In this document: positions 1-64,000 of the stretch, piece after piece | Position numbering within the stretch: the first letter of the stretch is position 1 | How the letters are laid out: the number at the start of each line of letters is the position of its first letter | Assembly: GCF_021172045.1 (NCBI RefSeq) | Contig: NZ_CP087164.1 | Location: 2,356,001 to 2,420,000, forward strand | Length of the DNA: 64,000 bases | Reading direction: 5' to 3' | DNA from: Capillimicrobium parvum | Lineage (GTDB): Bacteria; Actinomycetota; Thermoleophilia; Solirubrobacterales; Solirubrobacteraceae | The notes under the pieces: generated by a model | Told to the model about the DNA's origin: nothing | Database searches by the model: none | The model's input: only the letters and a program-made list of their open reading frames with translations | Position numbers and translations under genes: made by a program

Positions 1-1
1 G

Positions 2-295
2 CTGCGCTACGACCCGGAGACGGGCCAGCTGCTCAACGGGACGATGCTCGACTACTTCGTCCCGACCGCGTGCGACATGCCGCCGATCGAGCTCGTGCAC
101 ACCGAGGTCGCGTCGCCCGTCACGCCGTTTGGCGTCCGTGGGGTGGGGGAGACCGGGACCATCCCGGCGGGCGCCGCGATCGCCAACGGCATCTGTGACG
201 CGCTCAGCGGGCTGGGCGTGGAGATCTCCCGCCTCCCGCTGACGCCGGAGCTGGTCTGGCGGGAGATCCAGCGAGCGAGAGGCGTGCCCGCATGA
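2..295 (+). CDS. Molybdenum hydroxylase large subunit (CoxL/XdhB type), C-terminal fragment
   Basis: The last 97 residues of a xanthine-dehydrogenase-family large subunit; the rest lies left of the window. The motif GVRGVGETGTIP holds the catalytic glutamate (GxGE) that sits next to the molybdenum in this family, and the following segment AGAAIANGICDAL is the usual C-terminal helix. The enzyme would hydroxylate an aromatic heterocycle or similar substrate with water as oxygen donor. The stop overlaps the start of the CoxG gene (ATGA), so the two are translationally coupled. The family call is firm; the substrate cannot be told from this piece. It is distinct from the two complete CoxL genes at 54-59 kb. 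Confidence 0.85.
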   Translation: MRYDPETGQLLNGTMLDYFVPTACDMPPIELVHTEVASPVTPFGVRGVGETGTIPAGAAIANGICDALSGLGVEISRLPLTPELVWREIQRARGVPA

Positions 296-912
296 AAGTC
301 AACGAGTCGTTCGTGATCGCCGAGCCCCCGGAGCGGATCTGGGAGTTCTTCGAGCAGGTGGATCAGGTCGCACGCTGCGTGCCGGGCGTCGAGTCCGTGG
401 AGGTCATCGACACCGACAACTCGAGGGTGCGCGTGACGCAGGCGGTCGGCCCCATGACCGCGACGTTCGACCTGAAGATGCGCATCACCGAGCGCCGGCC
501 GCACGCGTTGATGCAGTTCACCGCGGTGGGACGCGCGGTCAAGGGGGCGGCCGGCAACATCCGCACGACGAACACCGTGCGGCTCGCGCCGCTCGACGAG
601 GGGACGCGCGTCGAGCTCGAGGCCGAGCTGGCGATGGGCGGGGTGCTCGGGTCGGTCGGTCAGAAGGTCGTCGCCAAGCAGGCGGGCCAGGTGACCCGCG
701 ACTTCTCGGATGCGTTGGAGCGCGCGATCCGCGGCGGGGGTGCCCCGGTCGAGGCTGCGGCCGAGACGCCGGCCGGCGAGCCCGCCCCTCGCGGTCCCGT
801 GCCCGTGCCCGAGCGGACGCGTTCCGCGGCGCTCCAGGCGCGCGCCGCCATCCTCGCCGCAGCGACGGCGCTGCTGATCTGGCTGGTGGTGCGGCGCGTT
901 CGGGGCAGATGA
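292..912 (+). CDS. CoxG-type SRPBCC protein with C-terminal membrane anchor
   Basis: 206 residues. Residues 1-150 form an SRPBCC/CoxG domain (start MKVNESFVIAEPPERIWEFF; later GAAGNIRTTNTVRL). A proline-rich linker (about 155-185) follows, then a single hydrophobic segment near 186-200 (AAILAAATALLIWLVV) ending in basic residues, which should tether the protein to the membrane. CoxG proteins accompany molybdenum hydroxylases and, in CO dehydrogenase, help recruit the enzyme to the membrane. It starts inside the stop codon of the upstream large subunit. A second CoxG with the same anchor layout lies at 45264. The family is clear; its exact role here is inferred. Confidence 0.85.
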   Translation: MKVNESFVIAEPPERIWEFFEQVDQVARCVPGVESVEVIDTDNSRVRVTQAVGPMTATFDLKMRITERRPHALMQFTAVGRAVKGAAGNIRTTNTVRLAPLDEGTRVELEAELAMGGVLGSVGQKVVAKQAGQVTRDFSDALERAIRGGGAPVEAAAETPAGEPAPRGPVPVPERTRSAALQARAAILAAATALLIWLVVRRVRGR

Positions 913-960
913 GGGCGATGACCACGTGATCGCCGCGACCAGAGTCAGGAGGTGTCGGCC

Positions 961-1725
961 ATGACCACCCGCGTCGGGCTGATCGTGCCGAGTTCCAACA
1001 CCACGATCGAGACCGAGGTGCCGCACATGCTGCGCCGGCACGGCGAGGTGACCGGCGAGCGCTTCACGTTCCACTCCAGCCGGGCGCAACTGCACCAGGT
1101 CGACGCCGAGTCGCTGGACCGGATGGTCGCCGACAGCGACCGCTGCGCGCGCGAGCTCAGCGACGCCCGCGTCGATGCGCTGGTGTACGCGTGCCTCGTG
1201 GCGATCATGGTCCGCGGTCACGGAGCGCACGAGTCCTCCGAGCAGCATCTGGCCGAGGTGGCGGCCGCCAACGGCGGAGCCGCACCGGTGGTCAGCAGCG
1301 CAGGCGCGCTGATCGGCGCCATGGAGGCGCTCGGGCTGCAACGCGTCGCGATCATCACCCCGTACCTGCCGGAGCTGACCGCTGCGGTCGCCGGCTACAT
1401 CGAGTCCTACGGGATCACGGTGACGGACGCGGTGTCGCTCGGCGTGGCCGACAACGTCGAGGTGGCGGGGATCTCCGAGGCGCGGCTCGTCGAGCACGCC
1501 CGGCGGCTGGACACGACCGCGGCCGACGGCGTGGTCCTGTCCTGCTGCGTGCAGATGCCGTCGCTGTCGGCGATCGCGCCGGTGGAGGCCGAGCTCGGGA
1601 TCCCGATCCTCTCGGCCGCGACCGCGACGGTGTACCAGCTGCTGCGGGCGCTGGACCGGCCGCCGGTGGTCCCGGGGGCGGGGCGGCTGCTGTCGGGCGA
1701 ACCGGTCGGTGCCGGCGGCGGCTGA
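961..1725 (+). CDS. maiA: Maleate cis-trans isomerase
   Basis: 254 residues of the Asp/Glu racemase superfamily, resembling Nocardia maleate isomerase throughout: VGLIVPSSNTTIETE at the N-terminus, YACLVAIM carrying the first catalytic cysteine (Cys78) and SCCVQMPS carrying the second (Cys195). The enzyme converts maleate to fumarate without cofactor, the last step of the nicotinate/maleamate route. The start at 961 is chosen because AGGAGG at 947-952 is 8 nt upstream; a GTG at 952 overlaps that site and is rejected. It follows the CoxL/CoxG genes in the same direction, so maleate may be an end product of a Mo-hydroxylase pathway. Arylmalonate decarboxylase is the main alternative but fits the cysteine motifs less well. 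Confidence 0.88.
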   Translation: MTTRVGLIVPSSNTTIETEVPHMLRRHGEVTGERFTFHSSRAQLHQVDAESLDRMVADSDRCARELSDARVDALVYACLVAIMVRGHGAHESSEQHLAEVAAANGGAAPVVSSAGALIGAMEALGLQRVAIITPYLPELTAAVAGYIESYGITVTDAVSLGVADNVEVAGISEARLVEHARRLDTTAADGVVLSCCVQMPSLSAIAPVEAELGIPILSAATATVYQLLRALDRPPVVPGAGRLLSGEPVGAGGG

Positions 1726-1749
1726 CGACGCGGCCGCGCTGTTCGCTGC

Positions 1750-1868
1750 GCCCTGCGCCCACCGCCCTGCGTCCTGCGCCCTGCGCCCTGCGCCCTGCGT
1801 CCTGCGTCCTGCGTCCTGCGCCCTGCGTCCTGCGTCCTGCGTCCTGCGTCCTGCGCCCTGCGCCCTGC
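1750..1868. repeat. Heptamer tandem repeat, 15 perfect-length copies of G(T/C)CCTGC
   Basis: From 1764 to 1868 there are exactly 15 head-to-tail 7-bp units, each GCCCTGC or GTCCTGC (7 C-type, 8 T-type). Two looser units precede it (1750-1763). The order of variant units is irregular, as expected from slippage with point changes. It lies just after the maleate isomerase stop and before the lacI-type gene. Because 7 is not a multiple of 3, each strand reads through as different repeats; no gene is claimed here. Confidence 0.95.
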
Positions 1869-1882
1869 GTGATACGTTTCCA

Positions 1883-1897
1883 CCTTGATCGTCAAGG
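1883..1897. promoter_or_regulatory. Perfect 15-bp inverted repeat upstream of the LacI-type regulator
   Basis: CCTTGA and TCAAGG flank TCG (CCTTGATCGTCAAGG). It lies about 70 bp upstream of the chosen ATG of the regulator and just after the heptamer array. A dyad of this size is right for an autoregulatory operator, but LacI-family sites usually have an even-length centre with CG. The assignment is inference. Confidence 0.4.
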
Positions 1898-1966
1898 ACG
1901 GTGGTCAAGCCCGTGAGCGTGGGTGTCTTCGCGGATCGCCGGCCGAGAGAATCGGTGTTTGATCAC

Positions 1967-3004
1967 ATGAGCGGTGAGACGGTGCGGCCGCCGCGGCGGC
2001 CGACGATGAAGGACGTCGCCCGCCACGCGGGAGTCTCGATCAGCACGGTCAGCTACGTCCTCAACGACAGCGGGCCGGTGGCCCCGGATCGCCGCGCGAG
2101 GGTGCTCGACGCGGTACGGGTGCTCGACTACGCGCCGAACGAGTCGGCGCGCCGGCTCAAGCGCCGCTCGGCCTCCACAGTGGGCCTCGTGGTGCCCGAC
2201 CTCGCCAACCAGTTCTTCGCGCTGGTGGCCGAGGGCGTCGCGGCCGCCGCTTCCGCGCGCGACGTGCTGGTCGTCCTGTGTGCGCCCGAGGCGACCGAGC
2301 AGCCGTCCCACCATGCCGGCCTCCTGCGCAGCCAGCGTGTGGACGGCGTCATCTGCCTCTCGGGGACGGGCACGACCGCGGGCTCCCTGCTCGACCTCGC
2401 GCGGATCGGCCCCGTCGTCCTGGTCGACGAGCAGATTCCCGGCTTCGACATGCCCGCCGTGATCTCCGACGGTCGCCGGGGGGCGCGCGAGATCGGCCGG
2501 CACGTCCTCCAGCACGGCCACTCGCGCCTGGCGGTCATCGGAGGGCCGACCCAGCTCTGGACATCCGGCCAGCGTCTGGCCGGCTATCGCGAGGCGCTCG
2601 CCGCGGCAGGGCGGGACCCCGACGACGTCCCGGTGTACGTCGGCGACTACCGGCAGCGGTCCGGGACCGAGCTCGCGAAGGCGGCGCTCGCCGGTCCGCC
2701 GGACATACGGCCGACCGCGCTGCTGTGTGCGAACGATCTGATGGCGATCGGGGCGCTCGAGTACTGCAGGTCGGTGGGGCTGCGGGTGCCGGAGGACGTC
2801 AGCATCGTCGGCTTCGACGACCTGCCGATGGCCGCGCTGCTCACCCCGCGGCTGACCACCGTGCGCCAGCCGGCGCGAGAGATGGGCCACCGTGCGGCGA
2901 GCCTCCTCTTCGAGCTGCTCGGCGACAAGCCCAACGGCGCCGGGGACGGCATGTTCCCCGTCGAGCTGCAGATCCGCGACTCGGCCGGTCCGCCGGCCTC
3001 CTAG
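1967..3004 (+). CDS. LacI-family transcriptional regulator
   Basis: 345 residues. The N-terminal LacI helix-turn-helix is clear ([20 protein letters not shown], about 14-33), with hinge-helix residues [10 protein letters not shown] periplasmic-binding-protein-like effector domain follows ([20 protein letters not shown] to the end), including [15 protein letters not shown] and [20 protein letters not shown] 1967 gives a normal N-terminal arm; ATG 2006 directly before the HTH is a possible alternative. An earlier GTG at 1901 would place the reading frame over the dyad at 1883-1897 and is less likely. It precedes the permease/hydantoinase genes and is a candidate regulator for them. Its last codons and stop form the first unit of a tandem repeat. 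Confidence 0.93.
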
Positions 3005-3126
3005 CGCGTCACGACGGACGTGCAGGGGCGTCCGCCGGCCTCGTAGCGCGTCACGACGCGGACGTGCGGGGGCGTCCGCCGGCCTCGTAGCGCGTCACGA
3101 CGCGGACGTGCGGGGGCGTCCGCCGG
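2988..3126. repeat. Tandem repeat of about 44 bp made from the 3' end of the lacI-type gene
   Basis: The unit begins GTCCGCCGGCCTC and continues through TAGCGCGTCACGACG to the next GTCCGCCGG. Units start at 2988 (42 bp, inside the gene and containing its TAG stop), 3030 (44 bp) and 3074 (44 bp), with a partial fourth at 3118. Units two and three are essentially identical; the gene-borne unit lacks two bases and has a few changes. The stop codon has thus been copied downstream twice. Confidence 0.93.
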
Positions 3127-3180
3127 GCAGATGCGGGTAACGGGGGCGCATACGGTCGCCAAGAGGAGGAGATCAGCAGC

Positions 3181-3351
3181 ATGGCCCCCGAGAAGCCGCA
3201 CTACGACCACGAGGACGAGGGACGCGACATCGCCGACGAGGCGAAGGACGTCCCCGACCCCGCCAACCATCCCGCCACCGGGTACGGCGGCGTCATCGAG
3301 CCACGTGAGCCCGATTTCGAAGAGCCCGACACCTACGACGAAGACGACTGA
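3181..3351 (+). CDS. Small acidic protein, unknown function
   Basis: 56 residues, beginning MAPEKPHYDHEDEGRDIADE and ending TYDEDD. Very rich in Asp/Glu with Pro, Tyr and His; no cysteine and no hydrophobic segment, so probably a soluble, partly disordered protein. A purine-rich Shine-Dalgarno run (AGGAGGAG) lies upstream of the ATG, and codon use matches the neighbours. The cupin gene follows after 8 bp in the same direction, suggesting co-transcription. No family was recognised. That it is a gene rests on the ribosome-binding site, composition and position. Confidence 0.6.
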   Translation: MAPEKPHYDHEDEGRDIADEAKDVPDPANHPATGYGGVIEPREPDFEEPDTYDEDD

Positions 3352-3359
3352 CTGAGCGC

Positions 3360-3683
3360 GTGCGCGAGCCACTCGCCGTCCGCTTCGCCGACGCCGCGCG
3401 GGAGCCCGAGGCCCCCGGAATCTCGAGCCATGCGATCGAGGTGGGCGGTGTCCGCTGGGCCGTGGTCGTGTACGAGCCCGGCGTCCTGCGCGAGGAGTGG
3501 TGCACCGAGGGCCACTCCGGCTACGTCCTCGACGGCGCGGTGACCTACGAGTTCGCCGACGGCGACCCCCCGCTCGCGCTGGCCGCCGGGGAGGGCTTCA
3601 CGCTTCCCGCCGGCGGCGGAGGCCATCGCGGCCGGTCGGGGCCCGCGGGCGTGCGGCTGTTCCTCATCGACCGGGAGGGCTGA
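3360..3683 (+). CDS. Cupin-domain protein
   Basis: 107 residues forming a single small cupin barrel: a strand pattern with GHSGYVLDGAVTYEF in the first motif region and GEGFTLPAGGGGHRGRSG in the second. The usual metal-binding histidines are only partly kept (His in EGHSGY, His in GGGHRG), so metal binding is uncertain. Starts at GTG 3360, eight bases after the small acidic protein gene. Such small cupins act as isomerases, dioxygenases or ligand sensors; nothing here decides between them. It precedes the permease gene and may belong to the same catabolic unit. Confidence 0.75.
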   Translation: MREPLAVRFADAAREPEAPGISSHAIEVGGVRWAVVVYEPGVLREEWCTEGHSGYVLDGAVTYEFADGDPPLALAAGEGFTLPAGGGGHRGRSGPAGVRLFLIDREG

Positions 3684-3717
3684 GTTGTCCTGGGGCGGTC
3701 AGCGGAGGGCGGCACGC

Positions 3718-3771
3718 TTGCACGGGAGCTCGCATGGGGTGTAAATCGGGCCCGTACGTGGCAATATCCAC
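3718..3771 (+). promoter_or_regulatory. Candidate promoter and dyad upstream of the NCS1 permease
   Basis: TTGCAC at 3718-3723 is followed, after 17 bp, by GTAAAT at 3741-3746; this spacing suits a housekeeping promoter although the -10 match is modest. A dyad GTGG-CAATAT-CCAC (3758-3771) lies just downstream and could be an operator. The gap between the cupin stop and the permease start is otherwise empty. All inference from pattern. Confidence 0.3.
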
Positions 3772-3806
3772 AATGTCGAGCACTTCGCACTGAGGAGGGG
3801 GAGTCA

Positions 3807-5456
3807 GTGGCCGCTGCGGCAGATCGTCTACCAGCGCTGGACATCTCGTACGAGGACGACCCGCGGGTGTTGAAGGAGGCCGCGGTGGAGGACTACTCCC
3901 TCCACGTCGTGCCTCACACATGGCGCTTGGGCAAGTTCCGGCTCACGATGGCGTGGTGGGCCTTGGCCACCGCCTTCTTCTACATGTACTTCTCGGCGTT
4001 CATCGCGCTGGCGTACGGCACGCGGAACGCCATCATCGGCATCGTGCTGTCGGTCATCGCCTATGCGCTGATCAACACGGTGATCAGCAAGGTCGCCGCC
4101 GAGAACGGCCTCACGGTCGCGCTGTTCAGCCGGAGCATGTTCGGCTTCGTCGGCGCGGCGCTCGTCACGTTGATCTTCGCGGCGACCTGCATCTACTACC
4201 TCGTGTTCGAGGGCTCGGTCGTCGCCGTCGCGGCGAAGGAGTACATCGGCGGACCGCTGAAGCTGTGGTACGCGATCATCATCTTCACGACCGCTCCGCT
4301 GGTCTGGCGCGGCGTGCGAAAGTGGCTCGACCGCTTCAACGGCGCGCTGCTGCCGATCTACGCGGCCATGCTCATCGCAGTCGTCGTCTGGGCCCTCGTG
4401 GACAAGGGCTACCACGGCTTCCTGCCGGACGCCAAGGCGCTGCCCGGGACGGACGTGCCGTGGCTGCAGGCGTTCACCGCGTACATGGGCCTCTACATCC
4501 TCATGATGTTCGCGATGGACTTCGCGCGGCTCGGCAAGCGCGAGGACCAGCGCTATCACGCGGCGATCACGTTCGGCTGGCTGTTCTACACGGTGGCGCT
4601 GCTCCTGAACGCACTTGTCGGCATCTTGCTCGTCTCGACGTTCGGCATCTCGTTCGCGCAGCTCGCCGGACAGGAGAGCGCCCTGCCTGTGGATATCGTC
4701 AACCTGACGGGACTCCTCGGCCTGCTGCTGATCTTCGTGACGCAGACCCGGATCAACACGGCGAACCTCTATCTCGCGTCGACGAACCTGCAGAGCTTCT
4801 TCTCGCGCGCCTTCCGGCTCACGCTTCCGCGGACGCTCTGGGTGCTGGTCGCCTGCGGGATCGGCTACATCCTGATGCTGACGAACATCTTCAGCTACGT
4901 CCTTGACGCGCTCAACTACCAGGGGATCGCGATCGTCGCGTGGGTCGGCGTCGCCATGGCCCACGTCCTCTATATCCGTCGCCGCCGGTTGGCGCTGGAC
5001 CGCATGGAGTTCCGTCCCGGCCACGTGCCGGCGTTCAACCCCGCCGGCATCCTCGCGTGGGTGGCGGCCACCGCCTTCGGCCTGGTGGTGAAGATCACCG
5101 ACGATGTGGGCTCGCAGTTCTGGGAGGTCGCCGGCCTGATCATCACCTTCGGTATCGGCTTCGGCGTGTACACCCTCGCCACGATGGTCGCGCGCGAGAA
5201 CTGGTTCGTGATGTGGCGTCCGTACGATCCGGTCAAGGAGGTCGACGACCCCTGGGCCGCGCGCATCCGCTGTCACCGCTGCGACAAGTACTACGCCGCC
5301 CAGGAGATGGACCGCGATCCCACCGCCGGCCACCAGGCGATCTGCGCCGCGTGCGCGAGCGGCGCCGGCTACCAGGCCGCCGCGAGCCGCGAGTCCGCCC
5401 ATCACAAGGTGTCCGACATGGCCATGCCCGCCCACGTCGGCCCGAGCGCGGATTGA
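3807..5456 (+). CDS. NCS1-family nucleobase/hydantoin:cation symporter with C-terminal zinc-ribbon-like tail
   Basis: 549 residues with about twelve hydrophobic membrane segments between roughly residues 45 and 470 (for example WWALATAFFYMYFSAFIALAY). The order and spacing fit the NCS1 family (cytosine, purine, allantoin, hydantoin permeases such as Mhp1), members of which are typically 400-500 residues. The C-terminal tail carries two CxxC pairs, CHRCDKYY and ICAACASG, about 30 residues apart, resembling a zinc ribbon on the cytosolic side. The start is GTG 3807 after a strong GAGGAGGGGGAG site. Lying directly before hyuA1-hyuB1, it probably imports their cyclic substrate (hydantoin, lactam or pyrimidine-like). 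The exact substrate is unknown. Confidence 0.9.
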   Translation: MAAAADRLPALDISYEDDPRVLKEAAVEDYSLHVVPHTWRLGKFRLTMAWWALATAFFYMYFSAFIALAYGTRNAIIGIVLSVIAYALINTVISKVAAENGLTVALFSRSMFGFVGAALVTLIFAATCIYYLVFEGSVVAVAAKEYIGGPLKLWYAIIIFTTAPLVWRGVRKWLDRFNGALLPIYAAMLIAVVVWALVDKGYHGFLPDAKALPGTDVPWLQAFTAYMGLYILMMFAMDFARLGKREDQRYHAAITFGWLFYTVALLLNALVGILLVSTFGISFAQLAGQESALPVDIVNLTGLLGLLLIFVTQTRINTANLYLASTNLQSFFSRAFRLTLPRTLWVLVACGIGYILMLTNIFSYVLDALNYQGIAIVAWVGVAMAHVLYIRRRRLALDRMEFRPGHVPAFNPAGILAWVAATAFGLVVKITDDVGSQFWEVAGLIITFGIGFGVYTLATMVARENWFVMWRPYDPVKEVDDPWAARIRCHRCDKYYAAQEMDRDPTAGHQAICAACASGAGYQAAASRESAHHKVSDMAMPAHVGPSAD

Positions 5457-5494
5457 CGGCGGGCGGTGAACGCGGGCGATCGCCGCGGACAGGT

Positions 5495-5515
5495 GCGGGC
5501 GCCTCGGGCGCCCGC
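5495..5515. other. Perfect 9-bp stem with 3-nt loop between permease and hyuA1
   Basis: GCGGGCGCC and GGCGCCCGC surround TCG. No T-run follows, so it is not a textbook terminator; it could slow transcription or protect an mRNA end between the permease and hydantoinase genes. The inverted repeat is certain, its function is not. Confidence 0.5.
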
Positions 5516-5541
5516 CCCCGATCCCACCGGGAGGGCAGCTG

Positions 5542-7581
5542 GTGAAGGATGACATCGTGGCCGTCGACGTCGGGGGCACGTTCACCGACGTCTGCGTCCT
5601 CGAGGGGGACACGGGGGCGTTGCGCGTCGCCAAGACGCCCAGCACCGGGGATCCGATCGAGGGCGTCATGTCGGCCGTGGAGGAGGCCGGCGTCGACCTC
5701 TCGCGCGTGGCGCTGTTCTCGCACGCGACCACCGTGGCGACCAATGCGCTGATCACCCGGCGCTTCCCTGCCGCGGCGATGGTCACCACGAAGGGCTTTC
5801 GCGACGTCATCGAGATCCGCCGCGGAACGAAGGACGAGCTGTGGGACGCGTACTACGACGTCGCGCCGCCGCCAATCCGCCGGCGCGACCGCTTCGAGGT
5901 GACGGAGCGCATCGACTACGCGGGCGACGTCATCGAGGAGCTGGACGAGGAGGAGGCGCGCCGGGTCGCGCGCCTGCTGGCCCGCCACGAGGTCGCCACC
6001 GTGGCGGTCTGCTTCATCAACTCCTACGCGAACCCGGCGCACGAGCTGCGCATGCGCGAGATCCTCGAGGAGGAGCTCCCGGACGTCCGGGTCTCGACCT
6101 CCAGCGAGGTCCTCCCGGAGATCTTCGAGCACGAGCGCTTCTCCACCACGGTGGCCAACGCCGTGCTGCAGCCGTTGGTCGGGCGTTACGTGCGAGCACT
6201 GGCCGGCGAGCTCGAGCAGCATGGCTACCGGGGGGACCTCGTGATCCTGCACTCCGGCGGCGGCGTGATGACGCCCGAGACGGCCGATCGCTTCGCCGTG
6301 CGGCTCGCCGCCTCGGGCATCGCCGCAGGCGCGATCGCGAGCCGGCACATCGCAGGACTCTGCGGCTTCGAGAACGCGATCGGGCTGGACATGGGCGGCA
6401 CCAGCACCGACATCTCGCTGGTCTACGGCGGCGAGGCCCGCACCACGAACGAGTGGTTCGTCCAGTACGGGTATCCGATCCGCTTCCCCAGCATCGAGGT
6501 GCTCACGATCGGCGCCGGCGGTGGGTCGCTCGCCTGGCTCGACGACGCCGGCTCGCTGCGCAACGGCCCGCAGTCCGCAGGCGCCGACCCCGGACCCGCG
6601 TGCTACGCCAAGGGCGGCACGGAGCCGACGAACACGGACGCCAACGTCGTCCTCGGCCGTCTCGGCACCGAGCTCATCGACGGCGCCATGAAGCTCGACC
6701 CGGCTCGGGCGCACGACGCCATCCGCACGGGCGTGGCCGACCCGCTGGGGCTGGAGATGACCGACGCCGCCGAGGCGGTGATCGCCGTGGCCAACGCGAA
6801 CATGGCGGACGCGATCCGGCTCATCTCGGTACGCCGCGGATACGACCCGCGCGAGTTCGTGCTCGTGTGCTTCGGCGGGGCCGGGCCCCTGCATGGCGCG
6901 GCGCTGGCCGCCGAGCTGTCCATCCCGACCGTGCTCGTCCCACCGAACCCGGGCGCGACGTCGGCGCTCGGGTGCCTGCTCGTGGACGTGCGCCACGACC
7001 TGTTCACCATGCTGCTCGGCACCGTCGACGAGCTCGATCCCGACGAGCTGGAGCGGGAGTTCGCCCAGCTCGAGGACGAGGCGCGCGAGCGCATGCGAGC
7101 CGAGGGGGTCGCGGAGGACGCCGTCGAACTGCTGCGCACCATCGACATGCGCTACGTGGGTCAGTGGCGCTCGATCGCGGTGCCGCTCGACGGCCGCGTC
7201 GAGTCGCTCGACGCCCTCGTGGCGCTGTTCGAGGACGAGCACGAGCGCGAACACAGCTACCGCCGGCCCGGCAGCCCGGTCGAGATCTACCGCGCCAACC
7301 TGCGGGCGACGGGCGTGACGCGCAAGGCGGAGCTCGCGCGCCATGAGCTGGGTGGGTCGATGCCCGAGCCGGTGCAACGGCGCCGCGTCCACTTCCCCGA
7401 CGCCGAGGGAAGCGTCGAGGCGCCGATCTACCGCCGGGACACCCTGCCGGCGGGCGTGTCCTTCGACGGTCCGGCCGTCGTCGAGCAGCTCGACTCGACC
7501 ACGCTGGTGCCGCCCGGGGTGCGCGCCGAGGTCGACGAGTACCTGAACATCCGCATGACGATCGACCGGGAGGCCTCGTGA
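5542..7581 (+). CDS. hyuA: Hydantoinase/oxoprolinase family, subunit A
   Basis: 679 residues. The N-terminal actin-like ATP-binding fold starts VAVDVGGTFTDVCVLE, followed by HATTVATNALITR and, mid-protein, GLDMGGTSTDISL and TIGAGGGSLAWLD, all hallmarks of HyuA/5-oxoprolinase A subunits. With HyuB it forms an ATP-dependent enzyme that opens cyclic amides such as N-methylhydantoin, 5-oxoproline or lactams. Start GTG 5542 follows GGGAGGG. Its stop overlaps the hyuB1 start. The length is normal for the bacterial two-subunit form. Substrate unknown; a hydantoin or lactam is inferred from the permease upstream. The related acetone/acetophenone carboxylase subunits are the main alternative. Confidence 0.9.
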   Translation: MKDDIVAVDVGGTFTDVCVLEGDTGALRVAKTPSTGDPIEGVMSAVEEAGVDLSRVALFSHATTVATNALITRRFPAAAMVTTKGFRDVIEIRRGTKDELWDAYYDVAPPPIRRRDRFEVTERIDYAGDVIEELDEEEARRVARLLARHEVATVAVCFINSYANPAHELRMREILEEELPDVRVSTSSEVLPEIFEHERFSTTVANAVLQPLVGRYVRALAGELEQHGYRGDLVILHSGGGVMTPETADRFAVRLAASGIAAGAIASRHIAGLCGFENAIGLDMGGTSTDISLVYGGEARTTNEWFVQYGYPIRFPSIEVLTIGAGGGSLAWLDDAGSLRNGPQSAGADPGPACYAKGGTEPTNTDANVVLGRLGTELIDGAMKLDPARAHDAIRTGVADPLGLEMTDAAEAVIAVANANMADAIRLISVRRGYDPREFVLVCFGGAGPLHGAALAAELSIPTVLVPPNPGATSALGCLLVDVRHDLFTMLLGTVDELDPDELEREFAQLEDEARERMRAEGVAEDAVELLRTIDMRYVGQWRSIAVPLDGRVESLDALVALFEDEHEREHSYRRPGSPVEIYRANLRATGVTRKAELARHELGGSMPEPVQRRRVHFPDAEGSVEAPIYRRDTLPAGVSFDGPAVVEQLDSTTLVPPGVRAEVDEYLNIRMTIDREAS

Positions 7582-9551
7582 CCGCGCCCGCCCAGCGTCA
7601 GACCCTCGACCCGGTGACGTTCGAGGTGCTCAAGAACGCGTTCTCGACGATCGTCGACCAGATGGCCGAGCAGATCCTGCGCACGTGCCACTCGTTCGTC
7701 ATCTACTCGCGCGACTTCTCGAGCGCGCTGTGCGACCCACAGGGCAACACGATCATGCAGGGCAGCCAGGACATCGCCGTGCACGTCGGGACCCTGCATC
7801 TCACCGCGCGGGCGGTCGTCGACGCCTTCGACCACGAGATGCGCCCGGGCGACGTCTTCGCGATCAACGATCCGTACGTCGGCGGCACCCACTTCAACGA
7901 CGTGCGCATCGTGCGCCCGATCTTCCACGAGGGCGAGCTCATCTGCCTGGCGGAGTCCAACGGTCATTGGGCCGACATCGGGGGCAGCGTGCCGGGCTCG
8001 TTCGACATCACCGCGCGCGAGCACTTCGGCGAGGGCGTACGGGTGCCGCCCGTGCGCATCTACGACGAGGGCGTCTACCGGCGGGACATCGTGCGCATGA
8101 TCGTGTCCAACACGCGGGCGCCCGACGACGCCGAGGGCGACTGCCTGGCCCAGGTGGAGGCGACCGCGGTGGCCGAGCGGGAGATCCTGCGCCTGTGCGG
8201 GAAGTACGGCCGGGACACGATCGTGACGGCGATGGAGGAGGTGCAGGACTACGTCGAGCGCCTGACGCGCAAGCGCATCTCCGAACTGCCCGACGGCACC
8301 TGGGAGACGGAGGACTACATCGATTCCGACCCCGACGCGGACGAGGGTCTCGTGCCGATCCGCGTGCGGATGACCATCGACGGCGACGTCGTTCGCTACG
8401 ACCTGTCGGAGTCGCACCCGGCCGTCGGCTCGTTCCTGAACTCGGGCTTCGGAGCCAGCTTCTCCGGGGTCGTCGCCGGAACGAAGACCTTCTTCCCGGA
8501 CGTGCCGTTGAACTCCGGCTTCTACCGCGCGCTGGACGTGAACCTCGGGCCGCCCGGCAGCTGCGTCAACGCCGCCTGGCCGACCGCGGTGACGGGCTTC
8601 TGCGCCGGGCCCTACGAGAAGATCATGAGCTCGATCTTCGAGCTGTGGTCGGAGGTGATCCCGGAGCGCGCGATGGCCGCCGCGTTCAACCTGGAGTACC
8701 TGCTGGTCGGTGGACGCGATGCGCGCAGCGGGTCCGGTTCGGTGTTCATGTGGTACGACTGGATGGCCGGCGGCTGGGGGGGCCGCAACGGCAAGGACGG
8801 CTCCAACGCGACGTCGCCGGTCTTCGGCGTCGGCCTCGCCGTCCAGCCGCTCGAGGCGCAGGAGCGCCTGTGCCCGGTGGTGACGCTCAATCACGCGATC
8901 CTGCCCGACACCGGCGGTCCGGGTCGCTTCCGCGGGGGGTGCGGCGTCGAGAAGGGCGGTCGCCTGACCGACGTGCACAGCACCGTGATGTCGTACTGCT
9001 GCGATCGAGCGCGTTCGGTGACGTGGGGGATCGGCGGCGGCCTGCCGTCCTTCCCGCACGGCGTCTGGATGAATCCCGGCACGGACGACGAGCGCTTCCT
9101 CGGCGCGGTGTTCTCGAACGTCCGGGTCGGGCCGGGCGACTCGTTCACCCGGCCGTCGGCCGGCGGCGGCGGCTTCGGCGATCCCCTCGAGCGAGACCCC
9201 GAGGCTGTCTGCGAGGACGTCGCCGACGGCTACGTCACCGTCGAGCGCGCCGCGCGCGACTACGGCGTGGCGATCCGCCCGGTCGACCCCGAGATGGCGC
9301 GCTACGAGGTGGATGCCGAGGGAACCCGGCGCGAGCGGGAGCACATCCGCGCGGAGCGCCGCGGCTGGCTGCAGGAGGACCCCGAGGAGGTGGCTGCGCG
9401 CTACCGGGCCGGCGAGGTCGACGTCATGGACGTCGTGCGCCGGCACGGCGTGATCCTGCACTGGGGTACGGGCGAGCTGCTGCCCCGGACGACCGAGCAG
9501 TTCCGCGCGATGCTCGAACGGCGGACCGTGCGGCACTGGGATCGCCGATGA
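7578..9551 (+). CDS. hyuB: Hydantoinase/oxoprolinase family, subunit B
   Basis: 657 residues, the usual size for HyuB. Typical features are DPVTFEVLKNAFSTIVDQMA at the N-terminus, DVFAINDPYVGGTHFNDV with its HxND-like cluster, and the glycine-rich C-terminal RPSAGGGGFGDPLER. This subunit carries the amide-hydrolysing half of the ATP-dependent ring-opening enzyme. It starts at GTG 7578 overlapping the hyuA1 stop and its own stop overlaps the pxpB1 ATG, so A, B and pxpB1 are made from one message. About 95 extra C-terminal residues after the glycine-rich motif are charged and helical. Substrate as for hyuA1. Confidence 0.9.
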   Translation: MTAPAQRQTLDPVTFEVLKNAFSTIVDQMAEQILRTCHSFVIYSRDFSSALCDPQGNTIMQGSQDIAVHVGTLHLTARAVVDAFDHEMRPGDVFAINDPYVGGTHFNDVRIVRPIFHEGELICLAESNGHWADIGGSVPGSFDITAREHFGEGVRVPPVRIYDEGVYRRDIVRMIVSNTRAPDDAEGDCLAQVEATAVAEREILRLCGKYGRDTIVTAMEEVQDYVERLTRKRISELPDGTWETEDYIDSDPDADEGLVPIRVRMTIDGDVVRYDLSESHPAVGSFLNSGFGASFSGVVAGTKTFFPDVPLNSGFYRALDVNLGPPGSCVNAAWPTAVTGFCAGPYEKIMSSIFELWSEVIPERAMAAAFNLEYLLVGGRDARSGSGSVFMWYDWMAGGWGGRNGKDGSNATSPVFGVGLAVQPLEAQERLCPVVTLNHAILPDTGGPGRFRGGCGVEKGGRLTDVHSTVMSYCCDRARSVTWGIGGGLPSFPHGVWMNPGTDDERFLGAVFSNVRVGPGDSFTRPSAGGGGFGDPLERDPEAVCEDVADGYVTVERAARDYGVAIRPVDPEMARYEVDAEGTRREREHIRAERRGWLQEDPEEVAARYRAGEVDVMDVVRRHGVILHWGTGELLPRTTEQFRAMLERRTVRHWDRR

Positions 9552-10447
9552 CCACCGCCGAGGAGCGCGTCGGCACGCGCTACAGCTTCGGCGGCGACGA
9601 GTGGATCCTCGTCGAGCTGGCCGAGGCCATGAGCGTCGGCGTCAACATGCGCTCGCTGGCGATCTGCCGGCGGCTGGAGGCGCTGGCCCTGGACGGCGTG
9701 ATCGACATCTGCCCCGCCAACGCCTCGTATCTCGTGCGGCTGGATCCCGACACCATCCATCCGCGCGCGCTGGAGGAGCGCCTGCGAGAGCTCGAGGCCG
9801 AGGTCGGCGATGCCTCCGACTTCCATCTGCAGACGCGGATCATCGACGTGCCGATCCTGTGGGACGACCCGTGGACGCGGGAGACGGTCAAGCGCTTCGC
9901 CGACCGCCACCAGACGCCCGAGCTGACGAACATCGAGTTCGCCGCCGAGATCAACGGGTTCCCCACGACCGACGCCTTCCGCGACGCGGTGTTCGGGACG
10001 CCGTTCCTCGCGACGATGCTCGGGTTCGTGCCCGGGCTGGTCTGGGGCTACCAGCTCGTCCCCCCGGAGCGGCAGATCGAGGTGCCGAAGTACGTGCGCC
10101 CCCGGACCGACACGCCCGAGCGCGCGTTCTCGTGGGGCGGCGCGTTCACCGCCGTCTACCCGGTGCGCGGCGCCGGCGGCTACCAGCTGCTCGGGATGTG
10201 CGCCACGCCGTTCTTCGACTCGCGCCGCCGGCTGCCCGACTTCCACGATCGGGACTGGTTCTTCCGCGCCGGCGACATCATGCGCTACCGGGAGGTCGAC
10301 CGCGCCGAGTTCGACCGCATCCGGGCGGCGGTCGAGGACGAGACGTTCCGCTACCCCCTCGCGGAGGTCGAGTTCGTGCCCCAGCGCTGGTACGACGACC
10401 CCGACGGGACCGCGGCAGCGCTGGAGAGGAGCCTCGATGACGCTTGA
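9548..10447 (+). CDS. pxpB: 5-oxoprolinase subunit B / KipI-like (allophanate hydrolase subunit 1 family), copy 1
   Basis: 299 residues. Family motifs include CPANASYLVRLDP, LGFVPGLVWGYQL and the strongly conserved PKYVRPRTDTPERAFSWGG, followed by YPVRGAGGYQLLG. In the PxpABC 5-oxoprolinase this protein pairs with PxpC; the same fold occurs in urea carboxylase next to the PxpC-like domain. ATG 9548 overlaps the hyuB1 stop, and its end overlaps pxpC1 by 11 nt. Here it sits in a row with pxpC, a biotin carrier and biotin carboxylase, while the only pxpA is 8 kb away, so a carboxylase role is as likely as oxoprolinase. A second copy lies at 23450. Confidence 0.88.
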   Translation: MTTAEERVGTRYSFGGDEWILVELAEAMSVGVNMRSLAICRRLEALALDGVIDICPANASYLVRLDPDTIHPRALEERLRELEAEVGDASDFHLQTRIIDVPILWDDPWTRETVKRFADRHQTPELTNIEFAAEINGFPTTDAFRDAVFGTPFLATMLGFVPGLVWGYQLVPPERQIEVPKYVRPRTDTPERAFSWGGAFTAVYPVRGAGGYQLLGMCATPFFDSRRRLPDFHDRDWFFRAGDIMRYREVDRAEFDRIRAAVEDETFRYPLAEVEFVPQRWYDDPDGTAAALERSLDDA

Positions 10448-11429
10448 GATCCTCCAGCCCGGCCTGCAGACGACCGTGCAGGACGAGGGGCGTCTCGGCC
10501 TCTACGCGGGCGGGATGCCGCCGTCGGGCGCGATGGACAAGGCGTCGTACCGGATGGGCAACCTGCTCGTCGGCAACCCGGACGGGCTTGCGTCGCTCGA
10601 GATCACCTACCTCGGCCCGGAGATCGCGTTTCGCGACGACGCGGTGATCGCCGTCACCGGCGCGCAGATGACGCCGAAGGTCAACGGCGAGCCGATCGCG
10701 AACTGGCGGTCCCATGCCGTGCGGGCGGACGACGTGCTCTCCTTCGGGTTCATCGAGTCGGGCGCCCGCGCGTATCTCGCCGTCGCGGGCGGCATCGATG
10801 TGCCGCCGTATGACGGAAGTCGCTCCACCTACACGCTCTGCGGCCTCGGGGGATTCGAGGGGCGCGCGCTGCAGGCGGGCGACGTCGTGCCCGTAGGCAC
10901 GGGTGTCGACGGACGCGCCGGGCTCGACGTGCCCGTGGACCTGCAGCCGGACCTCGGGGGCGACACCGAGTTGCGCGTCGTCGTCGGGCTGGCCAGCTAT
11001 CGCCTCCAGCCGGAGAGCCTCGAGACCTTCCTCACCGCCGACTGGACGGTCACGCCCGACGCCAACCGTGTCGGGTACCGGTTCCGTGGCGCCGAACTGC
11101 ACTTCGTCGAGCGCGAGCAGCCGGCCGGCGCCGGCAGCGACCCGGCCAACGTGGTCGACTTCGGCTACCCGATCGGCTCCATCCAGATCCCGGGCGGCGT
11201 CGAGCCGATCGCGCTGCTCGCCGACGCCGTCACGGGCGGCGGCTACGCGACCATCGCCACGATCATCAGCACCGATCTCGACCGGATCGGCCAGTCGAAG
11301 ACCAACGACCACGTCCGCTTCCGCGAGGTCACCCTCGAGGACGCGCTCGAGGCTCGCCATCAGGCACGTGCGCGGCTCGACCGCGTCCGCGCACTTCTCA
11401 CCGACTCACAGGAGCACGCAATTGGCTGA
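10437..11429 (+). CDS. pxpC: 5-oxoprolinase subunit C / KipA-like biotin-dependent carboxyltransferase family, copy 1
   Basis: 330 residues with the family signature at the start (LQPGLQTTVQDEGRLG, then GMPPSGAMDKASYRMGNLLV), AVAGGIDVPPYDGSRSTY in the middle and DFGYPIGSIQIPGGVEPIAL plus GGGYATIATIISTDLDRIGQ near the end. The fold is that of the carboxyltransferase domain of urea carboxylase (AHS2). It overlaps pxpB1 by 11 nt and the BCCP gene by 8 nt. The tight coupling to biotin carrier and biotin carboxylase genes favours an N-carboxylating complex; the alternative is plain 5-oxoprolinase with pxpA. Confidence 0.88.
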   Translation: MTLEILQPGLQTTVQDEGRLGLYAGGMPPSGAMDKASYRMGNLLVGNPDGLASLEITYLGPEIAFRDDAVIAVTGAQMTPKVNGEPIANWRSHAVRADDVLSFGFIESGARAYLAVAGGIDVPPYDGSRSTYTLCGLGGFEGRALQAGDVVPVGTGVDGRAGLDVPVDLQPDLGGDTELRVVVGLASYRLQPESLETFLTADWTVTPDANRVGYRFRGAELHFVEREQPAGAGSDPANVVDFGYPIGSIQIPGGVEPIALLADAVTGGGYATIATIISTDLDRIGQSKTNDHVRFREVTLEDALEARHQARARLDRVRALLTDSQEHAIG

Positions 11430-11673
11430 CGACAGCGTCATCCGCTCGCCCGTCCCCGGGGTCTTCTACCGCCGGCCCGACCCGGGCTCTCCGCCGTTCG
11501 TCGAGGAGGGCGACGAGGTCGAGCCCGGCACCGTCGTCGGGCTCGTGGAGGTCATGAAGCAGTTCCACGAGCTGCGCTCGGAGTCCAGCGGCCGCGTGCG
11601 CGGGTTCACCGTGGACAACGAGGACGTCGTCAACGCCGGCGACACCGTCGTCGAGCTCGACGGGGCTGGTTGA
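11422..11673 (+). CDS. Biotin carboxyl carrier protein
   Basis: 83 residues forming a single biotinyl domain. The attachment motif is EVMKQFHEL with the biotin-accepting Lys46, preceded by GTVVGL and followed by SSGRVRGF, the usual beta-hammerhead pattern. It lacks the long N-terminal arm of fatty-acid-synthesis AccB. The start is TTG 11422, chosen because AGGAG at 11410-11414 sits 7 nt upstream and because the next in-frame candidates would cut into the domain. It overlaps the end of pxpC1 and is followed after 16 bp by the biotin carboxylase gene. It should shuttle carboxyl groups from that enzyme to the PxpB/PxpC-like carboxyltransferase. Confidence 0.9.
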   Translation: MADDSVIRSPVPGVFYRRPDPGSPPFVEEGDEVEPGTVVGLVEVMKQFHELRSESSGRVRGFTVDNEDVVNAGDTVVELDGAG

Positions 11674-11689
11674 CGGTCCCGGCCGGACC

Positions 11690-13057
11690 ATGACGCTGCC
11701 CGAGCTGCGCCGCGTTCTCGTCGCCAACCGCGGCGAGATCGCCGTGCGCGTCATCCGGGCCTGCGCCGACCTGGGGATCGAGTCGGTCGCCGTGTACTCG
11801 GATGCCGACGCCTCCGCCCTGCACGTGCAGCTCGCTGACGAGGCGCGCGCCATCGGGCCGCCGCCGGCGCGCAAGAGCTACCTGCGTGCCGACGCGATCG
11901 TCGAGGCGGCGCTGGCCGCGAATGCGGACGCCGTCCATCCGGGCTACGGGTTCCTCGCCGAGGTGCCCGCCCTGCCACGGGCGTGCGCGGAGGCCGGGCT
12001 GCGCTTCGTGGGACCTCCGGCGCACGTCATGGAGCTGGTCGGCGACAAGGTGGCGGCCCGGGCGGCGGCGAGCCGGGCCGGCGTGCCCATCGTGCCGGGC
12101 AGCGATCGCGCCGAGGACGCCGACGCGGCGCACGCCTTCGCGGGCGAGGTCGGCTATCCGGTCATGCTCAAGGCGTCGGCCGGCGGCGGCGGCCGCGGCA
12201 TCCGCGTGGTGGCGGCGCCCGATGAGATGCGCGCCGCCTTCTCGGGCGCGTTCGCGCAGGCCGAGGCCGCCTTCGGCGACGGCGCCCTGTTCGTCGAGAA
12301 GCTCGTCGAGCGCGCCCGGCACGTGGAGGTGCAGGTGCTCGCCGACGAGCTCGGCTCCGTGGTGCATCTGTTCGAGCGCGAGTGCTCGATCCAGCGTCAT
12401 CGCCAGAAGCTCGTCGAGGAGGCGCCCTCGCCGGGGATCTCCGAGCAGCTGCGCCAGGACCTGTGCGCGAGCGCCGTCGCTCTCGCCCACGAGGTCGGCT
12501 ACGTCAACGCCGGCACCGTCGAGTTCCTCGTCGACGTGGACGCGCAGGCGTTCTACTTCCTCGAGGTCAACGCGCGCATCCAGGTCGAGCACGGCGTGAC
12601 CGAGCTCGTCACCGGCGTGGACCTCGTCGCCGAGCAGCTGCGCATCGCCGCGGGCGAGCCGCTGTCGTTCATGCAGGACGACGTGCGCCGCTACGGCACC
12701 GCGATCGAGTTCCGCATCAACGCCGAGGACCCGGACAACGGCTTCATGCCCTCTCCGGGGCGCATCGAGGCGCTGCGTCTGCCGGCCGGGCCGGGGGTGC
12801 GTGTCGACACCGGCGTCGAGGCCGGCGACGCGGTGCAGCCGTTCTACGACTCGATGATCGCCAAGCTGATGGTGTGGGGCCGCGACCGTGACGAGGCGCT
12901 CGCCCGCGCGCGCCGGGCCCTCGACGAGCTCGTCGTCGACGGCGTCACCACGACCCGGGGCCTGCACCGGCGGCTGCTGGAGTGGGAGGGGCTGGCGGAG
13001 GCGACCGCGGACACGGGCGCGCTGGAGGCGCTGCTGTCCGCTGATGCGCCCAGCTAG
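11690..13057 (+). CDS. accC: Biotin carboxylase
   Basis: 455 residues, normal AccC length. The N-terminal domain begins RRVLVANRGEIAVRVIRA; the ATP-grasp domain has KASAGGGGRGIRVV and HVEVQVLADE; the active site includes FERECSIQRHRQKLVEEAPS and NARIQVEHGVTE; the C-terminal biotin-carboxylase domain ends near the stop. It carboxylates the biotin of the adjacent carrier using ATP and bicarbonate. Gene order pxpB-pxpC-BCCP-accC supplies, as separate genes, every domain of urea carboxylase. It does not sit with accD-type genes, so a role in fatty acid synthesis is unlikely. Its last 4 bases overlap the convergent exporter gene. Confidence 0.93.
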   Translation: MTLPELRRVLVANRGEIAVRVIRACADLGIESVAVYSDADASALHVQLADEARAIGPPPARKSYLRADAIVEAALAANADAVHPGYGFLAEVPALPRACAEAGLRFVGPPAHVMELVGDKVAARAAASRAGVPIVPGSDRAEDADAAHAFAGEVGYPVMLKASAGGGGRGIRVVAAPDEMRAAFSGAFAQAEAAFGDGALFVEKLVERARHVEVQVLADELGSVVHLFERECSIQRHRQKLVEEAPSPGISEQLRQDLCASAVALAHEVGYVNAGTVEFLVDVDAQAFYFLEVNARIQVEHGVTELVTGVDLVAEQLRIAAGEPLSFMQDDVRRYGTAIEFRINAEDPDNGFMPSPGRIEALRLPAGPGVRVDTGVEAGDAVQPFYDSMIAKLMVWGRDRDEALARARRALDELVVDGVTTTRGLHRRLLEWEGLAEATADTGALEALLSADAPS

Positions 13058-13905
13058 CCCGCCGCCATGAGGACGATCCCCAGCAGGACGGCGAGGACGC
13101 CGCCCTGCTGGCCGGCGGTCAGGCGCTCGCCGAGCCGGTAGCGCGCGAGGACCGTCGTGACCGCGGGATAGAGCGACGAGGCGACCGCGACGACCGCCAG
13201 ATCCCCGTGCCGGGTCCCCTCGGCGTAGGACCAGATCGCCGCGAGCGAGAGGGCTCCGATCGCGCACGTCGCCGCGATCGCGCGCCGCTCGAGGGCCCGG
13301 CGCAGCGAAGCTCCGGCGACCACGACCACGCCGATGACCACCGGGAGGGTGATCGTGCGGCAGATCAGCAGCGTCCAGGGGAGGCTCGTCTCGCTCGCCG
13401 GTGACACCAGCCAGTAGAAGGTGCCGAACCCCAGCGCGGCGATCACGGCGTAGACGATGCTCCTGCGCGCGTCGACCACCCGTGAGCCTCCGGGCGCCCG
13501 TGGCCCGCGAACCGCCAGCACGATCCCGACGACCGCGCTCGCCATGCCGAGCGAGCGCACGAGGCCGGGATCCTCGCCGCCGACGATCCCCGCGACGATG
13601 GGGACGATGACCCCCGTGGCGGCGATCGGCGCGACGATGCTCATCGTCCCGACGGCGAGGCCCTGGTAGAACGCGGCCAGACCGATGCCCACCCCGACCC
13701 CTGCTGCGGCCGCGTATCCGACCTGCGATGCCGTGGGGGCGCCCGTCCCGCTCACGACGATCCACAGGACCGCGAGCGCGAAGTACACCACCATGCTGAA
13801 CAGCAGCACGGCGAGGGTTCCCACGCGCCGCGCCGTGATGCCGGCCAGGAAGTCGCTGATGCCGAACGACAGGGACGAGGCGAGACCCAGCGCGATCCCC
13901 AGCAC
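13054..13905 (-). CDS. EamA/DMT-superfamily transporter
   Basis: 283 residues, almost wholly hydrophobic with about ten membrane segments arranged as two similar halves (each about 140 residues), as in EamA drug/metabolite exporters. The N-terminus GIALGLASSLSFGISDFLAG is the usual first helix; the last helix is GVLAVLLGIVLMAAG. The start is GTG 13905, with a weak AGGA upstream. It is the last gene of a minus-strand operon hyuA2-hyuB2-aminotransferase-exporter. It could export or import the amino acid or amine made from the lactam or hydantoin substrate; direction and substrate are not evident. It converges on and overlaps the biotin carboxylase gene by 4 bp. Confidence 0.85.
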   Translation of the reverse strand: MLGIALGLASSLSFGISDFLAGITARRVGTLAVLLFSMVVYFALAVLWIVVSGTGAPTASQVGYAAAAGVGVGIGLAAFYQGLAVGTMSIVAPIAATGVIVPIVAGIVGGEDPGLVRSLGMASAVVGIVLAVRGPRAPGGSRVVDARRSIVYAVIAALGFGTFYWLVSPASETSLPWTLLICRTITLPVVIGVVVVAGASLRRALERRAIAATCAIGALSLAAIWSYAEGTRHGDLAVVAVASSLYPAVTTVLARYRLGERLTAGQQGGVLAVLLGIVLMAAG

Positions 13906-13934
13906 GCAAGCCTAGTTCCTGGTCCGAGGCCGGG

Positions 13935-14849
13935 TCATACGTCGCCGTAGTCGACCGGGGTCAGGTAGCGGGTGTCGGCGTGCGCCGCCCAGTAGCGCTC
14001 GCGCAGGTGCCGCGTCGTCGGACCGACGGCCCCGTCGCCGATCGGAGCACCATCGAGCGTCACGATCGGCATGACGCCACCGGCGGTGGACGTCGCGAAC
14101 ATCTCGACCGCATCGCGGAGGCGGTCCTCTCCGAAGGGCCCGACCGAGACGGGAATGCCGTCGGCTTCCGCCAGCTCCAGGACGGTCCTGCGGGTGATGC
14201 CTTCCAGCACGCCCGCCGCGGGCGTGAGCAGCGTCCCGTCGCTGACGGCGAAGACGTTGTAGCCCGGACCCTCGGTGACGTTGCCGTCCGCGTCGAGGAG
14301 GATCGGATGGGTCGCTCCGCGGTCATAGGCTTCGTACAGCCCGCGGGTGAGGTCGGCCCAGTGGAAGTTCTTCACCGTGGGGTCGACGGACGTGACGGGA
14401 ATCCGCTGGACGGTCCGGGCGATCACCGCATCCATCGTCCCGGTCGTGCTCGCGTCCGGGACGATCCACACGTAGGGGATGGCGTACGCGAAGAAGCTGT
14501 TCTCGAAGGTCCGGGGATCGCGGCTGCCGGGTGGCGGCACCCCGCGCGTGCAGATGGTCTCGACGTAGGCCGAGCGCAGCCGGCTCGACCGGACGAGCTG
14601 CACCAGGATGCGCGCGATCTCAGCCCGGTCGTACGGCGGGCTCAGCCGAAGGGTGCGGCAGCTGCGCTCGAACCGCTCCAGATGGTCCTCCAGGCGGAAG
14701 AACGCACCGTTCCAGACGGCCACGACGTCATAGGTGACGTCTGATCGGGAGAAGCCCGTGTCGAGGATCGAGATCCGCGCCTCGCCGACCGGGACGAAAG
14801 CTCCGTCGACGTACGCGGCGCCATCTCGGAACGCGTTCGCCGCATCCAT
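13935..14849 (-). CDS. Class IV PLP-dependent aminotransferase
   Basis: 304 residues of the branched-chain/D-amino-acid aminotransferase fold. Typical features are YVDGAFVPVGEARISILDTGF near the N-terminus with the conserved aspartate, the putative PLP lysine in TVKNFHWADL, and LLDADGNVTEGPGYNVFAV followed by GVLEGITRRTVLELA. Length is normal. It starts at ATG 14849, 14 bp after the hyuB2 stop, and 29 bp separate it from the exporter gene, so all four minus-strand genes form one operon. It may deaminate the amino acid released by HyuA2/HyuB2. Branched-chain amino acids, D-amino acids or omega-amino acids are all possible substrates. Confidence 0.85.
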   Translation of the reverse strand: MDAANAFRDGAAYVDGAFVPVGEARISILDTGFSRSDVTYDVVAVWNGAFFRLEDHLERFERSCRTLRLSPPYDRAEIARILVQLVRSSRLRSAYVETICTRGVPPPGSRDPRTFENSFFAYAIPYVWIVPDASTTGTMDAVIARTVQRIPVTSVDPTVKNFHWADLTRGLYEAYDRGATHPILLDADGNVTEGPGYNVFAVSDGTLLTPAAGVLEGITRRTVLELAEADGIPVSVGPFGEDRLRDAVEMFATSTAGGVMPIVTLDGAPIGDGAVGPTTRHLRERYWAAHADTRYLTPVDYGDV

Positions 14850-14863
14850 CGCGGGCTCCCCGG

Positions 14864-16636
14864 CTAACCGGTGCGCAGCTCGGCGCGGCGGGCGCGCGTC
14901 GCTTCGAGGTCGACCTCGAGGCTCGACGACAGAGCCTCTTCGACGAACGCCACGCCATAGACGTCCCGGGCGCGCCCGAACGACACGAACCCGGCGAGGA
15001 CGTCGTCGCGGACGCGTTCGGGCTCGCGTTCGAGCGGATCGCCGTAGCCGCCGCCGCCGGTGCTGTGCTGTCCGATGGCCTCGCCCGGCGCGATCACCAC
15101 GGAGTCCAGCGGTGCGATCTCGGTCTCGTCGCCGTCCGCCGAGGCGCGGAACGGGATGTTCCGCGCCGCGGGTCCGCCGCCCTGCGTCCCGCGCGGCGGG
15201 TAGGTGACGCAGTCGGTCACGTACGCCGCGCCCATGGGGTCCCAGCGCGGGCCGTAGCGGACGGTGGTGCCGGGCGCGCCGCGGCGGCGACCGGCGCCCT
15301 CCGAGTCCATGCGGATGCGCAGCTCGCCGACGCGAATGGGGTACTTCTGCTCGGAGACCTCCACGCTGTCGCGGAACATCAGCCCGCTCGCCACGGCCAA
15401 TCCGTACGTCACCCAGCCGTCGGTGTCCACGTTGGCCGGCCCGCCCTGTGTGCCGAGGAAGTACTGGTTGACGTACGGCTCACCGCGCCTGCGCATGTCA
15501 GTGCCGGAGACCACCGCGAACCCGGGGCCGAGGCCGGTCGCCCCCTCCGCGACGCCGAAGCCGGGCCACGCGTCCGCGATCGCCTTCTGGGTCGTCACCA
15601 CGAGCCGGTCGCCGATGTTCGTCGTGGCCACGGAGGTGGAGTGCGGGAACTGCGGCCGCCCGACGATGCAGTTGTCGCGCAGCAGCAGCCTGATGCGGCG
15701 AAACGCGCCGGAGTTCGCCGGGATACCCGGCTCGATCGAGTTGAAGATGCCGGTCATGACGTTCGACACGGTGCACGCCTCGGACTGATTGAGCCCGGCC
15801 GGGATGCAGTCGATGTTGTCGCGCAGATCCAGCTCGACCGTGGCCTCCTCAGGATCGACGGTGATCGTGACGTTGATCGGGATGCCGTCGGGCAGCTGAT
15901 CGTCGATCGGGTCGTGCATGCCGTGGCCGGTGATCCGGCCCGCCGGCATCTGGGCGATGGCGTGGGCCATCTTCGCCTCGGAGTAGTCGAACCACTCGGC
16001 GATGAACTCCCGGACGAGCTCGTTGCCGTAGCGCGCGCACACCTCCTTCAGGCCGGCCTCGCCGATGCGCGCGGCGCCGACCATCGCGAGGTAGTCGCCG
16101 TACCACTGGTCGGGCACGCGGATGCGGCGCTGACCGACGCGGATCACATCGTCGATGTCGCGGCGATCGCGCTGTACGCGGACGCAGGGGAAGATCACGC
16201 CGCCCTCGTTGTAGATGTCGCGGGCGAACGGCATGTAGGTCGTGGGCTCGGCGTTGCCGGTGTCGGCCTGGTGCGCCTTGGCCACGGTGGTGAACATGTG
16301 CACGCCCTCGTGGAAGACCGGGACGAGGATCACATGGTCGGCAGGGTGTGAGTTGCCCAGGTAGGGGTCGTTGTGCAGGAACGCGTCGCCTTCGGCGAGG
16401 TCGTCGTGCAGGTCGGTCATCGCCGCCCCGAGGAGCTGAGCGCCGAAGATGTGCACCGGAAGCCCCTCGGCGGAGGCGAGCAGGTCGTTGTCCGCCGTGA
16501 CGATCGCGCAGGAGAAGTCGCGCGCCATGTTCAGCACGCCGCTGCGCCCCGTGCGCAGCAGGGTGTTCTCCATCTCGCGGACCACGCTGTCCAGGCGGTT
16601 GGCGATGACCGCGAGCAGGATCGGGTCGACGCTCAC
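14864..16636 (-). CDS. hyuB: Hydantoinase/oxoprolinase family, subunit B, second set
   Basis: 590 residues. It begins VSVDPILLAVIANRLDSVVR and contains DAFLHNDPYLGNSHPADHVI, the metal/amide-site cluster of HyuB proteins, and the C-terminal STGGGGYGDPLEREPERV. It is shorter than HyuB1 by about 65 residues and clearly diverged, closer in style to caprolactamase and acetone/acetophenone-carboxylase subunits. The start is GTG 16636, in a GTGA overlap with hyuA2; a much longer reading of the same frame runs into hyuA2 and is not real. With HyuA2 it should form an ATP-dependent cyclic-amide hydrolase, a lactam being the likely substrate given the aminotransferases nearby. Confidence 0.9.
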   Translation of the reverse strand: MSVDPILLAVIANRLDSVVREMENTLLRTGRSGVLNMARDFSCAIVTADNDLLASAEGLPVHIFGAQLLGAAMTDLHDDLAEGDAFLHNDPYLGNSHPADHVILVPVFHEGVHMFTTVAKAHQADTGNAEPTTYMPFARDIYNEGGVIFPCVRVQRDRRDIDDVIRVGQRRIRVPDQWYGDYLAMVGAARIGEAGLKEVCARYGNELVREFIAEWFDYSEAKMAHAIAQMPAGRITGHGMHDPIDDQLPDGIPINVTITVDPEEATVELDLRDNIDCIPAGLNQSEACTVSNVMTGIFNSIEPGIPANSGAFRRIRLLLRDNCIVGRPQFPHSTSVATTNIGDRLVVTTQKAIADAWPGFGVAEGATGLGPGFAVVSGTDMRRRGEPYVNQYFLGTQGGPANVDTDGWVTYGLAVASGLMFRDSVEVSEQKYPIRVGELRIRMDSEGAGRRRGAPGTTVRYGPRWDPMGAAYVTDCVTYPPRGTQGGGPAARNIPFRASADGDETEIAPLDSVVIAPGEAIGQHSTGGGGYGDPLEREPERVRDDVLAGFVSFGRARDVYGVAFVEEALSSSLEVDLEATRARRAELRTG

Positions 16637-18753
16637 GCCCGCTGCACCGCCGCCTCGATCGGCTGCGGCGTGGCCTCCCCGGGGCCCGCGTCGATGATGT
16701 AGGTCCCGTGCTCCGAGACCCGGACGACGGCGCCGGGATCGATCACCAGGGTCGTCGTCGGCTCCAGAACCACCGCCGGCCCGGCGATCTGGGTGTCCAC
16801 GGGCAGGAGCTCGCCGGCGTAGACGGGCGTGTCCTCGGCGCCGTGGCGCGCGAAGATGACGTTGCGGTGGCGCAGCGGCTGCGCGTCGCCCTCCGCGGAC
16901 GCCAGCGGCACGATGCGCGGCTTGTCGAGCTCGGCGGTCGCCCGCACCCTCCAGATCAGGCACTCGACGTACTGGCCGGGCTCCTTGACCGCGAAGACGC
17001 GTTCGTGGATGTCGTGAAAGCTCGCGACGAGCGCGCGGACGTCGTCGTCGTCGCGCAACCGCGTCGCCGGCAGCGGGGTCTCGAGCTCCCAGACCTGCCC
17101 GGGGTAGCGCGCGTCGACGCTCGCCTCCAGCCGCACATCGCGCGGAGCGAGCGCCTGGAGGCTCTCGACGAAACCGTCGGCGCGGTCCTTCGCGCTCGCC
17201 AGCGCGGCGTTGACCGCGTCCCGGTCGAGCGCGCGCGTCTCGGCGAACCGGCTGACCGAGAACTCCGAGATGAGATCGGCCTGCAGCGCGCCCGAGGCCG
17301 ACAGCGCTCCCGCGGTACGCGGCAGCAGGACCTGGCGGCAGCCCAGTTCGCGCGCCATCTGCACGACGTTGAGCCCGCTGGCGCCGCCGCCGGCGACGAT
17401 CGCCAACTCGCGCGGATCGATCCCCTGTGCGATCGTGATCTCGCGGATCGCCGAGACGACGTTCTGCGTCGCGATCACCATCGCGCCCTGGGCCGCCTCC
17501 TCGACCGTCTTCCCGAGGCGCGCCGCAACACCCTCGAACGCGCGGCGCGCGGCGGCGACGTCGAGGTGCAGGCGCCCGCCGAGGAAGCCGTCCGGATCCA
17601 GGTAGCCGAGCAGCACGGCGGCGTCGGTGATCGTGGGGTCCGCCCCGCCCATGCCGTAGCACGCGGGACCCGGCTCCGCGCCCGCGCTGTCCGGTCCCAC
17701 GTGCATCAGCCCGCCGGAGTCGACCGACACGATCGAGCCGCCGCCCGCGCCGATGCTCCGGACGTCCACCGCCTTGGTGCCCGTGATGTGACCGGTCCAG
17801 CGCTCGCCCAGCCACGTGTCGGCGGTGTAGTGGATCTGGCCCGAGCTGATCAGGCCCACGTCGAACGTCGTGCCGCCCGTGTCGCACACCAGCAGGTCGG
17901 GCGTGTCCGTGGGCAGCTCCGCGCGCCCGCACTCGAGGCCGGCGACCGGCGCCATCGACGGGCCCGAGCCGACGCTGTAGATCGGTCGATCGATCATCTC
18001 GGCGGTCGGCCAGGAACCGCCGAAGCTCGTCGAGACCAGGAGGTTGCCGGCGAAGCCGGCGGCACGCAGATCGTCGTCGAGATCGCCCAGGAAGCGCTGC
18101 ATGAGCGGCTTGAGGGACGCGTCGATGACCGTGGACGACGCCCGCCGGTACTCGCGGATGACGGGGTTGAGCAGGTGCGACAGCGTGACCGAGACGTCCA
18201 GGTGCTCGTCGAGCAGCTCGCCGACCCGGATCTCGTGAGCCGGGTTGACCGTCGACCAGAGCAGGCAGACGCCGACCGCCTCGACACCGTGGGACCGGCA
18301 CCCGTCGATGGCTTCCACGATGCTCGCCTCGTCCAGCGGCAGGAAGATCTCGCCGTCGCTGTCGACGCGCTCGGTGATCTCGAAGGTCAGATAGCGCGGG
18401 ACGTACGGCGGCGGGAACGGCTGGTGGCGGAAGGGGCCGAGCTTGCCGCCCTCGCGCATCAGCAGGATGTCGGGGAAGCCGCGCGTGGTGAAGAACGCGG
18501 TCCTCGCCGTCTTGCCCTCAACGATCGCGTTCGTCGCGCGCGTCGTGCCGTAGGCGAACTGCGAGGCCTGCGCGAGCAGCTGCGCGACCGTCAGGCCGAT
18601 GTCCGGCGCGATCTGCTCGAGCGCCTCGCGGATCGCGTCGAACGCGCGGCCCGCCGTGGTCAGCGCCTTGCCGATGTGCATCTCCCCGTGGGCGTCGACC
18701 ACGACCACGTCGGTGAAGGTCCCGCCGGTGTCTACGGAGATCCGGAAGTCCAC
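16633..18753 (-). CDS. hyuA: Hydantoinase/oxoprolinase family, subunit A, second set
   Basis: 706 residues. It starts MDFRISVDTGGTFTDVVVVD, the family's phosphate-binding motif, followed by YGTTRATNAIVEG, LVCDTGGTTFDVGLI and SIGAGGGSIVSVDSGG, then ELAIVAGGGASGLNVV. These mark the actin-like ATP-binding subunit that activates a ring amide before hydrolysis by HyuB2. It is the first gene of a four-gene minus-strand operon and is divergent from pxpA with 92 bp between them. Sequence motifs differ noticeably from HyuA1, so this is not a recent duplicate. Acetone-carboxylase-type activity is a less likely alternative. Confidence 0.9.
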   Translation of the reverse strand: MDFRISVDTGGTFTDVVVVDAHGEMHIGKALTTAGRAFDAIREALEQIAPDIGLTVAQLLAQASQFAYGTTRATNAIVEGKTARTAFFTTRGFPDILLMREGGKLGPFRHQPFPPPYVPRYLTFEITERVDSDGEIFLPLDEASIVEAIDGCRSHGVEAVGVCLLWSTVNPAHEIRVGELLDEHLDVSVTLSHLLNPVIREYRRASSTVIDASLKPLMQRFLGDLDDDLRAAGFAGNLLVSTSFGGSWPTAEMIDRPIYSVGSGPSMAPVAGLECGRAELPTDTPDLLVCDTGGTTFDVGLISSGQIHYTADTWLGERWTGHITGTKAVDVRSIGAGGGSIVSVDSGGLMHVGPDSAGAEPGPACYGMGGADPTITDAAVLLGYLDPDGFLGGRLHLDVAAARRAFEGVAARLGKTVEEAAQGAMVIATQNVVSAIREITIAQGIDPRELAIVAGGGASGLNVVQMARELGCRQVLLPRTAGALSASGALQADLISEFSVSRFAETRALDRDAVNAALASAKDRADGFVESLQALAPRDVRLEASVDARYPGQVWELETPLPATRLRDDDDVRALVASFHDIHERVFAVKEPGQYVECLIWRVRATAELDKPRIVPLASAEGDAQPLRHRNVIFARHGAEDTPVYAGELLPVDTQIAGPAVVLEPTTTLVIDPGAVVRVSEHGTYIIDAGPGEATPQPIEAAVQRA

Positions 18754-18845
18754 GATGTGTCCCTACCCGCTCGCAGAGTGTTCCACAGCGGCGTAACCTG
18801 GGTACGCGAGCGAGGCAACACGAGCGAGGGAAACGGGGGACCGCA
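18754..18845. promoter_or_regulatory. Divergent promoter region between hyuA2 and pxpA
   Basis: The 92-bp gap must hold promoters for both operons. It contains a short direct repeat GCGAGCGAGG / ACGAGCGAGGG just upstream of pxpA and a GGGGGA ribosome-binding site. No convincing -10/-35 pair or dyad was found. Shared control of the two lactam-type operons is inferred from position alone. Confidence 0.4.
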
Positions 18846-19625
18846 GTGCGGACCGTCGACATCAACTCCGATCTTGGCGAGAGCTTCGGCAACTGGCGGA
18901 TGGGCAACGACGAGGCGCTCATCCCCGAGATCACCACGGCGAACGTCGCCTGCGGCTTCCATGCGAGCGATCCGGTGACCATGGTCCAGACGGTCGAGCG
19001 CTGCAAGCAGCACGGCGTGGCGGTCGGCGCCCACCCGGGGCTGCCCGACCTGCTGGGCTTCGGCCGCCGGCCGATGGCGATCTCGCCCGACGACGCCTAC
19101 GCCTACGTTCTCTACCAGGCGGGCGCGCTGCAGGGCGTGCTGCGCAGCGTCGGCCTGACGCTGCACCACATCAAGCCGCACGGCGCCATGTACTCGATCC
19201 TGCGCGACGACCAGGAGTTGGCGCCCGCCGCCGCCGAGGCCATCGCGCAGGCGATGGACGAGCCGGTGGTCTACTGGCCCGCTCCCACGGACGCGGCGCT
19301 GCCGAACGAATGTCGCCGGCGCGGGATCCGCGTCGTGGGCGAGATCTACCCGGACCTGGAGTACGCGCCGGACGGCCGTCTGATCCTGCAGCGAGCCAAG
19401 CACCACACCGATGTCGCCGAGGCGACCGCACAGGTCCGGCGGTGGCTCGACACGGGTCGCGTCGCGACGCCGGACGGGACGCCGGTCGAGATCGATGCGG
19501 AGTCGATCTGCCTGCACGGCGACGGCCCGAACGCCGTCGAGGTGACCCAGGCGGTGAAACGGACGGTCGAAGAGGCCGGCTTCCGCGTGGGCCCGCTCGA
19601 CGCGACGACGGAGGTGACGGCATGA
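18846..19625 (+). CDS. pxpA: 5-oxoprolinase subunit A (LamB/YcsF family)
   Basis: 259 residues, the standard length. The family is unmistakable: TVDINSDLGESFGNW at the start, ANVACGFHASDP, GAHPGLPDLLGFGRR, HHIKPHGAMYSIL and ICLHGDGPNAVE. PxpA is the third subunit of ATP-dependent 5-oxoprolinase; LamB homologues are linked to lactam utilisation. Start GTG 18846. It is the only pxpA in the window, although pxpB and pxpC are each present twice; the partners in its own operon are the copies at 23450 and 24361. Its stop overlaps the next start (ATGA). Confidence 0.92.
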   Translation: MRTVDINSDLGESFGNWRMGNDEALIPEITTANVACGFHASDPVTMVQTVERCKQHGVAVGAHPGLPDLLGFGRRPMAISPDDAYAYVLYQAGALQGVLRSVGLTLHHIKPHGAMYSILRDDQELAPAAAEAIAQAMDEPVVYWPAPTDAALPNECRRRGIRVVGEIYPDLEYAPDGRLILQRAKHHTDVAEATAQVRRWLDTGRVATPDGTPVEIDAESICLHGDGPNAVEVTQAVKRTVEEAGFRVGPLDATTEVTA

Positions 19626-20653
19626 AGTTCGGCCTGATGTTCTCCCAGCAGGTGCCGCCGGAGAGCGGCATCACATGGCAGCAGCCGTACGAGGACATGC
19701 TGCGCTGTCTGCCCCGGGCCGAGGAGCTCGGCTACACCTCCGTCTTCAACGTCTCGCATCACGTGCAGCTCGACGGCCTCTGCCCGTCGCCGCTGATCGC
19801 GCTCGCCGGAGCGGCCGCGGTGACCGAGCAGATGAGGATCGGTCCCGGCGTCCTGCTCGTCCCGCTCTACGCGCCGCTGAAGCTCGCCGAGGACGTTGCG
19901 GTGCTCGACTGCCTCTCGAACGGCCGGCTCATCTTCGGCGTCGCCCCGGGCTACGTCTCCGAGGAGTTCGCCGCGCACGGCGTGCCGCGCGAGGAGCGCT
20001 TCGGCCGCTTCTGGGAGGCGCTCGAGCTCATGGACCGCGCCTGGACCGAGGAGCGGTTCTCGTTCGAGGGCAAGTACTTCCAGGTGCCCGAGACCCAGGT
20101 GAACCCGAAGCCGGTGCAGCAGCCGGTCCCGATCTGGTGGGGCCTGTCCGGGCCGAAGTCGCTCGCGCGCGCCGCGCGCCGAGGCGGGACGCTGTTCCCG
20201 TCGCCGCGGCACGGGATCGCGGAGATCCAGGAGCACCTCGACGTCTGGCGCGGCGCCGGCGGCGAGGTCGACGAGCTGCCGGTCATCCGGGAGGTCTTCG
20301 TCGCTGAGACGAGGGAGAAGGCGGAGGAGCTGGCGGCTCCGGCGGTGACGTACCTCTTCCGCGAGCTGTACGGCAAGAAGTCCGCGCAGGGCGAGCGCGA
20401 GCTGCGCGACGACGCGGGCAAGACCGTGCGGGCGGAGGATCAGGTGGACTTCGAGCACTTCAAGGGGCGCTACGTCATCGGCGATCCGGAGTTCGCCTAT
20501 CAGGAGCTCGTCAAGTACCAGCGCGAGCTCGGGGCGACGGAGATCATCTGCTGGATGCACCTGCCCGGACTGCGGGGGGATGTGGCCATGCGGTCGGTGG
20601 AGCTCTTCGCGAAGGAGGTCATGCCGGCGTTCCGTGAGCCGGCGAGCGTCTAA
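19622..20653 (+). CDS. LLM-class (luciferase-like) flavin-dependent oxidoreductase
   Basis: 343 residues of a TIM-barrel flavin enzyme: GLMFSQQVPPESGITWQQPY at the N-terminus, RIGPGVLLVPLYAPLKLAED, GRLIFGVAPGYVSEEF and the C-terminal SVELFAKEVMPAF. Such enzymes use reduced FMN/F420 to oxygenate or reduce a substrate. ATG 19622 overlaps the pxpA stop, so an earlier in-frame reading is discarded. Its place between pxpA and aldehyde dehydrogenase suggests it prepares a cyclic substrate (ring oxidation or N-dealkylation) before or during ring opening. The reaction is unknown. A related gene at 46100 belongs to the other locus. Confidence 0.85.
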   Translation: MKFGLMFSQQVPPESGITWQQPYEDMLRCLPRAEELGYTSVFNVSHHVQLDGLCPSPLIALAGAAAVTEQMRIGPGVLLVPLYAPLKLAEDVAVLDCLSNGRLIFGVAPGYVSEEFAAHGVPREERFGRFWEALELMDRAWTEERFSFEGKYFQVPETQVNPKPVQQPVPIWWGLSGPKSLARAARRGGTLFPSPRHGIAEIQEHLDVWRGAGGEVDELPVIREVFVAETREKAEELAAPAVTYLFRELYGKKSAQGERELRDDAGKTVRAEDQVDFEHFKGRYVIGDPEFAYQELVKYQRELGATEIICWMHLPGLRGDVAMRSVELFAKEVMPAFREPASV

Positions 20654-20665
20654 GGAGGCGACCCG

Positions 20666-22171
20666 ATGGCAGCGACGACCGAGAGCGCGGTGCAGCGCTA
20701 CAGGCTCTACATCGACGGCGAGGAGGTCGACGCGAGCGGCGGAGCCGTCTTCCCTTCGACGAACCCCGCGACCGGGGAGCCGTGGGCGGAGGTCGCCGAC
20801 GCGACGGCCGAGGACGTCGATCGCGCCGTGCGCGCCGCCGCGCGCGCGTTCGCGCACGACAGCCCGTGGCGGACGCTCTCGGCGACGAAGCGCGGCCGGC
20901 TGCTGATGCGCCTCGCCGACGCGATCACCGCGCATGCCGACGAGATCGCGCGGATCGAGGTGCGCGAGAACGGCAAGCTGCTCAAGGAGATGGCCGCGCA
21001 GCTGCGCGTCGTGCCCGAGTGGCTCTACTACTTCGGCGGGCTCGCCGACAAGATCGAGGGCAAGACCATCCCGCTGGACCGCACGTCGGTCCTGAACTAC
21101 ACGACGCGCGAGCCGCTCGGCGTCGTCGGCGTCATCACGCCGTGGAACTCGCCGTCGCTGCTGACCTTCATGACCCTCGCGCCGGCGCTCGCCGCCGGCA
21201 ACACCATCGTCGTCAAGCCGTCGGAGGTGACGTCGGCGTCGCTGCTCGAGATCGCGCGCCTCCTGCCGGAGGCGGGGTTCCCACCCGGCGTGATCAACGT
21301 CGTCACGGGGGCTCGCGTCGCCGGGCAGGCGCTCGCGGCGCACCCGGGCGTCGCGAAGATCGCCTTCACCGGCGGCTCCGACGCCGGGCGCTCGATCGCG
21401 GCCACGGTCGGCGGCCGCCTCGGGCGGGTGACGCTGGAGCTCGGCGGCAAGAGCCCGAACATCGTCTTCGAGGATGCGGACCTCGACGCCGCCGAGGCGG
21501 GTGTGCTCGCCGGGATCTACGGCGCCGGCGGCCAGACCTGCATCGCCGGGTCGCGGGCGTTCGTCCACGAGTCGATCTACGACGAGCTCCTCGACCGGCT
21601 GCGCCGGCGCGCCGAGGGGATCGTCCTCGGCAACCCGCTCGAGCCCGAGACGCAGATGGGCCCGGCCGCGACCGAGGCCCAGCTGCAGAAGATCGCGCAG
21701 TTCGTCGACGACGCGCGTGGGGAGGGCGCGCGAGTGGTCGCCGGTGGGCAGCGCGGCAGCGTCGAGGCTCTGCCGAACGGGTTCTTCTACGAGCCCACGA
21801 TCCTCGCCCAGATCACGAACGAGAGCCGGGTCGCGCAGGAGGAGGTCTTCGGGCCGGTCCTCGCGGCGATGCCGTTCCGCGACGACGAGGAGGCGATCCA
21901 GCTCGCGAACGCCACGCGGTACGGGCTCGCCGCCGGCATCTGGACCCAGAACGTGAAGCGGGCGCACCGGGTCGCGCGGCGCCTCGACGCGGGCACGATC
22001 TGGATCAACCTCTACCGCGCGATCACCTACAACTCGCCGTTCGGCGGGTTCAAGGAGAGCGGCATCGGACGACTGAACGGCGTGGACGCGGTCGACGAGT
22101 TCCTGCAGACCAAGAGCGTCTGGGTCGAGCTCTCCGACGACGTCCAGGACCCCTTCGTCCTGAAGGTCTAG
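20666..22171 (+). CDS. NAD(P)-dependent aldehyde dehydrogenase
   Basis: 501 residues, normal ALDH length. Motifs in order: GVVGVITPWNSPSLL (cofactor and oxyanion Asn), VVKPSEVTSAS, FTGGSDAGRSI, the general-base glutamate in LELGGKSPN and the nucleophile cysteine in GGQTCIAGSR; NYL-type C-terminal NSPFGGFKESGIGRLNG. It starts at ATG 20666 after AAGGAGG. Between an LLM oxidoreductase and a class III aminotransferase, it most likely oxidises the semialdehyde formed by that transaminase (succinate semialdehyde or a longer homologue) to a dicarboxylic acid. Betaine-aldehyde-type activity cannot be excluded. Confidence 0.9.
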   Translation: MAATTESAVQRYRLYIDGEEVDASGGAVFPSTNPATGEPWAEVADATAEDVDRAVRAAARAFAHDSPWRTLSATKRGRLLMRLADAITAHADEIARIEVRENGKLLKEMAAQLRVVPEWLYYFGGLADKIEGKTIPLDRTSVLNYTTREPLGVVGVITPWNSPSLLTFMTLAPALAAGNTIVVKPSEVTSASLLEIARLLPEAGFPPGVINVVTGARVAGQALAAHPGVAKIAFTGGSDAGRSIAATVGGRLGRVTLELGGKSPNIVFEDADLDAAEAGVLAGIYGAGGQTCIAGSRAFVHESIYDELLDRLRRRAEGIVLGNPLEPETQMGPAATEAQLQKIAQFVDDARGEGARVVAGGQRGSVEALPNGFFYEPTILAQITNESRVAQEEVFGPVLAAMPFRDDEEAIQLANATRYGLAAGIWTQNVKRAHRVARRLDAGTIWINLYRAITYNSPFGGFKESGIGRLNGVDAVDEFLQTKSVWVELSDDVQDPFVLKV

Positions 22172-22190
22172 CGAACGAAAGGACGGCAGC

Positions 22191-23438
22191 ATGAGCACGC
22201 AGGCCCCGTCGCGCTCCTTCGTCTCATGGCGCGCCGCCGACATCGACGGAGACCACGCCAGCGGCTGCGTGATCACGACTGCCGACGGCACGGAGCTCCT
22301 CGACTTCACGGCCGGGATCGGCGTGGTCTCCACCGGCCACTGCCACCCGCGCGTCGTCGCGGCGATCCAGGAGCAGGCCGCGCGGTTCATCCACGCCCAG
22401 GCGAACCTGGTCCGCCATGCGATGCTCGAGCCGCTCGGTGAGGCGCTCGCCGAGATCGCGCCCCCCGGGATCGATCACTTCTTCTACGCGAACTCCGGCG
22501 CGGAGGCGATCGAGAGCTTCGTGAAGTTCGCGCGCCAGGCGACGCGGCGCAGCAACGTGATCGTGTTCGAGGGCTCGTTCCACGGCCGCACGCTGATGGC
22601 CGCGGCGCTGACGATGTCGAACGTCGTCTACCGCGCCGGCTTCGGCCCCCTGCCCGAGGGCGTGTACGTCGCGCCCTACCCGTACGCGTACGCGATGGGC
22701 GAGGACCCGGAGACCGCGTCCGAGCTGGCCCTCGAGGCCGTGCGCAAGCTGTTCAAGACGCAGACGGCGCCCGAGGACACCGCAGGCATCCTCGTCGAGC
22801 CGGTCCTGGGGGAGGGCGGGTACGTCGTGCCGCCGCCGTCGTTCCTGGTGGGACTGCGCGAGATCTGCGACGAGCACGGGATGGCGCTCGGGGTCGACGA
22901 GGTGCAGTGCGGGGTCGGGCGCACCGGGCGCTGGTGGGCCTGCGAGCACTCCGGCGTGTCCCCGGACATCCTCTGCTTCGCGAAGGGCATCGCGTCCGGC
23001 TTCCCGATCTCGGGCGTCGGGCTGCGCCCCTGGCTGCTGCGCAACGCGACTCCGGGCTCGCACGGCGGCACCTATGGCGGCAACGCGATCGGGTGCGCGG
23101 CCGCACTCGCGACGCTCGAGGTCATCCGCGACGAACGGCTCGTGGAGAACGCCGCCGAGCGGGGGCGGCAGCTGCTCGCGGCGTGCGAGCGCCTGCAGGA
23201 GCGCCATGCCGTCATCGGCGACGTGCGCGGTCTCGGCCTGATGGTCGGGCTCGAGCTCACGGACCCGGCGCGTGTCCGGCCGGTCCTGACGCACATGCTC
23301 GAGAGCGGCAAGGTCCTTGCGCTCTCGTGCGGGCCGGGCGGCGCGGTGATCCGGTTCGTGCCGCCGCTCATCGTCCGGGAGGCCGAGGTCGAGCGCGCCG
23401 TGGCCGCACTTGACACGGCGCTTGCCGAGACGGCTTAG
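22191..23438 (+). CDS. Class III (omega-amino acid) aminotransferase
   Basis: 415 residues in the ornithine/4-aminobutyrate aminotransferase family. It shows FFYANSGAEAIESFVKFARQ, FEGSFHGRTLMAAALTMS, the PLP aspartate in LGVDEVQCGVGRTG and the Schiff-base lysine in CFAKGIASGFPISG. It follows the aldehyde dehydrogenase by 19 bp with an AAAGGA site. The pairing aminotransferase plus semialdehyde dehydrogenase is the standard outlet for omega-amino acids such as 4-aminobutyrate, 5-aminovalerate or 6-aminohexanoate. These are the products of opening 2-pyrrolidinone, valerolactam and caprolactam. The chain length preferred here is not visible from sequence. Confidence 0.9.
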   Translation: MSTQAPSRSFVSWRAADIDGDHASGCVITTADGTELLDFTAGIGVVSTGHCHPRVVAAIQEQAARFIHAQANLVRHAMLEPLGEALAEIAPPGIDHFFYANSGAEAIESFVKFARQATRRSNVIVFEGSFHGRTLMAAALTMSNVVYRAGFGPLPEGVYVAPYPYAYAMGEDPETASELALEAVRKLFKTQTAPEDTAGILVEPVLGEGGYVVPPPSFLVGLREICDEHGMALGVDEVQCGVGRTGRWWACEHSGVSPDILCFAKGIASGFPISGVGLRPWLLRNATPGSHGGTYGGNAIGCAAALATLEVIRDERLVENAAERGRQLLAACERLQERHAVIGDVRGLGLMVGLELTDPARVRPVLTHMLESGKVLALSCGPGGAVIRFVPPLIVREAEVERAVAALDTALAETA

Positions 23439-23449
23439 GATCGCGCGAC

Positions 23450-24364
23450 ATGGTGAAGAGCGACAGGCAGCCCATCGCCGAACCGGAGCTGCCGGAGCCC
23501 CGCTACACGTTCGGCGGCGACGATCACGTCTTCGTGGACCTCGACCAGGCCATGAGCTTCCGCGTCAACTTCCGGCTGCGGGCGCTGACGCACGAGCTCG
23601 GCGCCCGGCAGATTCCCGGCGTGTTGGAGATCGCGCCCGCCAACTCGTCCTACCTCGTCCGCGTCGACCCCGACCGGCTCGACCCTCGCGACCTCGTGCG
23701 CGAGCTGCGCCGGCTCGACGAGGAGCTCGGGCACGGGGCGCCGCCGGCGTTCCGGACGCGGATCATCGACATGCCGACGTACTACAACGATCCCTGGTCG
23801 CGCGAGTGCCTGATGCAGTTCCGCGACCGCCACCAGAACCCGACGGGGACGGATATCGAGTACGTCGCGCGCGTGAACGACATGAGCGAGGACGAGTTCA
23901 TCGCGACACATCATGGGGCGCCGTACCTCATCACGATGGTGGGGTTCGTCCCCGGCACGGCGTGGCACTTCCAGATGGTGCCGCCCGAACGCCAGCTGCA
24001 GGTCCCCAAGTACATCCGGCCCCGCACGGACACGCCGGAACGCACGCTCTCGCACGGCGGCGCGTTCGCCGCGATCTACCCGGTGCGCGGGCCCGGCGGC
24101 TACCAGCTGTTCGCCCGGGTCGCGCCGCCGGTGTTCGACGCGGCGCAGCGGCTGCCGGACTTCGAGGAGTCGCCGGTGCTGATGCAGCAGGGCGACATCG
24201 TCAAGTTCCGGCCGATCGAACGCGACGAGTACGACGCGATCCGCGCCGAGTGCGAGGCGGGGACCTACCGGTACCGCATCCGCGAGACCGAGTTCGACCC
24301 CCAGGCCTTCTTCGCGGACCCCTACGCGTACGACGACCGCCTCGTCAAGGAGCTCTCCTCGTGA
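23450..24364 (+). CDS. pxpB: 5-oxoprolinase subunit B / KipI-like, copy 2
   Basis: 304 residues, colinear with the copy at 9548 and sharing the core PKYIRPRTDTPERTLSHGG, the GFVPGTAWHFQM region and YPVRGPGGYQLFA. Outside these motifs the two copies are well diverged, so the duplication is old. It starts 11 bp after the aminotransferase and overlaps pxpC2 (GTGA), and is in the same operon as pxpA, unlike copy 1. This set (pxpA, pxpB2, pxpC2) could by itself be a complete PxpABC-type ATP-dependent 5-oxoprolinase or lactamase. Confidence 0.9.
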   Translation: MVKSDRQPIAEPELPEPRYTFGGDDHVFVDLDQAMSFRVNFRLRALTHELGARQIPGVLEIAPANSSYLVRVDPDRLDPRDLVRELRRLDEELGHGAPPAFRTRIIDMPTYYNDPWSRECLMQFRDRHQNPTGTDIEYVARVNDMSEDEFIATHHGAPYLITMVGFVPGTAWHFQMVPPERQLQVPKYIRPRTDTPERTLSHGGAFAAIYPVRGPGGYQLFARVAPPVFDAAQRLPDFEESPVLMQQGDIVKFRPIERDEYDAIRAECEAGTYRYRIRETEFDPQAFFADPYAYDDRLVKELSS

Positions 24365-25326
24365 TCTCGGTCCTCGACGGCGGCGTCTCGACGACGGTGC
24401 AGGACGCCGGCCGCTTCGGCCTTTACCACATCGGCATGCCGCCGTCCGGCGCGCTCGACGACTTCTCGTTCCGCGCCGCGAACCTCCTCGTCGGCAACGA
24501 CGAGACCGCGCCGGTGCTCGAGGCGACCTACAACGGCCCGCGCCTCGCGTTCGAGCAGGACACGCTGGTCGCGGTCACCGGCGCGGATCTGCCGGCGAAG
24601 GTCGACGGCGAGGAGCGTCCGGCGTGGGAGGCGTTCACGGTCCGCGCCGGGCAGGAGCTGACGTTCGACTACCTGCGCGCGGGTGCTCGGCCCTACATCG
24701 CTGTCGCCGGCGGCTTCAAGGTGCCCGAGGTCATGGGTTCGAGCTCGACGTACACGCTGGTCGCCCTGGGCGGCTGCGAAGGCCGCGCGCTGCGGGCCGG
24801 GGACTCGCTTCGCACGGGTGAGCCGCGCGGCGGTCGCGAGGGTGCTCGAGTGGCGGAGCGCCTGCGCCCGCAGCTCATGTCGGACTGGGAGATCCGTGTC
24901 GTGACCGGTCTGTGCGACTACCGGCTGAGCGAGGCCGGCCATCGCACGTTCCTCGAGACGGAGTGGACCGTGACGCCCGCGGCGGACCGGATCGGCTACC
25001 GCTATCAGGGTGCCGAGCTGGAGTTCGTCGAGCGGGAGCCGCCGTTCGGCGCCGGCAGCGACCCGTCCAACGTCGTCGACGTCGGCTACCCGATCGGTTC
25101 GATCCAGGTTCCCGGTGGCGTCGAGCCGATCGCGCTGCTCAACGATGCGGTCACGGGCGGCGGCTACGCCACGATCGCCACCATCATCAGCGCCGACCGC
25201 GATGCGGTCGCGCAGTCCAAGACGCACGACCGGACACGGTTCGTGGCCGTCCCGATCGAGGACGCGCTGGCGGCGCGAGCGGAGCGCCGGCGCCGCCTCG
25301 ACGAGGTCAGGGACTCTCTGACGTGA
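24361..25326 (+). CDS. pxpC: 5-oxoprolinase subunit C / KipA-like, copy 2
   Basis: 321 residues. It opens ISVLDGGVSTTVQDAGRFG and has GMPPSGALDDFSFRAANLLV, VAVTGADLPAKVDGEE, VAGGFKVPEVMGSSSTY and, near the end, VGYPIGSIQVPGGVEPIAL and GGGYATIATIISADRDAVAQ. Starts at GTG 24361 within the pxpB2 stop; a longer reading of the frame crosses pxpB2 and is not real. Last gene of the plus-strand pxpA operon. No biotin genes adjoin this copy, in contrast to pxpC1. Its last 20 bases overlap the convergent enolase-superfamily gene. Confidence 0.9.
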   Translation: MISVLDGGVSTTVQDAGRFGLYHIGMPPSGALDDFSFRAANLLVGNDETAPVLEATYNGPRLAFEQDTLVAVTGADLPAKVDGEERPAWEAFTVRAGQELTFDYLRAGARPYIAVAGGFKVPEVMGSSSTYTLVALGGCEGRALRAGDSLRTGEPRGGREGARVAERLRPQLMSDWEIRVVTGLCDYRLSEAGHRTFLETEWTVTPAADRIGYRYQGAELEFVEREPPFGAGSDPSNVVDVGYPIGSIQVPGGVEPIALLNDAVTGGGYATIATIISADRDAVAQSKTHDRTRFVAVPIEDALAARAERRRRLDEVRDSLT

Positions 25327-26440
25327 CGCGGTGGCGGTCGATGTAGTCCTCGTCGAGCTCCCAACCCAGGCCCGGGGCGTCGCTCAACTCGATGCAGCCC
25401 GCTGAGAGCGGCGGCCGGTTGGCGATCAGGTTCCACCAGATCGGGTCGCGGTCGGGCTCGAAGCACTCGACGTACCTCCCGTGGGGGATCGACGCGAGCA
25501 GATGCGCCGCGACCTGCGGCTCCTCGTGATGGCCCATGTCGACGTCGAAGCCCGCGGCCATGGCGGCAACCCGCCGCCACTCCGTCGGACCGCCGGACCA
25601 TGACGCGTCGAAGTTGCAGATGTCGATGGCGCCCTCGACCATGAGGTCGCGGCAGCCGGCGGCCGAGAACTCGCTCTGTCCCGCGCAGACGCGCAGCGGG
25701 GAGCGGTAGCGGACATCGCGCATCGCCCGCCGGTCGTTGTGCCAGCGGCACGGCTCCTCGAACCACGCGACGTCCTCTCCCTCGACGAGGCGCGCGAACT
25801 CGATCGCCTCGCGCGGCGACCACGCCTGGTTCGCGTCGACCGCAAGCACGAAGTCCTGGCCTGCGGCGCGGCGCGCCGTCCGGACGCGCTCGGCGTCCTC
25901 GGCGGGCGTCAGCCCTCCGACCTTGAACTTGATGCCCGCCAGACCACGTTCGCGCAGGTCCGCGATCTCCTGCTCGATGGAGACGGGCGATCCGTAGTAG
26001 CCGCCGATGGAGATCATCGGCAGGCTGCGGCGATAGCCGCCCCACAGCCGCCACAGCGGCTCGCCGAGCGCCTTGCCGATCGCGTCCCAGATCGCCGTGT
26101 CCACGCACGCCGACGCCACCAGGCCGAGCCGCCGGTCGCGGAGGATGTCGAAGGTCACCGGTCGCGCGATCTCCCAGCAGCGCTCGACCCTCGCGGCGTC
26201 CTCGCCGAGCAGGCGCGGGGCGATCTCGCGGTCGATGATCTGCTGGATCGCCTGCAGCGCCGCGTCCTCGTCGCCCGCGTACGCCTCGCCGACGATCCCC
26301 GAGCCGGTCACGACGCGAGTGATCACCGTCGAGCGATGGGTCATCTCGTAGTAGCTGCCGCGGTACACGCGTCCCAGCGGCACGCGGATCGGCACCGTCT
26401 CGATCGCGGCGATGGTCAGGTCGCGCGCCGGGCCCGTCAT
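25307..26440 (-). CDS. Mandelate racemase / muconate lactonizing enzyme family (enolase superfamily)
   Basis: 377 residues from ATG 26440. Catalytic features of the mandelate racemase subgroup are present: the KxK motif in AGIKFKVGG, metal ligands in LAVDANQAW, WFEEPCRWH and CAGQSEFS, and a C-terminal base region MGHHEEPQ. These enzymes abstract the proton alpha to a carboxylate, giving racemisation, cycloisomerisation or sugar-acid dehydration; which one is not clear. A GTG at 26474-26476 would add 12 residues but has no ribosome-binding site. ATG 26440 lies in an ATGA overlap with a 20-codon leader reading frame that does. Convergent with pxpC2. Confidence 0.88.
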   Translation of the reverse strand: MTGPARDLTIAAIETVPIRVPLGRVYRGSYYEMTHRSTVITRVVTGSGIVGEAYAGDEDAALQAIQQIIDREIAPRLLGEDAARVERCWEIARPVTFDILRDRRLGLVASACVDTAIWDAIGKALGEPLWRLWGGYRRSLPMISIGGYYGSPVSIEQEIADLRERGLAGIKFKVGGLTPAEDAERVRTARRAAGQDFVLAVDANQAWSPREAIEFARLVEGEDVAWFEEPCRWHNDRRAMRDVRYRSPLRVCAGQSEFSAAGCRDLMVEGAIDICNFDASWSGGPTEWRRVAAMAAGFDVDMGHHEEPQVAAHLLASIPHGRYVECFEPDRDPIWWNLIANRPPLSAGCIELSDAPGLGWELDEDYIDRHRVTSESP

Positions 26441-26499
26441 GACGTCACGCCCGTCGACCGCCGGCCCCGGATCCACGTGAACGTCATACCGGCCTGCAT
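26437..26499 (-). CDS. Possible 20-codon leader peptide coupled to the enolase-superfamily gene
   Basis: On the minus strand a strong GGGAGG is followed by ATG (26499) and an uninterrupted frame MQAGMTFTWIRGRRSTGVTS, whose TGA overlaps the ATG of the next gene (ATGA). The downstream gene has no good ribosome-binding site of its own, so it may be translated by re-initiation after this leader. No family is recognised and there are no obvious regulatory codon runs. It might instead be the remains of a different true N-terminus separated by a frameshift. Confidence 0.4.
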   Translation of the reverse strand: MQAGMTFTWIRGRRSTGVTS

Positions 26500-26512
26500 G
26501 GATGTGCCTCCC

Positions 26513-27310
26513 TTACCGCAGCACGTCGCGACGACGTCGTGAGTCTGGCAAATCCGCGGAGCGCGCGTCCTCGTCGACGTAGCGCTGGAGGTAGCGCAGC
26601 CCGGTGATGGCGCGGCTGCCGTACCAGGAGGTCATCTCGCCGTCGATGAGCGCGACACGGGCGCCGGGGACGGCGGCGGCGACCTCGGGGATGTGGTGGT
26701 CCTTGAAGTGGTAGGGCTCGCTGCTGAGCAGGACGTGGTCGACGTGGCCGGCGTGGGCGGCCACGTCGATCTCGGGGTAGCGGTCGGTGCTGTCGGCGGG
26801 AACGGTGTGCCAGCCGAAGAGCGCGAGCGTCTGGGAGATGTAGGTGTCGCGGGAGATGGTCATCCAGGGCTCTCGCCAGATGAGGTAGAGGACGCGGCGC
26901 TCGGGTCGTCGCTGCGCCGCCGCGGCGGCCTCGGCGTAGGCGGTCTCGAACGCGTCGCAGAGACGCTCGGCTTCGATCCGGCGGTCGAAGGCGGCGCCGA
27001 GCGTGCGGTAGAGGTCGAGGTTGTCGCGCGGGGCGCAGGGGTGCGTGACGATGACCTGCGGGATGAACTCGCGCAGCGCGTCGGCGGTCTCGCGGGTGTT
27101 CTCGTCGACGTTGACGATGGCGTGGGTCGGCGCCAGCGCGCGGACGCGGTCGAGCTTGACGTCCTTGGTGCCGCCGACCTTGGGGATCTGGCGGACGGTG
27201 TCCCAGGGGTGGATGCAGAAGCCGGTGCGCCCGACGAGTTGATCGGCGAGCCCGAGGTCGCAGACGAGCTCGGTGATGCTCGGCACGAGGCAGACGATCC
27301 GCGCATCCAT
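26513..27310 (-). CDS. Cytosolic cobalamin-binding (BtuF/TroA-like) protein
   Basis: 265 residues resembling the helical-backbone receptor domain of BtuF: RIVCLVPSITELVCDLGLAD, PKVGGTKDVKLDRVRALAPT, VNVDENTRETADAL, then LYLIWREPWMTISRDTYISQ and HVLLSSEPYHFKDHHI. The protein starts directly with the first beta strand at MDARIVCLVPS, with no signal peptide or lipobox, so it should be cytosolic, unlike transport BtuF. It starts 8 bp after the IcmF stop, in the same operon. Given that IcmF needs adenosylcobalamin, a cofactor storage or delivery role is plausible but unproven. Confidence 0.82.
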   Translation of the reverse strand: MDARIVCLVPSITELVCDLGLADQLVGRTGFCIHPWDTVRQIPKVGGTKDVKLDRVRALAPTHAIVNVDENTRETADALREFIPQVIVTHPCAPRDNLDLYRTLGAAFDRRIEAERLCDAFETAYAEAAAAAQRRPERRVLYLIWREPWMTISRDTYISQTLALFGWHTVPADSTDRYPEIDVAAHAGHVDHVLLSSEPYHFKDHHIPEVAAAVPGARVALIDGEMTSWYGSRAITGLRYLQRYVDEDARSADLPDSRRRRDVLR

Positions 27311-27318
27311 GGCGCGGG

Positions 27319-30300
27319 TCACATGTTGCGCCGGTACTCGCCGCCGACGTCGTAGAGGGCGCCGGAGATCTGGCCGAGCGAGGCGCTCTTGACCGTCTCC
27401 AGCAGGGCCTCGAAGACGTTGCCGCGCGCCAGCGCGACCTCCTGCAGGCGCGCGAGCGCCGGCTCGGTCTCGCCGGCGTGGTTGCGCTGGAAGGCGCGCA
27501 GGTTGGCGATCTGCTCGCGCTTCTCCTGCTCGGTGGAGCGCGCGAGCTCGATCTCGGCGCCGGCGTGCTCGGCCTGCTCGCGCGGGAGGAAGGTGTTGAC
27601 GCCGATGAGCGGGAGCGTGCCGTCGTGCTTGAGTTGCTCGTAGAGCAGGCTCTCCTCCTGGATCTTGCCGCGCTGGTACATGGTGTCCATGGCGCCGAGC
27701 ACGCCGCCGCGCTCGGAGATGCGGTCGAACTCCTCGTAGACGGCGGCTTCGACGAGGTCGGTGAGCTCGTTGATGATGAACGAGCCCTGCAGGGGGTTCT
27801 CGCAGAAGTTCAGGCCGAGCTCGCGGTTGATGATGAGCTGGATCGCGACCGCGCGGCGCACGGACTCCTCGGTCGGCGTGGTGATCGCCTCGTCGTAGGC
27901 GTTGGTGTGCAGGCTGTTGGTGTTGTCGAAGATGGCGTAGAGCGCCTGCAGCGTGGTGCGGATGTCGTTGAACTGCATCTCCTGGGCGTGGAGGCTGCGG
28001 CCGGACGTCTGGATGTGGTACTTGAGCATCTGGCTGCGCGGGGCGGCGCCGTAGCGCTCGCGCATCGCGCGCGCCCAGATCCGGCGTGCGACGCGGCCGA
28101 TGACCGCGTACTCGGGGTCCATGCCGTTGGAGAAGAAGAACGACAGGTTCGGCGCGAACGCGTCGACGTCCATGCCGCGGGCGAGGTAGTACTCGACGAT
28201 CGTGAAGCCGTTGGCCAGCGTGAACGCCAGCTGGGAGATCGGGTTCGCGCCGGCCTCGGCGATGTGGTAGCCGCTGATCGAGACCGAGTAGAAGTTGCGC
28301 ACGCCGCAGTCGACGAACGACTGCTGGACGTCGCCCATCATCTTCATCGCGAACTCGGTGGAGAAGATGCAGGTGTTCTGGGCCTGGTCCTCCTTGAGGA
28401 TGTCGGCCTGCACGGTGCCGCGGACCTTCGTCAGCGTGTCGGCCTTGATGCGCTCGTACACGTCGCGGTCGACGACCTGGTCGCCGGAGACGCCGAGCAG
28501 CCCGAGGCCGAGACCGTCGTTGCCGGGCGGTAGCTCGCCGCCGTAGCGGGGGCGCTCGCGGCCCTCGAACAGCGCGTCGAGCCGGCGCTCGCTCTCCGCC
28601 CACGCCCCCGTCTCGCGCAGGTGCTTCTCGACCTGCTGATCGATCGCGGCGTTCATGAAGAAGGCGAGGATGATCGGCGCCGGGCCGTTGATCGTCATCG
28701 ACACCGACGTGGTCGGGTCGCAGAGGTCGAAGCCCGAATACAGCTTCTTGGCGTCGTCGACCGTGGCGATCGAGACGCCGGAGTTGCCGACCTTGCCGTA
28801 GATGTCCGGGCGCTCATGGGGGTCCTCGCCGTAGAGCGTCACGGAGTCGAACGCCGTCGACAGCCGCGCGGCGCCCTGGCCCTCGGAGAGGAGGTGGAAG
28901 CGCCGGTTCGTGCGCTCCGGGGTGCCCTCGCCGGCGAACATGCGCGTCGGGTCCTCGCCCTCGCGCCGGTAGGGGAACACGCCGCCGGTGTAGGGGTAGG
29001 CGCCGGGCAGGTTCTCCTTCATCAGAAAGCGCAGCCGGTCGGCCCACCCGTCCAGGCGCGGCGGCGCGATCTTCGGGATCTGCCGGCCGCTGAGCGAGGT
29101 GCGGTAGTTGTCGCCCGTGATCTCGCGGCCGCGGATCGTGTAGCGGTACTGGTCGGCGGTGATCGACGCGACCCGCTCGTCCCAGCCGCGCAGCAACTCG
29201 ATCGCCTCGGCACCGAGGCCGGTCAGCGCCTTGTTGTACTGCGCACGCAGCGGTGCGTGGACGTCGCCGGCGGTCAGGGCCGCGCTGTGAAACGGCTCGA
29301 GCGGCTCGGGGAGCAGCGGGTCGCCCCACGCGCGCAGCGCCTCGTAGCAGTGGTGCGCCTGGCTCGCGAGCTGCGCGAGGCGCTCCACGTCTTCGTTGAT
29401 CGATCGTCCCTGCTGGGCGATCTCGGCCAGATACCGCCCCCGCGACCCCGGGATCAGCGTGTTGCCCCGGGGCTCGTGCGTCTCGAGATCGAGGCCGGGC
29501 GCCCAGCGGCCGGGCTCGACGCCCGCGACCTCCGCGAGCCGCCGGCAGAGGTTGACGAACATCCAGCTCAGCCCGGGGTCGTTGAACTGGCTGGCGATCG
29601 TCGGGTACACCGGCAGCTCCTCGTCGGGGCCGCCGAAGGCGACGTGGTTGCGCCGCCACTGCTTGCGCACGTCGCGCAGCGCGTCCTGGGCGCCGCGCTT
29701 GTCGAACTTGTTGATGACGACGAGGTCGGCGAGATCGAGCATGTCGATCTTCTCGAGCTGGCTGGCCGCCCCGAACTCGCTCGTCATCACGTAGACCGAG
29801 CAATCGACCAGGTCGACGATCTCGGAGTCGCTCTGGCCGATGCCGGCGGTCTCGACGATCACCAGGTCGAACCCGGAGGCGCGCAGGAACGCGACCGCGT
29901 CCTCGAGCATCGCGCTCGTCGCCCGGTGCCGGCGCCGGGTCGCCATCGACCGCATGTAGATGCGCTCGTGGCGCAGGCTGTTCATCCGGATCCGGTCGCC
30001 GAGCAGCGCCCCGCCGGTCCGCCGCCGCGTCGGGTCGACCGCGAGGACCGCCACCCGCAGGTCGGCGAAGCACTGCATGAACCGCGAGAGCAGCTCGTCG
30101 GTCACGGTGCTCTTGCCCGCGCCGCCGGTTCCGGTGATGCCGACGACCGGCACGCCGTGCCCGGCCGCGCTCCACGCCGCCCGCAGCGCCTCGAGCCGCT
30201 CGGCGTCCAGCGCGCCGTCCTCGAGCGCCGAGAGCATCCGCGCGATCGCCACGTCGTCGGTCGCGTGCGGATCCGCGGGGACCGCCGTGGCCACGCGCGC

Positions 30301-30759
30301 CCGCGTCGCCCGGTCCACGAGGTCGGCGATCATGCCGGTCAGCCCGAGCGCCATCCCGTCGTCGGGGTGGTAGATCCGCTCGACGCCGTAGGCCTGCAGA
30401 TCGGCGACCTCCTGCGGCGTGATCGTCCCTCCGCCGCCGCCGAAGACCCGGATGTGGGGAGCACCGAGCTCGGCCAGCATGTCGACCGCGTAGCGGAAGT
30501 ACTCCGTGTGTCCGCCCTGGTAGGAGCTGATCGCGATCGCGTCCGCATCCTCCTGCACCGCCGCCCGTACGACGTCGCGCACGCCGCGGTTGTGCCCCAG
30601 ATGCACCACCTCCGCGCCGCTGTCCTGGATCAACCGCCGCATCACGTTGATCGCCGCGTCATGGCCGTCGAACAACGACGCGGCGGTCACGAAACGCAAC
30701 GGCGAGTCGCCCACCGGCGCTGTGGCGGACGGGGTATCGAGCTTGGCCTCGGTGCTCAC
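27319..30759 (-). CDS. icmF: Fused isobutyryl-CoA mutase (IcmF)
   Basis: 1146 residues in three parts. The N-terminal B12-binding domain (about 20-150) has SLFDGHDAAINVMRRL with the cobalt-binding histidine. A MeaI-like GTPase (about 200-430) has Walker A GTGGAGKST and the NKFD guanine motif in VVINKFDKRG. The C-terminal methylmalonyl/isobutyryl-CoA mutase barrel (about 570-1146) includes SVSISGYHIAEAGANP and the histidine-rich MLKYHIQTSGRSLH. It interconverts isobutyryl-CoA and n-butyryl-CoA or related acyl-CoAs, with the G domain loading and protecting cofactor. Start is GTG 30759. It is followed by the cobalamin-binding protein gene and preceded by an inverted-repeat motif shared with the acyl-CoA dehydrogenase. 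Confidence 0.95.
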   Translation of the reverse strand: MSTEAKLDTPSATAPVGDSPLRFVTAASLFDGHDAAINVMRRLIQDSGAEVVHLGHNRGVRDVVRAAVQEDADAIAISSYQGGHTEYFRYAVDMLAELGAPHIRVFGGGGGTITPQEVADLQAYGVERIYHPDDGMALGLTGMIADLVDRATRARVATAVPADPHATDDVAIARMLSALEDGALDAERLEALRAAWSAAGHGVPVVGITGTGGAGKSTVTDELLSRFMQCFADLRVAVLAVDPTRRRTGGALLGDRIRMNSLRHERIYMRSMATRRRHRATSAMLEDAVAFLRASGFDLVIVETAGIGQSDSEIVDLVDCSVYVMTSEFGAASQLEKIDMLDLADLVVINKFDKRGAQDALRDVRKQWRRNHVAFGGPDEELPVYPTIASQFNDPGLSWMFVNLCRRLAEVAGVEPGRWAPGLDLETHEPRGNTLIPGSRGRYLAEIAQQGRSINEDVERLAQLASQAHHCYEALRAWGDPLLPEPLEPFHSAALTAGDVHAPLRAQYNKALTGLGAEAIELLRGWDERVASITADQYRYTIRGREITGDNYRTSLSGRQIPKIAPPRLDGWADRLRFLMKENLPGAYPYTGGVFPYRREGEDPTRMFAGEGTPERTNRRFHLLSEGQGAARLSTAFDSVTLYGEDPHERPDIYGKVGNSGVSIATVDDAKKLYSGFDLCDPTTSVSMTINGPAPIILAFFMNAAIDQQVEKHLRETGAWAESERRLDALFEGRERPRYGGELPPGNDGLGLGLLGVSGDQVVDRDVYERIKADTLTKVRGTVQADILKEDQAQNTCIFSTEFAMKMMGDVQQSFVDCGVRNFYSVSISGYHIAEAGANPISQLAFTLANGFTIVEYYLARGMDVDAFAPNLSFFFSNGMDPEYAVIGRVARRIWARAMRERYGAAPRSQMLKYHIQTSGRSLHAQEMQFNDIRTTLQALYAIFDNTNSLHTNAYDEAITTPTEESVRRAVAIQLIINRELGLNFCENPLQGSFIINELTDLVEAAVYEEFDRISERGGVLGAMDTMYQRGKIQEESLLYEQLKHDGTLPLIGVNTFLPREQAEHAGAEIELARSTEQEKREQIANLRAFQRNHAGETEPALARLQEVALARGNVFEALLETVKSASLGQISGALYDVGGEYRRNM

Positions 30760-30830
30760 AGCAACTCTCTCTCGGGAACGGCGGGTTCGACGACGCCGGC
30801 CCGCGCTGAGCAGGCAGGAAGGTCGTGGGT

Positions 30831-30856
30831 CCGATACTAGGTACCTAGACTATCGG
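30831..30856. promoter_or_regulatory. Inverted-repeat regulatory motif upstream of icmF (CCGATA-N14-TATCGG)
   Basis: CCGATA (30831-30836) and TATCGG (30851-30856) flank 14 bases that contain the perfect 12-bp palindrome CTAGGTACCTAG. The near edge lies 72 nt before the icmF start. The same arms with the same 14-bp spacing occur 71 nt before the acyl-CoA dehydrogenase start. On the minus strand both read CCATCCGATAGT, 12 variable bases, TATCGGA. Probably an operator (or shared promoter element) co-controlling both genes. Confidence 0.6.
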
Positions 30857-30916
30857 ATGGACGCTTAAATCGCGCCCGGGCGGCGTCCAAGCCCCTTGAC
30901 GGTCGTCGCTTTTCCC

Positions 30917-31089
30917 GCATGGCGCGGGCGATGACGACCCGCTGGATCTCCCCGCTGTGCCCGCATGGCGCGGGCGATGGCGACCCGCTGGATCTCCCCG
31001 CTATGTCCGCATGGCGCGGGCGATGACGACCCGCTGGATCTCCCCGCTATGTCCGCATGGCGCGGGCGATGACGACCCGCTGGATCTCG
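30917..31089. repeat. 46-bp tandem repeat made from the 3' end of the acyl-CoA dehydrogenase gene
   Basis: Units start at GCATGGCGCGGG at positions 30917, 30963, 31009 and 31055, each exactly 46 bp apart. The last unit is the gene's own 3' end, which encodes EIQRVVIARAMRT; the TAG stop (31047-31049) falls just left of position 31055, in the adjoining unit. The three downstream units repeat that coding end and the stop region with only a few substitutions. Identity breaks after GCTGGATCTC at 31089, marking the original duplication endpoint. Confidence 0.95.
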
Positions 31090-32195
31090 TTGGTTCCTTC
31101 GTAGATCTGGGTGATCTTGGCGTCGCGCATCATGCGCTCGACCGGGTACTCGGTCACGTAGCCGTAGCCGCCGAGGACCTGGACGGCCTCGACGGTGACC
31201 TTCATCGCGTTGTCGGACGCGAACAGCTTGGCCATCGAGCTGTACTTCGCGGCCTGCGGGTCTGCGCGGTCGGCCAGCGTGCACGCCTTGTAGAGCAGCT
31301 CGCGCGCGGCGGCGGTCCCGGTCTCCATGTCGGCCAGCTTGAACTGGATCGCCTGCAGCTCGTTGATCGGCGCCCCGAACGCGATCCGCTCGGCCGCGTA
31401 CGCGTTGGCGTAGTCGGTCGCGCCCTGCGCGATCCCGACCGCCTGCGCCGCCGCCCCCAACCGCGTGCGCTGCAACGTCCCCAACGCCACGCCCAACCCC
31501 CGGCCGACCTCGCCGATCACGTTCTCGTGCGGCACCCGCACATCGTCGAACACCGGTGAGCCGGTCGGCGAGCCCTTGATCCCCAGCTTGTGCTCGAGCT
31601 TGCCGATCGACAGCCCGGGCCGATCCTGCTCAACCACGAACGCCGTGATCCGCCGGCGCTCACGATCGGTGACCGCGAACACGACGTAGAAGTCGGCGAT
31701 GCCCGAGTTGGTGATCCAGTTCTTGGCGCCGTTGATGACCCACTCGTCGCCATCGCGCACCGCGGTCGTGCGCATCGCCCCCGGATCGGACCCCGCCTCG
31801 GGCTCCGACAGCGCAAACGCCGGCGACCACTCCCCCGACGCGCACTTCGGCAGCACGCGCGCCTTGAGCTCATCGGAGCCATAGAGCGCGATCGGCAGCG
31901 TCCCCAGCTCCTGGATCATCAGGATCAGCGCGCTCGACGCACACGCCTTGGCGATCTCCTCGACCGCCATCTGCAACATCAACGTCCCCGTCCCCGTGCC
32001 CCCGTACTCCTCGGCAAACGGCAACCCCAACACATCCTGCTCGGCCAACAACCGCCGCACATCCCACGGATACTCCCCCGACGCATCGATCTCCGCCGCC
32101 CGCGGCGCAATCCGCTCCACCACGATCTGCCGGATCGAGTCACGAAAATCCAACAACTCCCGAGGAATCGCGTACACGTCCGTCGCCGTCTGCAT
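31047..32195 (-). CDS. Acyl-CoA dehydrogenase
   Basis: 382 residues, normal for the family. Motifs: LPFAEEYGGTGTGTLMLQM, FALSEPEAGSDPGAMRTTA (FAD contact region), INGAKNWITNSGIAD, and the C-terminal QIYEGTNEIQR with the catalytic base Glu366. It desaturates a short or branched acyl-CoA at the alpha-beta bond, passing electrons to ETF. ATG 32195 is preferred over an upstream start because CGGAG lies about 8 nt before it. It is transcribed towards icmF, and the shared upstream motif suggests joint regulation, consistent with breakdown of branched or butyryl-type CoA esters. Its 3' end is tandemly repeated downstream. Confidence 0.93.
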   Translation of the reverse strand: MQTATDVYAIPRELLDFRDSIRQIVVERIAPRAAEIDASGEYPWDVRRLLAEQDVLGLPFAEEYGGTGTGTLMLQMAVEEIAKACASSALILMIQELGTLPIALYGSDELKARVLPKCASGEWSPAFALSEPEAGSDPGAMRTTAVRDGDEWVINGAKNWITNSGIADFYVVFAVTDRERRRITAFVVEQDRPGLSIGKLEHKLGIKGSPTGSPVFDDVRVPHENVIGEVGRGLGVALGTLQRTRLGAAAQAVGIAQGATDYANAYAAERIAFGAPINELQAIQFKLADMETGTAAARELLYKACTLADRADPQAAKYSSMAKLFASDNAMKVTVEAVQVLGGYGYVTEYPVERMMRDAKITQIYEGTNEIQRVVIARAMRT

Positions 32196-32265
32196 GGCGG
32201 TGTCTCCGTTTGCTCGTAGGTGGTCTCTGCCAGGCCAGGACGGGGTCGTCTTGACGCGAGCGCAT

Positions 32266-32291
32266 CCGATATGCGACATTCAAACTATCGG
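32266..32291. promoter_or_regulatory. Inverted-repeat regulatory motif upstream of acyl-CoA dehydrogenase (CCGATA-N14-TATCGG)
   Basis: CCGATA at 32266-32271 and TATCGG at 32286-32291 with a 14-bp spacer, 71 nt before the start codon. The arms, the spacing, the flanking ATGG and the distance to the start match the icmF site, but the spacer sequence differs, which argues for a conserved protein-binding site rather than a recent copy. Confidence 0.6.
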
Positions 32292-32504
32292 ATGGCCTCC
32301 GGCGCATGCCGGTGTGCTGTCGGTAGGCCGAGGCGAGTTCCCGGCCGTCCCATCCGCCCGCTGCGTTGACTGGCATCTACCCGTGGGCGATGATGAGCCG
32401 GGGCGGATGGCCTTCGTGCAGATCTGCTCCGGCTCGCCCCTGCCTCGAGGAGAGCCGATCGCTGCGGTCCAGATGGTCGGTCTGCGTGGAGTCTGCACAG
32501 CGAC

Positions 32505-32871
32505 GGCTACGCGGCAGGGCTCAAGGAGAGTCTCGACCTACTCGACGAGAGTGGCCTGATCGGTCGCGACAGCGCCAATATCCAACGAGTCGCCGATCGG
32601 CGGTGCCTTGGCGCCCAACCACGCGCTGCACGACCGGCCCGCTGGGGAGATGGTGTATGAGCTGGCCGGCCAGGATCAGCCGGCGCTCTCGCCGAGCTGA
32701 AGGCCCAGCCGACTGTCACGGCCGGGCCGAGCCTGCGCCACTTCGATCGGTTCGACCTGCACCTGATGCTCGCCGCCGTTCGCGACGGGCACAGGTGCTC
32801 TGCATGCCACCACCACCGACTTCACGATGGGGTACATCGGACCCGTGCGAATCGCCCCACGCAAGCGCTGA
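32505..32871 (+). pseudogene. Multiply frameshifted gene remnant, unknown function
   Basis: Coding-like protein segments continue across at least three frame changes. They are GYAAGLKESLDLLDES (from 32505), ALAPNHALHDRPAGEMVYEL (from 32605), LAELKAQPTVTAGPSLRHF through LMLAAVRDGH (from about 32688) and GALHATTTDFTMGYIGPV (from 32794) ending RIAPRKR and a stop at 32869-32871. Read in order they make one plausible protein of about 120 residues. No family was recognised. The shifts (+1, -1, +1) show decay rather than programmed frameshifting. It lies just upstream of a tRNA fragment and so in a disturbed region. Confidence 0.5.
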
Positions 32872-32991
32872 CCGAGGACTACGGACTGACCTGATCCGGC
32901 CGAAACGGAATAGAAACACCGTTCTACCGTTCTGTGGGATTGAGATCCGGGATTTGGGTGCTTCGTCCGCAGAAGACCCGCCCCAGAACGA

Positions 32992-33020
32992 CGAAACCCC
33001 TGCAATCTGCAAGGGTTTCG
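32992..33020 (-). terminator. Strong stem-loop, probable tRNA terminator
   Basis: CGAAACCC (32992-32999) pairs perfectly with GGGTTTCG (33013-33020); the inner TGCA-ATC-TGCA extends the stem past one mismatch. It lies immediately after the 3' end of the tRNA-Gly fragment on the minus strand, where a tRNA terminator is expected. Confidence 0.6.
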
Positions 33021-33025
33021 TGCGA

Positions 33026-33072
33026 AGCGGCTGAAGGGACTCGAACCCTCGACCTTCTGCATGGCAAGCAGA
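33026..33072 (-). tRNA. 3' fragment of tRNA-Gly(GCC), likely attachment-site remnant
   Basis: On the minus strand the anticodon arm is complete (TCTGC, loop TTGCCAT with anticodon GCC, GCAGA). The variable loop AGGTC, the T arm GAGGG-TTCGAGT-CCCTT and the acceptor 3' strand CAGCCGC follow. Upstream of the anticodon stem the D arm and 5' acceptor (expected GCGGCTG) are missing. Such 3' halves are left where an integrative element recombined into a tRNA gene. The fragment's left side would be original host DNA and its right side the element. It is not a functional tRNA. Confidence 0.65.
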
Positions 33073-34019
33073 CCGTCCACGCAGCGCGTCGAGGCGAAAA
33101 GCCCTGCAAATGACTTCGGGGCGTAACCGGCCTCAGACGTCTGTGCCGATTCGGGAAGTTTGCCGCCATATTCGGGAGGGTTCTGGCACCGTTTTGGCAC
33201 CGAGAGATCGGTTTGCGGCTCGAGCATGTCGGCCACGCTATCGAGGCCGCCAGCGGATCGGCGCGTCGACGCCTGCCAGGCGATGCGGCGTGGACCGAGG
33301 GTTGATTTCGGGCCACCGACCCGGTCATCGACGTGCGATCGGCTGGCTACGGCTCCCGAGTTGCCGCCCGATTGGCGTCCCCGCGGACGGTCCAAGCTCG
33401 AAGTAGATCCGTAACGTCATGGCGGCCCCGGCGGCCGGCCACCTGTCGGTGTTGGCCTGCAACGTTGGGCAGCCGCGCGTGTCCGTTCCCTTTCATTGCC
33501 GAGACCCGCCCATCGACCAGTCGGCTCGGGCCTGTCGCCGGCCCCCGTACGCTTCTTGCTCATCGTCCTTGCGACGGACGATCACACCGGGCGGTCCGCC
33601 TGCGTGGCGTGGGCGTTCGATGCGCCAGGCCCTCAACATCGCCACGGGGTGTTCGCGCCCTGGACGGATTGTGTTGTTGGCTTTCTAGAGCCATTTGCAT
33701 CGACTGATGGGACGCATGGAACACATGCTCAGTTGCCCCAGCGGTTGACTCATCCGTTGGCTCCGTGGGTGAGTGCGCGTTGCATGCGGAGTGCTGCGCG
33801 GCGAACGGTGGTCTCTGCTGCACGCTGGCTTGTGGCGGCGTCCAAGCTGACCATCTCGCGTGCTGCGGCGATCGTGGCCTCGGCGCCGGTAGCAAGCTGA
33901 TCGACGGCATCGAGCGCACGGGTTCGCACCTCGTATGAGGCGACCTGCATCTGCGTGGCGATGTCGTTAGTGGCTGTGTCGATGTGCAGGGTAGGCGTCG
34001 TGATTATTGCGCTGGACGA
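33073..34019. other. Gene-poor segment, decayed element DNA
   Basis: No convincing full gene. On the minus strand at about 33110-33290 a reading frame with segments GLDSVADMLEPQTDLSVPK and EYGGKLPESAQTSEAGYA leads straight towards the tRNA fragment and could be the worn C-terminus of an integrase, but no catalytic motif is visible. The rest shows no sustained coding signal on either strand except the small frame listed at 33750-33950. Confidence 0.4.
33750..33950 (-). CDS. Small helical protein, unknown function
   Basis: 66 residues, starting MQVASYEVRTRALDAVDQL and ending MQRALTHGANG. Rich in Ala, Arg, Thr and Glu with a regular heptad-like spacing, so probably an alpha-helical or coiled-coil protein. 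The open frame extends about 20 codons further upstream (including HIDTATNDIATQ) without a clear start, so the true N-terminus may be longer or lost. No ribosome-binding site stands out. It lies in the gene-poor scar and may be a remnant from a mobile element. Kept because its composition looks coding, unlike surrounding frames. Confidence 0.3.
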   Translation of the reverse strand: MQVASYEVRTRALDAVDQLATGAEATIAAAREMVSLDAATSQRAAETTVRRAALRMQRALTHGANG

Positions 34020-34435
34020 TCACATCGGCTCCGGCGCGGCGGCGACCGAACGCCGCCTGCGTGAGCCGAGCAGGCACTCGGCGTTGGCGGCACGCAGCCG
34101 GCGCACGGTCGCCGCGTCCGCGAACGCCACATCGTCCTGATGGACGGACTCGGTGGCCACCGCGAACACCGGGTACTGCGACAGGCGACGTGCCCGGACG
34201 GATGGGAGCGGATGGACCCGCGCAGCAGCTGGTCGGGCCACCGAGAACCCAGGTGAATGCGGCCGCGTGCGGTTGGTCGTTGCGCTTTGAGGCCGGAGCG
34301 CTCGAGGTGCGCGACCATCGCCGCCGCCTGCTCGGTCGTGATGACCGCGGCGACGTCGCGGGTCGGAGTGATGGCGCTCGTCGATTTGGCGAGCGATATC
34401 TCGATCGCGGTGGCGCCGACGACGACGGCACTATC
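34020..34435 (-). pseudogene. Frameshifted remnant on the minus strand, unknown function
   Basis: Three consecutive coding-like blocks in three frames: DSAVVVGATAIEISLAKS to ITTEQAAAMVAHLERSG (about 34435-34273), AFTWVLGG (about 34262-34237) and ARRLSQYPVFAVATESVHQ to LRRL-type ATVRRLRAANAECLLG (to the stop at 34020). Together they read like one helical protein of about 135 residues. No family recognised. It overlaps nothing intact and is part of the decayed 3 kb scar. Confidence 0.4.
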
Positions 34436-34465
34436 GCGACGCGAAGCCCCGTCCTCGCCGGCGGC

Positions 34466-34880
34466 ATGATCCTCATCGACGGATCGGCGGGCGCGCGCGA
34501 GCTCGTGAGTCAGACACTCGTTACGTCGAGCTGGGTACAGGTCGACCAGAGGTTGATCGACTTGTTCGCGCGTATGACCTGTGACCTCCAGTGGATCCAT
34601 GTCGACTCCGAACGCGCCCAGGCGTCGGCGTCCGGCACGACAATCGCCCACGGGCTCCTCACGCTAAGCCTCGGCCCGCGGTTCAGCTACGGCTTCACCG
34701 GCGTCTCCTACGGCGTCGACTACGGCTACGGCCGCGTCGCTTCCCCGCGCCAGTGCCGGCCGGCTCGCGCCTGCGCATGCGGTCCGACCTCACGGGTGCG
34801 GAGGACGCCGCGGGCAGAGTGCAACTGACGATCACTCAGACGTTCGAGATCGAGGGCGCGTCGAGAAGCCGGCATGTGTC
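34466..34880 (+). pseudogene. MaoC-family dehydratase pseudogene
   Basis: Begins MILIDGSAGARELVSQTLV and continues with the family hallmarks LIDLFARMTCDLQWIHVDSE and SGTTIAHGLLTLSLGPRFSY, the (R)-hydratase catalytic Asp/His region. Near 34738 one base is missing and the protein resumes as RFPAPVPAGSRLRMRSDLTG and VQLTITQTFEIEG. Near 34862 it shifts again to EKPACVES and then ends abruptly at a hairpin. The frame order (positions modulo 3: 2, 1, 0) proves at least two frameshifts plus 3' truncation. Intact homologues hydrate enoyl-CoA esters. Confidence 0.8.
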
Positions 34881-34907
34881 GAAAGCCCCCGCAATACGGG
34901 CCTTTCG
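34880..34907. terminator. Stem-loop at the truncated end of the MaoC pseudogene
   Basis: CGAAAG (34880-34885) pairs with CTTTCG (34902-34907), extended by an inner CCCG/CGGG around CAATA. It resembles the terminator beside the tRNA-Gly fragment and marks the point where the pseudogene is cut. No T-run, so function as a terminator is only likely. Confidence 0.45.
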
Positions 34908-35155
34908 TGGAAATACGCTGTCGCGAATGGCGCTGCCCCAAATCGGCCGCCGTCGGTTCGACTGTCCGCAAGGTGAGAATACTTGGCGAGGGAGGTGGAC
35001 GCAGGCGATGCGACCGTCATCGCTCAGAGCACCTCAAGCATGCAGAATCGGTCCAGTACCGAATTGGTCACCGCTTCGCGCCGGGTGTGGGAACGTGACG
35101 CACCGGCTTTACAGTGCTCGTGCCCGCGGCTAGGTTAGCGGTTGGAGAGGGGCAG

Positions 35156-37339
35156 ATGATGCATACAACCATGGAGTCCGTTCGTGCGGAGCGTGGCGTG
35201 CCGGCGTGGTTCCGTTCGGTAGCGGGAACGGTCGTGCGAGACGCGACGGCCGCGGACGTGACGCGCGCGCTGGCCCGCTGGTCGTCAGCCTACGAGAGCC
35301 TGTCGCCAACCCTGGCCCCGTGCCGACCCGTCGATGAGCGGGTGCTGCGGCGCAGGCTCGAAGGACTGGCCGCCGCCGTCGGACGAAACAACCCGTCCGC
35401 ATTCATGGCGCAGCTCGAGGAGCTCGGGCAGGATCTTGCCCGATCACGCGTTCGCGTCGGCAGTGTGGTCCGAGGGGCGCAGGCTGCCTGGCTCTGTCTG
35501 TCCGAGCTCGCCGAGCGTCTGCCCGCTCCTCCGAACCCCGAGTCTGTGCTCCTGGCGGTATACGAGAGCCTCGACGTGGTCCTCAACGCGTACAACGAGA
35601 CGTTCGCCATGAGCGGCGCGATCACGCTCCCCGGGGCCGAGCAGAGCCAGCCGCTGCTGACGTCGCCGATGCTGGGTAGCGGCGTCTTGGAGGTGCCTAC
35701 GAGCACAGCGGAGCTGGATCGGCTACTCCCGCAGGCGCTGGCGCGTGCCGTTGCGACGGTCGGCGCCGAGAGCGGTTCGCTGCTGCTGCGGTCGGACCTC
35801 GTTGGCGGAGAGATCGACGAGTGGGTCCTCACGACCGCGGTTGGCCTTCCCGTCCCGCATGCGCTGCGTTTTCCGCGGGACTCCAACGGCTCCAACGAGC
35901 TGACAGCACGGGCCGAGATGCCGGTGGTGATCTCGGCCGCGCGCAACTGGGCCGTCCTGACCGGACCCGAGCGAGAGTTCGTGGAGCGCTGCGGAATCGC
36001 ATCGGCGGTCGGAGTCGCCCTGAGATCGTCGGATGGCGATACGTTGGGCGTGCTCTTCACGAACTCCGGCCGGGAGCGCTTCTTCGATGAAGCGACGTTC
36101 GATGACATTGTTCGGATGGGCCGAACGATCGGCGACTCGCTGGCGCGCACGACCAGGACTCGGGTGTTTCACCAGCCGCTGGCGTCGCTGGGCGACTCAG
36201 TCAGCAGCCGGGAGCTGAGCGTGGTGGAAGAGCGGCTGATGAGCGCACTCATGCGCGATCGCGACCTCGAGGACGTCTGTCGTGCCCTCGAGGAGTCGTC
36301 CGGGTGCAGCCTCCGGGTCGTCGAGGAGAGCCGGGGCGTCGTCTACTCCTCCAGCGACGTCGCATCCGCCGAACTGGTCCCCGGTGCGAGCAGCGGCGAT
36401 CACGGAGGCCGGCACGGCACGGCGGAGCGCTCGATCCTCGGTAGCGACGGCTTCGCCTGGGGCCGGGTCATCGTTCGCGACAACGCGCGCACGGACGGTC
36501 CGCGGGCGACGCTGCTCGAAGTCGCCACGGCTGCGGTCTCCGGCATCGAGCGCTGGGAGCGGGCGCGCGCATCGGGCCGTCGCCTCTCCCTTGCGCTGGA
36601 TCACTGCCTGGCGGGCGTTCTCCATGGATCGCGGAGCGTCGACGAGTTGACCGGCCACCCCGATTTGCGGCGCCTCGGGGACCCGCCCTATCGACTCGCC
36701 GCGATCGTCCTCGACGAGCCGATGCCAGCGGACGCGCAGTTTGACCCGCGCGACGCGGTGAGGGACGCCCCTGCGCGGCGCCTGATGCCGATCACCACGC
36801 GCGACGCGATGCTGTGGATCGGACCATCGGACGCCCTGACGCAGGACGCGATCCGCGACCTGTTGGCCTTCCGTGCCCGTGTCGAGCGGCGTCGCTTGGT
36901 GGGACGCCTCGTGCTCAGCCCCAGGTTCGACTCGATCACCCGCGTGCTCAACATCGGCAACGCCCTGCGCCAGACCGCGGAACTCGCGCGAAAGGCGGCC
37001 CTGGACGCCGTGCTCGACGGGCACGAGCTCGGAAGCGACGAGCTCCTGCTCCTGGGGGAACCCGAGCTGCGACAGCGGTTCGTCGAGCGGGTCGCCGGGC
37101 GACTGTTCGAGTACGACCGCCTGCACGACACGGAACTCGTCAAGTCGGTCGCCGTCTTCCTCGACCATGGGTGCAGCATCAAGCACGCAGCTGAACGCCT
37201 CTACGTCCATCCGAACACGCTGCGGTACCGGCTCGGGCGGGCCGAGGCGCTCGTTCCCGGGATCCTGGACAGCGGCGAAGGCCGCCTCCACGTGCAGCTG
37301 GCGTTGACGCTCTCAGACTCCGAGCCTGGCTCTTCGTAG
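35156..37339 (+). CDS. PucR-family transcriptional regulator with RsbRD-like and GAF domains
   Basis: 727 residues. N-terminal helical region about 30-150 resembles RsbRD-type sensor domains (RALARWSSAYESLSPTL, SVVRGAQAAWLCLSELAE). A GAF-like domain spans about 185-335 (ARAVATVGAESGSLLLRSD, SAVGVALRSSDGDTLGVLF). The C-terminal PucR helix-turn-helix is HGCSIKHAAERLYVHPNTLR (about 673-690). PucR proteins activate purine and other N-compound catabolism. ATG 35156 follows GGAGAGGGGCAG; a GTG 42 nt upstream is possible but lacks a site. It is the first gene of the 28-kb plus-strand catabolic run and is the natural regulator of it, sensing a substrate through GAF. Confidence 0.9.
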   Translation: MMHTTMESVRAERGVPAWFRSVAGTVVRDATAADVTRALARWSSAYESLSPTLAPCRPVDERVLRRRLEGLAAAVGRNNPSAFMAQLEELGQDLARSRVRVGSVVRGAQAAWLCLSELAERLPAPPNPESVLLAVYESLDVVLNAYNETFAMSGAITLPGAEQSQPLLTSPMLGSGVLEVPTSTAELDRLLPQALARAVATVGAESGSLLLRSDLVGGEIDEWVLTTAVGLPVPHALRFPRDSNGSNELTARAEMPVVISAARNWAVLTGPEREFVERCGIASAVGVALRSSDGDTLGVLFTNSGRERFFDEATFDDIVRMGRTIGDSLARTTRTRVFHQPLASLGDSVSSRELSVVEERLMSALMRDRDLEDVCRALEESSGCSLRVVEESRGVVYSSSDVASAELVPGASSGDHGGRHGTAERSILGSDGFAWGRVIVRDNARTDGPRATLLEVATAAVSGIERWERARASGRRLSLALDHCLAGVLHGSRSVDELTGHPDLRRLGDPPYRLAAIVLDEPMPADAQFDPRDAVRDAPARRLMPITTRDAMLWIGPSDALTQDAIRDLLAFRARVERRRLVGRLVLSPRFDSITRVLNIGNALRQTAELARKAALDAVLDGHELGSDELLLLGEPELRQRFVERVAGRLFEYDRLHDTELVKSVAVFLDHGCSIKHAAERLYVHPNTLRYRLGRAEALVPGILDSGEGRLHVQLALTLSDSEPGSS

Positions 37340-37417
37340 CGGTCTCCAGCCGGCTGCCGCGCTTTGGCGTGCGCGACAGCCGGTTTGTCAGTCGCGACGA
37401 AGACCGGCCCCACATGC

Positions 37418-37443
37418 GTCATTACGGTCGTCAACGTGATGAC
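37418..37443. promoter_or_regulatory. 26-bp inverted repeat upstream of the isochorismatase-like gene
   Basis: GTCATTACG (37418-37426) and CGTGATGAC (37435-37443), 8 of 9 positions complementary, separated by GTCGTCAA. It lies 43 nt before the start codon at 37486, in the gap after the PucR gene. Size and placement suit an operator or activator site for that regulator; the assignment is inference. Confidence 0.5.
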
Positions 37444-37485
37444 AGCTGCTGCCGTTCGACCGCCTGGCGCCGCCGGATCCCTGCG

Positions 37486-38193
37486 ATGACCGAGGACGGC
37501 AAGCACAACGCGGAAACGTCACCCAACGACGACGCCGAAGCCGTCTCGGCGATGTACGACGCGGCGGGCATCCGTCGCCGACTGGGGTTCGGCGAGCGCC
37601 CGGCCGTCGTCGTGGTCGACCTGTCGAAGGCGTTTACATCCATGACGCACCCACTCGGCTCGGACATGGAGGACGTCATCGTGTCGACGGTCGAGCTCAT
37701 CACCGTCGCTCGAGACGTGGCGGCGCCCGTCTTCTTCACCACCATCGCCTACCTGGACGGCGCGGGGCCCGGGACCTGGGGCATGAAGTCGCCAGTCCTG
37801 CTGTCGCTCGTCGACGGCGGTCCTGACGTGGCGATCGACGACCGGCTCGGGCGGCGGCCGACCGAGCCGCTCATCACGAAGGCGGGGGCGTCGGCGTTCT
37901 TCGGCACCAACCTCGCGGCACAGCTGACCCACGCGCGGGTCGACACCGTCCTCGTGGCGGGTGGCTCCACCAGCGGATGCGTGCGCGCGACCGTGGTGGA
38001 CGCGATACAGCTGGGCTTCCGCCCCATCGTGCCGCGTCAATGCGTGGGCGACCGGGCGGACGGACCGCACCGCGCGAGCCTGATCGACATGGACGGCAAG
38101 TACGCCGACGTGCTCGACCTCGCCGCTGTCATCGATTGGCTGCGATCGCCGTCGGCTTCTCGGTCGGACCATCGGCCCCAGCCGGCGGCGTAG
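37486..38193 (+). CDS. Isochorismatase-family amidohydrolase (maleamate / N-carbamoylsarcosine amidase type)
   Basis: 235 residues. The catalytic triad of cysteine amidohydrolases is present: Asp45 in AVVVVDLSKAF, Lys132 in LITKAGASAFFGTNL and Cys165 in GGSTSGCVRATVVDA. GFGERPAVVVVD and the DMDGKYADV end match maleamate amidase (NicF) and N-carbamoylsarcosine amidase. The enzyme would split an amide to ammonia and acid (maleamate to maleate if NicF). ATG 37486 is chosen over earlier in-frame starts whose N-terminus is low-quality and overlaps the operator. The neighbouring NicX homologue favours the maleamate reading, while a creatininase-family gene nearby keeps N-carbamoylsarcosine possible. 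Confidence 0.85.
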   Translation: MTEDGKHNAETSPNDDAEAVSAMYDAAGIRRRLGFGERPAVVVVDLSKAFTSMTHPLGSDMEDVIVSTVELITVARDVAAPVFFTTIAYLDGAGPGTWGMKSPVLLSLVDGGPDVAIDDRLGRRPTEPLITKAGASAFFGTNLAAQLTHARVDTVLVAGGSTSGCVRATVVDAIQLGFRPIVPRQCVGDRADGPHRASLIDMDGKYADVLDLAAVIDWLRSPSASRSDHRPQPAA

Positions 38194-38204
38194 GAGGTGG
38201 TCAC

Positions 38205-39269
38205 ATGACGCCGGTCAGGACAAAGCTCATCCAGCTGTTCGAGGCGGAGTTCGACCTTTGCAACGTGCGTGCCGGTGAGAGCGTCGTGATCCTGTCCGAC
38301 AGCGTTCGTCGCGAGACGACGCATCTCGGACTCTATGCGGAGGCGGCGGCTGCCGTCGCCGCTGCGCGCGGGGCGCACGTCTACGAGATCGTCGTCCGCC
38401 CGACCGCCGGGAACGCGGGGCGCGCGGGATTCGGCACCGACGCCTTCGCGTCCGTCGTCGGCGAGAGCGCGATCTCGCCTCTTCCGAACGTCGTCGACGC
38501 GCTGGTGCGAGCAGACTTCGTCGTCGATCTCCTGCTGCTGCTGCATTCGCCCGAGCAGATGGCCATCCTCGAATCGGGCACCCGGATCCTGCTCGTGCAG
38601 GAGCCGCCTGACGTGCTCGAGCGCCTGTTCGCCTCCGAGCAGCTCACTGCGGATGTGCGCGCGGCGGAGGCGTTGCTGCGTGACGCCTCCGAGCTGCGCC
38701 TGACGTCACCGGCGGGGACTGACGTGACCTACAGGCTCGGCCAGTTCGATCGGCTCACGGCCCAGATCGGATACGCCGACTCGCCGGGGACCTGGGACCA
38801 CTTCTCGGCCGGGGGGCTGCTCGCGGCCTACGGCGACGAGGACGGTGTCGACGGCACCGTCGTCATCGCGCCCGGAGACGCGCTGTTTCCGTTCAAGCGC
38901 TACGTCCAATCGCCGATCGAGCTCTCGATCGAACGCGGCTACATCACCGCGATCGACGGAGGCGCCGACGCCCAGCTCTTCGCCGATTACCTGGACTACT
39001 GGGACGACGCAGATGCCTACGCCGTGTCACATATCGGATGGGGCCTGAACCAGCGAGCGCGCTGGTCGACGATGGCCACGATGGACATGCGTCACACCAT
39101 CGGAATGGAACAGCGATGCATCGCGGGATGCGTGCTGTTCTCGACCGGCCCGAACGTCGATGGCGGCGGGTCGCGTAACACCAAATGTCACTGCGACATA
39201 CCCCTGAGACATTGCACTCTTGAAGTCGACGGACGACGCGTGGTGGCCGGCGGCAAGCTGGTCGCCTGA
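38205..39269 (+). CDS. 2,5-dihydroxypyridine 5,6-dioxygenase (NicX) family protein
   Basis: 354 residues, like NicX in length and motifs. Shared blocks are LLLHSPEQMAILESGTRILL (His114, the proposed base), EPPDVLERL, SHIGWGLNQRARWSTM, LFSTGPNVDGGGSRNTKCH and CDIPLR, with the iron-ligand pair His329 and Asp331. The family cleaves a dihydroxypyridine ring to N-formylmaleamate using Fe(II) and O2, and shares its fold with M29 aminopeptidases. The third ligand, Glu177 in Pseudomonas NicX as I recall it, aligns with Gln187 here, so activity may differ. TAGGAGGTGGTCAC precedes ATG 38205. Adjacent to the maleamate-amidase-like gene, matching the nicotinate pathway order. Confidence 0.82.
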   Translation: MTPVRTKLIQLFEAEFDLCNVRAGESVVILSDSVRRETTHLGLYAEAAAAVAAARGAHVYEIVVRPTAGNAGRAGFGTDAFASVVGESAISPLPNVVDALVRADFVVDLLLLLHSPEQMAILESGTRILLVQEPPDVLERLFASEQLTADVRAAEALLRDASELRLTSPAGTDVTYRLGQFDRLTAQIGYADSPGTWDHFSAGGLLAAYGDEDGVDGTVVIAPGDALFPFKRYVQSPIELSIERGYITAIDGGADAQLFADYLDYWDDADAYAVSHIGWGLNQRARWSTMATMDMRHTIGMEQRCIAGCVLFSTGPNVDGGGSRNTKCHCDIPLRHCTLEVDGRRVVAGGKLVA

Positions 39270-39306
39270 CCGGCCCTTGGGCAACTGCGAACGGGAGACA
39301 ACCACA

Positions 39307-40950
39307 ATGCAACAAAACGAAGCCACTGATGCCGACGTCGTCATCGTGGGCGGCGGGGTGAACGGCCTCACCTGCGGTTGCTATCTCGCGAAGGCGGGAC
39401 TGCGGACCGTCATCCTGGAAAAGCGGCACGTGGTCGGTGGGGGGGCCACCACGGAGGAGGTCACGCTGCCCGGTTTCAAGCACAACCTCTGTTCGATCAT
39501 GCACTGGTTGATGCCGCCGCAGATCATGTTCGACGATCTCGACCTCAACTCCCATGGACTGAACTACACGGCGTGGGACGGCGACGGCCAGTTTCCGCGC
39601 ATCGGCACGCCGTACGCGGACGGCACCGGGCTCCTGCTGTGGGGCGACCGCCAGCGCACAATCGAGGAGATCGCGCTCCTGTCCGAGGCGGACGCGCGTT
39701 CCTACGAGCGCCTCATGGGTCTGATCGCGGGATTCCGCGAGACCTTCTTCCGCGACCAGATGCGGCCTCCTCGCCGACCGAGCGAGATCTTCGCCGAGCT
39801 CGAGGAGACCAAGTCGGGCCGGGAGGTCATGCGCTACATGCTCATGACCACCAGCGACGTCCTCGACGAGTGGTTCGAGAACGACAAGGTCAAGGGCTCG
39901 CTCTCCGCGCTGACCGCGATCGGCACGGTCAAGCCGACGGACGCAGGAGGCGGCGTCCTCGCGTATGGGCTGCTGGCCGCCCTGCACGACTGGGACTGGT
40001 ACCTCGGCGTCGGCGGCTCGCAGACGATCTCGACGGCGCTTCGCAACTGCTTCGAAGCGCACGGGGGAATCGTCGAGACCGAGACCGAGGTCAGCCGTAT
40101 CGGCGTCGAGAACGGCCGCGCGACCAGCGTCGAGACGACGGACGGAAACGCGTACGGCGCCGCCAAAGCCGTGGTGTCCACCGATCCGAAGAAGCTCTTC
40201 GGAAGCTTCCTCGACGCCGACGTGGTGCCCGCCGGCGTGACCGAGCAGATGTCGCGCTTCCGGTACGGCGTTCGCGCGATGCTCGTGAGCTATGCGCTCG
40301 AGGAAGCGCCCGTCTATCGCGGGTTCGAGGATCGGGGCGTCGACGTCCCGTGGATCCTGACCGGCGACACCCTCAAGGACGTCGACGAGAACTTCCGCGA
40401 CGCGCAGTCCGGACGTTTGACGGTGGAGCTGTCGCGCGGCGGGTTCATGGTCGGATGTCCGACGCTCGTGGATCCGACGCAGGCGCCCGAGGGCAAGCAC
40501 ACGGTCTACCTCTACTGGTTCGTGCCCGCCGACGGAACGGGCGTCAGGTGGGACGAGATCAAGGAAGCCCACGCCGACCACGCTGAGGACGAGTGGCGCA
40601 AGATCGCTCCCAACATGACCAAGGACAAGATCCTCGCGCGCCATGTCCAGAGCCCGAACGACATCGAGCGCCGCAACGGCCTGCACGGGCCGAACGGCTT
40701 CAACATGGCCGCGTTCCAGCAGGGTTGGTTGCGTCCCACGCCGGAGATGTCCGACTACCGCACGCCGATCGAGTCGTTGTACCTCACGGGGCCGGGCACG
40801 TGGCCGGGGGGTGACGTCCGTCTCACTCCTGGGCACAACACCGCCAAGGAGCTGCTCGCCGACCTCGAGGCCGGCTCGTACGGCGGAGGGCGCGGCGCTT
40901 GGAAGACGAATGGCGGCGTGTCCGCACGTGTGACGGCGGCACGGTCGTGA
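39307..40950 (+). CDS. FAD-dependent oxidoreductase, phytoene-desaturase-like
   Basis: 547 residues. The N-terminal Rossmann motif DVVIVGGGVNGLTCGCYLAK binds FAD, followed by the acidic ribose contact in VILEKRHVVGGGATTEE. A C-terminal FAD contact region (LYLTGPGTWPGGDV and LTPGHNTAKELL) closes the fold, as in carotenoid desaturase-like and related oxidoreductases. ATG 39307 follows CGGGAGACAACCACA; an earlier in-frame start overlaps the previous gene's end without a site. No carotenoid genes are nearby, so it probably dehydrogenates or oxidises a pathway intermediate rather than a carotenoid. The exact reaction is unknown. Confidence 0.85.
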   Translation: MQQNEATDADVVIVGGGVNGLTCGCYLAKAGLRTVILEKRHVVGGGATTEEVTLPGFKHNLCSIMHWLMPPQIMFDDLDLNSHGLNYTAWDGDGQFPRIGTPYADGTGLLLWGDRQRTIEEIALLSEADARSYERLMGLIAGFRETFFRDQMRPPRRPSEIFAELEETKSGREVMRYMLMTTSDVLDEWFENDKVKGSLSALTAIGTVKPTDAGGGVLAYGLLAALHDWDWYLGVGGSQTISTALRNCFEAHGGIVETETEVSRIGVENGRATSVETTDGNAYGAAKAVVSTDPKKLFGSFLDADVVPAGVTEQMSRFRYGVRAMLVSYALEEAPVYRGFEDRGVDVPWILTGDTLKDVDENFRDAQSGRLTVELSRGGFMVGCPTLVDPTQAPEGKHTVYLYWFVPADGTGVRWDEIKEAHADHAEDEWRKIAPNMTKDKILARHVQSPNDIERRNGLHGPNGFNMAAFQQGWLRPTPEMSDYRTPIESLYLTGPGTWPGGDVRLTPGHNTAKELLADLEAGSYGGGRGAWKTNGGVSARVTAARS

Positions 40951-40957
40951 TCGGCTC

Positions 40958-41722
40958 GTGACGCGAGATCTCCGCGAGCAGGTGATCGTGGTGACGGGCG
41001 CGGCGAACGGCATCGGCCGGGCGGTCGCTCTGGGGCTCGCCGCACATGGCGCAGCCGTCGTTGCCACCGACCTCGACGGCGAGGGCTGTGAGGCCGTGGT
41101 CGCGGCCTCGGATGGGCGCGTGCTCGCGGTGGAATCGGACGTCTCGGATCCGGCCAGCGTCGAGGGCGCCGCGGACCGGACGCTGGAGTGGGGCGGCCGC
41201 ATCGACGCGCTCGTCCACTGCGCGGCGGTCGTGCTCCACGGGGTGGACGAGCCGCGACGTCCGTGGGATCAGTGGCGTGACGTGGACTGGGACGTGTACT
41301 TGTCGGTGAACGTCCAAGGAGCCTGGAACGTCTGTCGGTCGGTGGCGCCTCACATGGCCGCCCAGGGGTATGGGAAGATCGTTCTGTTCTCGTCGCAGGC
41401 GGTCGGCGCGCCGCCGGCCCTGCTGGCGCCATACACGGCTTCGAAGGCCGCGGTGATCGGCCTCATGCGGAGCCTCGCTGTCGAGGTCGGAGACAAGGGG
41501 ATCCGCGTGAACGCGATCGCGCCGGGCCTCATCCTCACCGATCGCGTTTGTGCGGGACTTACCGATGACTACGGCGAGGCGCAACGCGCCCGGACTCCGC
41601 TGGGCCGACTCGGCGCTCCAGAGGATCTCGTCGGGCCGGTCATGTTCTTCGTGTCGGAGCAATCGGACTTCGTGACCGGCCAGGTCTTGACTGTGGACGG
41701 CGGGATGGTGTTCGCGTTGTGA
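40958..41722 (+). CDS. Short-chain dehydrogenase/reductase
   Basis: 254 residues, classical SDR. NAD(P) site VVTGAANGIGRAVALGLA (about 11-28), acidic ATDLDGEG suggesting NAD preference, catalytic Ser in VLFSSQAVG and Tyr159/Lys163 in APYTASKAAVIG, C-terminal VTGQVLTVDGGMVF. Start GTG 40958, 7 bp after the FAD oxidoreductase; its stop overlaps the creatininase-family start (GTGA). It would oxidise or reduce a hydroxyl/keto group of a pathway intermediate. Substrate unknown. Confidence 0.9.
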   Translation: MTRDLREQVIVVTGAANGIGRAVALGLAAHGAAVVATDLDGEGCEAVVAASDGRVLAVESDVSDPASVEGAADRTLEWGGRIDALVHCAAVVLHGVDEPRRPWDQWRDVDWDVYLSVNVQGAWNVCRSVAPHMAAQGYGKIVLFSSQAVGAPPALLAPYTASKAAVIGLMRSLAVEVGDKGIRVNAIAPGLILTDRVCAGLTDDYGEAQRARTPLGRLGAPEDLVGPVMFFVSEQSDFVTGQVLTVDGGMVFAL

Positions 41723-42507
41723 GCAAGGTCCCGGCTCACCGGTACGAGCTTCTCACGTGGGAAGAGGCGCGGGCGGCGGCGCTTGCCGACACGGTCGTGC
41801 TCCTGCCGATCGGCGCGGTGGAGCAGCACGGGCCGCATCTGCCGCTCGACGTCGACATCAACCTCGCGGTGGCGGTTGCGGATCGCGTCGCGGCCGACCG
41901 TCGTGGCGTGCTCGTCGCGCCCGGCGTGCCATGGGGGTTGTCAGCCGCTCACTTGCAGTTCGCCGGCACATTGAGCCTGTCTGCCCAGACGATGACGGCG
42001 CTCCTGACGGACCTCGCGGACTCCCTGGCGAGACATGGCTTCCGAAAGATCGCGTTCGTCGTGGCGCACAACAGCAACCGGCCGCTGGTCAGCCTTGTGG
42101 CCAAGGAGATCAGTCACCGACATGGCCTCCCGGTTCTGATGCTGTTCTGCACCGACTTCGCCGCCGACGCCTTCGCGGAGGCTCGGGTCAGCGCGCCGGG
42201 CGGCGAGCTCCATGCCGGCGAGCTGGAGACGGCCGTGGAGTTGCACCTGCGACCCGACGTCGTGCGCATGGACCGTGCGGTCCGCGCTCCGGTCGACGCG
42301 AAAGGCCAATTTGGCATGTCGATGGCGGCCAGCGACATCTATGGGAAGGGGCTGGTGCAGGTCGGCTTCGATCTCGCTCGAGCCACGCCCTCCGGTGTGT
42401 TGGGTGACCCAACGGTCGCCGTGGGCGAGGTCGGACAGCGCGTCTTCGACGCGATGGTGGAAGGCGTCTCGATCTCGATCGACGAGTACCAGGAGTTGGA
42501 ATGGTGA
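41719..42507 (+). CDS. Creatininase-family amidohydrolase
   Basis: 262 residues. The metal site motif LLPIGAVEQHGPHLPLDVD holds the Glu, His and Asp ligands typical of creatininase; GGELHAGELETAVELHL gives the second Glu/His set, and PWGLSAAHLQFAGTLSLS the substrate loop. Family members open creatinine, cleave formamides (for example in riboflavin or FAPy breakdown) or trim peptides (MftE). Start GTG 41719 overlaps the SDR stop. In this pathway it might hydrolyse an N-formyl or cyclic amide intermediate, replacing the N-formylmaleamate deformylase (NicD) for which no homologue was seen. That substitution is inference. Confidence 0.88.
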   Translation: MSKVPAHRYELLTWEEARAAALADTVVLLPIGAVEQHGPHLPLDVDINLAVAVADRVAADRRGVLVAPGVPWGLSAAHLQFAGTLSLSAQTMTALLTDLADSLARHGFRKIAFVVAHNSNRPLVSLVAKEISHRHGLPVLMLFCTDFAADAFAEARVSAPGGELHAGELETAVELHLRPDVVRMDRAVRAPVDAKGQFGMSMAASDIYGKGLVQVGFDLARATPSGVLGDPTVAVGEVGQRVFDAMVEGVSISIDEYQELEW

Positions 42508-43982
42508 GCAACAACCTGAGAGCTGGCCCTCCCGTGCTGGAGGTCGAGGGTGCACGCAAGCGCTACGGCGCCACCGAGGTGTTGAAGGGCGTGTCGTTCA
42601 ACGTCCACCGGGGAGAGGTCGTGGGGCTGCTCGGCCCGAACGGCGCCGGCAAGTCGACCATGATCAAGACGCTCACCGGCGTGGTGGATCTCGACGGTGG
42701 CACGATCAGGTTCGAAGGGACGCCCGTGAAGCACCTGGGTGCCATCCCCTCGGTCGGGGTGATGCACCAGGACTTCGGCGTCATCGATGAGATGACGGTC
42801 CTGGAGAACATGCGCCTCGGTGTGCCCGCGCTGCGTTCCGCCGGTCCGCTGCTATCCGGCAAGCGCGAACGCGAGGCAGTGCATCGAGCTCTGGGACGTG
42901 TTGGGCTCGACGTCCCGCTCGGAGCGCTCGCCGCATCGCTTTCACCAGCGGAACGAGCGATCATGGCTGTGGCTCGGCTCTTGGACGTCGGCGCCCAATT
43001 CCTGATCTTGGACGAGGCGACCGCGAACCTCTCGCACCAGGACGCCAGGCGCCTTGCCGATGCGATCCTGAGCGGCGCCGGAGCAGCCGGAACGACCGTG
43101 CTGCTCGTGACCCACAAGCTCTCCGAGCTCACCGACTGGGCGGATCGCGCGATCGTGATGATCGACGGAGTCGTCGTTCGCGACTCGCACGTCAAAGGCC
43201 ACGAGAGCGAGATCGTGCGCGCACTAGCCCCTGACGTGGAGCGGTCGAGCCCGGCCCCAGACAGCCTTCACGCGGGCTCCTCCGGAGACTCGGGGGCACG
43301 CGCCGACACCCTGTTCGAGCTCTGGGGCGCCGGTACCGAGCGCTTCGGGCCGTTGACGCTTCGGCTGAACCGTGGCGAGGTCATCGGGCTCACCGGGGCC
43401 GCGAGCTCCGGCATCCACGACATCGGCCTGGTTGCCGCGGGCGTGCGGCCGCTTGTCTACGGCGAACGCAAGGTGGCTCCGGGGATTCGCGTGGCGCTGC
43501 TCCCCGGCAACCGTGAAACCGAAGGCTCGTTCGACGACCTGCCGGTCACGCAAAACATGACCCTGACCGCATTGCGGCGATGGAGAGGTCCGCTCGGAAG
43601 CATGCGACTGCGTCAGGAGCGGCGCGACGCACGGGATATGGCGGCGCGCCTGCGGGTCGTACCGGCGAACGTCTCGATCTCGCAAGGTGCGCTGTCGGGC
43701 GGCAACCAGCAGAAGGTGCTCTTCGGCCGCTGCCTGTTCGAGGAAGCCGACGTTCTCGTGATGTGCGATCCGACGCGCGGCCTCGACGTTCGCACCCGCC
43801 GCGAGATGTACGCGCGGATCGGCGAACTGAAGGCCAAGGGGGTGGGAGTACTTGTGCTGTCCTCGGATGCCGAGGACATCCTCGAGCTCTGTGACTCGGT
43901 GGCGATTGTCGAAGACGGACACGTTGGCGCGCTCGAGGACGTCGCTTCGCTCACCGTCAGCGAGCTGGAGCTGATGGTCTAG
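42501..43982 (+). CDS. Sugar-type ABC transporter, double ATP-binding subunit (RbsA-like)
   Basis: 493 residues with two nucleotide-binding domains. The first (about 10-240) has Walker A GPNGAGKSTM, an altered signature LSPAERAIM and Walker B FLILDEATANLS. The second (about 265-490) has the usual degenerate Walker A of this family (GLTGAASSGIHD), the signature LSGGNQQKV, and an altered Walker B (VLVMCDPTRGLD in place of LDEPTRG). It couples ATP to uptake by the permease encoded next. Start ATG 42501 overlaps the previous stop; GTG 42504 is an alternative. Its binding proteins are probably the lipoproteins at 60293 and 61552. Confidence 0.9.
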   Translation: MVSNNLRAGPPVLEVEGARKRYGATEVLKGVSFNVHRGEVVGLLGPNGAGKSTMIKTLTGVVDLDGGTIRFEGTPVKHLGAIPSVGVMHQDFGVIDEMTVLENMRLGVPALRSAGPLLSGKREREAVHRALGRVGLDVPLGALAASLSPAERAIMAVARLLDVGAQFLILDEATANLSHQDARRLADAILSGAGAAGTTVLLVTHKLSELTDWADRAIVMIDGVVVRDSHVKGHESEIVRALAPDVERSSPAPDSLHAGSSGDSGARADTLFELWGAGTERFGPLTLRLNRGEVIGLTGAASSGIHDIGLVAAGVRPLVYGERKVAPGIRVALLPGNRETEGSFDDLPVTQNMTLTALRRWRGPLGSMRLRQERRDARDMAARLRVVPANVSISQGALSGGNQQKVLFGRCLFEEADVLVMCDPTRGLDVRTRREMYARIGELKAKGVGVLVLSSDAEDILELCDSVAIVEDGHVGALEDVASLTVSELELMV

Positions 43983-45241
43983 TGAACACCGTCAGAGAGA
44001 GGAACGACGACGTGAACGTCTCGACACCCGCGGCGACGGATGTTGCACCCGGCGGACCTGGTAGCCCGGCCCCTCCCGAACGCCGGCCCCGTCGGCGGCT
44101 GCTCCAGGAGTCCTGGCTTGTCACGGGCGGCACCTTCCTCACCTTCATCCTGGTCTTCGTCGTGTACTCGATCTGGCTCGGCGACCGCTTTGCCTCGGCC
44201 GAGCCACGATTGCTGGACGCGCACCAGAACGTGCCCGTGATCCTCCTCGGGATGGCGGCGACCGTCGGCCTGATCGCGCGCCAGTTCGACCTGTCGATCG
44301 CCTCGATGGCCACCCTCGCGGCGTACCTCACGATCGGGTTGTCCTCCAAGGAGGGACTTCCCTTCTTCTTGGTGCTCCTGATCGTCGCCGCGGTGGCCGT
44401 TCTCGGCGGCGCGGCCAACGCCTTCCTCGTCGTCCGCGTGAAGATCAATGCGTTCATCGCCACGCTCGGAACGGGCGGGGTGTTCCTCGGGATCTCCGAG
44501 GTCTACAGCGGCGGCACGACCTTTTCGCCGGCTGATCTCGGTCGGGCGCTCCCGAGTTGGTTCAGCGGTCCGGGCTCGCTCGGCAGCTTTCAGGGACGGC
44601 CGCCGGCCATCGTGACGTGGCTGATCTTCGCCGCCTTGCTGGCCGGAGTCGGACTCTGGATCGCGGGACGCGTGTCCGAGTCGTCGACACGGACGCGCGT
44701 GGCCGCGGGAGGTGCGTGGCTGGTGCTGTCGGCGGTCCTGGTGGTCGGCCTGTCCGGTGCTGTGTCCGATGTCCCCTGGACCGTGATCCTGCTGCTCGCC
44801 GTGGCGACGTTGCTGTCGCTCCTGCTCGGACACACCCTTTTCGGGCGCTACATGTACGCGACGGGCTCCAACGAGAAGGCGGCTCGGCTCGCGGGGGTCG
44901 ACGTGGAGCGCAAGCAGATCATGGCGTTCGTCATGTCCGCGGCGCTGGCGGCCCTCGCGGGTGTGATGCTCGCTGCCAACCAGGGATCTGCGGCGGCCAA
45001 CGTCGGGGGCGGGTTCCTCCTGCCGGCGTTCGCCGCGGCCTTCCTGTCGACGGTGATGCTGTCCGCAGGGAGATTCCACATCTGGGGCACCGTGCTCGGC
45101 GGCGCGTTCCTCGCGTGGGTCAGCCAAGGGCTGATCGTCGGAGGCGTGCCGTTCACATGGACATCGATCATCAACGGTGTGGTGCTGATCGCAGCGGTCG
45201 CCCTTTCCTCGATCCTGCGACACCGGACGGGCGCGGCGTAG
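43982..45241 (+). CDS. Sugar-type ABC transporter permease (RbsC-like)
   Basis: 419 residues with about ten membrane helices. The BPD_transp_2 core shows VILLGMAATVGLIARQFDLS, FIATLGTGGVFLGISEVYSG and YATGSNEKAARLAGVDVERK followed by FLLPAFAAAFLSTVMLSAG, all characteristic of RbsC/XylH-type permeases. A 40-residue proline- and arginine-rich cytosolic N-terminus precedes the first helix. A variable insert about 190-250 has two extra hydrophobic stretches. Start GTG 43982 overlaps the ATPase stop by one base. Despite the sugar label, context suggests a catabolic N-containing ligand. Confidence 0.9.
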   Translation: MNTVRERNDDVNVSTPAATDVAPGGPGSPAPPERRPRRRLLQESWLVTGGTFLTFILVFVVYSIWLGDRFASAEPRLLDAHQNVPVILLGMAATVGLIARQFDLSIASMATLAAYLTIGLSSKEGLPFFLVLLIVAAVAVLGGAANAFLVVRVKINAFIATLGTGGVFLGISEVYSGGTTFSPADLGRALPSWFSGPGSLGSFQGRPPAIVTWLIFAALLAGVGLWIAGRVSESSTRTRVAAGGAWLVLSAVLVVGLSGAVSDVPWTVILLLAVATLLSLLLGHTLFGRYMYATGSNEKAARLAGVDVERKQIMAFVMSAALAALAGVMLAANQGSAAANVGGGFLLPAFAAAFLSTVMLSAGRFHIWGTVLGGAFLAWVSQGLIVGGVPFTWTSIINGVVLIAAVALSSILRHRTGAA

Positions 45242-45263
45242 ATCCGCGCCGAAAGGGCTACAC

Positions 45264-45860
45264 GTGCAGATTCACGACAGCTTCGTACTCTCGGCACCCG
45301 TTTCGCGCGTCTGGGAGCTCCTTGACGACATCGAGCGCACAGCGCCGTGCGTTCCCGGCTTCGAGCTGGCCGGTCGTGACGGTGAGATCTACACGGGGGT
45401 CATGCGTATCAAGGTCGGTGCGATCACGATGACCTACGACAGCAGGATCCGATTCCTCGAGCGAGACGAGCAGGCGCGTCGGTTGGTGATCGCGGTGGAG
45501 GGCCGTGAGAGCCGGGGAGACGGCGGTGTCAGCTCGACGACCACGTCGGCGCTGACGCCCCACGACGGCGGAACCGCGGTGTCGCTGACTACTGACGTCG
45601 AGGTCAGCGGAAGGGCGGCCCAGTTCGGGCGCGGGGTGATCGGCGATGTCAGCGCTCGGCTTGTCAAGCGCTTTGTCACGAATATCGAGGCGCAGTTGAC
45701 ACCTCAGGAGACCGAGCGGGTCGAGCCTGAGGCGGTGACTGTGCGCACGCCGGAGCCCGTCGACCTGATTGCCGTGTCACGCGTGGCGGTCGCCAAGCGA
45801 GTCGCGCCAGTCGCCGCGGTCGCGATCGCCGCTCTCGTCGTGTGGCGACTGGCGCGCTGA
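45264..45860 (+). CDS. CoxG-type SRPBCC protein with C-terminal membrane anchor
   Basis: 198 residues. SRPBCC domain about 1-145 (IHDSFVLSAPVSRVWELLDD, CVPGFELAGRDGEIYTGVM) with a short linker and a C-terminal hydrophobic segment VAPVAAVAIAALVVW ending WRLAR. Same architecture as the CoxG at 292. It sits 7 kb upstream of the CoxM-CoxS-CoxL genes of this locus, separated by CoA-metabolism genes, and is the probable membrane recruiter for that Mo-hydroxylase. Start GTG 45264 with a weak GAAAGGG upstream. The following 239 bp hold no gene but end with the LLM ribosome-binding site. Confidence 0.85.
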   Translation: MQIHDSFVLSAPVSRVWELLDDIERTAPCVPGFELAGRDGEIYTGVMRIKVGAITMTYDSRIRFLERDEQARRLVIAVEGRESRGDGGVSSTTTSALTPHDGGTAVSLTTDVEVSGRAAQFGRGVIGDVSARLVKRFVTNIEAQLTPQETERVEPEAVTVRTPEPVDLIAVSRVAVAKRVAPVAAVAIAALVVWRLAR

Positions 45861-46099
45861 CCCGCCGCCCGAGTCAAACGGCGCCGTGACGACTGCATTG
45901 CTTCGCGATGGTCCGCTTGCCCGCCGAGAGACGCGCCGCCGACTCGGTCGCGTGCAGTCACTCGATGAGCCGACGACTGGACGTTTGGCCCTCGCGACAA
46001 CGCCTTTGTCCTCGCCGACGATGACAGCGCTCGGTGCCGAGGGGATAGTCGAGACATCCGCAACGAATATCGGCACACCCTCGGAGGAGATCTAACTCG

Positions 46100-47182
46100 A
46101 TGCGTTTCACCCCCATTCTCATTCCCGGGACGCCAGCCGGCCAGCCCGAGAAGATCGACGACCTCCTCGACCTGATCGTGTACGCAGAGGAGCTCGGCTA
46201 CGACGGCGCCTGGATCACCGAGCATCACTCGACCGTCTACGGGCGTCCCTCACCGGCGGTGATTCTGTCGGCGGCCGCAGCGCGCACGAGTCGGTTGCGG
46301 CTGGGGTTGGGGGTGATCGCCTTGCCGTGGCACTACCCGCTCGATGTCGTCGAGGATCTCGCGACCCTCGACGTCATCTCGCACGGTCGCCTCGACCCCG
46401 GGTTCGGTCGCGGCCTGTTCCCATTCGAGTACAAGTTCTTCAACTCACCGATGGACGAGAGTCGTGGGCGGTTCAAGGAGTCGCTCGACTTCATCCTCGA
46501 GGCGTGGAACACCGGTAAGGCCGCACTCGACGGTGAGTACTGGACCATCCCTGAGGTCGAGTTGCTGCCCCAGCCCGTGCAGCGCCCCATGAGCCCGTGG
46601 CTCGTGGCACTCAGCCCGAGCACCATCAGCATGATCGTCGCGCGGGAGCTGAACGGACTGATCGGCCCGTATCTGACTCCGTTGGAGGAAGTCAAGCGGA
46701 CGTTCTTGGACGTGTGGCGCGATGAGCTCGATCGCAACGGCCTCGGGCCCAACACGCTCGAGCTGGGCCACAACCAACACGTCTACGTCGCCGAGACCGA
46801 CGAACAGGCGATCGCCGAAGCCGGCGAGCACCTCCTGTGGTACACGCAGACCCTCGGCGGGCTGCTGCCTTCGCGCGATGACACCAGGGAGACGCCGCAG
46901 TACGCCTACTACTCCGAATGGCGCGACGAGGTGCTCACGCTCAAGGGCGACAGGCTCTTCAAGGACCGTGCGGTGATCGGCAGCCCGGACACCGTGATCG
47001 AGAAGGTCCGGTACCTCCGCGATGAGGGCGGCGTCACGACCTTCCTGCCGTTCATGAACTTCGGCACCATGCCGACCGATCTCGCCAGGCGCTCGATGAA
47101 GCTGTTCGCCGAGGAGGTCATCCCGCCTTTGCGGGAGGACGCGGTCCCCAGTATTCCCGCTCAGGTCGCGAGCGAGGCGTAG
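46100..47182 (+). CDS. LLM-class flavin-dependent monooxygenase
   Basis: 360 residues of the bacterial luciferase-like barrel. Motifs are RFTPILIPGTPAGQPEKIDD, GAWITEHHSTVYGRPSPAV, LRLGLGVIALPWHYPLDVVE and GRLDPGFGRGLFPFEYKF. It probably needs a separate flavin reductase to supply FMNH2. Strong GGAGGAGATC precedes ATG 46100. It could carry out a ring hydroxylation in the pathway, taking the role that NicC plays in nicotinate degradation; this is inference. It differs from the LLM protein at 19622 in sequence and is not a recent copy. Confidence 0.88.
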   Translation: MRFTPILIPGTPAGQPEKIDDLLDLIVYAEELGYDGAWITEHHSTVYGRPSPAVILSAAAARTSRLRLGLGVIALPWHYPLDVVEDLATLDVISHGRLDPGFGRGLFPFEYKFFNSPMDESRGRFKESLDFILEAWNTGKAALDGEYWTIPEVELLPQPVQRPMSPWLVALSPSTISMIVARELNGLIGPYLTPLEEVKRTFLDVWRDELDRNGLGPNTLELGHNQHVYVAETDEQAIAEAGEHLLWYTQTLGGLLPSRDDTRETPQYAYYSEWRDEVLTLKGDRLFKDRAVIGSPDTVIEKVRYLRDEGGVTTFLPFMNFGTMPTDLARRSMKLFAEEVIPPLREDAVPSIPAQVASEA

Positions 47183-47185
47183 CGA

Positions 47186-48400
47186 ATGTCACCCTGGCAG
47201 GAAGTGGACGGCTTGGCGGACGGCCCGCTGGCGGGTGTGCGAATCGTCGACCTCAGTCGGCTGCTCGCCGGCCCGTACTGCACCATGATCCTCGGCGACC
47301 TCGGCGCCGACGTCATCAAGGTCGAGAAGCCCACAAACGGCGACGAGACGCGCTTCACCGACAGCATGGTCGTCGGGGAGAGCGGCTACTACCTCGGGAT
47401 GAACCGCAACAAGCGGGGCATCACCGCGGATGTCCGCACCCCTGAGGGTGCGGAGATCGTGCGGCGGCTGGCGACGGACGCGGACGTCCTCATCGAGAAC
47501 TTCCGCCCGCGCTATCTCGACGCCCGTTCGCTCGGTTACGACGAGTTGAAGCTGGACAACCCGCGGCTCGTGTACTGCTCGATCACGGGCTATGGGACGC
47601 GCGGGCCGCTCGTCGACCGGCCGGGCATGGACATCCTCACCCAGGCGTCGTGCGGCCTGATGGCGATCACGGGCGAGGATGGGCGCGCGCCGGTGCGCAT
47701 CGGCCCGCCCGTCGCGGACTTCGGCGCGGCGTTCCTGGCCTCGATCGCGATCCTCGCGGCGCTTCGCGCGCGGGATGTGACCGGCACGGGTCAGAAGATC
47801 GACCTGTCGCTGATGTCGGCGTCGTTCGCGCTGGTCGCGAACTTCGCCGCCGGGGCGCTCAACAGCGACCAGGAAGTGCCGCGTCTCGGCAGCGCCCATC
47901 CGCAGATCGTCCCGTATCAGGCGTTCGAGACCAGCGACGGCTACGTGGCGATCGGGATCATCAACAAGAAGTTCTGGGTTCGGTTCTGCGAACTGCTGGG
48001 CTGCCCGGAGTGGGCGAACGACGAGCGATTCCGGCGCAACCGCGATCGCATCGCGAACCGCGAGATCCTCGTGCCGTTCATCGAGGAGCGCATCCGCAAG
48101 TCGACGACCGCGCACTGGCTCGAGGTGCTCGAGAAGGCCGACATCCCGTGCGCCCCGGTCGCCTCGTTGCGGGAGGCGCTGGAGCATGAGCAGTCGACCG
48201 CCAACGGCCAGGTGATGACGATCGAGCATCCCCGCCTGGGCCCGATGCGATGCCTCGGTCTTCCCTACGAGTTCACGGATACGCCGGGCAGCATCCGGCT
48301 GGCGCCGCCGGACCACGGGGAGCACACCGCGGCGGTGCTCGCCGCCATCGGCTACTCCCCTGAGGACATCGCGAGGCTCGAGGGGTCTGCGGTTGTGTGA
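47186..48400 (+). CDS. CaiB/BaiF-family (class III) CoA-transferase
   Basis: 404 residues. Family marks: LAGVRIVDLSRLLAGPYCTM, LGDLGADVIKVEKPTNGDET, YYLGMNRNKRGITADVRTPE and the catalytic aspartate Asp149 in VDRPGMDILTQA, where the acyl-aspartyl anhydride forms. These enzymes swap CoA between carboxylic acids. It begins 3 bp after the LLM gene, and its stop overlaps the next gene by 8 nt. With the NDP-forming ligase it offers two ways to activate an acid from the ring-cleavage route to its CoA ester. Confidence 0.93.
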   Translation: MSPWQEVDGLADGPLAGVRIVDLSRLLAGPYCTMILGDLGADVIKVEKPTNGDETRFTDSMVVGESGYYLGMNRNKRGITADVRTPEGAEIVRRLATDADVLIENFRPRYLDARSLGYDELKLDNPRLVYCSITGYGTRGPLVDRPGMDILTQASCGLMAITGEDGRAPVRIGPPVADFGAAFLASIAILAALRARDVTGTGQKIDLSLMSASFALVANFAAGALNSDQEVPRLGSAHPQIVPYQAFETSDGYVAIGIINKKFWVRFCELLGCPEWANDERFRRNRDRIANREILVPFIEERIRKSTTAHWLEVLEKADIPCAPVASLREALEHEQSTANGQVMTIEHPRLGPMRCLGLPYEFTDTPGSIRLAPPDHGEHTAAVLAAIGYSPEDIARLEGSAVV

Positions 48401-50480
48401 TTCGCTCGTCACGACGCGCGATGCGCTGACAGGACTGCTCGAGCCGCGGTCCGTCGCCGTGATCGGAGCATCTGCCGATCCCATGCGGATAAGCGGGCGG
48501 CCGATTGCGTTGCTGCGCCAATGGCGGTTCGCGGGCGAGGTCTTCGGCGTGAACCCGAAGTACAACCAAGTCGGCGGCGCACCGTGCGTGGCCGACGTCC
48601 GCGATCTCGAGACGCCGCCCGACGTCGCGTACGTAGTCCTACCGGCGGCAGCCGTGCCCGCAGCCGTGCGGGCCTGTGCCGCCGCCGGCGTGGGCCACGT
48701 CGTCATATCGACCGGTGGGTTCTCGGAGACCGGCGAGGAGGGCAGCCGCCTGGAGGAGGAGATCAAGGATGTGGTCCGCGAGCATCCGCTTCGGGTGCTC
48801 GGCCCCAATTGCGAAGGCGTGTGGAACGTCCACCATCGCATGCCGCTGACGTTCGGCAGCGCCGCGATGCGCGAGGACATCGCGCCGGGTCCGATAGCCG
48901 TCGTCAGCCAGAGCGGAAGCGTCGGCGCCGGGCTCGCGCAGGGCTGCCTGAGCCGGGGGATCGGCTGTGGCTACCTCATCACCACCGGCAACGAGGCCGA
49001 TCTGACCGTCAGCGACGCGCTCGAGGCGTTGGTGGACCGCGAGGACGTCGGTGGCGTGGTCTGCTTCGTCGAGGGCATCCGAGACGCGGATCGCTTCCTC
49101 GCGGCATGCGCGCGGGCGCGGGCGGCCGACATCCCCATCGCGGTTCTGCGCGGCGGGCGCAGCGACGCGGCGCGAGCGGCGATGCAGTCGCACACGGGCC
49201 GCCTGGTCGGTCAGGACCGCTTCTATGACGCGCTCTTCCGTCAGGCTGGCGCTCGTCGGGCGCGCGGTCTGGGCGACCTGTTGGATTTCGCGGAGGGCGT
49301 GGCGAGGTTCGGTCGCCGTCCCAACCGCGACGTCGCGGTCGTGAGCTTGTCTGGTGGCGCCTGCGCGCTCATCCTCGACGAGTGCGACGCTCGTGGGCTC
49401 AGCAGAGCCCAGCTCTCGGAGGCCACCATCCGGCGCCTGAGCGAGCGGCTTCCGTCCTACGCGACGATCGGCAATCCCGTCGACCTCGCGGGACTGACGC
49501 TGAACGATCCTGCGGCGCTGCTCGACACGGTCGAGATCGTCCTCGAGGACGCCTCCACCGGGTGCGCGCTGGTCCAGCTGGCCAATCGCGGCGCCCGCGA
49601 CGCCGACGACCACGGCGCGGAGCTCGCGGTCGTCGCGGATCGCCATGGCAAACCCATCGCCCTCTCCTTCATCGGTGGGCTTCCCGGCGACGAGGTCCTC
49701 CGCCGGCTGCGGCGCCTCGGGATCGGGTGCTTCGATGATCCGGCACGCGCCGTCGCGACGCTCGCGGCCGGGCTCCCCTCCGCTCGAGGGGCTGCGCCGG
49801 GCGCGTCGCGCGGCCCCGGCGGGGAGAGCGCGAGCTGGCATGAAGGTGCACGGCTGCTCGAGCGCGCTCGGATCCCGGTGGCGCGGACGCTCCATGCCAG
49901 CTCGGCGGAGGGTGTCGCCGACTCGGTTGGACAGATCGGCGCGCCGGTCGTGGTCAAGCTCGACTCGGACACCGCGTTGCACCGTTCGGACGTTCGCGGT
50001 GTCTTCGTCGACGTCCCAACCGTGGACGCCGCGATCGCCATCTACCGCGACCTCGAGCAGACGTGGGGAGAGGGCTGCCGGGTTCTCGTTCAGGAGATGG
50101 CGCGCGGCGGCGTCGAGGTGCTCGTTTCCGTGCGTCGCGAGCCCGATCTCGGCATGGGCGTCGTGATCGGGTCAGGCGGCGTCGAGACGGAGCTCCTCGA
50201 CGACGTGGTGGCGGTCATCGCACCGGTGGATCCGACTCTCCTCTTCGACGTCATCGCCGAGACGAAGGTGGGCAGGCGCCTCGCCGGCTACCGCGGCGGT
50301 CCTCGCCATGACGGGGCTGCGCTGGTCGCCGCCGTCGTCGGACTGCTGGAAGCCGTGACCGAGTCCCCCGACGTGGTCGAGGTGGAGCTCAATCCGTTGA
50401 TCGTCCTCGAAGAAGGGAAGGGTGTGTGCGCCGTAGACATCGTGCTCCAGCGTGGGCGAGGAGGCTCGCATGAGCGTTGA
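48393..50480 (+). CDS. NDP-forming acyl-CoA synthetase (acetate-CoA ligase type)
   Basis: 695 residues in the single-chain arrangement. A CoA-binding domain comes first (LLEPRSVAVIGASADPMRIS), then two succinyl-CoA-ligase-like domains with the phospho-histidine His267 in AMQSHTGRLVGQD, and a C-terminal ATP-grasp domain (from about 480, GGESASWHEGARLLERARIP, to VELNPLIVL). It makes an acyl-CoA from acid, CoA and ATP with release of ADP. TTG 48393 is taken as the start because it overlaps the CoA-transferase stop and gives a full CoA-binding domain; MRISG further in would cut it. Substrate acid unknown. Confidence 0.88.
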   Translation: MCDSLVTTRDALTGLLEPRSVAVIGASADPMRISGRPIALLRQWRFAGEVFGVNPKYNQVGGAPCVADVRDLETPPDVAYVVLPAAAVPAAVRACAAAGVGHVVISTGGFSETGEEGSRLEEEIKDVVREHPLRVLGPNCEGVWNVHHRMPLTFGSAAMREDIAPGPIAVVSQSGSVGAGLAQGCLSRGIGCGYLITTGNEADLTVSDALEALVDREDVGGVVCFVEGIRDADRFLAACARARAADIPIAVLRGGRSDAARAAMQSHTGRLVGQDRFYDALFRQAGARRARGLGDLLDFAEGVARFGRRPNRDVAVVSLSGGACALILDECDARGLSRAQLSEATIRRLSERLPSYATIGNPVDLAGLTLNDPAALLDTVEIVLEDASTGCALVQLANRGARDADDHGAELAVVADRHGKPIALSFIGGLPGDEVLRRLRRLGIGCFDDPARAVATLAAGLPSARGAAPGASRGPGGESASWHEGARLLERARIPVARTLHASSAEGVADSVGQIGAPVVVKLDSDTALHRSDVRGVFVDVPTVDAAIAIYRDLEQTWGEGCRVLVQEMARGGVEVLVSVRREPDLGMGVVIGSGGVETELLDDVVAVIAPVDPTLLFDVIAETKVGRRLAGYRGGPRHDGAALVAAVVGLLEAVTESPDVVEVELNPLIVLEEGKGVCAVDIVLQRGRGGSHER

Positions 50481-51645
50481 GAGCGAGCAGCGGGGCACGG
50501 CGAACGCCCCCGGCCTGACCGATGACGCGATTGCCACTGCGAGCAAGTTGCTCGGTCGCTGGCTGCGACGTGACGTCCACTGGCCGGCGGTGTACGAGCC
50601 GATCTCGCTGCATGACATCCGCCGGTGGGCGATCTACAGCGTCGGCGACGACAACCCGCTGTGGCGTGACGAGGAGTACGCGAAGCGCACGATCTGGGGC
50701 GAGGTGATCGCACCGCCGACATTCCTGTTCTCGATCGACACCACGATCGTCGCGCCCGGTCTTCCGGGCATCCAGTGGATCCATGGCGGAACCGACTGGG
50801 AGCTCTTCCGGCCCGTCCGGGTCGGAGATCGGATCACGGCGCGCGGGCGCCTGATCAACGTGGTCGAGAAGGAGGGCCGGCGCGCCCCCCGCTTCATCAT
50901 CCAGGAGGGGGAGACGCTCTTCGAAAAGGCCGGAGGCGAGCTGGTCGGCCGCGCCGTGACACAGATGCTGCGCATCCCGCGCGCCCGCAGCGGCCAGGGG
51001 ATGCGTTCTCAGTCCTCGAAGCCACGGGCAAACGGGTCGGCCGCGAAAGGTGTCTTCTACACCGAGGAGCAGATCGCGGAGATTGACGAGGCCTACGCGA
51101 ACGAGGTCGTGCGCGGCGCCGAGCCGCGTTACTGGGAGGACGTGGAGGTCGGCGAGCAACTGCCCCCGATCGTCAAGGGCCCGTTGACCCTCGTCGACAT
51201 CGTCGCGTTCTTCGCCGGCCGTCGCTTCGTGTACAGCCCGATGAAGATGGCCTTCGCGGAGCGCCGCAAGCACCCGCGCAACGTCTACGTGTCACCGCAG
51301 ACCGGGATCCCGGTCCATCCCGCCGCGGGTCACTTCGACAACGAGATCGCCCGCGAGATCGGCATGCCGCGCGCCTACGACCAGGGCTTCATGCGGATCA
51401 ACTGGCTCGGGCACCTCGTGACCAACTGGGCTGGCGATCACGGTGTCGTCCGCAAGCTCAGCGGCCGGAACCTGGGCGCGAACCTCGTCGGGGACCTCTG
51501 CCGCTGCCACGGAGTGGTGGTCGAGAAGATGGACGATCCGGTCGAGCCGCGCGTCGTGCTCGATCTCTGGGGCGAGAACCAGGACGGCGTGAGGTCGGCA
51601 TCAGGTAGTGCCGAGGTCGTTCTTCCGACGAGGAGGGTCCCATGA
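50470..51645 (+). CDS. Double hot-dog MaoC-like dehydratase
   Basis: 391 residues with two hot-dog domains. The N-terminal half (about 25-180) resembles FAS1-type MaoC dehydratase N-terminal domains (ISLHDIRRWAIYSVGDDNPL, APPTFLFSIDTTIV). The C-terminal half (about 200-385) has WEDVEVGEQLPPIVKGPLTL and the aspartate/histidine stretch HPAAGHFDNEIAREIGMPRA. It should hydrate or dehydrate a CoA ester. ATG 50470 is chosen because AGGAGG lies just upstream, overlapping the ligase end by 11 nt. A decayed single-domain MaoC lies at 34466, so the pathway may once have had another. Confidence 0.85.
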   Translation: MSVESEQRGTANAPGLTDDAIATASKLLGRWLRRDVHWPAVYEPISLHDIRRWAIYSVGDDNPLWRDEEYAKRTIWGEVIAPPTFLFSIDTTIVAPGLPGIQWIHGGTDWELFRPVRVGDRITARGRLINVVEKEGRRAPRFIIQEGETLFEKAGGELVGRAVTQMLRIPRARSGQGMRSQSSKPRANGSAAKGVFYTEEQIAEIDEAYANEVVRGAEPRYWEDVEVGEQLPPIVKGPLTLVDIVAFFAGRRFVYSPMKMAFAERRKHPRNVYVSPQTGIPVHPAAGHFDNEIAREIGMPRAYDQGFMRINWLGHLVTNWAGDHGVVRKLSGRNLGANLVGDLCRCHGVVVEKMDDPVEPRVVLDLWGENQDGVRSASGSAEVVLPTRRVP

Positions 51646-52865
51646 GCGCCGACGTGATGCCGCACGCCCTCGTCGGGCAGGAGCGCGGGGCGTTCTCGGT
51701 GCGCGACTACCGCGTCGTGTTCGGGCCCGGCGCGGTCGCCGAGACGGCGCGCGAGCTCGAGCGCCTGGGCGCGTCGCGGCCGGTGATCGTCACCGGAACG
51801 ACGCTCGGTACATCCGATGTCCTGGACGATGTCCTGCACGTCCTAGGCGACCTCGAGACGGCGGTGTTCGCCGGGGCGGGGGCCCACGGCCTCGTGTCCG
51901 CGGTCAACGCGCTCGCCGACCTCATGAAGGTCCACCGAGCCGACGCCCTCGTGAGCCTCGGCGGCGGTAGCGCGGTCGATGTCGCGAAGGGGGCGACGAT
52001 GGTGTCGACGGGCCGACCGCTCGAGACGTTCCGCCGGCGCTCGGCAACGGGCTCGGGGGAGCGTCCGATGGATGCCTATTACACGGCGGAAGCGTTGCCG
52101 TGTGCCCCGATCGTCGCGGTGACCACGACGCTCTCGGGCGCGGAGTTCACGGGCCAGGCGGGACTCACGCTCGAGGGCAGCGACGGCGAGACGCGCAAGG
52201 ATCAGTACTACCACCGAGGCTCGGCGCCCACGATGATCGTGCTCGACCCTCGAGTGACGCGTCGCACACCCCTGAATCTCTGGCGCAAGAGCGGAATCAA
52301 GTGCCTGGACCACGATGTGGAGCGGATCTACTCGCTCCACGGTCACCCCTTCACCGAGTCGCTGTCGATCGGGTCGGCACGCATCCTGCTGGAGCGCCTC
52401 GGGACCGAGGCCGACCAACCGGATTCCCCCGTGCGAACCGCGCTGTTGATCGCGTCATGGATGGCGCAGTTCTCGACCGGCAACGTCAACGTCGGCCTCA
52501 GCCATGCGCTCGGTCATCAGGTGGGAGCACTGGCCGAGATCGGGCACGGCGACACGTCCGCGATACTCCTGCCCCACGTGATGCGCTTCAACGCCGTCGA
52601 GGCGGAAGGTCCGCTCACGCGTCTCGCCCAGCAGGTCGGATGCGTAACGGCAGAGGGATATGGCGATGTCGAGGGTCTCATACAGAGGATCGAAGCGCTG
52701 ATCGCTCGGCTCGAGCTTCCGACGCGCTTGCGGGACACCCGGCTGACCAGGGACCTGTTGCCCGTGATCGCGGAGCGCACCCTCACGGACACGGGGATCA
52801 CTGGCAACCCGCGTCGAGTCACGGCGAGCGGCGAGGTCCTCGAGCTGCTGGAGCGCGCATGGTGA
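51642..52865 (+). CDS. Iron-containing alcohol dehydrogenase (maleylacetate-reductase-like)
   Basis: 407 residues. NAD(P) region VSLGGGSAVDVAKGATM, with the metal-binding histidines in LSHALGHQVGALAEIGHGDT, as in group III alcohol dehydrogenases and maleylacetate reductases. The N-terminus RDYRVVFGPGAVAETARELE is typical of the latter. It would reduce or oxidise a keto/hydroxy acid or alcohol intermediate. ATGA overlap with the dehydratase gene. A GTG-started FAD subunit of the Mo-hydroxylase follows after 45 bp. Confidence 0.88.
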   Translation: MSADVMPHALVGQERGAFSVRDYRVVFGPGAVAETARELERLGASRPVIVTGTTLGTSDVLDDVLHVLGDLETAVFAGAGAHGLVSAVNALADLMKVHRADALVSLGGGSAVDVAKGATMVSTGRPLETFRRRSATGSGERPMDAYYTAEALPCAPIVAVTTTLSGAEFTGQAGLTLEGSDGETRKDQYYHRGSAPTMIVLDPRVTRRTPLNLWRKSGIKCLDHDVERIYSLHGHPFTESLSIGSARILLERLGTEADQPDSPVRTALLIASWMAQFSTGNVNVGLSHALGHQVGALAEIGHGDTSAILLPHVMRFNAVEAEGPLTRLAQQVGCVTAEGYGDVEGLIQRIEALIARLELPTRLRDTRLTRDLLPVIAERTLTDTGITGNPRRVTASGEVLELLERAW

Positions 52866-52910
52866 CGTCGCCAGGAATCGGACGCCGTTCCTTCCGGAGG
52901 TGAGGGGCAC

Positions 52911-53774
52911 GTGAAACCGGCCCGCTTCGAGTACAGATGCCCGACGACCGTGTCAGCAGCGATCGAGCAACTCGCCGAGGCCGGCGAGGAAGCCCGCTTT
53001 CTCGCCGGTGGGCAGAGCTTGATCCCGCTGATGGGACTGCGCCTGGCCGCGCCGACCCGGCTCATCGACCTCGGGCGGATCCCCGAGCTGCGTTACGTCG
53101 AGGTGGCGGACGGGTTGCTGCGGATCGGTGCCATGACGACGCAACGCACGCTCGAGCGCTCCACGGCCGTTGCCGAGGCAGCGCCGCTCCTGGCCGGTGC
53201 GATGCCCTATATCGGCCACCGGGCGATCCGCGCCCGCGGGACCATTGGGGGCAGCGTCTGCCACGCCGACCCCACGGCCGAGCTGCCCGTCGTGTTACGG
53301 GCACTGGACGCCGAGTTCGTCGCACAGGGGCCGGCCGGGCCGCGGACCATCCCGGCCGAGGACTTCTTCGAGACGCTGTTCACCAGCGCGCTGCAGGAGG
53401 ACGAAATGCTCGTTGAGGTGCGGATCCCCACGACGACGGGCCGCCGCTGGTGGTTCGACGAGGTGTCGCGGCGCCACGGAGACTTCGCGATCGTGTCGTG
53501 CGCGGCGATCGTGGGACGAAACGGCGACCCGCCACGCGTCGTGTTGGGTGGCATGGCGTCGACGCCGCTTCGCGTCGAGAAGGCCGAGCAGCACATCGGC
53601 GGCGATCCGGAGGCCGCCCGGGCCGCCGCTCGCGTCGGTGTGCAGGACACAGATCCGACGACCGATCTCCACGCGAGCGCGGCAACGCGACGCCGCATCG
53701 CCGAAGCGCTGGTGGCCCGCGCCCTGCGCGCGGTGACAGCAACCGACGGCACCTCAGAAGGAGAGAAGCGATGA
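52911..53774 (+). CDS. coxM: Molybdenum hydroxylase FAD subunit (CoxM)
   Basis: 287 residues. The FAD-binding motifs of the CoxM/XdhB family are clear: FLAGGQSLIPLMGLRLA and RARGTIGGSVCHADPTAELP, plus the C-terminal cluster with GDFAIVSCAAIVG and VVLGGMASTPLRV. It passes electrons from the iron-sulfur subunit to the acceptor. Start GTG 52911 after GGAGGTGAGGGGCAC. Its stop overlaps the CoxS start (ATGA), and CoxL follows, giving the standard M-S-L order. Confidence 0.95.
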   Translation: MKPARFEYRCPTTVSAAIEQLAEAGEEARFLAGGQSLIPLMGLRLAAPTRLIDLGRIPELRYVEVADGLLRIGAMTTQRTLERSTAVAEAAPLLAGAMPYIGHRAIRARGTIGGSVCHADPTAELPVVLRALDAEFVAQGPAGPRTIPAEDFFETLFTSALQEDEMLVEVRIPTTTGRRWWFDEVSRRHGDFAIVSCAAIVGRNGDPPRVVLGGMASTPLRVEKAEQHIGGDPEAARAAARVGVQDTDPTTDLHASAATRRRIAEALVARALRAVTATDGTSEGEKR

Positions 53775-54250
53775 CGAGCTCGAAGGAGCTGGTCGAGGTC
53801 GTGATGACCGTCAACCAGACCGAGGTCACCCGCACGGTCGAGCCGCGCCTAACGCTCGCGGACTTCATCCGCGACGAGCTGGATCTCACCGGAACCAAGC
53901 TCGGCTGCGAACACGGCGTGTGCGGTGCGTGCACCGTCCTGCTCGAGGGTGAGCCGGTGAGGTCCTGCTGCACACTGGCCGTTCAGGCGGCGGGCGGGAC
54001 CGTCCAGACCGTCGAGGAGCTATGCCGGCTGCCACGTGGGGCTCGGCTGCGGGAGAGCTTCAAGAAGCACCATGCGCTGCAGTGTGGCTTCTGCACGCCC
54101 GGCTTCCTCGTCACCAGCTATGAGCTGCTCGAGGATCGTGACGAGCTGACCGTGGAAGAGGCTCGCCGTGAGCTCTCCGGGAACATCTGTCGCTGCACCG
54201 GCTACCAGGGGATCGTCGCCGCCGTGGTAGAGGCCAGCGGAGCCGACTGA
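53771..54250 (+). CDS. coxS: Molybdenum hydroxylase 2Fe-2S subunit (CoxS)
   Basis: 159 residues. Two [2Fe-2S] clusters are fully ligated: the plant-type N-terminal cluster by Cys46, Cys51, Cys54 and Cys66 (LGCEHGVCGACTVLLEG) and the C-terminal helical cluster by Cys105, Cys108, Cys140 and Cys142 (QCGFCTPGFLVTSYELL and GNICRCTGYQG). It links the Mo site in CoxL to FAD in CoxM. ATG 53771 overlaps the coxM stop; the longer open frame upstream is a coxM shadow. Standard length for the family. Confidence 0.96.
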   Translation: MTSSKELVEVVMTVNQTEVTRTVEPRLTLADFIRDELDLTGTKLGCEHGVCGACTVLLEGEPVRSCCTLAVQAAGGTVQTVEELCRLPRGARLRESFKKHHALQCGFCTPGFLVTSYELLEDRDELTVEEARRELSGNICRCTGYQGIVAAVVEASGAD

Positions 54251-54264
54251 ACGGAAACGCGCTG

Positions 54265-56619
54265 ATGGTTGAGAACAAGACGTTCACCCGTGGGAAGTTC
54301 GTGGGTGCGCGGGTGCCGCGGGTCGAGGACGATCGGTTCTTGACGGGGAGTGCGAGGTTCATCGCCGATGTGAAGGTGGCGGGGATGAAGCATGTGGCGT
54401 TTGTGCGGTCGCCGTATGCGCATGCGCGGGTGGTGTCGGTCGACGTGTCGCAGGCGTTGGCGCTGGCCGGGGTGGCCGCGGTTGTGACCGGGGAGGACCT
54501 GGCCGACGTCGGACGGCTGGTGGACGCCATGCAGATCGAGGGGTTGTCGAAGACGCCGCAGCCGGTGTTGGCGGTGGATCGGGTGCGGTTCGTGGGTGAG
54601 GCGGTTGCGGCGGTGGTGGCCGAGGACCGGTATGTGGCCGAGGATGCCGCGGATCTGGTGGTGGTCGAGTATGAGCCGTTGGGTGCGGTGACGGATGCGG
54701 TGGCGGGGATGGCGGCGGATGCGCCGGTGTTGTTTGAGGAGTTGGGCACGAACGTGCTGTATCGGCGGTCGCGTGCGCATGGTGATACGGATTCGGCGTT
54801 CGCGGCGGCTGATCGGGTGTTCGAGGGGCGGTTTCACACGAACCGGTTCATGGCGGCTCCGATGGAGACACGTGGGGCGATCGCGACCTTCGAGACCGGC
54901 CCCGACCGCCTGCACATCCAGACGTCCAGCCAGACGCCGCACCTGCTGCGGATGGCGCTCGCCGGCGTCCTGGGCATGCCGGAGCAGCGGATCCGGGTGA
55001 GCACGCCGGCGGTGGGCGGCGGCTTCGGCCAGAAGATCGCGACGTCGCCCGAGGAGGTCGTGGTCGCAGCGCTGGCGCGGCGATTGGGTTGTCCGGTGAA
55101 GTGGGTGGAGGATCGTCGGGAGAACCTGATCGCGGGCAGTCACGCCAAGGAGCAGATCATCTCGCTGGAGTTGGCGGTGACCGGGGAGGGCCGGATCCTC
55201 GGCATGCGCGCCCAGCTCATCGGCGACGGCGGCGGCTACTCCTTCAACACGTCCAGCATCCTCGTGGAACCGCAGGTCGCCGCCCAGAGCATGCCCGGGG
55301 TGTACGACATCGCCAACTACGACTACGAAGTGATCGGGGTCGTGACGAACAAGACGCCCGTGGCCTCGTTCCGGGGGATCGGCTGGACGGCGGGGCATTC
55401 GGCGCGGGAGCTGTTGTTCGATGAGGTCGCGCGTGATCTGGGGCTCGATCCGGCGGAGTTTCGGCGGTTGAACATGATCGCGCCGGGCTCGTTTCCGCAT
55501 CGCACGTGCACGGACATGCTCTATGACTCGGGCAGCTATACGGAGTCGCTGGCCGACGCGCTGGAGATGGTCGACTACCGCGCGCTGCGCGAGCGTCAGC
55601 GCGAGCTGCGCGCGCAGGGGCGCTACATCGGCATCGGCATCAGCCCCTACAACGAGCTCACCGGCTTCGGGACGGACTCCGCCTCGCAGGCCGGGTTCCC
55701 ATTTCCCTCACATGACAACGCAATGGTCACGGTTGAGCCGACCGGGAAGGTGACGGTGGCGGTGGGCTTTCATTCGCATGGGCAGGGGCATGAGACGACG
55801 TTTGCTCAGGTCGCGGCGGATGGGTTGGGCGTGGCGATCGAGGACGTCGCGGTGGTGTTCGGCGATACGAGCACGTCGCCGTTCGGGATGGGGACGTATG
55901 CGAGTCGCAGCGCGATCATCGGCGGCGGGACGGTGTCGCTGGCCGCGGCTCGGGTGCGCGAGAAGGTCCTGGCGGCGGCGGGCCGGTTGTTGGAGGTCTC
56001 GCCCGAGGATCTGGAGATCGTCGATGGTCGGGTGTCGGTGGCCGGCGATCCGGACGCGGGCGTGTCGTTTGCGGAGGTGGCGGGCGCCGCGTACTTCGAT
56101 CCTCGGGTTCGAGGCGAAGGCGAGGACGTCTATCTGTCGGCGACGATGTTCTATGACCCGCCGGCGACGTACTCCAACGGCACGATCATCGCGGTCGTCG
56201 AGGTCGACCCGGAGACGACCGAGATCACGATCGAGCGGATCGTGGCCTCCGAGGACTGCGGAACGGTGATCAACCCGATGATCGTCGAGGGCCAGGTTCA
56301 CGGCGCGATCGCCCAAGGCATCGGCGGGGCGCTGCTCGAGCACCTCGCCTACGACGAGCAGGGCCAGCCGCTGGCGACGACCTACATGGACTACCTGATC
56401 CCGACCACGATGGAGGTCCCGCGGATCGACGTCAACCATCTCGAGAGCCCGTCGCCGTTCTCGATCGGCGGGATCAAGGGCATCGGCGAAGGCGGTCTGA
56501 TCTCCGCGCCCGCCGCCGTCACCTGCGCGGTCCTCGATGCCCTCGCCCCCTGGGAGCCCCGCCTGCGCACCCTGCCCGTCACCCCCGACCGCATCGCCGA
56601 GATCTGCCGACAAGAGTGA
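54265..56619 (+). CDS. coxL: Molybdenum hydroxylase large subunit, copy 1
   Basis: 784 residues. Starts near the conserved RGKFVGARVPRVEDDRFLTG. Molybdopterin-site motifs are TPAVGGGFGQKIAT, the loop TPVASFRGIGWTAGHSAREL (no AYXCSFR, so not a form I CO dehydrogenase) and the catalytic glutamate in IKGIGEGGLISAPAAV. It hydroxylates the substrate carbon; N-heterocycles are typical for this group. It follows CoxS by 14 bp. A paralogue starts 2.7 kb downstream with a constant offset of 2729 bp and an almost identical C-terminal quarter. Differences cluster in loops around the active site. Confidence 0.95.
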   Translation: MVENKTFTRGKFVGARVPRVEDDRFLTGSARFIADVKVAGMKHVAFVRSPYAHARVVSVDVSQALALAGVAAVVTGEDLADVGRLVDAMQIEGLSKTPQPVLAVDRVRFVGEAVAAVVAEDRYVAEDAADLVVVEYEPLGAVTDAVAGMAADAPVLFEELGTNVLYRRSRAHGDTDSAFAAADRVFEGRFHTNRFMAAPMETRGAIATFETGPDRLHIQTSSQTPHLLRMALAGVLGMPEQRIRVSTPAVGGGFGQKIATSPEEVVVAALARRLGCPVKWVEDRRENLIAGSHAKEQIISLELAVTGEGRILGMRAQLIGDGGGYSFNTSSILVEPQVAAQSMPGVYDIANYDYEVIGVVTNKTPVASFRGIGWTAGHSARELLFDEVARDLGLDPAEFRRLNMIAPGSFPHRTCTDMLYDSGSYTESLADALEMVDYRALRERQRELRAQGRYIGIGISPYNELTGFGTDSASQAGFPFPSHDNAMVTVEPTGKVTVAVGFHSHGQGHETTFAQVAADGLGVAIEDVAVVFGDTSTSPFGMGTYASRSAIIGGGTVSLAAARVREKVLAAAGRLLEVSPEDLEIVDGRVSVAGDPDAGVSFAEVAGAAYFDPRVRGEGEDVYLSATMFYDPPATYSNGTIIAVVEVDPETTEITIERIVASEDCGTVINPMIVEGQVHGAIAQGIGGALLEHLAYDEQGQPLATTYMDYLIPTTMEVPRIDVNHLESPSPFSIGGIKGIGEGGLISAPAAVTCAVLDALAPWEPRLRTLPVTPDRIAEICRQE

Positions 56620-56957
56620 TGGGCCGGTCGACCCGACCCGACGTGGTCGTCGGTGCGTCGGCCCCCGCAGGGCCTGGTCACATGCTGCCGGTTTGTGCTG
56701 TCGGGGAACGAGCGTGACGAACATCGTGGTGCCGGCCGGCTCGTCGAACGGTTGACGCGCCGGGCACCGGGAATACTCGGCCGTCCAGGAGGAGCGTGGG
56801 CACGCTCCGCGGAGTCTGGCGCCTGAGGGCGCCGAATCCCGCACCTCGGCGCGAGTCCCTCGTCTGACGCGGTCGTGGGACCTGGCTCGATGTGAGCCAC
56901 AGCGCTGGACACCCTCCAGGTTTGGTCGTGGCGACGAGCGGTTTGTGAGCGTCCACC
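56620..56957. other. 338-bp gap between the two coxL copies
   Basis: No gene seen. It contains two compact hairpins: GGAGCGTG-GG-CACGCTCC at 56791-56808 and GGCGCC-TGAG-GGCGCC at 56818-56833. These could end transcription of copy 1 or protect its mRNA, and a separate promoter for copy 2 may lie to the right. No clear ribosome-binding site precedes the copy-2 ATG. The sequence is not shared with the region before copy 1, so the duplication covered only the coding part. Confidence 0.5.
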
Positions 56958-59360
56958 ATGACGCCACTGGGGGTGCCGGCAGATAGTTGCACAGTGGATA
57001 CGAGCAGCCTCTTGGTCCGTGGGAAGTTCGTGGGTGCGCGGGTGCCGCGTGTCGAGGACGATCGGTTCTTGACCGGCAGCGCGCGGTTCCTCGCCGATGT
57101 GAAGGTGGCGGGGATGAAGCATGTGGGGTTCGTGCGATCGCCGTATGCGCATGCGCGAATGGTGTCGGTCGACGTGTCGCGGGCGTTGGCGCTGCCCGGA
57201 GTGGTCGCGGTCGTGACCGCCGAGCACCTGCACTCCGTCGCCCCCCTGGTCGACCCTCTCGCGGTCGAGGGTTTGTTGAAGACGCCGCAGCCGGTGTTGG
57301 CAGTGGATCGGGTGCGGTTCGTGGGTGAGGCGGTTGCGGCGGTGGTGGCCGAGGACCGGTATGTGGCCGAGGATGCGGCTGATCTGGTGGTGGTCGGGTA
57401 CGAGCCGTTGGGTGCGGTGACGGATGCGGTGGCGGGGATGGCGGCGGATGCGCCGGTGTTGTTTGAGGAGTTGGGGACGAACGTGCTGTATCGGCGGTCG
57501 CGTGCGCATGGTGATACGGGGGCGGCGTTCGCGGCGGCGGATCGGGTGTTCGAGGGGCGGTTTCACACGAACCGGTTCATGGCCGCTCCGATGGAGACGC
57601 GGGGGGCGATCGCGACCTTCGAGACAGGACCCGACCGGCTCCACATCCAGACCTCCAGTCAGACGCCGCACCTGCTGCGTATGTCCCTCTCTGCGGCGCT
57701 CGGCATGCCGGAGCAGCGGATCCGGGTGAGCACGCCGGCGGTGGGCGGCGGCTTCGGCCAGAAGATGGCGACGTATCCCGAGGAGGTGATCGTCTGCGAG
57801 CTTGCCCGGCGGCTGGGTTGTCCGGTGAAGTGGGTGGAGGATCGTCGGGAGAACCTGATCGCGGGCAGTCACGCCAAGGAGCAGATCATCTCGATGGAGC
57901 TAGCGGTGACCGGGGAGGGCCGGATCCTCGGCATGCGCGCCCAGCTCATCGGCGACGGCGGCGGCTACTCCTTCAACACGGCGAGCGTCCTGATCGAGCC
58001 GCTCGTCGCGGCGCAGCTGATGCCGGGCGTCTACGACATCGCCAACTACGACTACGAAGTGATCGGGGTCGTGACGAACAAGACGCCCATCGGGCCCTTC
58101 CGGGGCGTGGGCTGGACGGCGGGGCATTCGGCGCGAGAGCTGTTCTTCGATGAGGTCGCGCGTGATCTGGGGCTCGATCCGGCGGAGTTTCGGCGGTTGA
58201 ACATGATCGCGCCGGGGTCGTTTCCGCACCGGACGTGCACGGACATGCTCTATGACTCCGGCAGCTACACGGAGTCGCTGGCCGACGCGCTGGAGATGAT
58301 CGACTACTGGGCGTTGCGCGAGCGTCAGCGCGAGCTGCGCGAGCAGGGACGTTACATCGGCATCGGCATCAGCCCGTACAACGAGCTCACCGGCTTCGGG
58401 ACCGATGCCGGCTCGCAAGCTCTCCTTCCCGTGCCGTCGAACGACAGAGCGGTCGTCACGGTGGAGCCGACGGGGAAGGTGACGGTGGCGGTGGGCCTGC
58501 ATTCGCACGGGCAGGGGCATGAGACGACGTTTGCCCAGGTCGCGGCGGATGGGTTGGGCGTGGCGATCGAGGACGTCGCGGTGGTGTTCGGCGACACGAG
58601 CACGTCGCCGTTCGGGATGGGCACACACGCGAGTCGCAGCGCGATCATCGGCGGCGGGACGGTGTCGCTGGCCGCGGCTCGGGTGCGCGAGAAGATCCTG
58701 GCGGCGGCCGGCCGGTTGTTGGAGGTCTCGCCCGAGGATCTCGAGATCGCCGATGGTCAGGTGTCGGTGGCCGGCGATCCGGATGCGGGCGTGTCGTTTG
58801 CGGAGGTGGCGGGCGCCGCGTACTTCGATCCTCGGGTTCGAGGCGAAGGCGAGGACGTCTATCTGTCGGCGACGATGTTCTACGACCCGCCGGCGACGTA
58901 CTCCAACGGCACGATCATCGCGGTCGTCGAGGTCGACCCGGAGACGACCGAGATCACGATCGAGCGGATCGTGGCCTCCGAGGACTGCGGAACGGTGATC
59001 AACCCGATGATCGTCGAGGGCCAAGTTCACGGGGCGATCGCCCAAGGCATCGGCGGGGCGCTGCTCGAGCACCTCGCCTACGACGAGCAGGGCCAGCCGC
59101 TGGCGACGACCTACATGGACTACCTGATCCCGACCACGATGGAGGTCCCGCGGATCGACGTCAACCATCTCGAGAGCCCGTCGCCGTTCTCGATCGGCGG
59201 GATCAAGGGCATCGGCGAAGGCGGACTGATCTCCGCGCCCGCCGCCGTCACCTGCGCGGTCCTCGATGCCCTCGCCCCCTGGCAGCCCCGCCTGCGCACC
59301 CTCCCCGTCACCCCCGACCGCATCGCCGAGATCTGCCACAACGGCAATCGCACGCCATGA
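56958..59360 (+). CDS. coxL: Molybdenum hydroxylase large subunit, copy 2
   Basis: 800 residues, colinear with copy 1 from RGKFVGARVPRVED to the end; I count roughly 55-60 differences over about 770 aligned residues. The patches that differ include the loop after GGGFGQK (MATYPEEVIVCELARR against IATSPEEVVVAALARR), the Mo-proximal loop (TPIGPFRGVGWTAG against TPVASFRGIGWTAG), and SQALLPVPSNDRAV against SQAGFPFPSHDNAM. The last 190 residues differ at one position. The catalytic glutamate GIGEGG is kept. It probably pairs with the same CoxM/CoxS and gives a second substrate specificity. ATG 56958 has no strong ribosome-binding site. Confidence 0.93.
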   Translation: MTPLGVPADSCTVDTSSLLVRGKFVGARVPRVEDDRFLTGSARFLADVKVAGMKHVGFVRSPYAHARMVSVDVSRALALPGVVAVVTAEHLHSVAPLVDPLAVEGLLKTPQPVLAVDRVRFVGEAVAAVVAEDRYVAEDAADLVVVGYEPLGAVTDAVAGMAADAPVLFEELGTNVLYRRSRAHGDTGAAFAAADRVFEGRFHTNRFMAAPMETRGAIATFETGPDRLHIQTSSQTPHLLRMSLSAALGMPEQRIRVSTPAVGGGFGQKMATYPEEVIVCELARRLGCPVKWVEDRRENLIAGSHAKEQIISMELAVTGEGRILGMRAQLIGDGGGYSFNTASVLIEPLVAAQLMPGVYDIANYDYEVIGVVTNKTPIGPFRGVGWTAGHSARELFFDEVARDLGLDPAEFRRLNMIAPGSFPHRTCTDMLYDSGSYTESLADALEMIDYWALRERQRELREQGRYIGIGISPYNELTGFGTDAGSQALLPVPSNDRAVVTVEPTGKVTVAVGLHSHGQGHETTFAQVAADGLGVAIEDVAVVFGDTSTSPFGMGTHASRSAIIGGGTVSLAAARVREKILAAAGRLLEVSPEDLEIADGQVSVAGDPDAGVSFAEVAGAAYFDPRVRGEGEDVYLSATMFYDPPATYSNGTIIAVVEVDPETTEITIERIVASEDCGTVINPMIVEGQVHGAIAQGIGGALLEHLAYDEQGQPLATTYMDYLIPTTMEVPRIDVNHLESPSPFSIGGIKGIGEGGLISAPAAVTCAVLDALAPWQPRLRTLPVTPDRIAEICHNGNRTP

Positions 59361-60247
59361 ACGCCGCGAGCCCGCACTCAGGCTTGCCCGCCGTTCCCGT
59401 GCCGGTGCCGTGGGGGGACGTGAGCTGCGAGATCGGCGAAGGACCGCTCTGGGACGATCGGTACGAGGAGCTCGCGTGTGTCGACCTCGACGCCGGCTTG
59501 GTCCACTGGATCGGTGCCGACACGACCGTGACCGTCGATTGTGGCCAACCGGCGAGCGCGGTTCTCCCGCGCACGCAAGGTGGCTACCTCGTCGCACTCG
59601 AAGAGGGCGTCGCGGTGCTCCCCGACCGCCAGGCCACGCCAGAGCTCATCGCCCCGATCGACCGGCCGCCGGGAATGGCCGTGCGGTGTAACGACGCGAA
59701 GTGCGATCCCCAGGGGCGCGCGTGGATCGGGACGCTGGCCGCGACCTTCGCGCCCGGTGAGGGCGCGCTGTACCGCCTCGACCACGACTGGACGCTCACC
59801 CGCATCCTCGACGGGCTCACGCTTCCGAACGGTATGGCGTGGAGCGAGTCCGGCGACACGATGTACCTCGTCGACAGTCGTGTCGCGGTGTGGGCGTTCG
59901 ACTTCGACCCGACGGCCGGCACGCTCAGCCGCCGACGCGAGCTGATCACGGTGGACCCGGCGCACGGCGAGCCCGACGGCATGGCCGTCGACCTCGAGGG
60001 CGGGCTCTGGATCGCGATGTACGGGGCGGGCATGGTGCGTCGCCACTCGGCCTCCGGAGCGGTTACCGACACTGTGCGGATTCCGGCGGCGCGGGTCACC
60101 AGCTGTGCGTTCGGCGGCACCCGCCACGCAGATCTCTTCGTCACAACCGCCGCGGAGCCGGCCGGGTGCGATGCGGCGCGCGGCGGACGAGTGTTCCGGT
60201 TCACGCCGGCCGTCGGAGGCCGGGATGCGCAGGCATTCGCGGGTTAG
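59357..60247 (+). CDS. SMP-30/gluconolactonase/LRE-family lactonase
   Basis: 296 residues forming a six-bladed propeller. Metal-site features: the N-terminal Glu in CEIGEGPLWDDR, Asn/Asp in RCNDAKCDPQGRAWIGTL and in LPNGMAWSESGDTMYLVDS, and the Asp in HGEPDGMAVDLEGGLWIAM. It would hydrolyse a lactone or similar cyclic ester. ATGA overlap with copy 2 of coxL places it in the same operon, so the lactone may form after hydroxylation of the heterocycle. Sugar lactonase activity is the alternative, in keeping with the sugar-type transporter. Confidence 0.88.
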   Translation: MNAASPHSGLPAVPVPVPWGDVSCEIGEGPLWDDRYEELACVDLDAGLVHWIGADTTVTVDCGQPASAVLPRTQGGYLVALEEGVAVLPDRQATPELIAPIDRPPGMAVRCNDAKCDPQGRAWIGTLAATFAPGEGALYRLDHDWTLTRILDGLTLPNGMAWSESGDTMYLVDSRVAVWAFDFDPTAGTLSRRRELITVDPAHGEPDGMAVDLEGGLWIAMYGAGMVRRHSASGAVTDTVRIPAARVTSCAFGGTRHADLFVTTAAEPAGCDAARGGRVFRFTPAVGGRDAQAFAG

Positions 60248-60292
60248 TGCCCTTACGGGGAGTCGTTGGCAACAACAAATCGAGGAGTCCCG

Positions 60293-61504
60293 ATGTCACG
60301 ATCAGACCTAGAGATCACGCAAGACGTCGGCGGCCGGAAGGCGCGCTGTCGGGGCCGCGGCGTGGGCACCCTCGCGATCCTCTTGGCGATGATCCTCACC
60401 CTAGCCTTCGCGAGCGGGTGTGGGAGTAGCGACGATACCAGCACGGCAGCCTCCACGGCCGAGCCCGCGGCGGCGGACGAACCGGCGGGCGATGCGGTGG
60501 CGGCCGCGGAGAAGAAGGTCGCAGAGCTCTCCAAGACCGAGGGGGTGAAGTTCCCGGTTCCCGACAAGCCGTTCGATCCGGGCCACAAGCGGGCGGCGGT
60601 GATCATGGCGGGGCAGGACGAGGGCTTCACGGCGATGGTCGACTCGCTGAAGGAGGCGGCCGACACCATGGGTTGGACGCTGGGACCGCCGATGGACGGG
60701 AAGTTCAACCCGGCCGCTCAAGCAGGGTTCATCCAGCAGGCGGTCAACGAGAAGTATGACGCGATCATCCTGCTCGTCATCGACGCGGTGAACATCGAGT
60801 CGGCGTTGGCGGCAGCGAAGCAGGCGAACATCCCTGTCGCGTGCCTCATGTGCGAGAACAAGGGGTACGAGGACGAGATCATCGACGTCACGACAAGCGG
60901 TCGCCCGGGCGGCGAGGCGATCGCGAACTATGTCACCGCAGCCTCGGGCGGCAAGGCGAAGGTTCTGCTGTTCGACGACAAGGCGTACTCGATCGTGAAG
61001 ACGCGCGTGGAAGGTTTCCGAGACACGCTCGCTCAGGTCTGTCCGGAGTGCGAGATCGTCGACACGGTGCAGATGACGCCGGCCAGTCTCGCGAAGCCGG
61101 GGCCGCCCGAGTGGCTCGGCGCGCTGCGGCGTTACTCGCCGGACGATTTCGACTGGACCGTCTTCCCGTACGACTACTACGCGATCCCGGCCGGCAAGAC
61201 GGCGCTCGAACAGGGACGCAACGTCGCAATCACGGGCTACGACGGATCGCCGGAGATGGTGCGCATGATCGAGAAGGACGGGCCGGTGTTCAAGGCCACC
61301 GTCACCGCCCCGTTCGAGTACCTCCCGTGGGCCGCGCTGGACCAGGTCGCTCGGGCCTCGGCCGGTCTCGAGACGTGGGACACCACTCAGCTGCCGTTGC
61401 GTCTGGTCACTCCGCAGAACGCGGCGAAGTTCCCGAAGGGGTGGTACGTGCCGCACGACTTCGATCCCAAGGCGGCGTTCGCCCCCATCTGGTCTGGCGA
61501 ATGA
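60293..61504 (+). CDS. Substrate-binding lipoprotein of a sugar-type ABC transporter, copy 1
   Basis: 403 residues. A lipoprotein signal spans about 35-57 (TLAILLAMILTLAFASGC) with the lipobox cysteine in ASGCGSSDD, then a low-complexity Ala/Asp linker. A periplasmic-binding-protein type 1 domain follows: KRAAVIMAGQDEGFTAMVDS, YDAIILLVIDAVNIESALAA and VAITGYDGSPEMVRMI. GAGGAG precedes ATG 60293. It should deliver ligand to the RbsA/RbsC-type components at 42.5-45.2 kb. The second copy is 47 bp downstream and shares the whole layout. The ligand may be the heterocycle or a nucleoside-like compound rather than a sugar. Confidence 0.9.
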   Translation: MSRSDLEITQDVGGRKARCRGRGVGTLAILLAMILTLAFASGCGSSDDTSTAASTAEPAAADEPAGDAVAAAEKKVAELSKTEGVKFPVPDKPFDPGHKRAAVIMAGQDEGFTAMVDSLKEAADTMGWTLGPPMDGKFNPAAQAGFIQQAVNEKYDAIILLVIDAVNIESALAAAKQANIPVACLMCENKGYEDEIIDVTTSGRPGGEAIANYVTAASGGKAKVLLFDDKAYSIVKTRVEGFRDTLAQVCPECEIVDTVQMTPASLAKPGPPEWLGALRRYSPDDFDWTVFPYDYYAIPAGKTALEQGRNVAITGYDGSPEMVRMIEKDGPVFKATVTAPFEYLPWAALDQVARASAGLETWDTTQLPLRLVTPQNAAKFPKGWYVPHDFDPKAAFAPIWSGE

Positions 61505-61551
61505 TCATCAAACGGCGGCTCGGCAAGCTGGCGAGTTGAGGAGCGGGGGAC

Positions 61552-62754
61552 ATGGTGCGGACGAGAACGCGCGAGGCATCGGGTGAACCGCAGAAGGCAT
61601 CGGTGGGACGGGCAGGATGGCTGCTCGCGGTCGTGGTGGTGGTCTGCGGGCTCGGGTTCGTCGGCTGCGGGAGCGGCGACGACTCCAGTGGCTCGACCGT
61701 GCGAACAGCGACCATCGTCGCGTCCAGCGGCGGTGATCAGGAGGTCGTCGCCAAGGCCAAGGTGCAGGTCGAGCAGCTCATGGAGACCGAGGGCGTGAAA
61801 CTGCCGGCACCGACCGAGCCGTTCGACCCGGGCAAGAAGCGGGTCGCAGTGATCCTGGCCGGCCAGGATGCGGGTTTCGACGCGATGAACGAGGGCGTCC
61901 ACGAAGCGGCGAGGACGATGGGCTGGACGGTGGGTCCGTCGATGGACGGAAAGTTCAGCCCGACGGCTCAGGCCGGCTTCATCCAGCAGGCGGTCCAAGA
62001 GAAATACGACGCGATCATCCTGCTCGTCATCGACGCCGCGACCGTGGAGTCTGCCCTCGCCGCAGCCAACAAGGCGAACATCCCGGTTGCCTGCGTCATG
62101 TGCGACAACGAGGGCTATGAAGGAAAGATCTACGACGTCACGACCGGTGGCTACCCCGCTGGACAGGCCATGGCGCAGTATGTGATCGCCGACTCGGGCG
62201 GAAAAGCGAAGATCCTCGTGTTCAACGACAAGGGCTTCGCCATCAATCCGCGCCGCGTCGCCGGATTCGAGGACACGATCGCGAAGGACTGTCCTGGGTG
62301 CAAGGTCGTCGCGGATCTCCAGACATCCGCCGCGGAGCTGAGCGACGCTGGTCCGCCGTCCTGGCTGGGCGCGCTGAGGCGCTATCCCGAAGGGAGCTTC
62401 GATTACGTGGTGTGGCCCGGTGACTACTGGGCGGTGCCCGCCGGCAAGACGGCTCAGGAGCAGGGACGCGAGGTCGGCGTCACCGGCTACGACGGCACGC
62501 CCGAGATGGTCGGCCTGATCAAGCAGGGCGGCACGGTGTTCAAGGCGACGATCTCGGCGCCCTTCCCGTACCTGGGTTGGGCGGCGCTGGACGTGGTGGC
62601 GCGGGCGTCCGCCGGGCACGATGTCTGGGACACGACGCAGATGCCCGTCCGGCTGGTCACAGCCGACAACGCGGCGGACTTCCCCCACGGTTGGTTCGTG
62701 CCGAGGGATGTCGATCCCAAGGCAACGTTCGGCAAGCTCTGGCAGGGCAGTTGA
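61552..62754 (+). CDS. Substrate-binding lipoprotein of a sugar-type ABC transporter, copy 2
   Basis: 400 residues, paralogous to the protein encoded just upstream. Signal and lipobox: WLLAVVVVVCGLGFVGC with the cysteine followed by GSGDDSS. Binding domain: KRVAVILAGQDAGFDAMNEG, EKYDAIILLVIDAATVESAL and GVTGYDGTPEMVGLIKQGG. Extensive similarity but many substitutions, so the duplication is not recent. An unusual shared N-terminal element (VEQLMETEGVKLPAPTEPFD here) precedes the domain in both. GGAGCGGGGGAC precedes ATG 61552. Two receptors for one transporter would broaden its ligand range. Confidence 0.9.
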   Translation: MVRTRTREASGEPQKASVGRAGWLLAVVVVVCGLGFVGCGSGDDSSGSTVRTATIVASSGGDQEVVAKAKVQVEQLMETEGVKLPAPTEPFDPGKKRVAVILAGQDAGFDAMNEGVHEAARTMGWTVGPSMDGKFSPTAQAGFIQQAVQEKYDAIILLVIDAATVESALAAANKANIPVACVMCDNEGYEGKIYDVTTGGYPAGQAMAQYVIADSGGKAKILVFNDKGFAINPRRVAGFEDTIAKDCPGCKVVADLQTSAAELSDAGPPSWLGALRRYPEGSFDYVVWPGDYWAVPAGKTAQEQGREVGVTGYDGTPEMVGLIKQGGTVFKATISAPFPYLGWAALDVVARASAGHDVWDTTQMPVRLVTADNAADFPHGWFVPRDVDPKATFGKLWQGS

Positions 62755-62902
62755 CGCACGCTCGGACACGGCACGAGCGGTCAGCCACGGTGCCGGAATC
62801 GCCGAGTGCCGGTGGGCAACCGCTCGTCCACGGTCGCCCACTCCGGCGAACCGTGACACCGGACACTCGCTGCTGCCGCGCCTGGTCGTCGGGTGTCTTC
62901 CC

Positions 62903-63670
62903 ATGAAGACCGGGCGGCTTGACGGAAAGGTGGCGCTCATCACCGGGACCGCCGGCGGGCAGGGTCGAGCCGCGGCGGAGCTGTTTGCGAGCGAGGGGGC
63001 GCATGTCATGGGCTGCGACGTGAACGCTGCGGGGGCCGCGGAGACCCTGGAACGCGTGCGTGCCGCCGGCGGCAGGATGGACTCGCATGCACCGGTGGAC
63101 CTCGGGGACTCTGCCGCAGCGCGGGCATGGGTCGCGGAGGCCGCCCGCCTCGGTGGCGGCATCGACATCCTCTACAACAACGCGTCTGAGGCCCGCTTCG
63201 GATCGATCGGCGACCTCACCGACGAGGACTGGCACGCGACGATCCGCAACGAAGTCGATCTGATCTTCTACGTCTGTAGTGCCGCTTGGAGGTATCTCGT
63301 GGACGGCGGCGGATCGATCATCAACACCGGGTCGATCTCGGGCGTCAGCGCGATACAAGCCACCCCCGGGTCGTTCGCCCACGCCGCGGCCAAGGGCGCC
63401 GTGATCGCCCTCACGCGCGAACTGGCGCTGGAGGGCGGCCCACACGCAATCCGGGCCAACTCGATCTCCCCCGGCATCATCGCTTCACCGGCAACCGCAC
63501 GGATGCTCACCGACCAGAAGTTCAACACGGACCATCTCGACAGCATCATGTTGACTCGCATCGGCGAGGTCGAGGACGTGGCGGCGATGGCGCTCTTCCT
63601 CGCGTCCGACGAGAGCGCTTGGGTCACCGGCGCGAACTTCATGGTCGACGGCGGGTTTCTCGCCCGCTGA
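62903..63670 (+). CDS. Short-chain dehydrogenase/reductase with His in place of the catalytic Tyr
   Basis: 255 residues. NAD(P) motif LITGTAGGQGRAAAELFA, DILYNNASEARFG (NNAG-like), Ser144 in NTGSISGVS and C-terminal VTGANFMVDGGFLAR. In the usual YxxxK position the sequence is FAHAAAKGAVIAL, giving His160 and Lys164 instead of Tyr and Lys. Such variants occur in a branch of the family and may have altered chemistry. ATG 62903 is chosen to begin directly before the nucleotide-binding strand; the longer frame upstream is low-complexity. It is the last gene of the plus-strand locus. Confidence 0.88.
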   Translation: MKTGRLDGKVALITGTAGGQGRAAAELFASEGAHVMGCDVNAAGAAETLERVRAAGGRMDSHAPVDLGDSAAARAWVAEAARLGGGIDILYNNASEARFGSIGDLTDEDWHATIRNEVDLIFYVCSAAWRYLVDGGGSIINTGSISGVSAIQATPGSFAHAAAKGAVIALTRELALEGGPHAIRANSISPGIIASPATARMLTDQKFNTDHLDSIMLTRIGEVEDVAAMALFLASDESAWVTGANFMVDGGFLAR

Positions 63671-63681
63671 CGGCCCGTCAC

Positions 63682-63719
63682 CCCTGCAAAAACAGAAAGC
63701 CTCGGTCTGCAGGGCTTTC
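63682..63719. terminator. Competing stem-loops after the last catabolic gene
   Basis: CCCTGCA (63682-63688) pairs with TGCAGGG (63708-63714), and GAAAGCC (63695-63701) pairs with GGCTTTC (63713-63719); only one can form at a time. Placed 12 bp after the SDR stop and before the tRNA-like fragment, so it probably ends transcription from one or both sides. Confidence 0.5.
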
Positions 63720-63721
63720 GA

Positions 63722-63787
63722 GATGCCGGAGGAGGTGTCTGGCCTCAGGACATATGTCCCGAGACATCACAGTGATGCCGGAGGAGG
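63722..63787. repeat. Direct repeat and palindromes beside the tRNA-like fragment
   Basis: GATGCCGGAGGAGG occurs at 63722-63735 and again at 63774-63787, where it is the 3' end of the tRNA-like fragment. Between them lie the perfect palindromes GGACATATGTCC (63748-63759) and ATCACAGTGAT (63766-63776). This arrangement, a repeated core end plus dyads, looks like an attachment site with arm sites for recombination proteins. Confidence 0.55.
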
Positions 63788-63820
63788 GACTCGAACCCTC
63801 CGGACACGCGGATTATGATC
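63776..63820 (-). tRNA. 3' fragment of a tRNA (probable CAT anticodon), likely attachment-site remnant
   Basis: Reading the minus strand: ATCATAATCCGC with a likely CAT anticodon, then GTGTCCG, the T arm GAGGG-TTCGAGT-CCCTC and the acceptor end CTCCGGCA. The 5' partner of the anticodon stem and the whole 5' half are missing, and the variable loop is longer than usual, so this is not a functional tRNA. Isotype (Met or Ile) is uncertain. Host DNA would be to the left and an element to the right. Confidence 0.45.
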
Positions 63821-63879
63821 GGCCGACAAGTTGGCGCATTCGCGGTACTTACGGGCTTCGGAGATGCCCTCAGTTGCGC

Positions 63880-63999
63880 TCAGAAGGGGTCAGAATCGGG
63901 CAGTTCGGGACCTGTTTCGGGACCCGATTCGCTGGGCGGTCGGACGTCCGCTGTGCACTCCATGCTGTCGGTGTGACGGCCCATGACGTCATCCGCGAA
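63880..63999 (-). CDS. C-terminal end of an unidentified protein, possibly an integrase
   Basis: 39 residues enter from the right edge: FADDVMGRHTDSMECTADVR, then a Pro/Ser/Glu/Gly-rich tail ending DSDPF at a TGA (63880-63882). It has no domain that can be named. Its position, ending about 60 bp from the tRNA-like fragment and pointing at it, is where tyrosine recombinase genes of tRNA-targeting elements usually end, and such proteins often have disordered tails. The identity is a guess. Confidence 0.3.
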   Translation of the reverse strand, partial: FADDVMGRHTDSMECTADVRPPSESGPETGPELPDSDPF

Positions 64000-64000
64000 G

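Follow-up and report, generated by a model that had tools for sequence, protein, structure and literature searches.

The 64,000-nucleotide stretch of Capillimicrobium parvum DNA analysed here (the window; contig NZ_CP087164.1, positions 2,356,001 to 2,420,000) contains a plus-strand run of genes in which homologues of PxpA, PxpB and PxpC enclose an LLM-class oxidoreductase, an aldehyde dehydrogenase (ALDH) and a class III aminotransferase (AT). What would such a combination break down, and by which chemistry? We observe the genes and how they are linked, the family and residue signatures that they carry, and their co-occurrence with genes for cofactor F420; from these we infer the reactions, the substrate and the order of steps. 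The substrate is probably a lactam, or a compound converted into a lactam, and we judge the chances to be about even that biotin-dependent ring opening, AT, ALDH and an F420-linked LLM enzyme jointly form a catabolic cluster. The likelihoods attached below to this reading and to its rivals overlap and do not sum to one.

All six genes of the run (pxpA, LLM, ALDH, AT, pxpB2 and pxpC2) lie where the sequence-only reading had placed them, as does the divergent hyuA2-hyuB2 pair, which begins 92 bp upstream of PxpA; coordinates, strands and tight spacing bear out that layout (Table 1). The successive gaps of -4, 12, 19, 11 and -4 bp are as in a single operon, and Pfam E-values from 1.2e-37 (PxpB2) to 9.1e-173 (ALDH) mean that chance family matches are not an issue for these six genes. 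A codon-position GC filter for coding accepted five of the six frames and failed that of PxpC2, which was assessed over a longer mechanical ORF, 23410-25326. The interval 18846-25326 itself omits linked features: an enolase-superfamily gene that overlaps the 3' end of the operon convergently on the opposite strand, and the upstream genes for biotin carboxylase (BC) and the biotin carrier protein (BCCP), encoded at 11422-13057 in a neighbouring unit rather than in the PxpB2/PxpC2 operon.

Table 1. Features of the proposed cluster and its surroundings, in coordinates of the window.
Feature	Position	Strand	Evidence
PxpA (LamB/YcsF family), proposed activated-lactam hydrolase	18846..19625	+	PF03746 8.3e-84; NF003814
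LLM-class oxidoreductase, proposed F420-dependent ring redox step	19622..20653	+	PF00296 3.2e-57
ALDH, proposed semialdehyde to carboxylate step	20666..22171	+	PF00171 9.1e-173; GGQTC motif at 288
Class III AT, proposed omega-amino acid AT	22191..23438	+	PF00202 1.5e-119
PxpB2, urea-carboxylase-type carboxyltransferase subunit	23450..24364	+	PF02682; Lys187 by alignment
PxpC2, carboxyltransferase subunit	24361..25326	+	PF02626 6.5e-88; TIGR00724
Enolase-superfamily enzyme (MR_MLE), proposed late step on hydroxy acid	25307..26476	-	PF13378, PF02746
PxpB1, second urea-carboxylase-type subunit, 299 aa, Lys181	9548..10447	+	PF02682
PxpC1	10437..11429	+	PF02626 2.7e-88
BCCP, biotin carrier, predicted biotinylation Lys46 in VEVMKQ	11422..11673	+	motif and position only; TTG start guessed
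Biotin carboxylase	11690..13057	+	PF02786, PF00289, PF02785; NF006367
NCS1-type permease, possible substrate uptake	3807..5456	+	PF02133 4.9e-11
HyuA1	5542..7581	+	PF01968 6e-91
HyuB1	7578..9551	+	PF02538 2.1e-154
HyuA2, divergent neighbour	16633..18753	-	PF01968 4.7e-72
HyuB2, divergent neighbour, start approximate	14864..16681	-	PF02538 5.9e-122
Class IV aminotransferase within HyuAB2 run	13935..14849	-	PF01063 1.4e-44

The Pxp proteins of the operon fall below the NCBIfam equivalog models: PxpA below all three PxpA equivalogs, PxpB2 with 77.2 bits against the 145.55 of TIGR00370 (PxpB), and PxpC2 with 223.7 against the 500 of NF045499 (PxpC). Broader cut-offs are reached by PxpA (subfamily models NF003814, 285.6 against 226, and NF003816, 222.3 against 213) and by PxpC2 (TIGR00724, 271.7 against 230.2). 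PxpA is 53-63% identical to the LLM-adjacent PxpA of genome G071 and of two Pseudomonadota MAGs, 41% to that of A. rubi and 33% to that of E. coli. For PxpB2 the urea carboxylase model TIGR02712 gives 128.8 bits, more than TIGR00370, both scores being below cut-off; the protein has 304 residues versus 218 in E. coli PxpB, and its Lys187, like Lys181 of PxpB1, aligns with Lys1605 of the urea amidolyase of K. lactis, which PMC5770610 describes as the likely general base. A lysine occupies this position in all 15 aligned long PxpB proteins, and an arginine in E. coli PxpB. By its sequence, PxpB2 is of the urea-carboxylase-like kind.

The biotin-handling partners are also encoded in the window. 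The biotin carboxylase exceeds the cut-off of NF006367 (610.7 against 597), genome G071 has a similar BCCP (motif IEIMKS), and its PxpB is 55% identical to PxpB1. These are separate genes and not one fused BC-CT-BCCP chain, since PxpB2 with its 128.8 bits and PxpC2 with 237.2 stay far from the 1303.85 bits of TIGR02712. Around PxpB2 homologues on plasmids, biotin carboxylase and PxpA occur in all 12 annotated stretches examined and BCCP in 11 (rows picked by hand, one further, unannotated stretch being left out). A urea-carboxylase-like PxpB, found in the window together with biotin carboxylase and BCCP, makes it probable that the ring is opened in a biotin-dependent way and not by HyuAB. We found no biotin-dependent lactamase of this kind in the literature.

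The later steps were proposed to lead from a lactam through an omega-amino acid to a dicarboxylate, and this proposal gains plausibility from the likeness of the AT to GABA aminotransferases and from the gene order on a plasmid of Agrobacterium sp. T29: pxpA-BCCP-BC-pxpB-pxpC-GABA transaminase-succinate-semialdehyde dehydrogenase. Specifically, the nearest solved relatives of the AT are GABA aminotransferases, at 292 bits versus about 215 for acetylornithine aminotransferase, and an enzyme for ornithine or N-acetylornithine, the case that would speak against the proposal, is not favoured. The AT reaches no cut-off among its best 25 of 69 NCBIfam models (351.1 against 506.65 bits for the GABA aminotransferase equivalog TIGR00700), nor does the ALDH among its best 25 of 43. 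An AT and an ALDH are also present in the cluster of genome G071, where they belong to other, non-orthologous subfamilies (26% and 32% identity). By eye, neither was noticed in five Pseudomonadota stretches with pxpA and LLM (L033-L035, L086 and L087), so that these two steps are not tied to the LLM enzyme there. The convergent enolase-superfamily gene is, on sequence comparison, probably part of the cluster: it is 77% identical over 365 residues to an LLM-adjacent gene of G071. Against this, it was noticed in only two of the eight genomes or records with the LLM subfamily. Among solved structures it matches 3no1 (554 bits over 378 residues) and also 4h83.

The best NCBIfam model for the LLM protein is the F420 family TIGR03619, whose cut-off of 166.9 it misses by 6 bits (160.9). 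Its subfamily co-occurs with the F420 gene cofH, with CofH above cut-off in eight of eight genomes or records. In a sample of one class, 3 of 369 genomes have the LLM protein and 14 have CofH, the three lying within the 14 (hypergeometric 4.4e-5, or 1.2e-3 without the centre genome). Shared ancestry may account for part of this co-occurrence, and G000 and G071 may come from a lineage in which F420 is widespread, so that the weight rests on the other six of the eight. On an A. rubi plasmid the LLM gene lies within a cof operon, with cofD 22 bp behind it, then cofC, cofGH, gabT, cofE and npdG. Nine of 11 LLM-subfamily copies adjoin pxp genes; around each of the other two (L088 and L089) no pxp gene was noticed in 14 kb. 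In G483 and G485, PxpBC lie on contigs other than that of the LLM gene.

By fold, however, the AF2 model of the LLM protein resembles FMN-type enzymes (RslO1, Z 34.6; luciferase, Z 33.0) more closely than F420 enzymes (Z 27-29.5; Mer 29.5, FGD 29.0), and the sequence profile agrees; in both comparisons the closest solved structures are FMN-type monooxygenases. RutA, which opens uracil, also matches (Z 26.2), and a histidine pair at 46-47, seen in the alignment, is of the luciferase kind. These likenesses would suit a luciferase- or RutA-like monooxygenase dependent on FMNH2, which would hydroxylate the ring or split it oxidatively while the F420 genes serve other enzymes. We hold this explanation, which concerns the LLM protein only, to be rather doubtful: it has to contend with CofH accompanying the subfamily in every case, and with an A. 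rubi cof operon stretch in which 0 of 26 annotated features is named flavin reductase. The genomic context points to F420 over an O2-using flavin enzyme, while the fold is nearer to FMN enzymes; the redox step seems tied to F420. The sequence-only reading had the LLM enzyme add an oxidative step before ring opening; the added redox step is plausible, but its oxidative nature is unproven.

The same reading took HyuAB for the lactamase, by analogy with caprolactamase. The caprolactam pathway of Pseudomonas jessenii includes a class III AT and an ALDH besides CapAB. A pathway of this type, with HyuA2-HyuB2 opening the lactam and PxpABC acting as an ordinary, unrelated 5-oxoprolinase on pyroglutamate, would agree with CapA and CapB being the best NCBIfam models for HyuA2 and HyuB2, with a Hyu pair near a Pxp module both here, where it is divergent from the operon, and in Methylobacterium, and with the best solved-chain alignment of PxpC2 being YbgK/PxpC (174.9 bits, followed by urea carboxylase at 143.7). 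It is nevertheless quite improbable, and the analogy is not supported, since the CapA and CapB cut-offs (NF050156/NF050157, 1000 each) are far missed by HyuA2 (532.6), HyuA1 (519.5), HyuB2 (267.1) and HyuB1 (334.9), the stretches of G071 and A. rubi showed no HyuAB, and PxpB2, in its length and its lysine for arginine, is of the urea-carboxylase kind, the PxpB and PxpC equivalogs being missed. A reductive route, in which a pyrimidine- or hydantoin-like ring is degraded, is unlikely: the LLM enzyme with F420H2 would reduce a C=C bond, HyuAB and PxpABC would open one ring bond each, and AT and ALDH would follow. Such a route would account for the upstream unit with HyuAB1 and a permease of the cytosine/uracil/allantoin class, and for a Haladaptatus stretch that joins a Pxp-biotin module and an LLM gene to dihydropyrimidinase-like and carbamoylase-like enzymes, AT, MMSDH and a cytosine permease. 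However, the Haladaptatus LLM protein has only 26% identity with that of the window across 266 residues and is closest to Mer, no dihydropyrimidinase or ureidopropionase was found among the window proteins given to family searches, and the T29 module with its GABA transaminase and succinate-semialdehyde dehydrogenase suits a simple lactam.

In the biotin-dependent pathway that we prefer, the LLM enzyme with F420 would begin by changing the redox state of a nitrogen ring. F420-dependent glucose-6-phosphate dehydrogenase converts a hemiacetal to a lactone, and by this analogy we prefer a reaction in which a cyclic hemiaminal is oxidised to a lactam, with reduction of an unsaturated lactam as a possible alternative direction. 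Biotin carboxylase would load CO2 onto the carrier protein with ATP and bicarbonate, and PxpB/PxpC, with Lys187 as base, would move it to the lactam nitrogen, N-carboxylation activating the amide. PxpA would then hydrolyse the ring, and the resulting carbamate would shed CO2 to give an omega-amino acid, which the AT would turn into a semialdehyde; the ALDH would convert this to a dicarboxylate. Since the enolase-superfamily enzyme would act on a hydroxylated acid, the substrate probably bears hydroxyl groups. More tentative, and as a whole somewhat unlikely, is a wider proposal: a hitherto unrecognised, horizontally spread system for using cyclic amines or lactams, in which a luciferase-type LLM enzyme oxidises the hemiaminal with F420 instead of FMN, as a nitrogen analogue of glucose-6-phosphate oxidation, and split BC, BCCP, PxpB and PxpC, together with PxpA, open the lactam via an N-carboxylactam. 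The module on an Agrobacterium plasmid typed as conjugative, which also carries F420 biosynthesis genes and an F420 reductase of its own, would then account for F420 production in some Pseudomonadota.

The logic from lactam through omega-amino acid and semialdehyde to dicarboxylate would be that of the P. jessenii pathway (PMC8453981, PMC6061476), and HyuAB-type proteins adjoin the operon here; the operon differs in holding PxpABC-type genes and LLM, with BC/BCCP near, and HyuAB2 miss the CapA/CapB cut-offs. The 5-oxoprolinase of E. coli, B. subtilis and C. glutamicum (PMC13274462) likewise has PxpA, PxpB and PxpC homologues in one operon, whereas here PxpB has about 300 residues and the urea-carboxylase-type lysine, BC and BCCP are nearby, and carboxylation is proposed in place of the phosphorylation by which 5-oxoprolinase is assumed to act. 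Urea carboxylase and urea amidolyase (PMC5770610) share the carboxyltransferase subdomains, catalytic lysine, BC and BCCP, but here the genes are split, PxpA replaces allophanate hydrolase and the substrate is presumably a lactam. With the F420-dependent enzymes FGD, Mer and Adf the window protein has the LLM fold in common, and F420 genes accompany its subfamily in all eight genomes or records; in sequence and fold it is nonetheless nearer to FMN-type luciferases, and its F420 use is predicted.

If this reading is right, the cluster would place the solved proteins 3no1, 4h83 and 3msy, whose records name the enolase superfamily only, in a pathway. Stable lactams are opened with ATP by phosphorylation-type enzymes; a carboxylation-driven, biotin-dependent lactamase would be the second such route, and one relevant to nylon monomers and to N-heterocyclic pollutants. 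A 2021 review (PMC8498797) counts the reason for F420 production in Proteobacteria and Chloroflexi among the unanswered questions; a catabolic operon carrying F420 genes beside a candidate user would make the role of F420 testable with a handful of enzymes, and would offer one concrete reason for its presence in scattered bacteria.

The core operon has the position and gene order given by the sequence-only reading: PxpA, a luciferase-like oxidoreductase (LLM), an aldehyde dehydrogenase (ALDH), a class III aminotransferase (AT), PxpB2 and PxpC2, with HyuA2 and HyuB2 oriented opposite to it, also as stated there. The intergenic spacings from PxpA through PxpC2 are -4, 12, 19, 11 and -4 bp. Missing from that reading were an enolase-superfamily gene and a second plus-strand unit upstream, which comprises a cupin-like gene (sub-threshold in Pfam), an NCS1-type permease, HyuA1, HyuB1, PxpB1, PxpC1, a putative biotin carrier (BCCP; a small protein, named by its EVMK motif alone) and a biotin carboxylase (BC). 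The whole genome (G000; 5.95 Mb in one contig, with 69.5% GC in the window) contains two PF02682 matches and a single PF03746 match; both PxpBC pairs may therefore share one PxpA.

Positions of individual features in the window and in the related stretches
Feature	Sequence	Position	Strand	Remarks
EutA/arylmalonate-decarboxylase-like gene	window	952-1725		below both cut-offs; upstream of the NCS1 unit
PxpB1	window	9548-10447	+	PF02682 match at this place
Enolase-superfamily gene	window	25307-26476	opposite to core operon	overlaps 3' end of core operon
Fused isobutyryl-CoA mutase gene, IcmF	window	27319-30759		1665.4 bits, cut-off 1500; adjoined by a periplasmic-binding-protein gene and an acyl-CoA-dehydrogenase-like ORF (latter by eye)
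Second LLM-class gene	window	46100-47182		35% identity to core-operon LLM; after sugar-type ABC transporter genes, before a CaiB-type CoA-transferase
BC-carboxyltransferase fusion, ~1100 aa	L033 (Pseudomonadota MAG)	3743-7078		close to pxpA-LLM pair
BC-carboxyltransferase fusion, ~1100 aa	L034 (Pseudomonadota MAG)	4955-8236		close to pxpA-LLM pair; by eye
NDMA-type-like alcohol dehydrogenase	L033	11111-12193		near pxpA-LLM pair; score under cut-off
cofD, cofC, cofGH, cofE and NADPH-dependent F420 reductase	L038 (Agrobacterium rubi plasmid pW2_73_1)	10105-24343		adjoin the lactam-type catabolic module
Pxp-biotin module, Mer-like LLM, dihydropyrimidinase-like and carbamoylase-like enzymes, class III AT, MMSDH, cytosine permease	L047 (Haladaptatus pallidirubidus plasmid)	1-12202		
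Lys-type PxpB-PxpC	L074 (MAG)	9346-11211		distant from pxpA-LLM; flanked by glutamate-cysteine-ligase-like and TrpE-like genes (by eye)
Lys-type PxpB-PxpC	L076 (MAG)	9524-11380		as L074
FbiC/CofGH-type matches above CofH cut-off	G000, contig C1	1361941; 2999426		
FbiC/CofGH-type matches above CofH cut-off	G071, contig C6	4903; 25284		one ends ~1.7 kb from the cluster

We propose as most likely a pathway that would begin with an F420-linked redox change adjacent to the ring nitrogen, followed by biotin-dependent N-carboxylation of the lactam by BC, BCCP, PxpB and PxpC; the carboxylation step is suggested by analogy with urea carboxylase, which likewise feeds a hydrolase. PxpA would then hydrolyse the carboxylated lactam, CO2 would be lost, and transamination followed by oxidation would yield the diacid, with the enolase enzyme possibly responsible for further handling. 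The overall conversion of a lactam through an omega-amino acid to a diacid is known from the caprolactam pathway of P. jessenii (PMC8453981, PMC6061476), and PxpABC is known as a 5-oxoprolinase for which a phosphorylation mechanism is assumed (PMC13274462). Among the matches listed in the open-access literature, outside which most subscription journals lie, we found no report of a biotin-associated Pxp module or of an LLM of the core-operon type.

Judged by sequence, PxpB and PxpC resemble a urea carboxylase split into subunits. With PxpB2 the urea carboxylase model gives a higher score than the PxpB model (128.8 and 77.2 bits, each below its cut-off), and urea carboxylase and urea amidolyase are its top matches among solved proteins; PxpC2 is less clear, with 174.9 bits for YbgK/PxpC vs 143.7 for urea carboxylase among solved chains. 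In the urea amidolyase of K. lactis, the residue aligned with Lys187 of PxpB2 is Lys1605, the likely general base in carboxyl transfer according to PMC5770610. Arg takes this position in the short PxpB-type chains 3mml and 9yx5, and in an alignment of 16 PxpB proteins all 15 long ones have Lys while E. coli PxpB has Arg. The PxpB type, together with the missed equivalog cut-offs, led us to set back an ordinary 5-oxoprolinase as the identity of the core-operon Pxp proteins.

The association with biotin enzymes recurs on plasmids. PxpB2 matches 89 plasmid records, of which we considered the best 30 and hand-picked 12, adding the A. rubi stretch because of its LLM; one opened stretch is unannotated, and module counts refer to 12 annotated stretches. 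BC and PxpA are present in all 12 annotated stretches and a BCCP-like 'acetyl-CoA carboxylase' gene in 11. The Agrobacterium sp. T29 plasmid has the order PxpA, BCCP, BC, PxpB, PxpC, GABA transaminase, succinate-semialdehyde dehydrogenase, a gene set most naturally read as converting a lactam via GABA to succinate. In Diaphorobacter and Sulfitobacter the module is accompanied instead by a molybdenum enzyme of the xanthine dehydrogenase family.

The core-operon LLM has a 59% identical relative in one genome, G071, of another family in the same order. There ALDH, LLM, enolase and AT are co-directional, and PxpA, PxpB, PxpC, BCCP and BC are divergent from them (PxpC, BCCP and BC named by eye from translations). 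The enolases are 77% identical between G071 and the window, the ALDHs 32% and the ATs 26%; by sequence, the last two belong to subfamilies other than those of the window. That the same two functions are drawn from different subfamilies argues that the pathway needs both. A strict LLM profile matches only G000 and G071 among 396 genomes of the phylum, and the cluster is thus rare and patchy. Of the window's enzymes, the AT has GABA aminotransferases as its nearest solved relatives (292 bits; acetylornithine enzymes reach about 215) and passes no cut-off among the best 25 of 69 NCBIfam models, and the ALDH, with the motif GGQTC, most resembles enzymes of the betaine-aldehyde and hydroxymuconic-semialdehyde types. 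The enolase carries KFK at 183, VDANQ at 213, FEEP at 239 and GHHEEP at 315, which we take to be residues of the mandelate-racemase subgroup; the records of its solved relatives name no function.

Because every one of the first 101 genomes searched holds some LLM, the subfamily was counted under strict limits, at 41% identity or more or at profile limits of 1e-60 and 1e-70. A pattern scan of genome contigs gave 4 loci, and locus L036 was dropped from the subfamily (34% identity over 133 residues). Pxp genes lie beside 9 of 11 LLM copies, from 8 genomes or records. PxpA is directly upstream of LLM in the window and in the Pseudomonadota stretches L033, L034, L035, L086 and L087; PxpC takes that place in A. 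rubi, BC-PxpB-PxpC is divergent from LLM in stretch L075, and in G071 (stretch L032) PxpA is ~1.7 kb away with the ALDH gene between. No pxp gene was noticed in the 14 kb of sequence covered at L088 and L089. Names were given by eye from translations for PxpA of L035, L086 and L087, PxpC and BC of L032 and L075, and the Pseudomonadota neighbours. No AT or ALDH was noticed in the five Pseudomonadota stretches, and in genomes G483 and G485 PxpBC lies on contigs other than that of pxpA-LLM, so the AT-ALDH part goes with clusters like those in the window, in G071, in A. rubi and in T29, and not with every LLM copy. NDMA-type-like alcohol dehydrogenases, assigned by eye, also occur near the pair in L034 and L035.

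Two other routes to ring opening compete with the biotin-dependent one. One makes HyuAB2 the main lactamase, in a caprolactamase-like role; we set it back, as the CapA and CapB cut-offs were missed and no HyuAB was seen in the 20-kb G071 stretch or in the A. rubi stretch. A reductive pyrimidine- or hydantoin-like route is hinted at by the Haladaptatus stretch, whose gene content resembles that of a reductive pyrimidine pathway employing an F420 enzyme.

The cofactor of the LLM is the other point of competition, FMN being the rival to F420. In the AlphaFold2 model (mean pLDDT 82.7) the best structural matches are FMN-type (RslO1, Z 34.6; luciferase, 33.0), with the F420 enzymes Mer (29.5) and FGD (29.0) lower, and both Foldseek and a comparison of the family profile with solved chains likewise favour FMN-type enzymes. 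The best curated model is an F420 family, whose cut-off is missed by 6 bits. As a genomic marker of F420, CofD (PF01933) was rejected because 10 of the 14 genomes used as controls, E. coli included, also match it; we used CofH (TIGR03551) above its cut-off, to which 3 of the 14 are positive. In the initial set of LLM-bearing genomes or records CofH was found in all six, and overall in 8 of 8, a count that ignores kinship and that shared ancestry may inflate; six of the eight carry the weight, since F420 may be common in the group to which G000 and G071 belong. Among 369 genomes from the class of genome G484 (LLM profile E up to 1e-70), 3 have the LLM and 14 have CofH, and all 3 are among the 14; the probability of this overlap is 4.4e-5 with the centre genome and 1.2e-3 without it, kinship again being ignored and shared ancestry a possible inflating factor. 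The A. rubi plasmid, which is typed conjugative and holds the best plasmid relative of the LLM (41%), is independent of this concern. It carries, in one direction, PxpB, PxpC, LLM, cofD, cofC, cofGH, gabT, cofE, npdG and a further class III AT, with PxpA, BCCP and BC divergent. Weighing the nearer FMN-type fold and profile and the missed F420-family cut-off, we regard use of F420 by the LLM as probable, though well short of certain. The two cluster-bearing genomes of the phylum each contain two FbiC/CofGH-type matches.

What the first reader, a model, noticed from the sequence alone, without database searches (positions are those of the whole stretch)
54265..59360. Tandem mosaic coxL genes: conserved shell, divergent active-site loops
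Seen: constant 2729-bp offset over the full length with no net indel, near-identical C-terminal quarter (one difference in about 190 residues), and differences packed into a few patches beside the Mo-site motifs GGGFGQK and FRG(I/V)GW. Only one coxM and one coxS exist. Inference: gene conversion homogenises the scaffold while selection keeps two substrate pockets that share the electron-transfer subunits.
Basis: partly seen in the sequence, partly recalled or inferred. Interest (0 to 1): 0.6.

Follow-up and report, generated by a model that had tools for sequence, protein, structure and literature searches.

The report
Mosaic twin molybdenum hydroxylase catalytic genes
Two neighbouring, nearly identical genes for the catalytic subunit of a quinoline-oxidase-like molybdenum enzyme have been partly overwritten by each other but still differ at positions that line the substrate pocket, so one bacterium may run two specificities off one set of electron-transfer parts.

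Summary
Genes A (54265-56619) and B (56958-59360) align without a gap over 773 codons at offset 2729 and share 91.5% of residues. Silent divergence is not uniform: the last third is almost identical even at silent sites, while short islands approach silent saturation. Silent and replacement differences fall in the same places. That fits gene conversion between two old tandem copies better than one recent duplication. Residue differences include four of ten published substrate-channel positions (258, 330, 372, 545). Position 545 is Tyr in A and His in B, and matches a residue that is essential in nicotine-pathway Kdh.

Corrections: these are not CO-dehydrogenase coxL genes. The closest solved relative is quinoline 2-oxidoreductase (1T3Q), the CODH cysteine motif is absent, and the cluster carries a 2,5-dihydroxypyridine dioxygenase homologue and an isochorismatase-family amidase, so N-heteroaromatic catabolism is likelier than CO oxidation. 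Not every island is adaptive: one (197-221) is silent-only, and silent peaks centred on channel residues alone are not significant once the C-terminal part is excluded. Selection for two pockets is plausible, not proven. Conversion-shielded islands are known (opsins); this case with shared M and S subunits appears new.

The parts
52911..53774 (+). FAD-binding medium subunit (M), the only one in this operon
   Evidence: Best NCBIfam match glyceraldDH_beta, below its cut-off; AGGQS and TIGG motifs in the translation
53777..54250 (+). 2x[2Fe-2S] small subunit (S), the only one in this operon
   Evidence: Best NCBIfam match glyceraldDH_gamma, below its cut-off; cysteine motifs in the translation
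54265..56619 (+). Catalytic large subunit A (784 aa), quinoline 2-oxidoreductase-like
   Evidence: Three Pfam domains; 1T3Q 724 bits; AlphaFold pLDDT 92.6; VIA Z 50.6 to 1T3Q
56620..56957 (.). 338-bp spacer between A and B with no recognisable copy of either flank
   Evidence: blastn against the window and fetched loci
56958..59360 (+). Catalytic large subunit B (800 aa), tandem paralogue of A
   Evidence: 91.5% identity to A, same frame, intact
54397..54549 (+). Divergent patch 1 in A (aa 45-95; counterpart in B +2729)
   Evidence: A/B residue identity 0.69 in aa 45-96
54955..55071 (+). Divergent patch 2 (aa 231-269), includes the residue after GGGFGQK (I258/M)
55252..55290 (+). Divergent patch 3 (aa 330-342), channel helix; S330/A aligns with Qor W331
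55360..55380 (+). Divergent patch 4 (aa 366-372), active-site loop SFRGIG/PFRGVG
55678..55725 (+). Divergent patch 5 (aa 472-487), just after the Qor G470 position; B is mostly the derived copy
55897..55899 (+). Isolated Y545 (A) / H (B), equivalent to Qor Y545 and Kdh W551
   Evidence: Alignment; function from PMC8305194
56032..56553 (+). Homogenised C-terminal tract (aa 590-763), no residue difference
   Evidence: 4-fold silent differences 5/111 for aa 557-778 against 53/325 before it, Fisher p=0.001
38205..39269 (+). 2,5-dihydroxypyridine 5,6-dioxygenase (NicX) homologue, substrate clue
   Evidence: PDB 7cn3, E=9.6e-78
37369..38193 (+). Isochorismatase-family amidase (nearest 4l07 and N-carbamoylsarcosine amidohydrolase), substrate clue

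Best explanation
A and B are two functional, tandem, quinoline-oxidoreductase-like molybdenum hydroxylase catalytic subunits that share one FAD subunit (M) and one iron-sulfur subunit (S) in an N-heteroaromatic (pyridine-type) catabolic cluster. The copies diverged long ago; gene conversion later homogenised most of the gene, above all the C-terminal quarter, leaving short old islands. Several islands line the substrate channel, and the two copies probably hydroxylate different or successive ring positions or substrates. Shown: the mosaic, intact reading frames, purifying selection, pocket differences, and the operon context. Inferred: conversion as the mechanism, retention of islands by selection, sharing of M and S, and the substrates.
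For: Silent divergence is two-state: about 6% background and about 49% in islands, where saturation for this base composition is 53%. Silent and replacement differences co-locate even with the C-terminal part excluded (31% against 17%, no circular shift reaches it). In patches the A-B protein distance is 0.48 against 0.03 elsewhere, while the distance to the nearest outgroup rises only from about 0.6 to about 1.0, and A+B remain sisters; these patches were chosen on A/B differences, so the silent sites are the independent test. Flanks and spacer share nothing although the 3' ends are about 99% identical. Four of ten channel positions differ. No difference hits an invariant or nearly invariant family column. 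Each copy carries its own residues unseen in 34 relatives at or near pocket sites (A: S330, I332, S368; B: L477, H545). Polarised differences are shared evenly, 22 A-like and 19 B-like. Nearest fold and sequence are QorL. A NicX-like gene and an amidase lie in the cluster.
Against: Island 197-221 has silent differences only, so islands need not mark selection. Silent peaks around channel residues fixed beforehand are not significant within aa 8-590 (p=0.09 to 1). Difference sites are also simply more variable in the family (entropy 2.39 against 1.74). No close relative carries the pair, so conversion cannot be shown by comparing species. Distances to the metal could not be measured because the tools do not return coordinates.
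Confidence: 0.6

Rival explanations
1. Neutral mosaic: conversion tracts fell at random, islands are chance survivors, and both copies do the same job (dosage). Pocket differences simply reflect the most tolerant positions.
For: Silent-only island 197-221; difference sites are family-variable sites; no replacement excess, pN/pS about 0.26.
Against: Four of ten channel residues differ (p=0.004, circular shift 0.6%), including the substrate-binding position 545, where His occurs in none of 34 relatives.
Confidence: 0.27
2. Imported patches: a recent duplicate pair in which short stretches of A or B were replaced from other large-subunit genes (paralogues or horizontally acquired alleles).
For: Very short islands with dense silent and replacement changes; the genome has about 12 related genes.
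Against: No own-genome paralogue matches any patch well (at most 0.71 for the 7-residue P4, at most 0.54 for the others). A+B stay sisters in pooled patches. GC3 of patches is alike in A and B.
Confidence: 0.08
3. Assembly or polishing artefact: reads of one copy overwrote part of the other.
For: Homogenised tracts are what mis-polishing would make; the genome is a single contig and reads are not available.
Against: Copies differ by 8% of residues overall and both frames are intact; island silent divergence is near saturation, so most of the gene was resolved as two copies.
Confidence: 0.05

Closest known systems
Quinoline 2-oxidoreductase QorMSL (Pseudomonas putida 86, PDB 1T3Q)
   Same: Same three-subunit layout and fold (Z 50.6, 48% identity), GGGFGQK, FRG-(I/V)-G loop, catalytic Glu
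   Different: Here two tandem mosaic large subunits follow one M and one S; substrate unknown
6-hydroxypseudooxynicotine dehydrogenase Kdh (PDB 7DQX)
   Same: N-heteroaromatic Mo hydroxylase; its channel residues E345 and W551 map onto positions 331 and 545 here
   Different: About 36% identical; residue 551 is Trp there, Tyr/His here; single large subunit
Aerobic CO dehydrogenase CoxL (form I)
   Same: Same superfamily and three-subunit arrangement
   Different: The AYRCSF cysteine loop is missing here; lower scores; family cut-offs not met
Duplicate genes with divergence peaks under gene conversion (human red/green opsins; copepod GOT1)
   Same: Low divergence from conversion with islands of high divergence (PMC3924837, PMC3728101)
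   Different: Eukaryotic genes with population or species data; here one bacterial genome and a multi-subunit metalloenzyme

Membership tests
Xanthine-oxidase-family Mo hydroxylase, large subunit | Ald_Xan_dh_C, MoCoBD_1 and MoCoBD_2 domains | tested here: met
   All three over cut-off in A; MoCoBD_1 over cut-off in B as well
Xanthine-oxidase-family Mo hydroxylase, large subunit | Catalytic Glu (E742 in A) and GG(G/A)FG Moco loop conserved in both copies | tested here: met
   E742, G251, G252, F254, G255 invariant in 36 sequences; no A/B difference there
Quinoline 2-oxidoreductase-like N-heteroaromatic hydroxylase | QorL is the closest characterised relative in sequence and fold | tested here: met
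   724 bits against 568 for CoxL; Z 50.6 and 48% identity, though CODH fold scores are close (48.4)
Quinoline 2-oxidoreductase-like N-heteroaromatic hydroxylase | Hydroxylates quinoline or another N-heteroaromatic | not testable with these tools
   Needs an assay; only cluster context
Form I CO dehydrogenase CoxL | Active-site loop with Mo-Cu cysteine (AYRCSF) | tested here: not met
   Loop reads SFRGIG / PFRGVG; motif from PMC8305194
CO dehydrogenase (NCBIfam TIGR02416 / NF040766) | Score over curated cut-off | tested here: not met
   592 of 991 and 631 of 950 bits
Tandem duplicates under gene conversion | Non-uniform silent divergence with homogenised tracts | tested here: met
Tandem duplicates under gene conversion | Paralogues cluster by genome in homogenised tracts across species that share the duplication | not testable with these tools
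   No other species with the pair found among 399 class genomes or the genome contig scan
Selection-maintained divergence peaks | Silent divergence peaks centred on the selected sites | tested here: inconclusive
   Silent/replacement coupling significant, but windows fixed on channel residues are not, within aa 8-590

The most novel reading that the evidence does not exclude
Gene conversion maintains one common scaffold that docks to a single shared M/S pair, while selection shields a set of pocket loops scattered in sequence, giving two alternating catalytic subunits that carry out two successive hydroxylations of one N-heterocycle.
Probability: 0.3. Interest if true: 0.6.

Novelty: new variant of a known kind. 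Interest (0 to 1): 0.42.

Why it matters
If right, it is a natural experiment in specificity: about 58 differences, grouped in a few loops on a near-identical scaffold, would mark the residues that set the substrate of a quinoline-oxidoreductase-like enzyme. It would also show concerted evolution and pocket divergence acting together on a bacterial multi-subunit metalloenzyme, and would correct the habit of labelling such genes coxL.

Tried and rejected
CO dehydrogenase: rejected on loop motif and scores. Donor paralogue for the patches: none found. Spacer as a remnant of the duplication: no similarity. Other adjacent large-subunit pairs as parallels: L040, L046, L070 and L148 pairs are 39-46% identical, and the G392 inverted pair is 58% identical with silent sites differing throughout, 134 of 283; none is a mosaic of this kind. 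The two neighbouring binding-protein genes are an older pair with high silent divergence throughout. Silent peak around channel residues fixed beforehand: not significant without the C-terminal part. Mapping onto xanthine dehydrogenase residues through paralogue L019 gave no XDH alignment. Distances to the Mo site could not be computed, as no coordinates are returned. Literature searches found no case of two large subunits sharing M and S, but the library is partial.

Full report
What was checked. Genes A (54265-56619, 784 aa) and B (56958-59360, 800 aa) lie head to tail behind one M gene (52911-53774) and one S gene (53777-54250). They align without a gap from codon 8 to about codon 780 at a constant offset of 2729. 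Residue identity is 91.5%. There are 58 residue differences in codons 8-780 and only one in codons 590-780.

Is divergence uniform? No. Over 777 codons pS is 0.168 and pN 0.044. Using only 4-fold sites of unchanged residues, 58 of 436 differ; they are clustered (gap-variance p=0.0026; HMM LRT 19.5, null maximum 10.9), with a low state of 6% and a high state of 49%. Permuting within codon family gives the same (p=0.0025), and the expected saturation for these third-base frequencies is 53%, so islands are close to saturation. The C-terminal part (aa 557-778) has 5 of 111 silent differences against 53 of 325 before it (Fisher p=0.001). Without the C-terminal part, silent clustering alone is weak (gap variance p=0.046, longest run p=0.22), but silent differences remain concentrated within two to three codons of replacements (31% against 17%, no circular shift reaches it).

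Age and mechanism. The 338-bp spacer and both outer flanks share nothing, yet the 3' parts of the genes are about 99% identical. In patches the A-B protein distance is 0.48 against 0.03 elsewhere, while distance to the nearest outgroup (L039) rises only from about 0.6 to 1.0; A and B remain sisters. The patches were chosen on A/B differences, so that ratio is biased upwards and the silent sites are the independent evidence. Changes polarised with four outgroups are even, 22 A-like and 19 B-like: in 330-372 A is mostly derived, in 473-545 mostly B. This fits old tandem copies with later conversion better than import into one copy. No paralogue of the genome is a donor. Controls: other adjacent large-subunit pairs are far more diverged, and where silent sites were checked they differ throughout the gene; the adjacent binding-protein pair likewise.

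What enzyme? All three XO-family domains are present. The best solved relative is quinoline 2-oxidoreductase, 724 bits against 568 for a CoxL, and the AlphaFold model of A (pLDDT 92.6) matches 1T3Q best (Z 50.6, 48% identity; CODH Z 48.4, 36%). The form I CODH cysteine loop is absent and CODH cut-offs are not met. The cluster carries a 2,5-dihydroxypyridine 5,6-dioxygenase homologue (7cn3, E=9.6e-78), an isochorismatase-family amidase, a creatininase-family protein, a PucR-type regulator, a ribose-type ABC transporter and two binding proteins. From general knowledge of nicotinate and nicotine pathways, NicX followed by an amidase is the lower half of hydroxypyridine degradation. N-heteroaromatic hydroxylation is thus the likely activity; the actual substrate is not known. 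The host is close to Solirubrobacterales (RpoB 80% to a Solirubrobacterales MAG).

Where do A and B differ? Published channel residues of Qor and Kdh (PMC8305194) were mapped through the alignment. Four of ten differ: 258 (I/M; Qor A259, Kdh G273), 330 (S/A; Qor W331, Kdh A344), 372 (I/V; Qor V373, Kdh P385) and 545 (Y/H; Qor Y545, Kdh W551). Enrichment p=0.004, circular shift 0.6%. Kdh W551A is inactive (PMC8305194). None of 34 relatives has His at 545 or Ser at 368. No difference touches an invariant or nearly invariant column. Both copies look functional and their pockets are not the same.

Limits. Island 197-221 has silent changes only. Windows fixed on channel residues show no significant silent excess within aa 8-590. 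Difference sites are also more variable in the family. So selection for two pockets is the better but not the only reading. No second genome with the pair was found, reads were not available, and coordinates for distances were not returned.

Comparison with what is known. Divergence peaks under gene conversion are established theory, with opsin and GOT1 examples (PMC3924837, PMC3728101). What seems new is the setting: a bacterial molybdenum hydroxylase operon with one M, one S and two mosaic L genes.

Noticed in passing
60266-62754: Two tandem sugar-type periplasmic binding proteins (58% identity over their full length, 65% in the core) lie downstream of the duplicated catalytic genes, so transporter receptor and enzyme are both doubled.
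   Followed up: partly
37369-38193, 38205-39269, 35114-37339: Isochorismatase-family amidase and NicX-like dioxygenase next to a PucR-type regulator, suggesting a hydroxypyridine catabolic cluster.
   Followed up: partly
1-256 (gene starts before the window): End of another XO-family large subunit, about 40% identical to A; the genome has about 12 such genes in all.
   Followed up: no
L176 (G392:C45:24000-43999): Five XO-family large-subunit genes within 20 kb on both strands, two of them an inverted neighbouring pair of 58% identity.
   Followed up: partly
L039:1866-10846: In a Thermomicrobium MAG the closest relative (62%) sits as M-S-L followed by binding protein, ABC ATPase, permease and KipI-like genes: a single-L version with similar transport genes.
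   Followed up: partly
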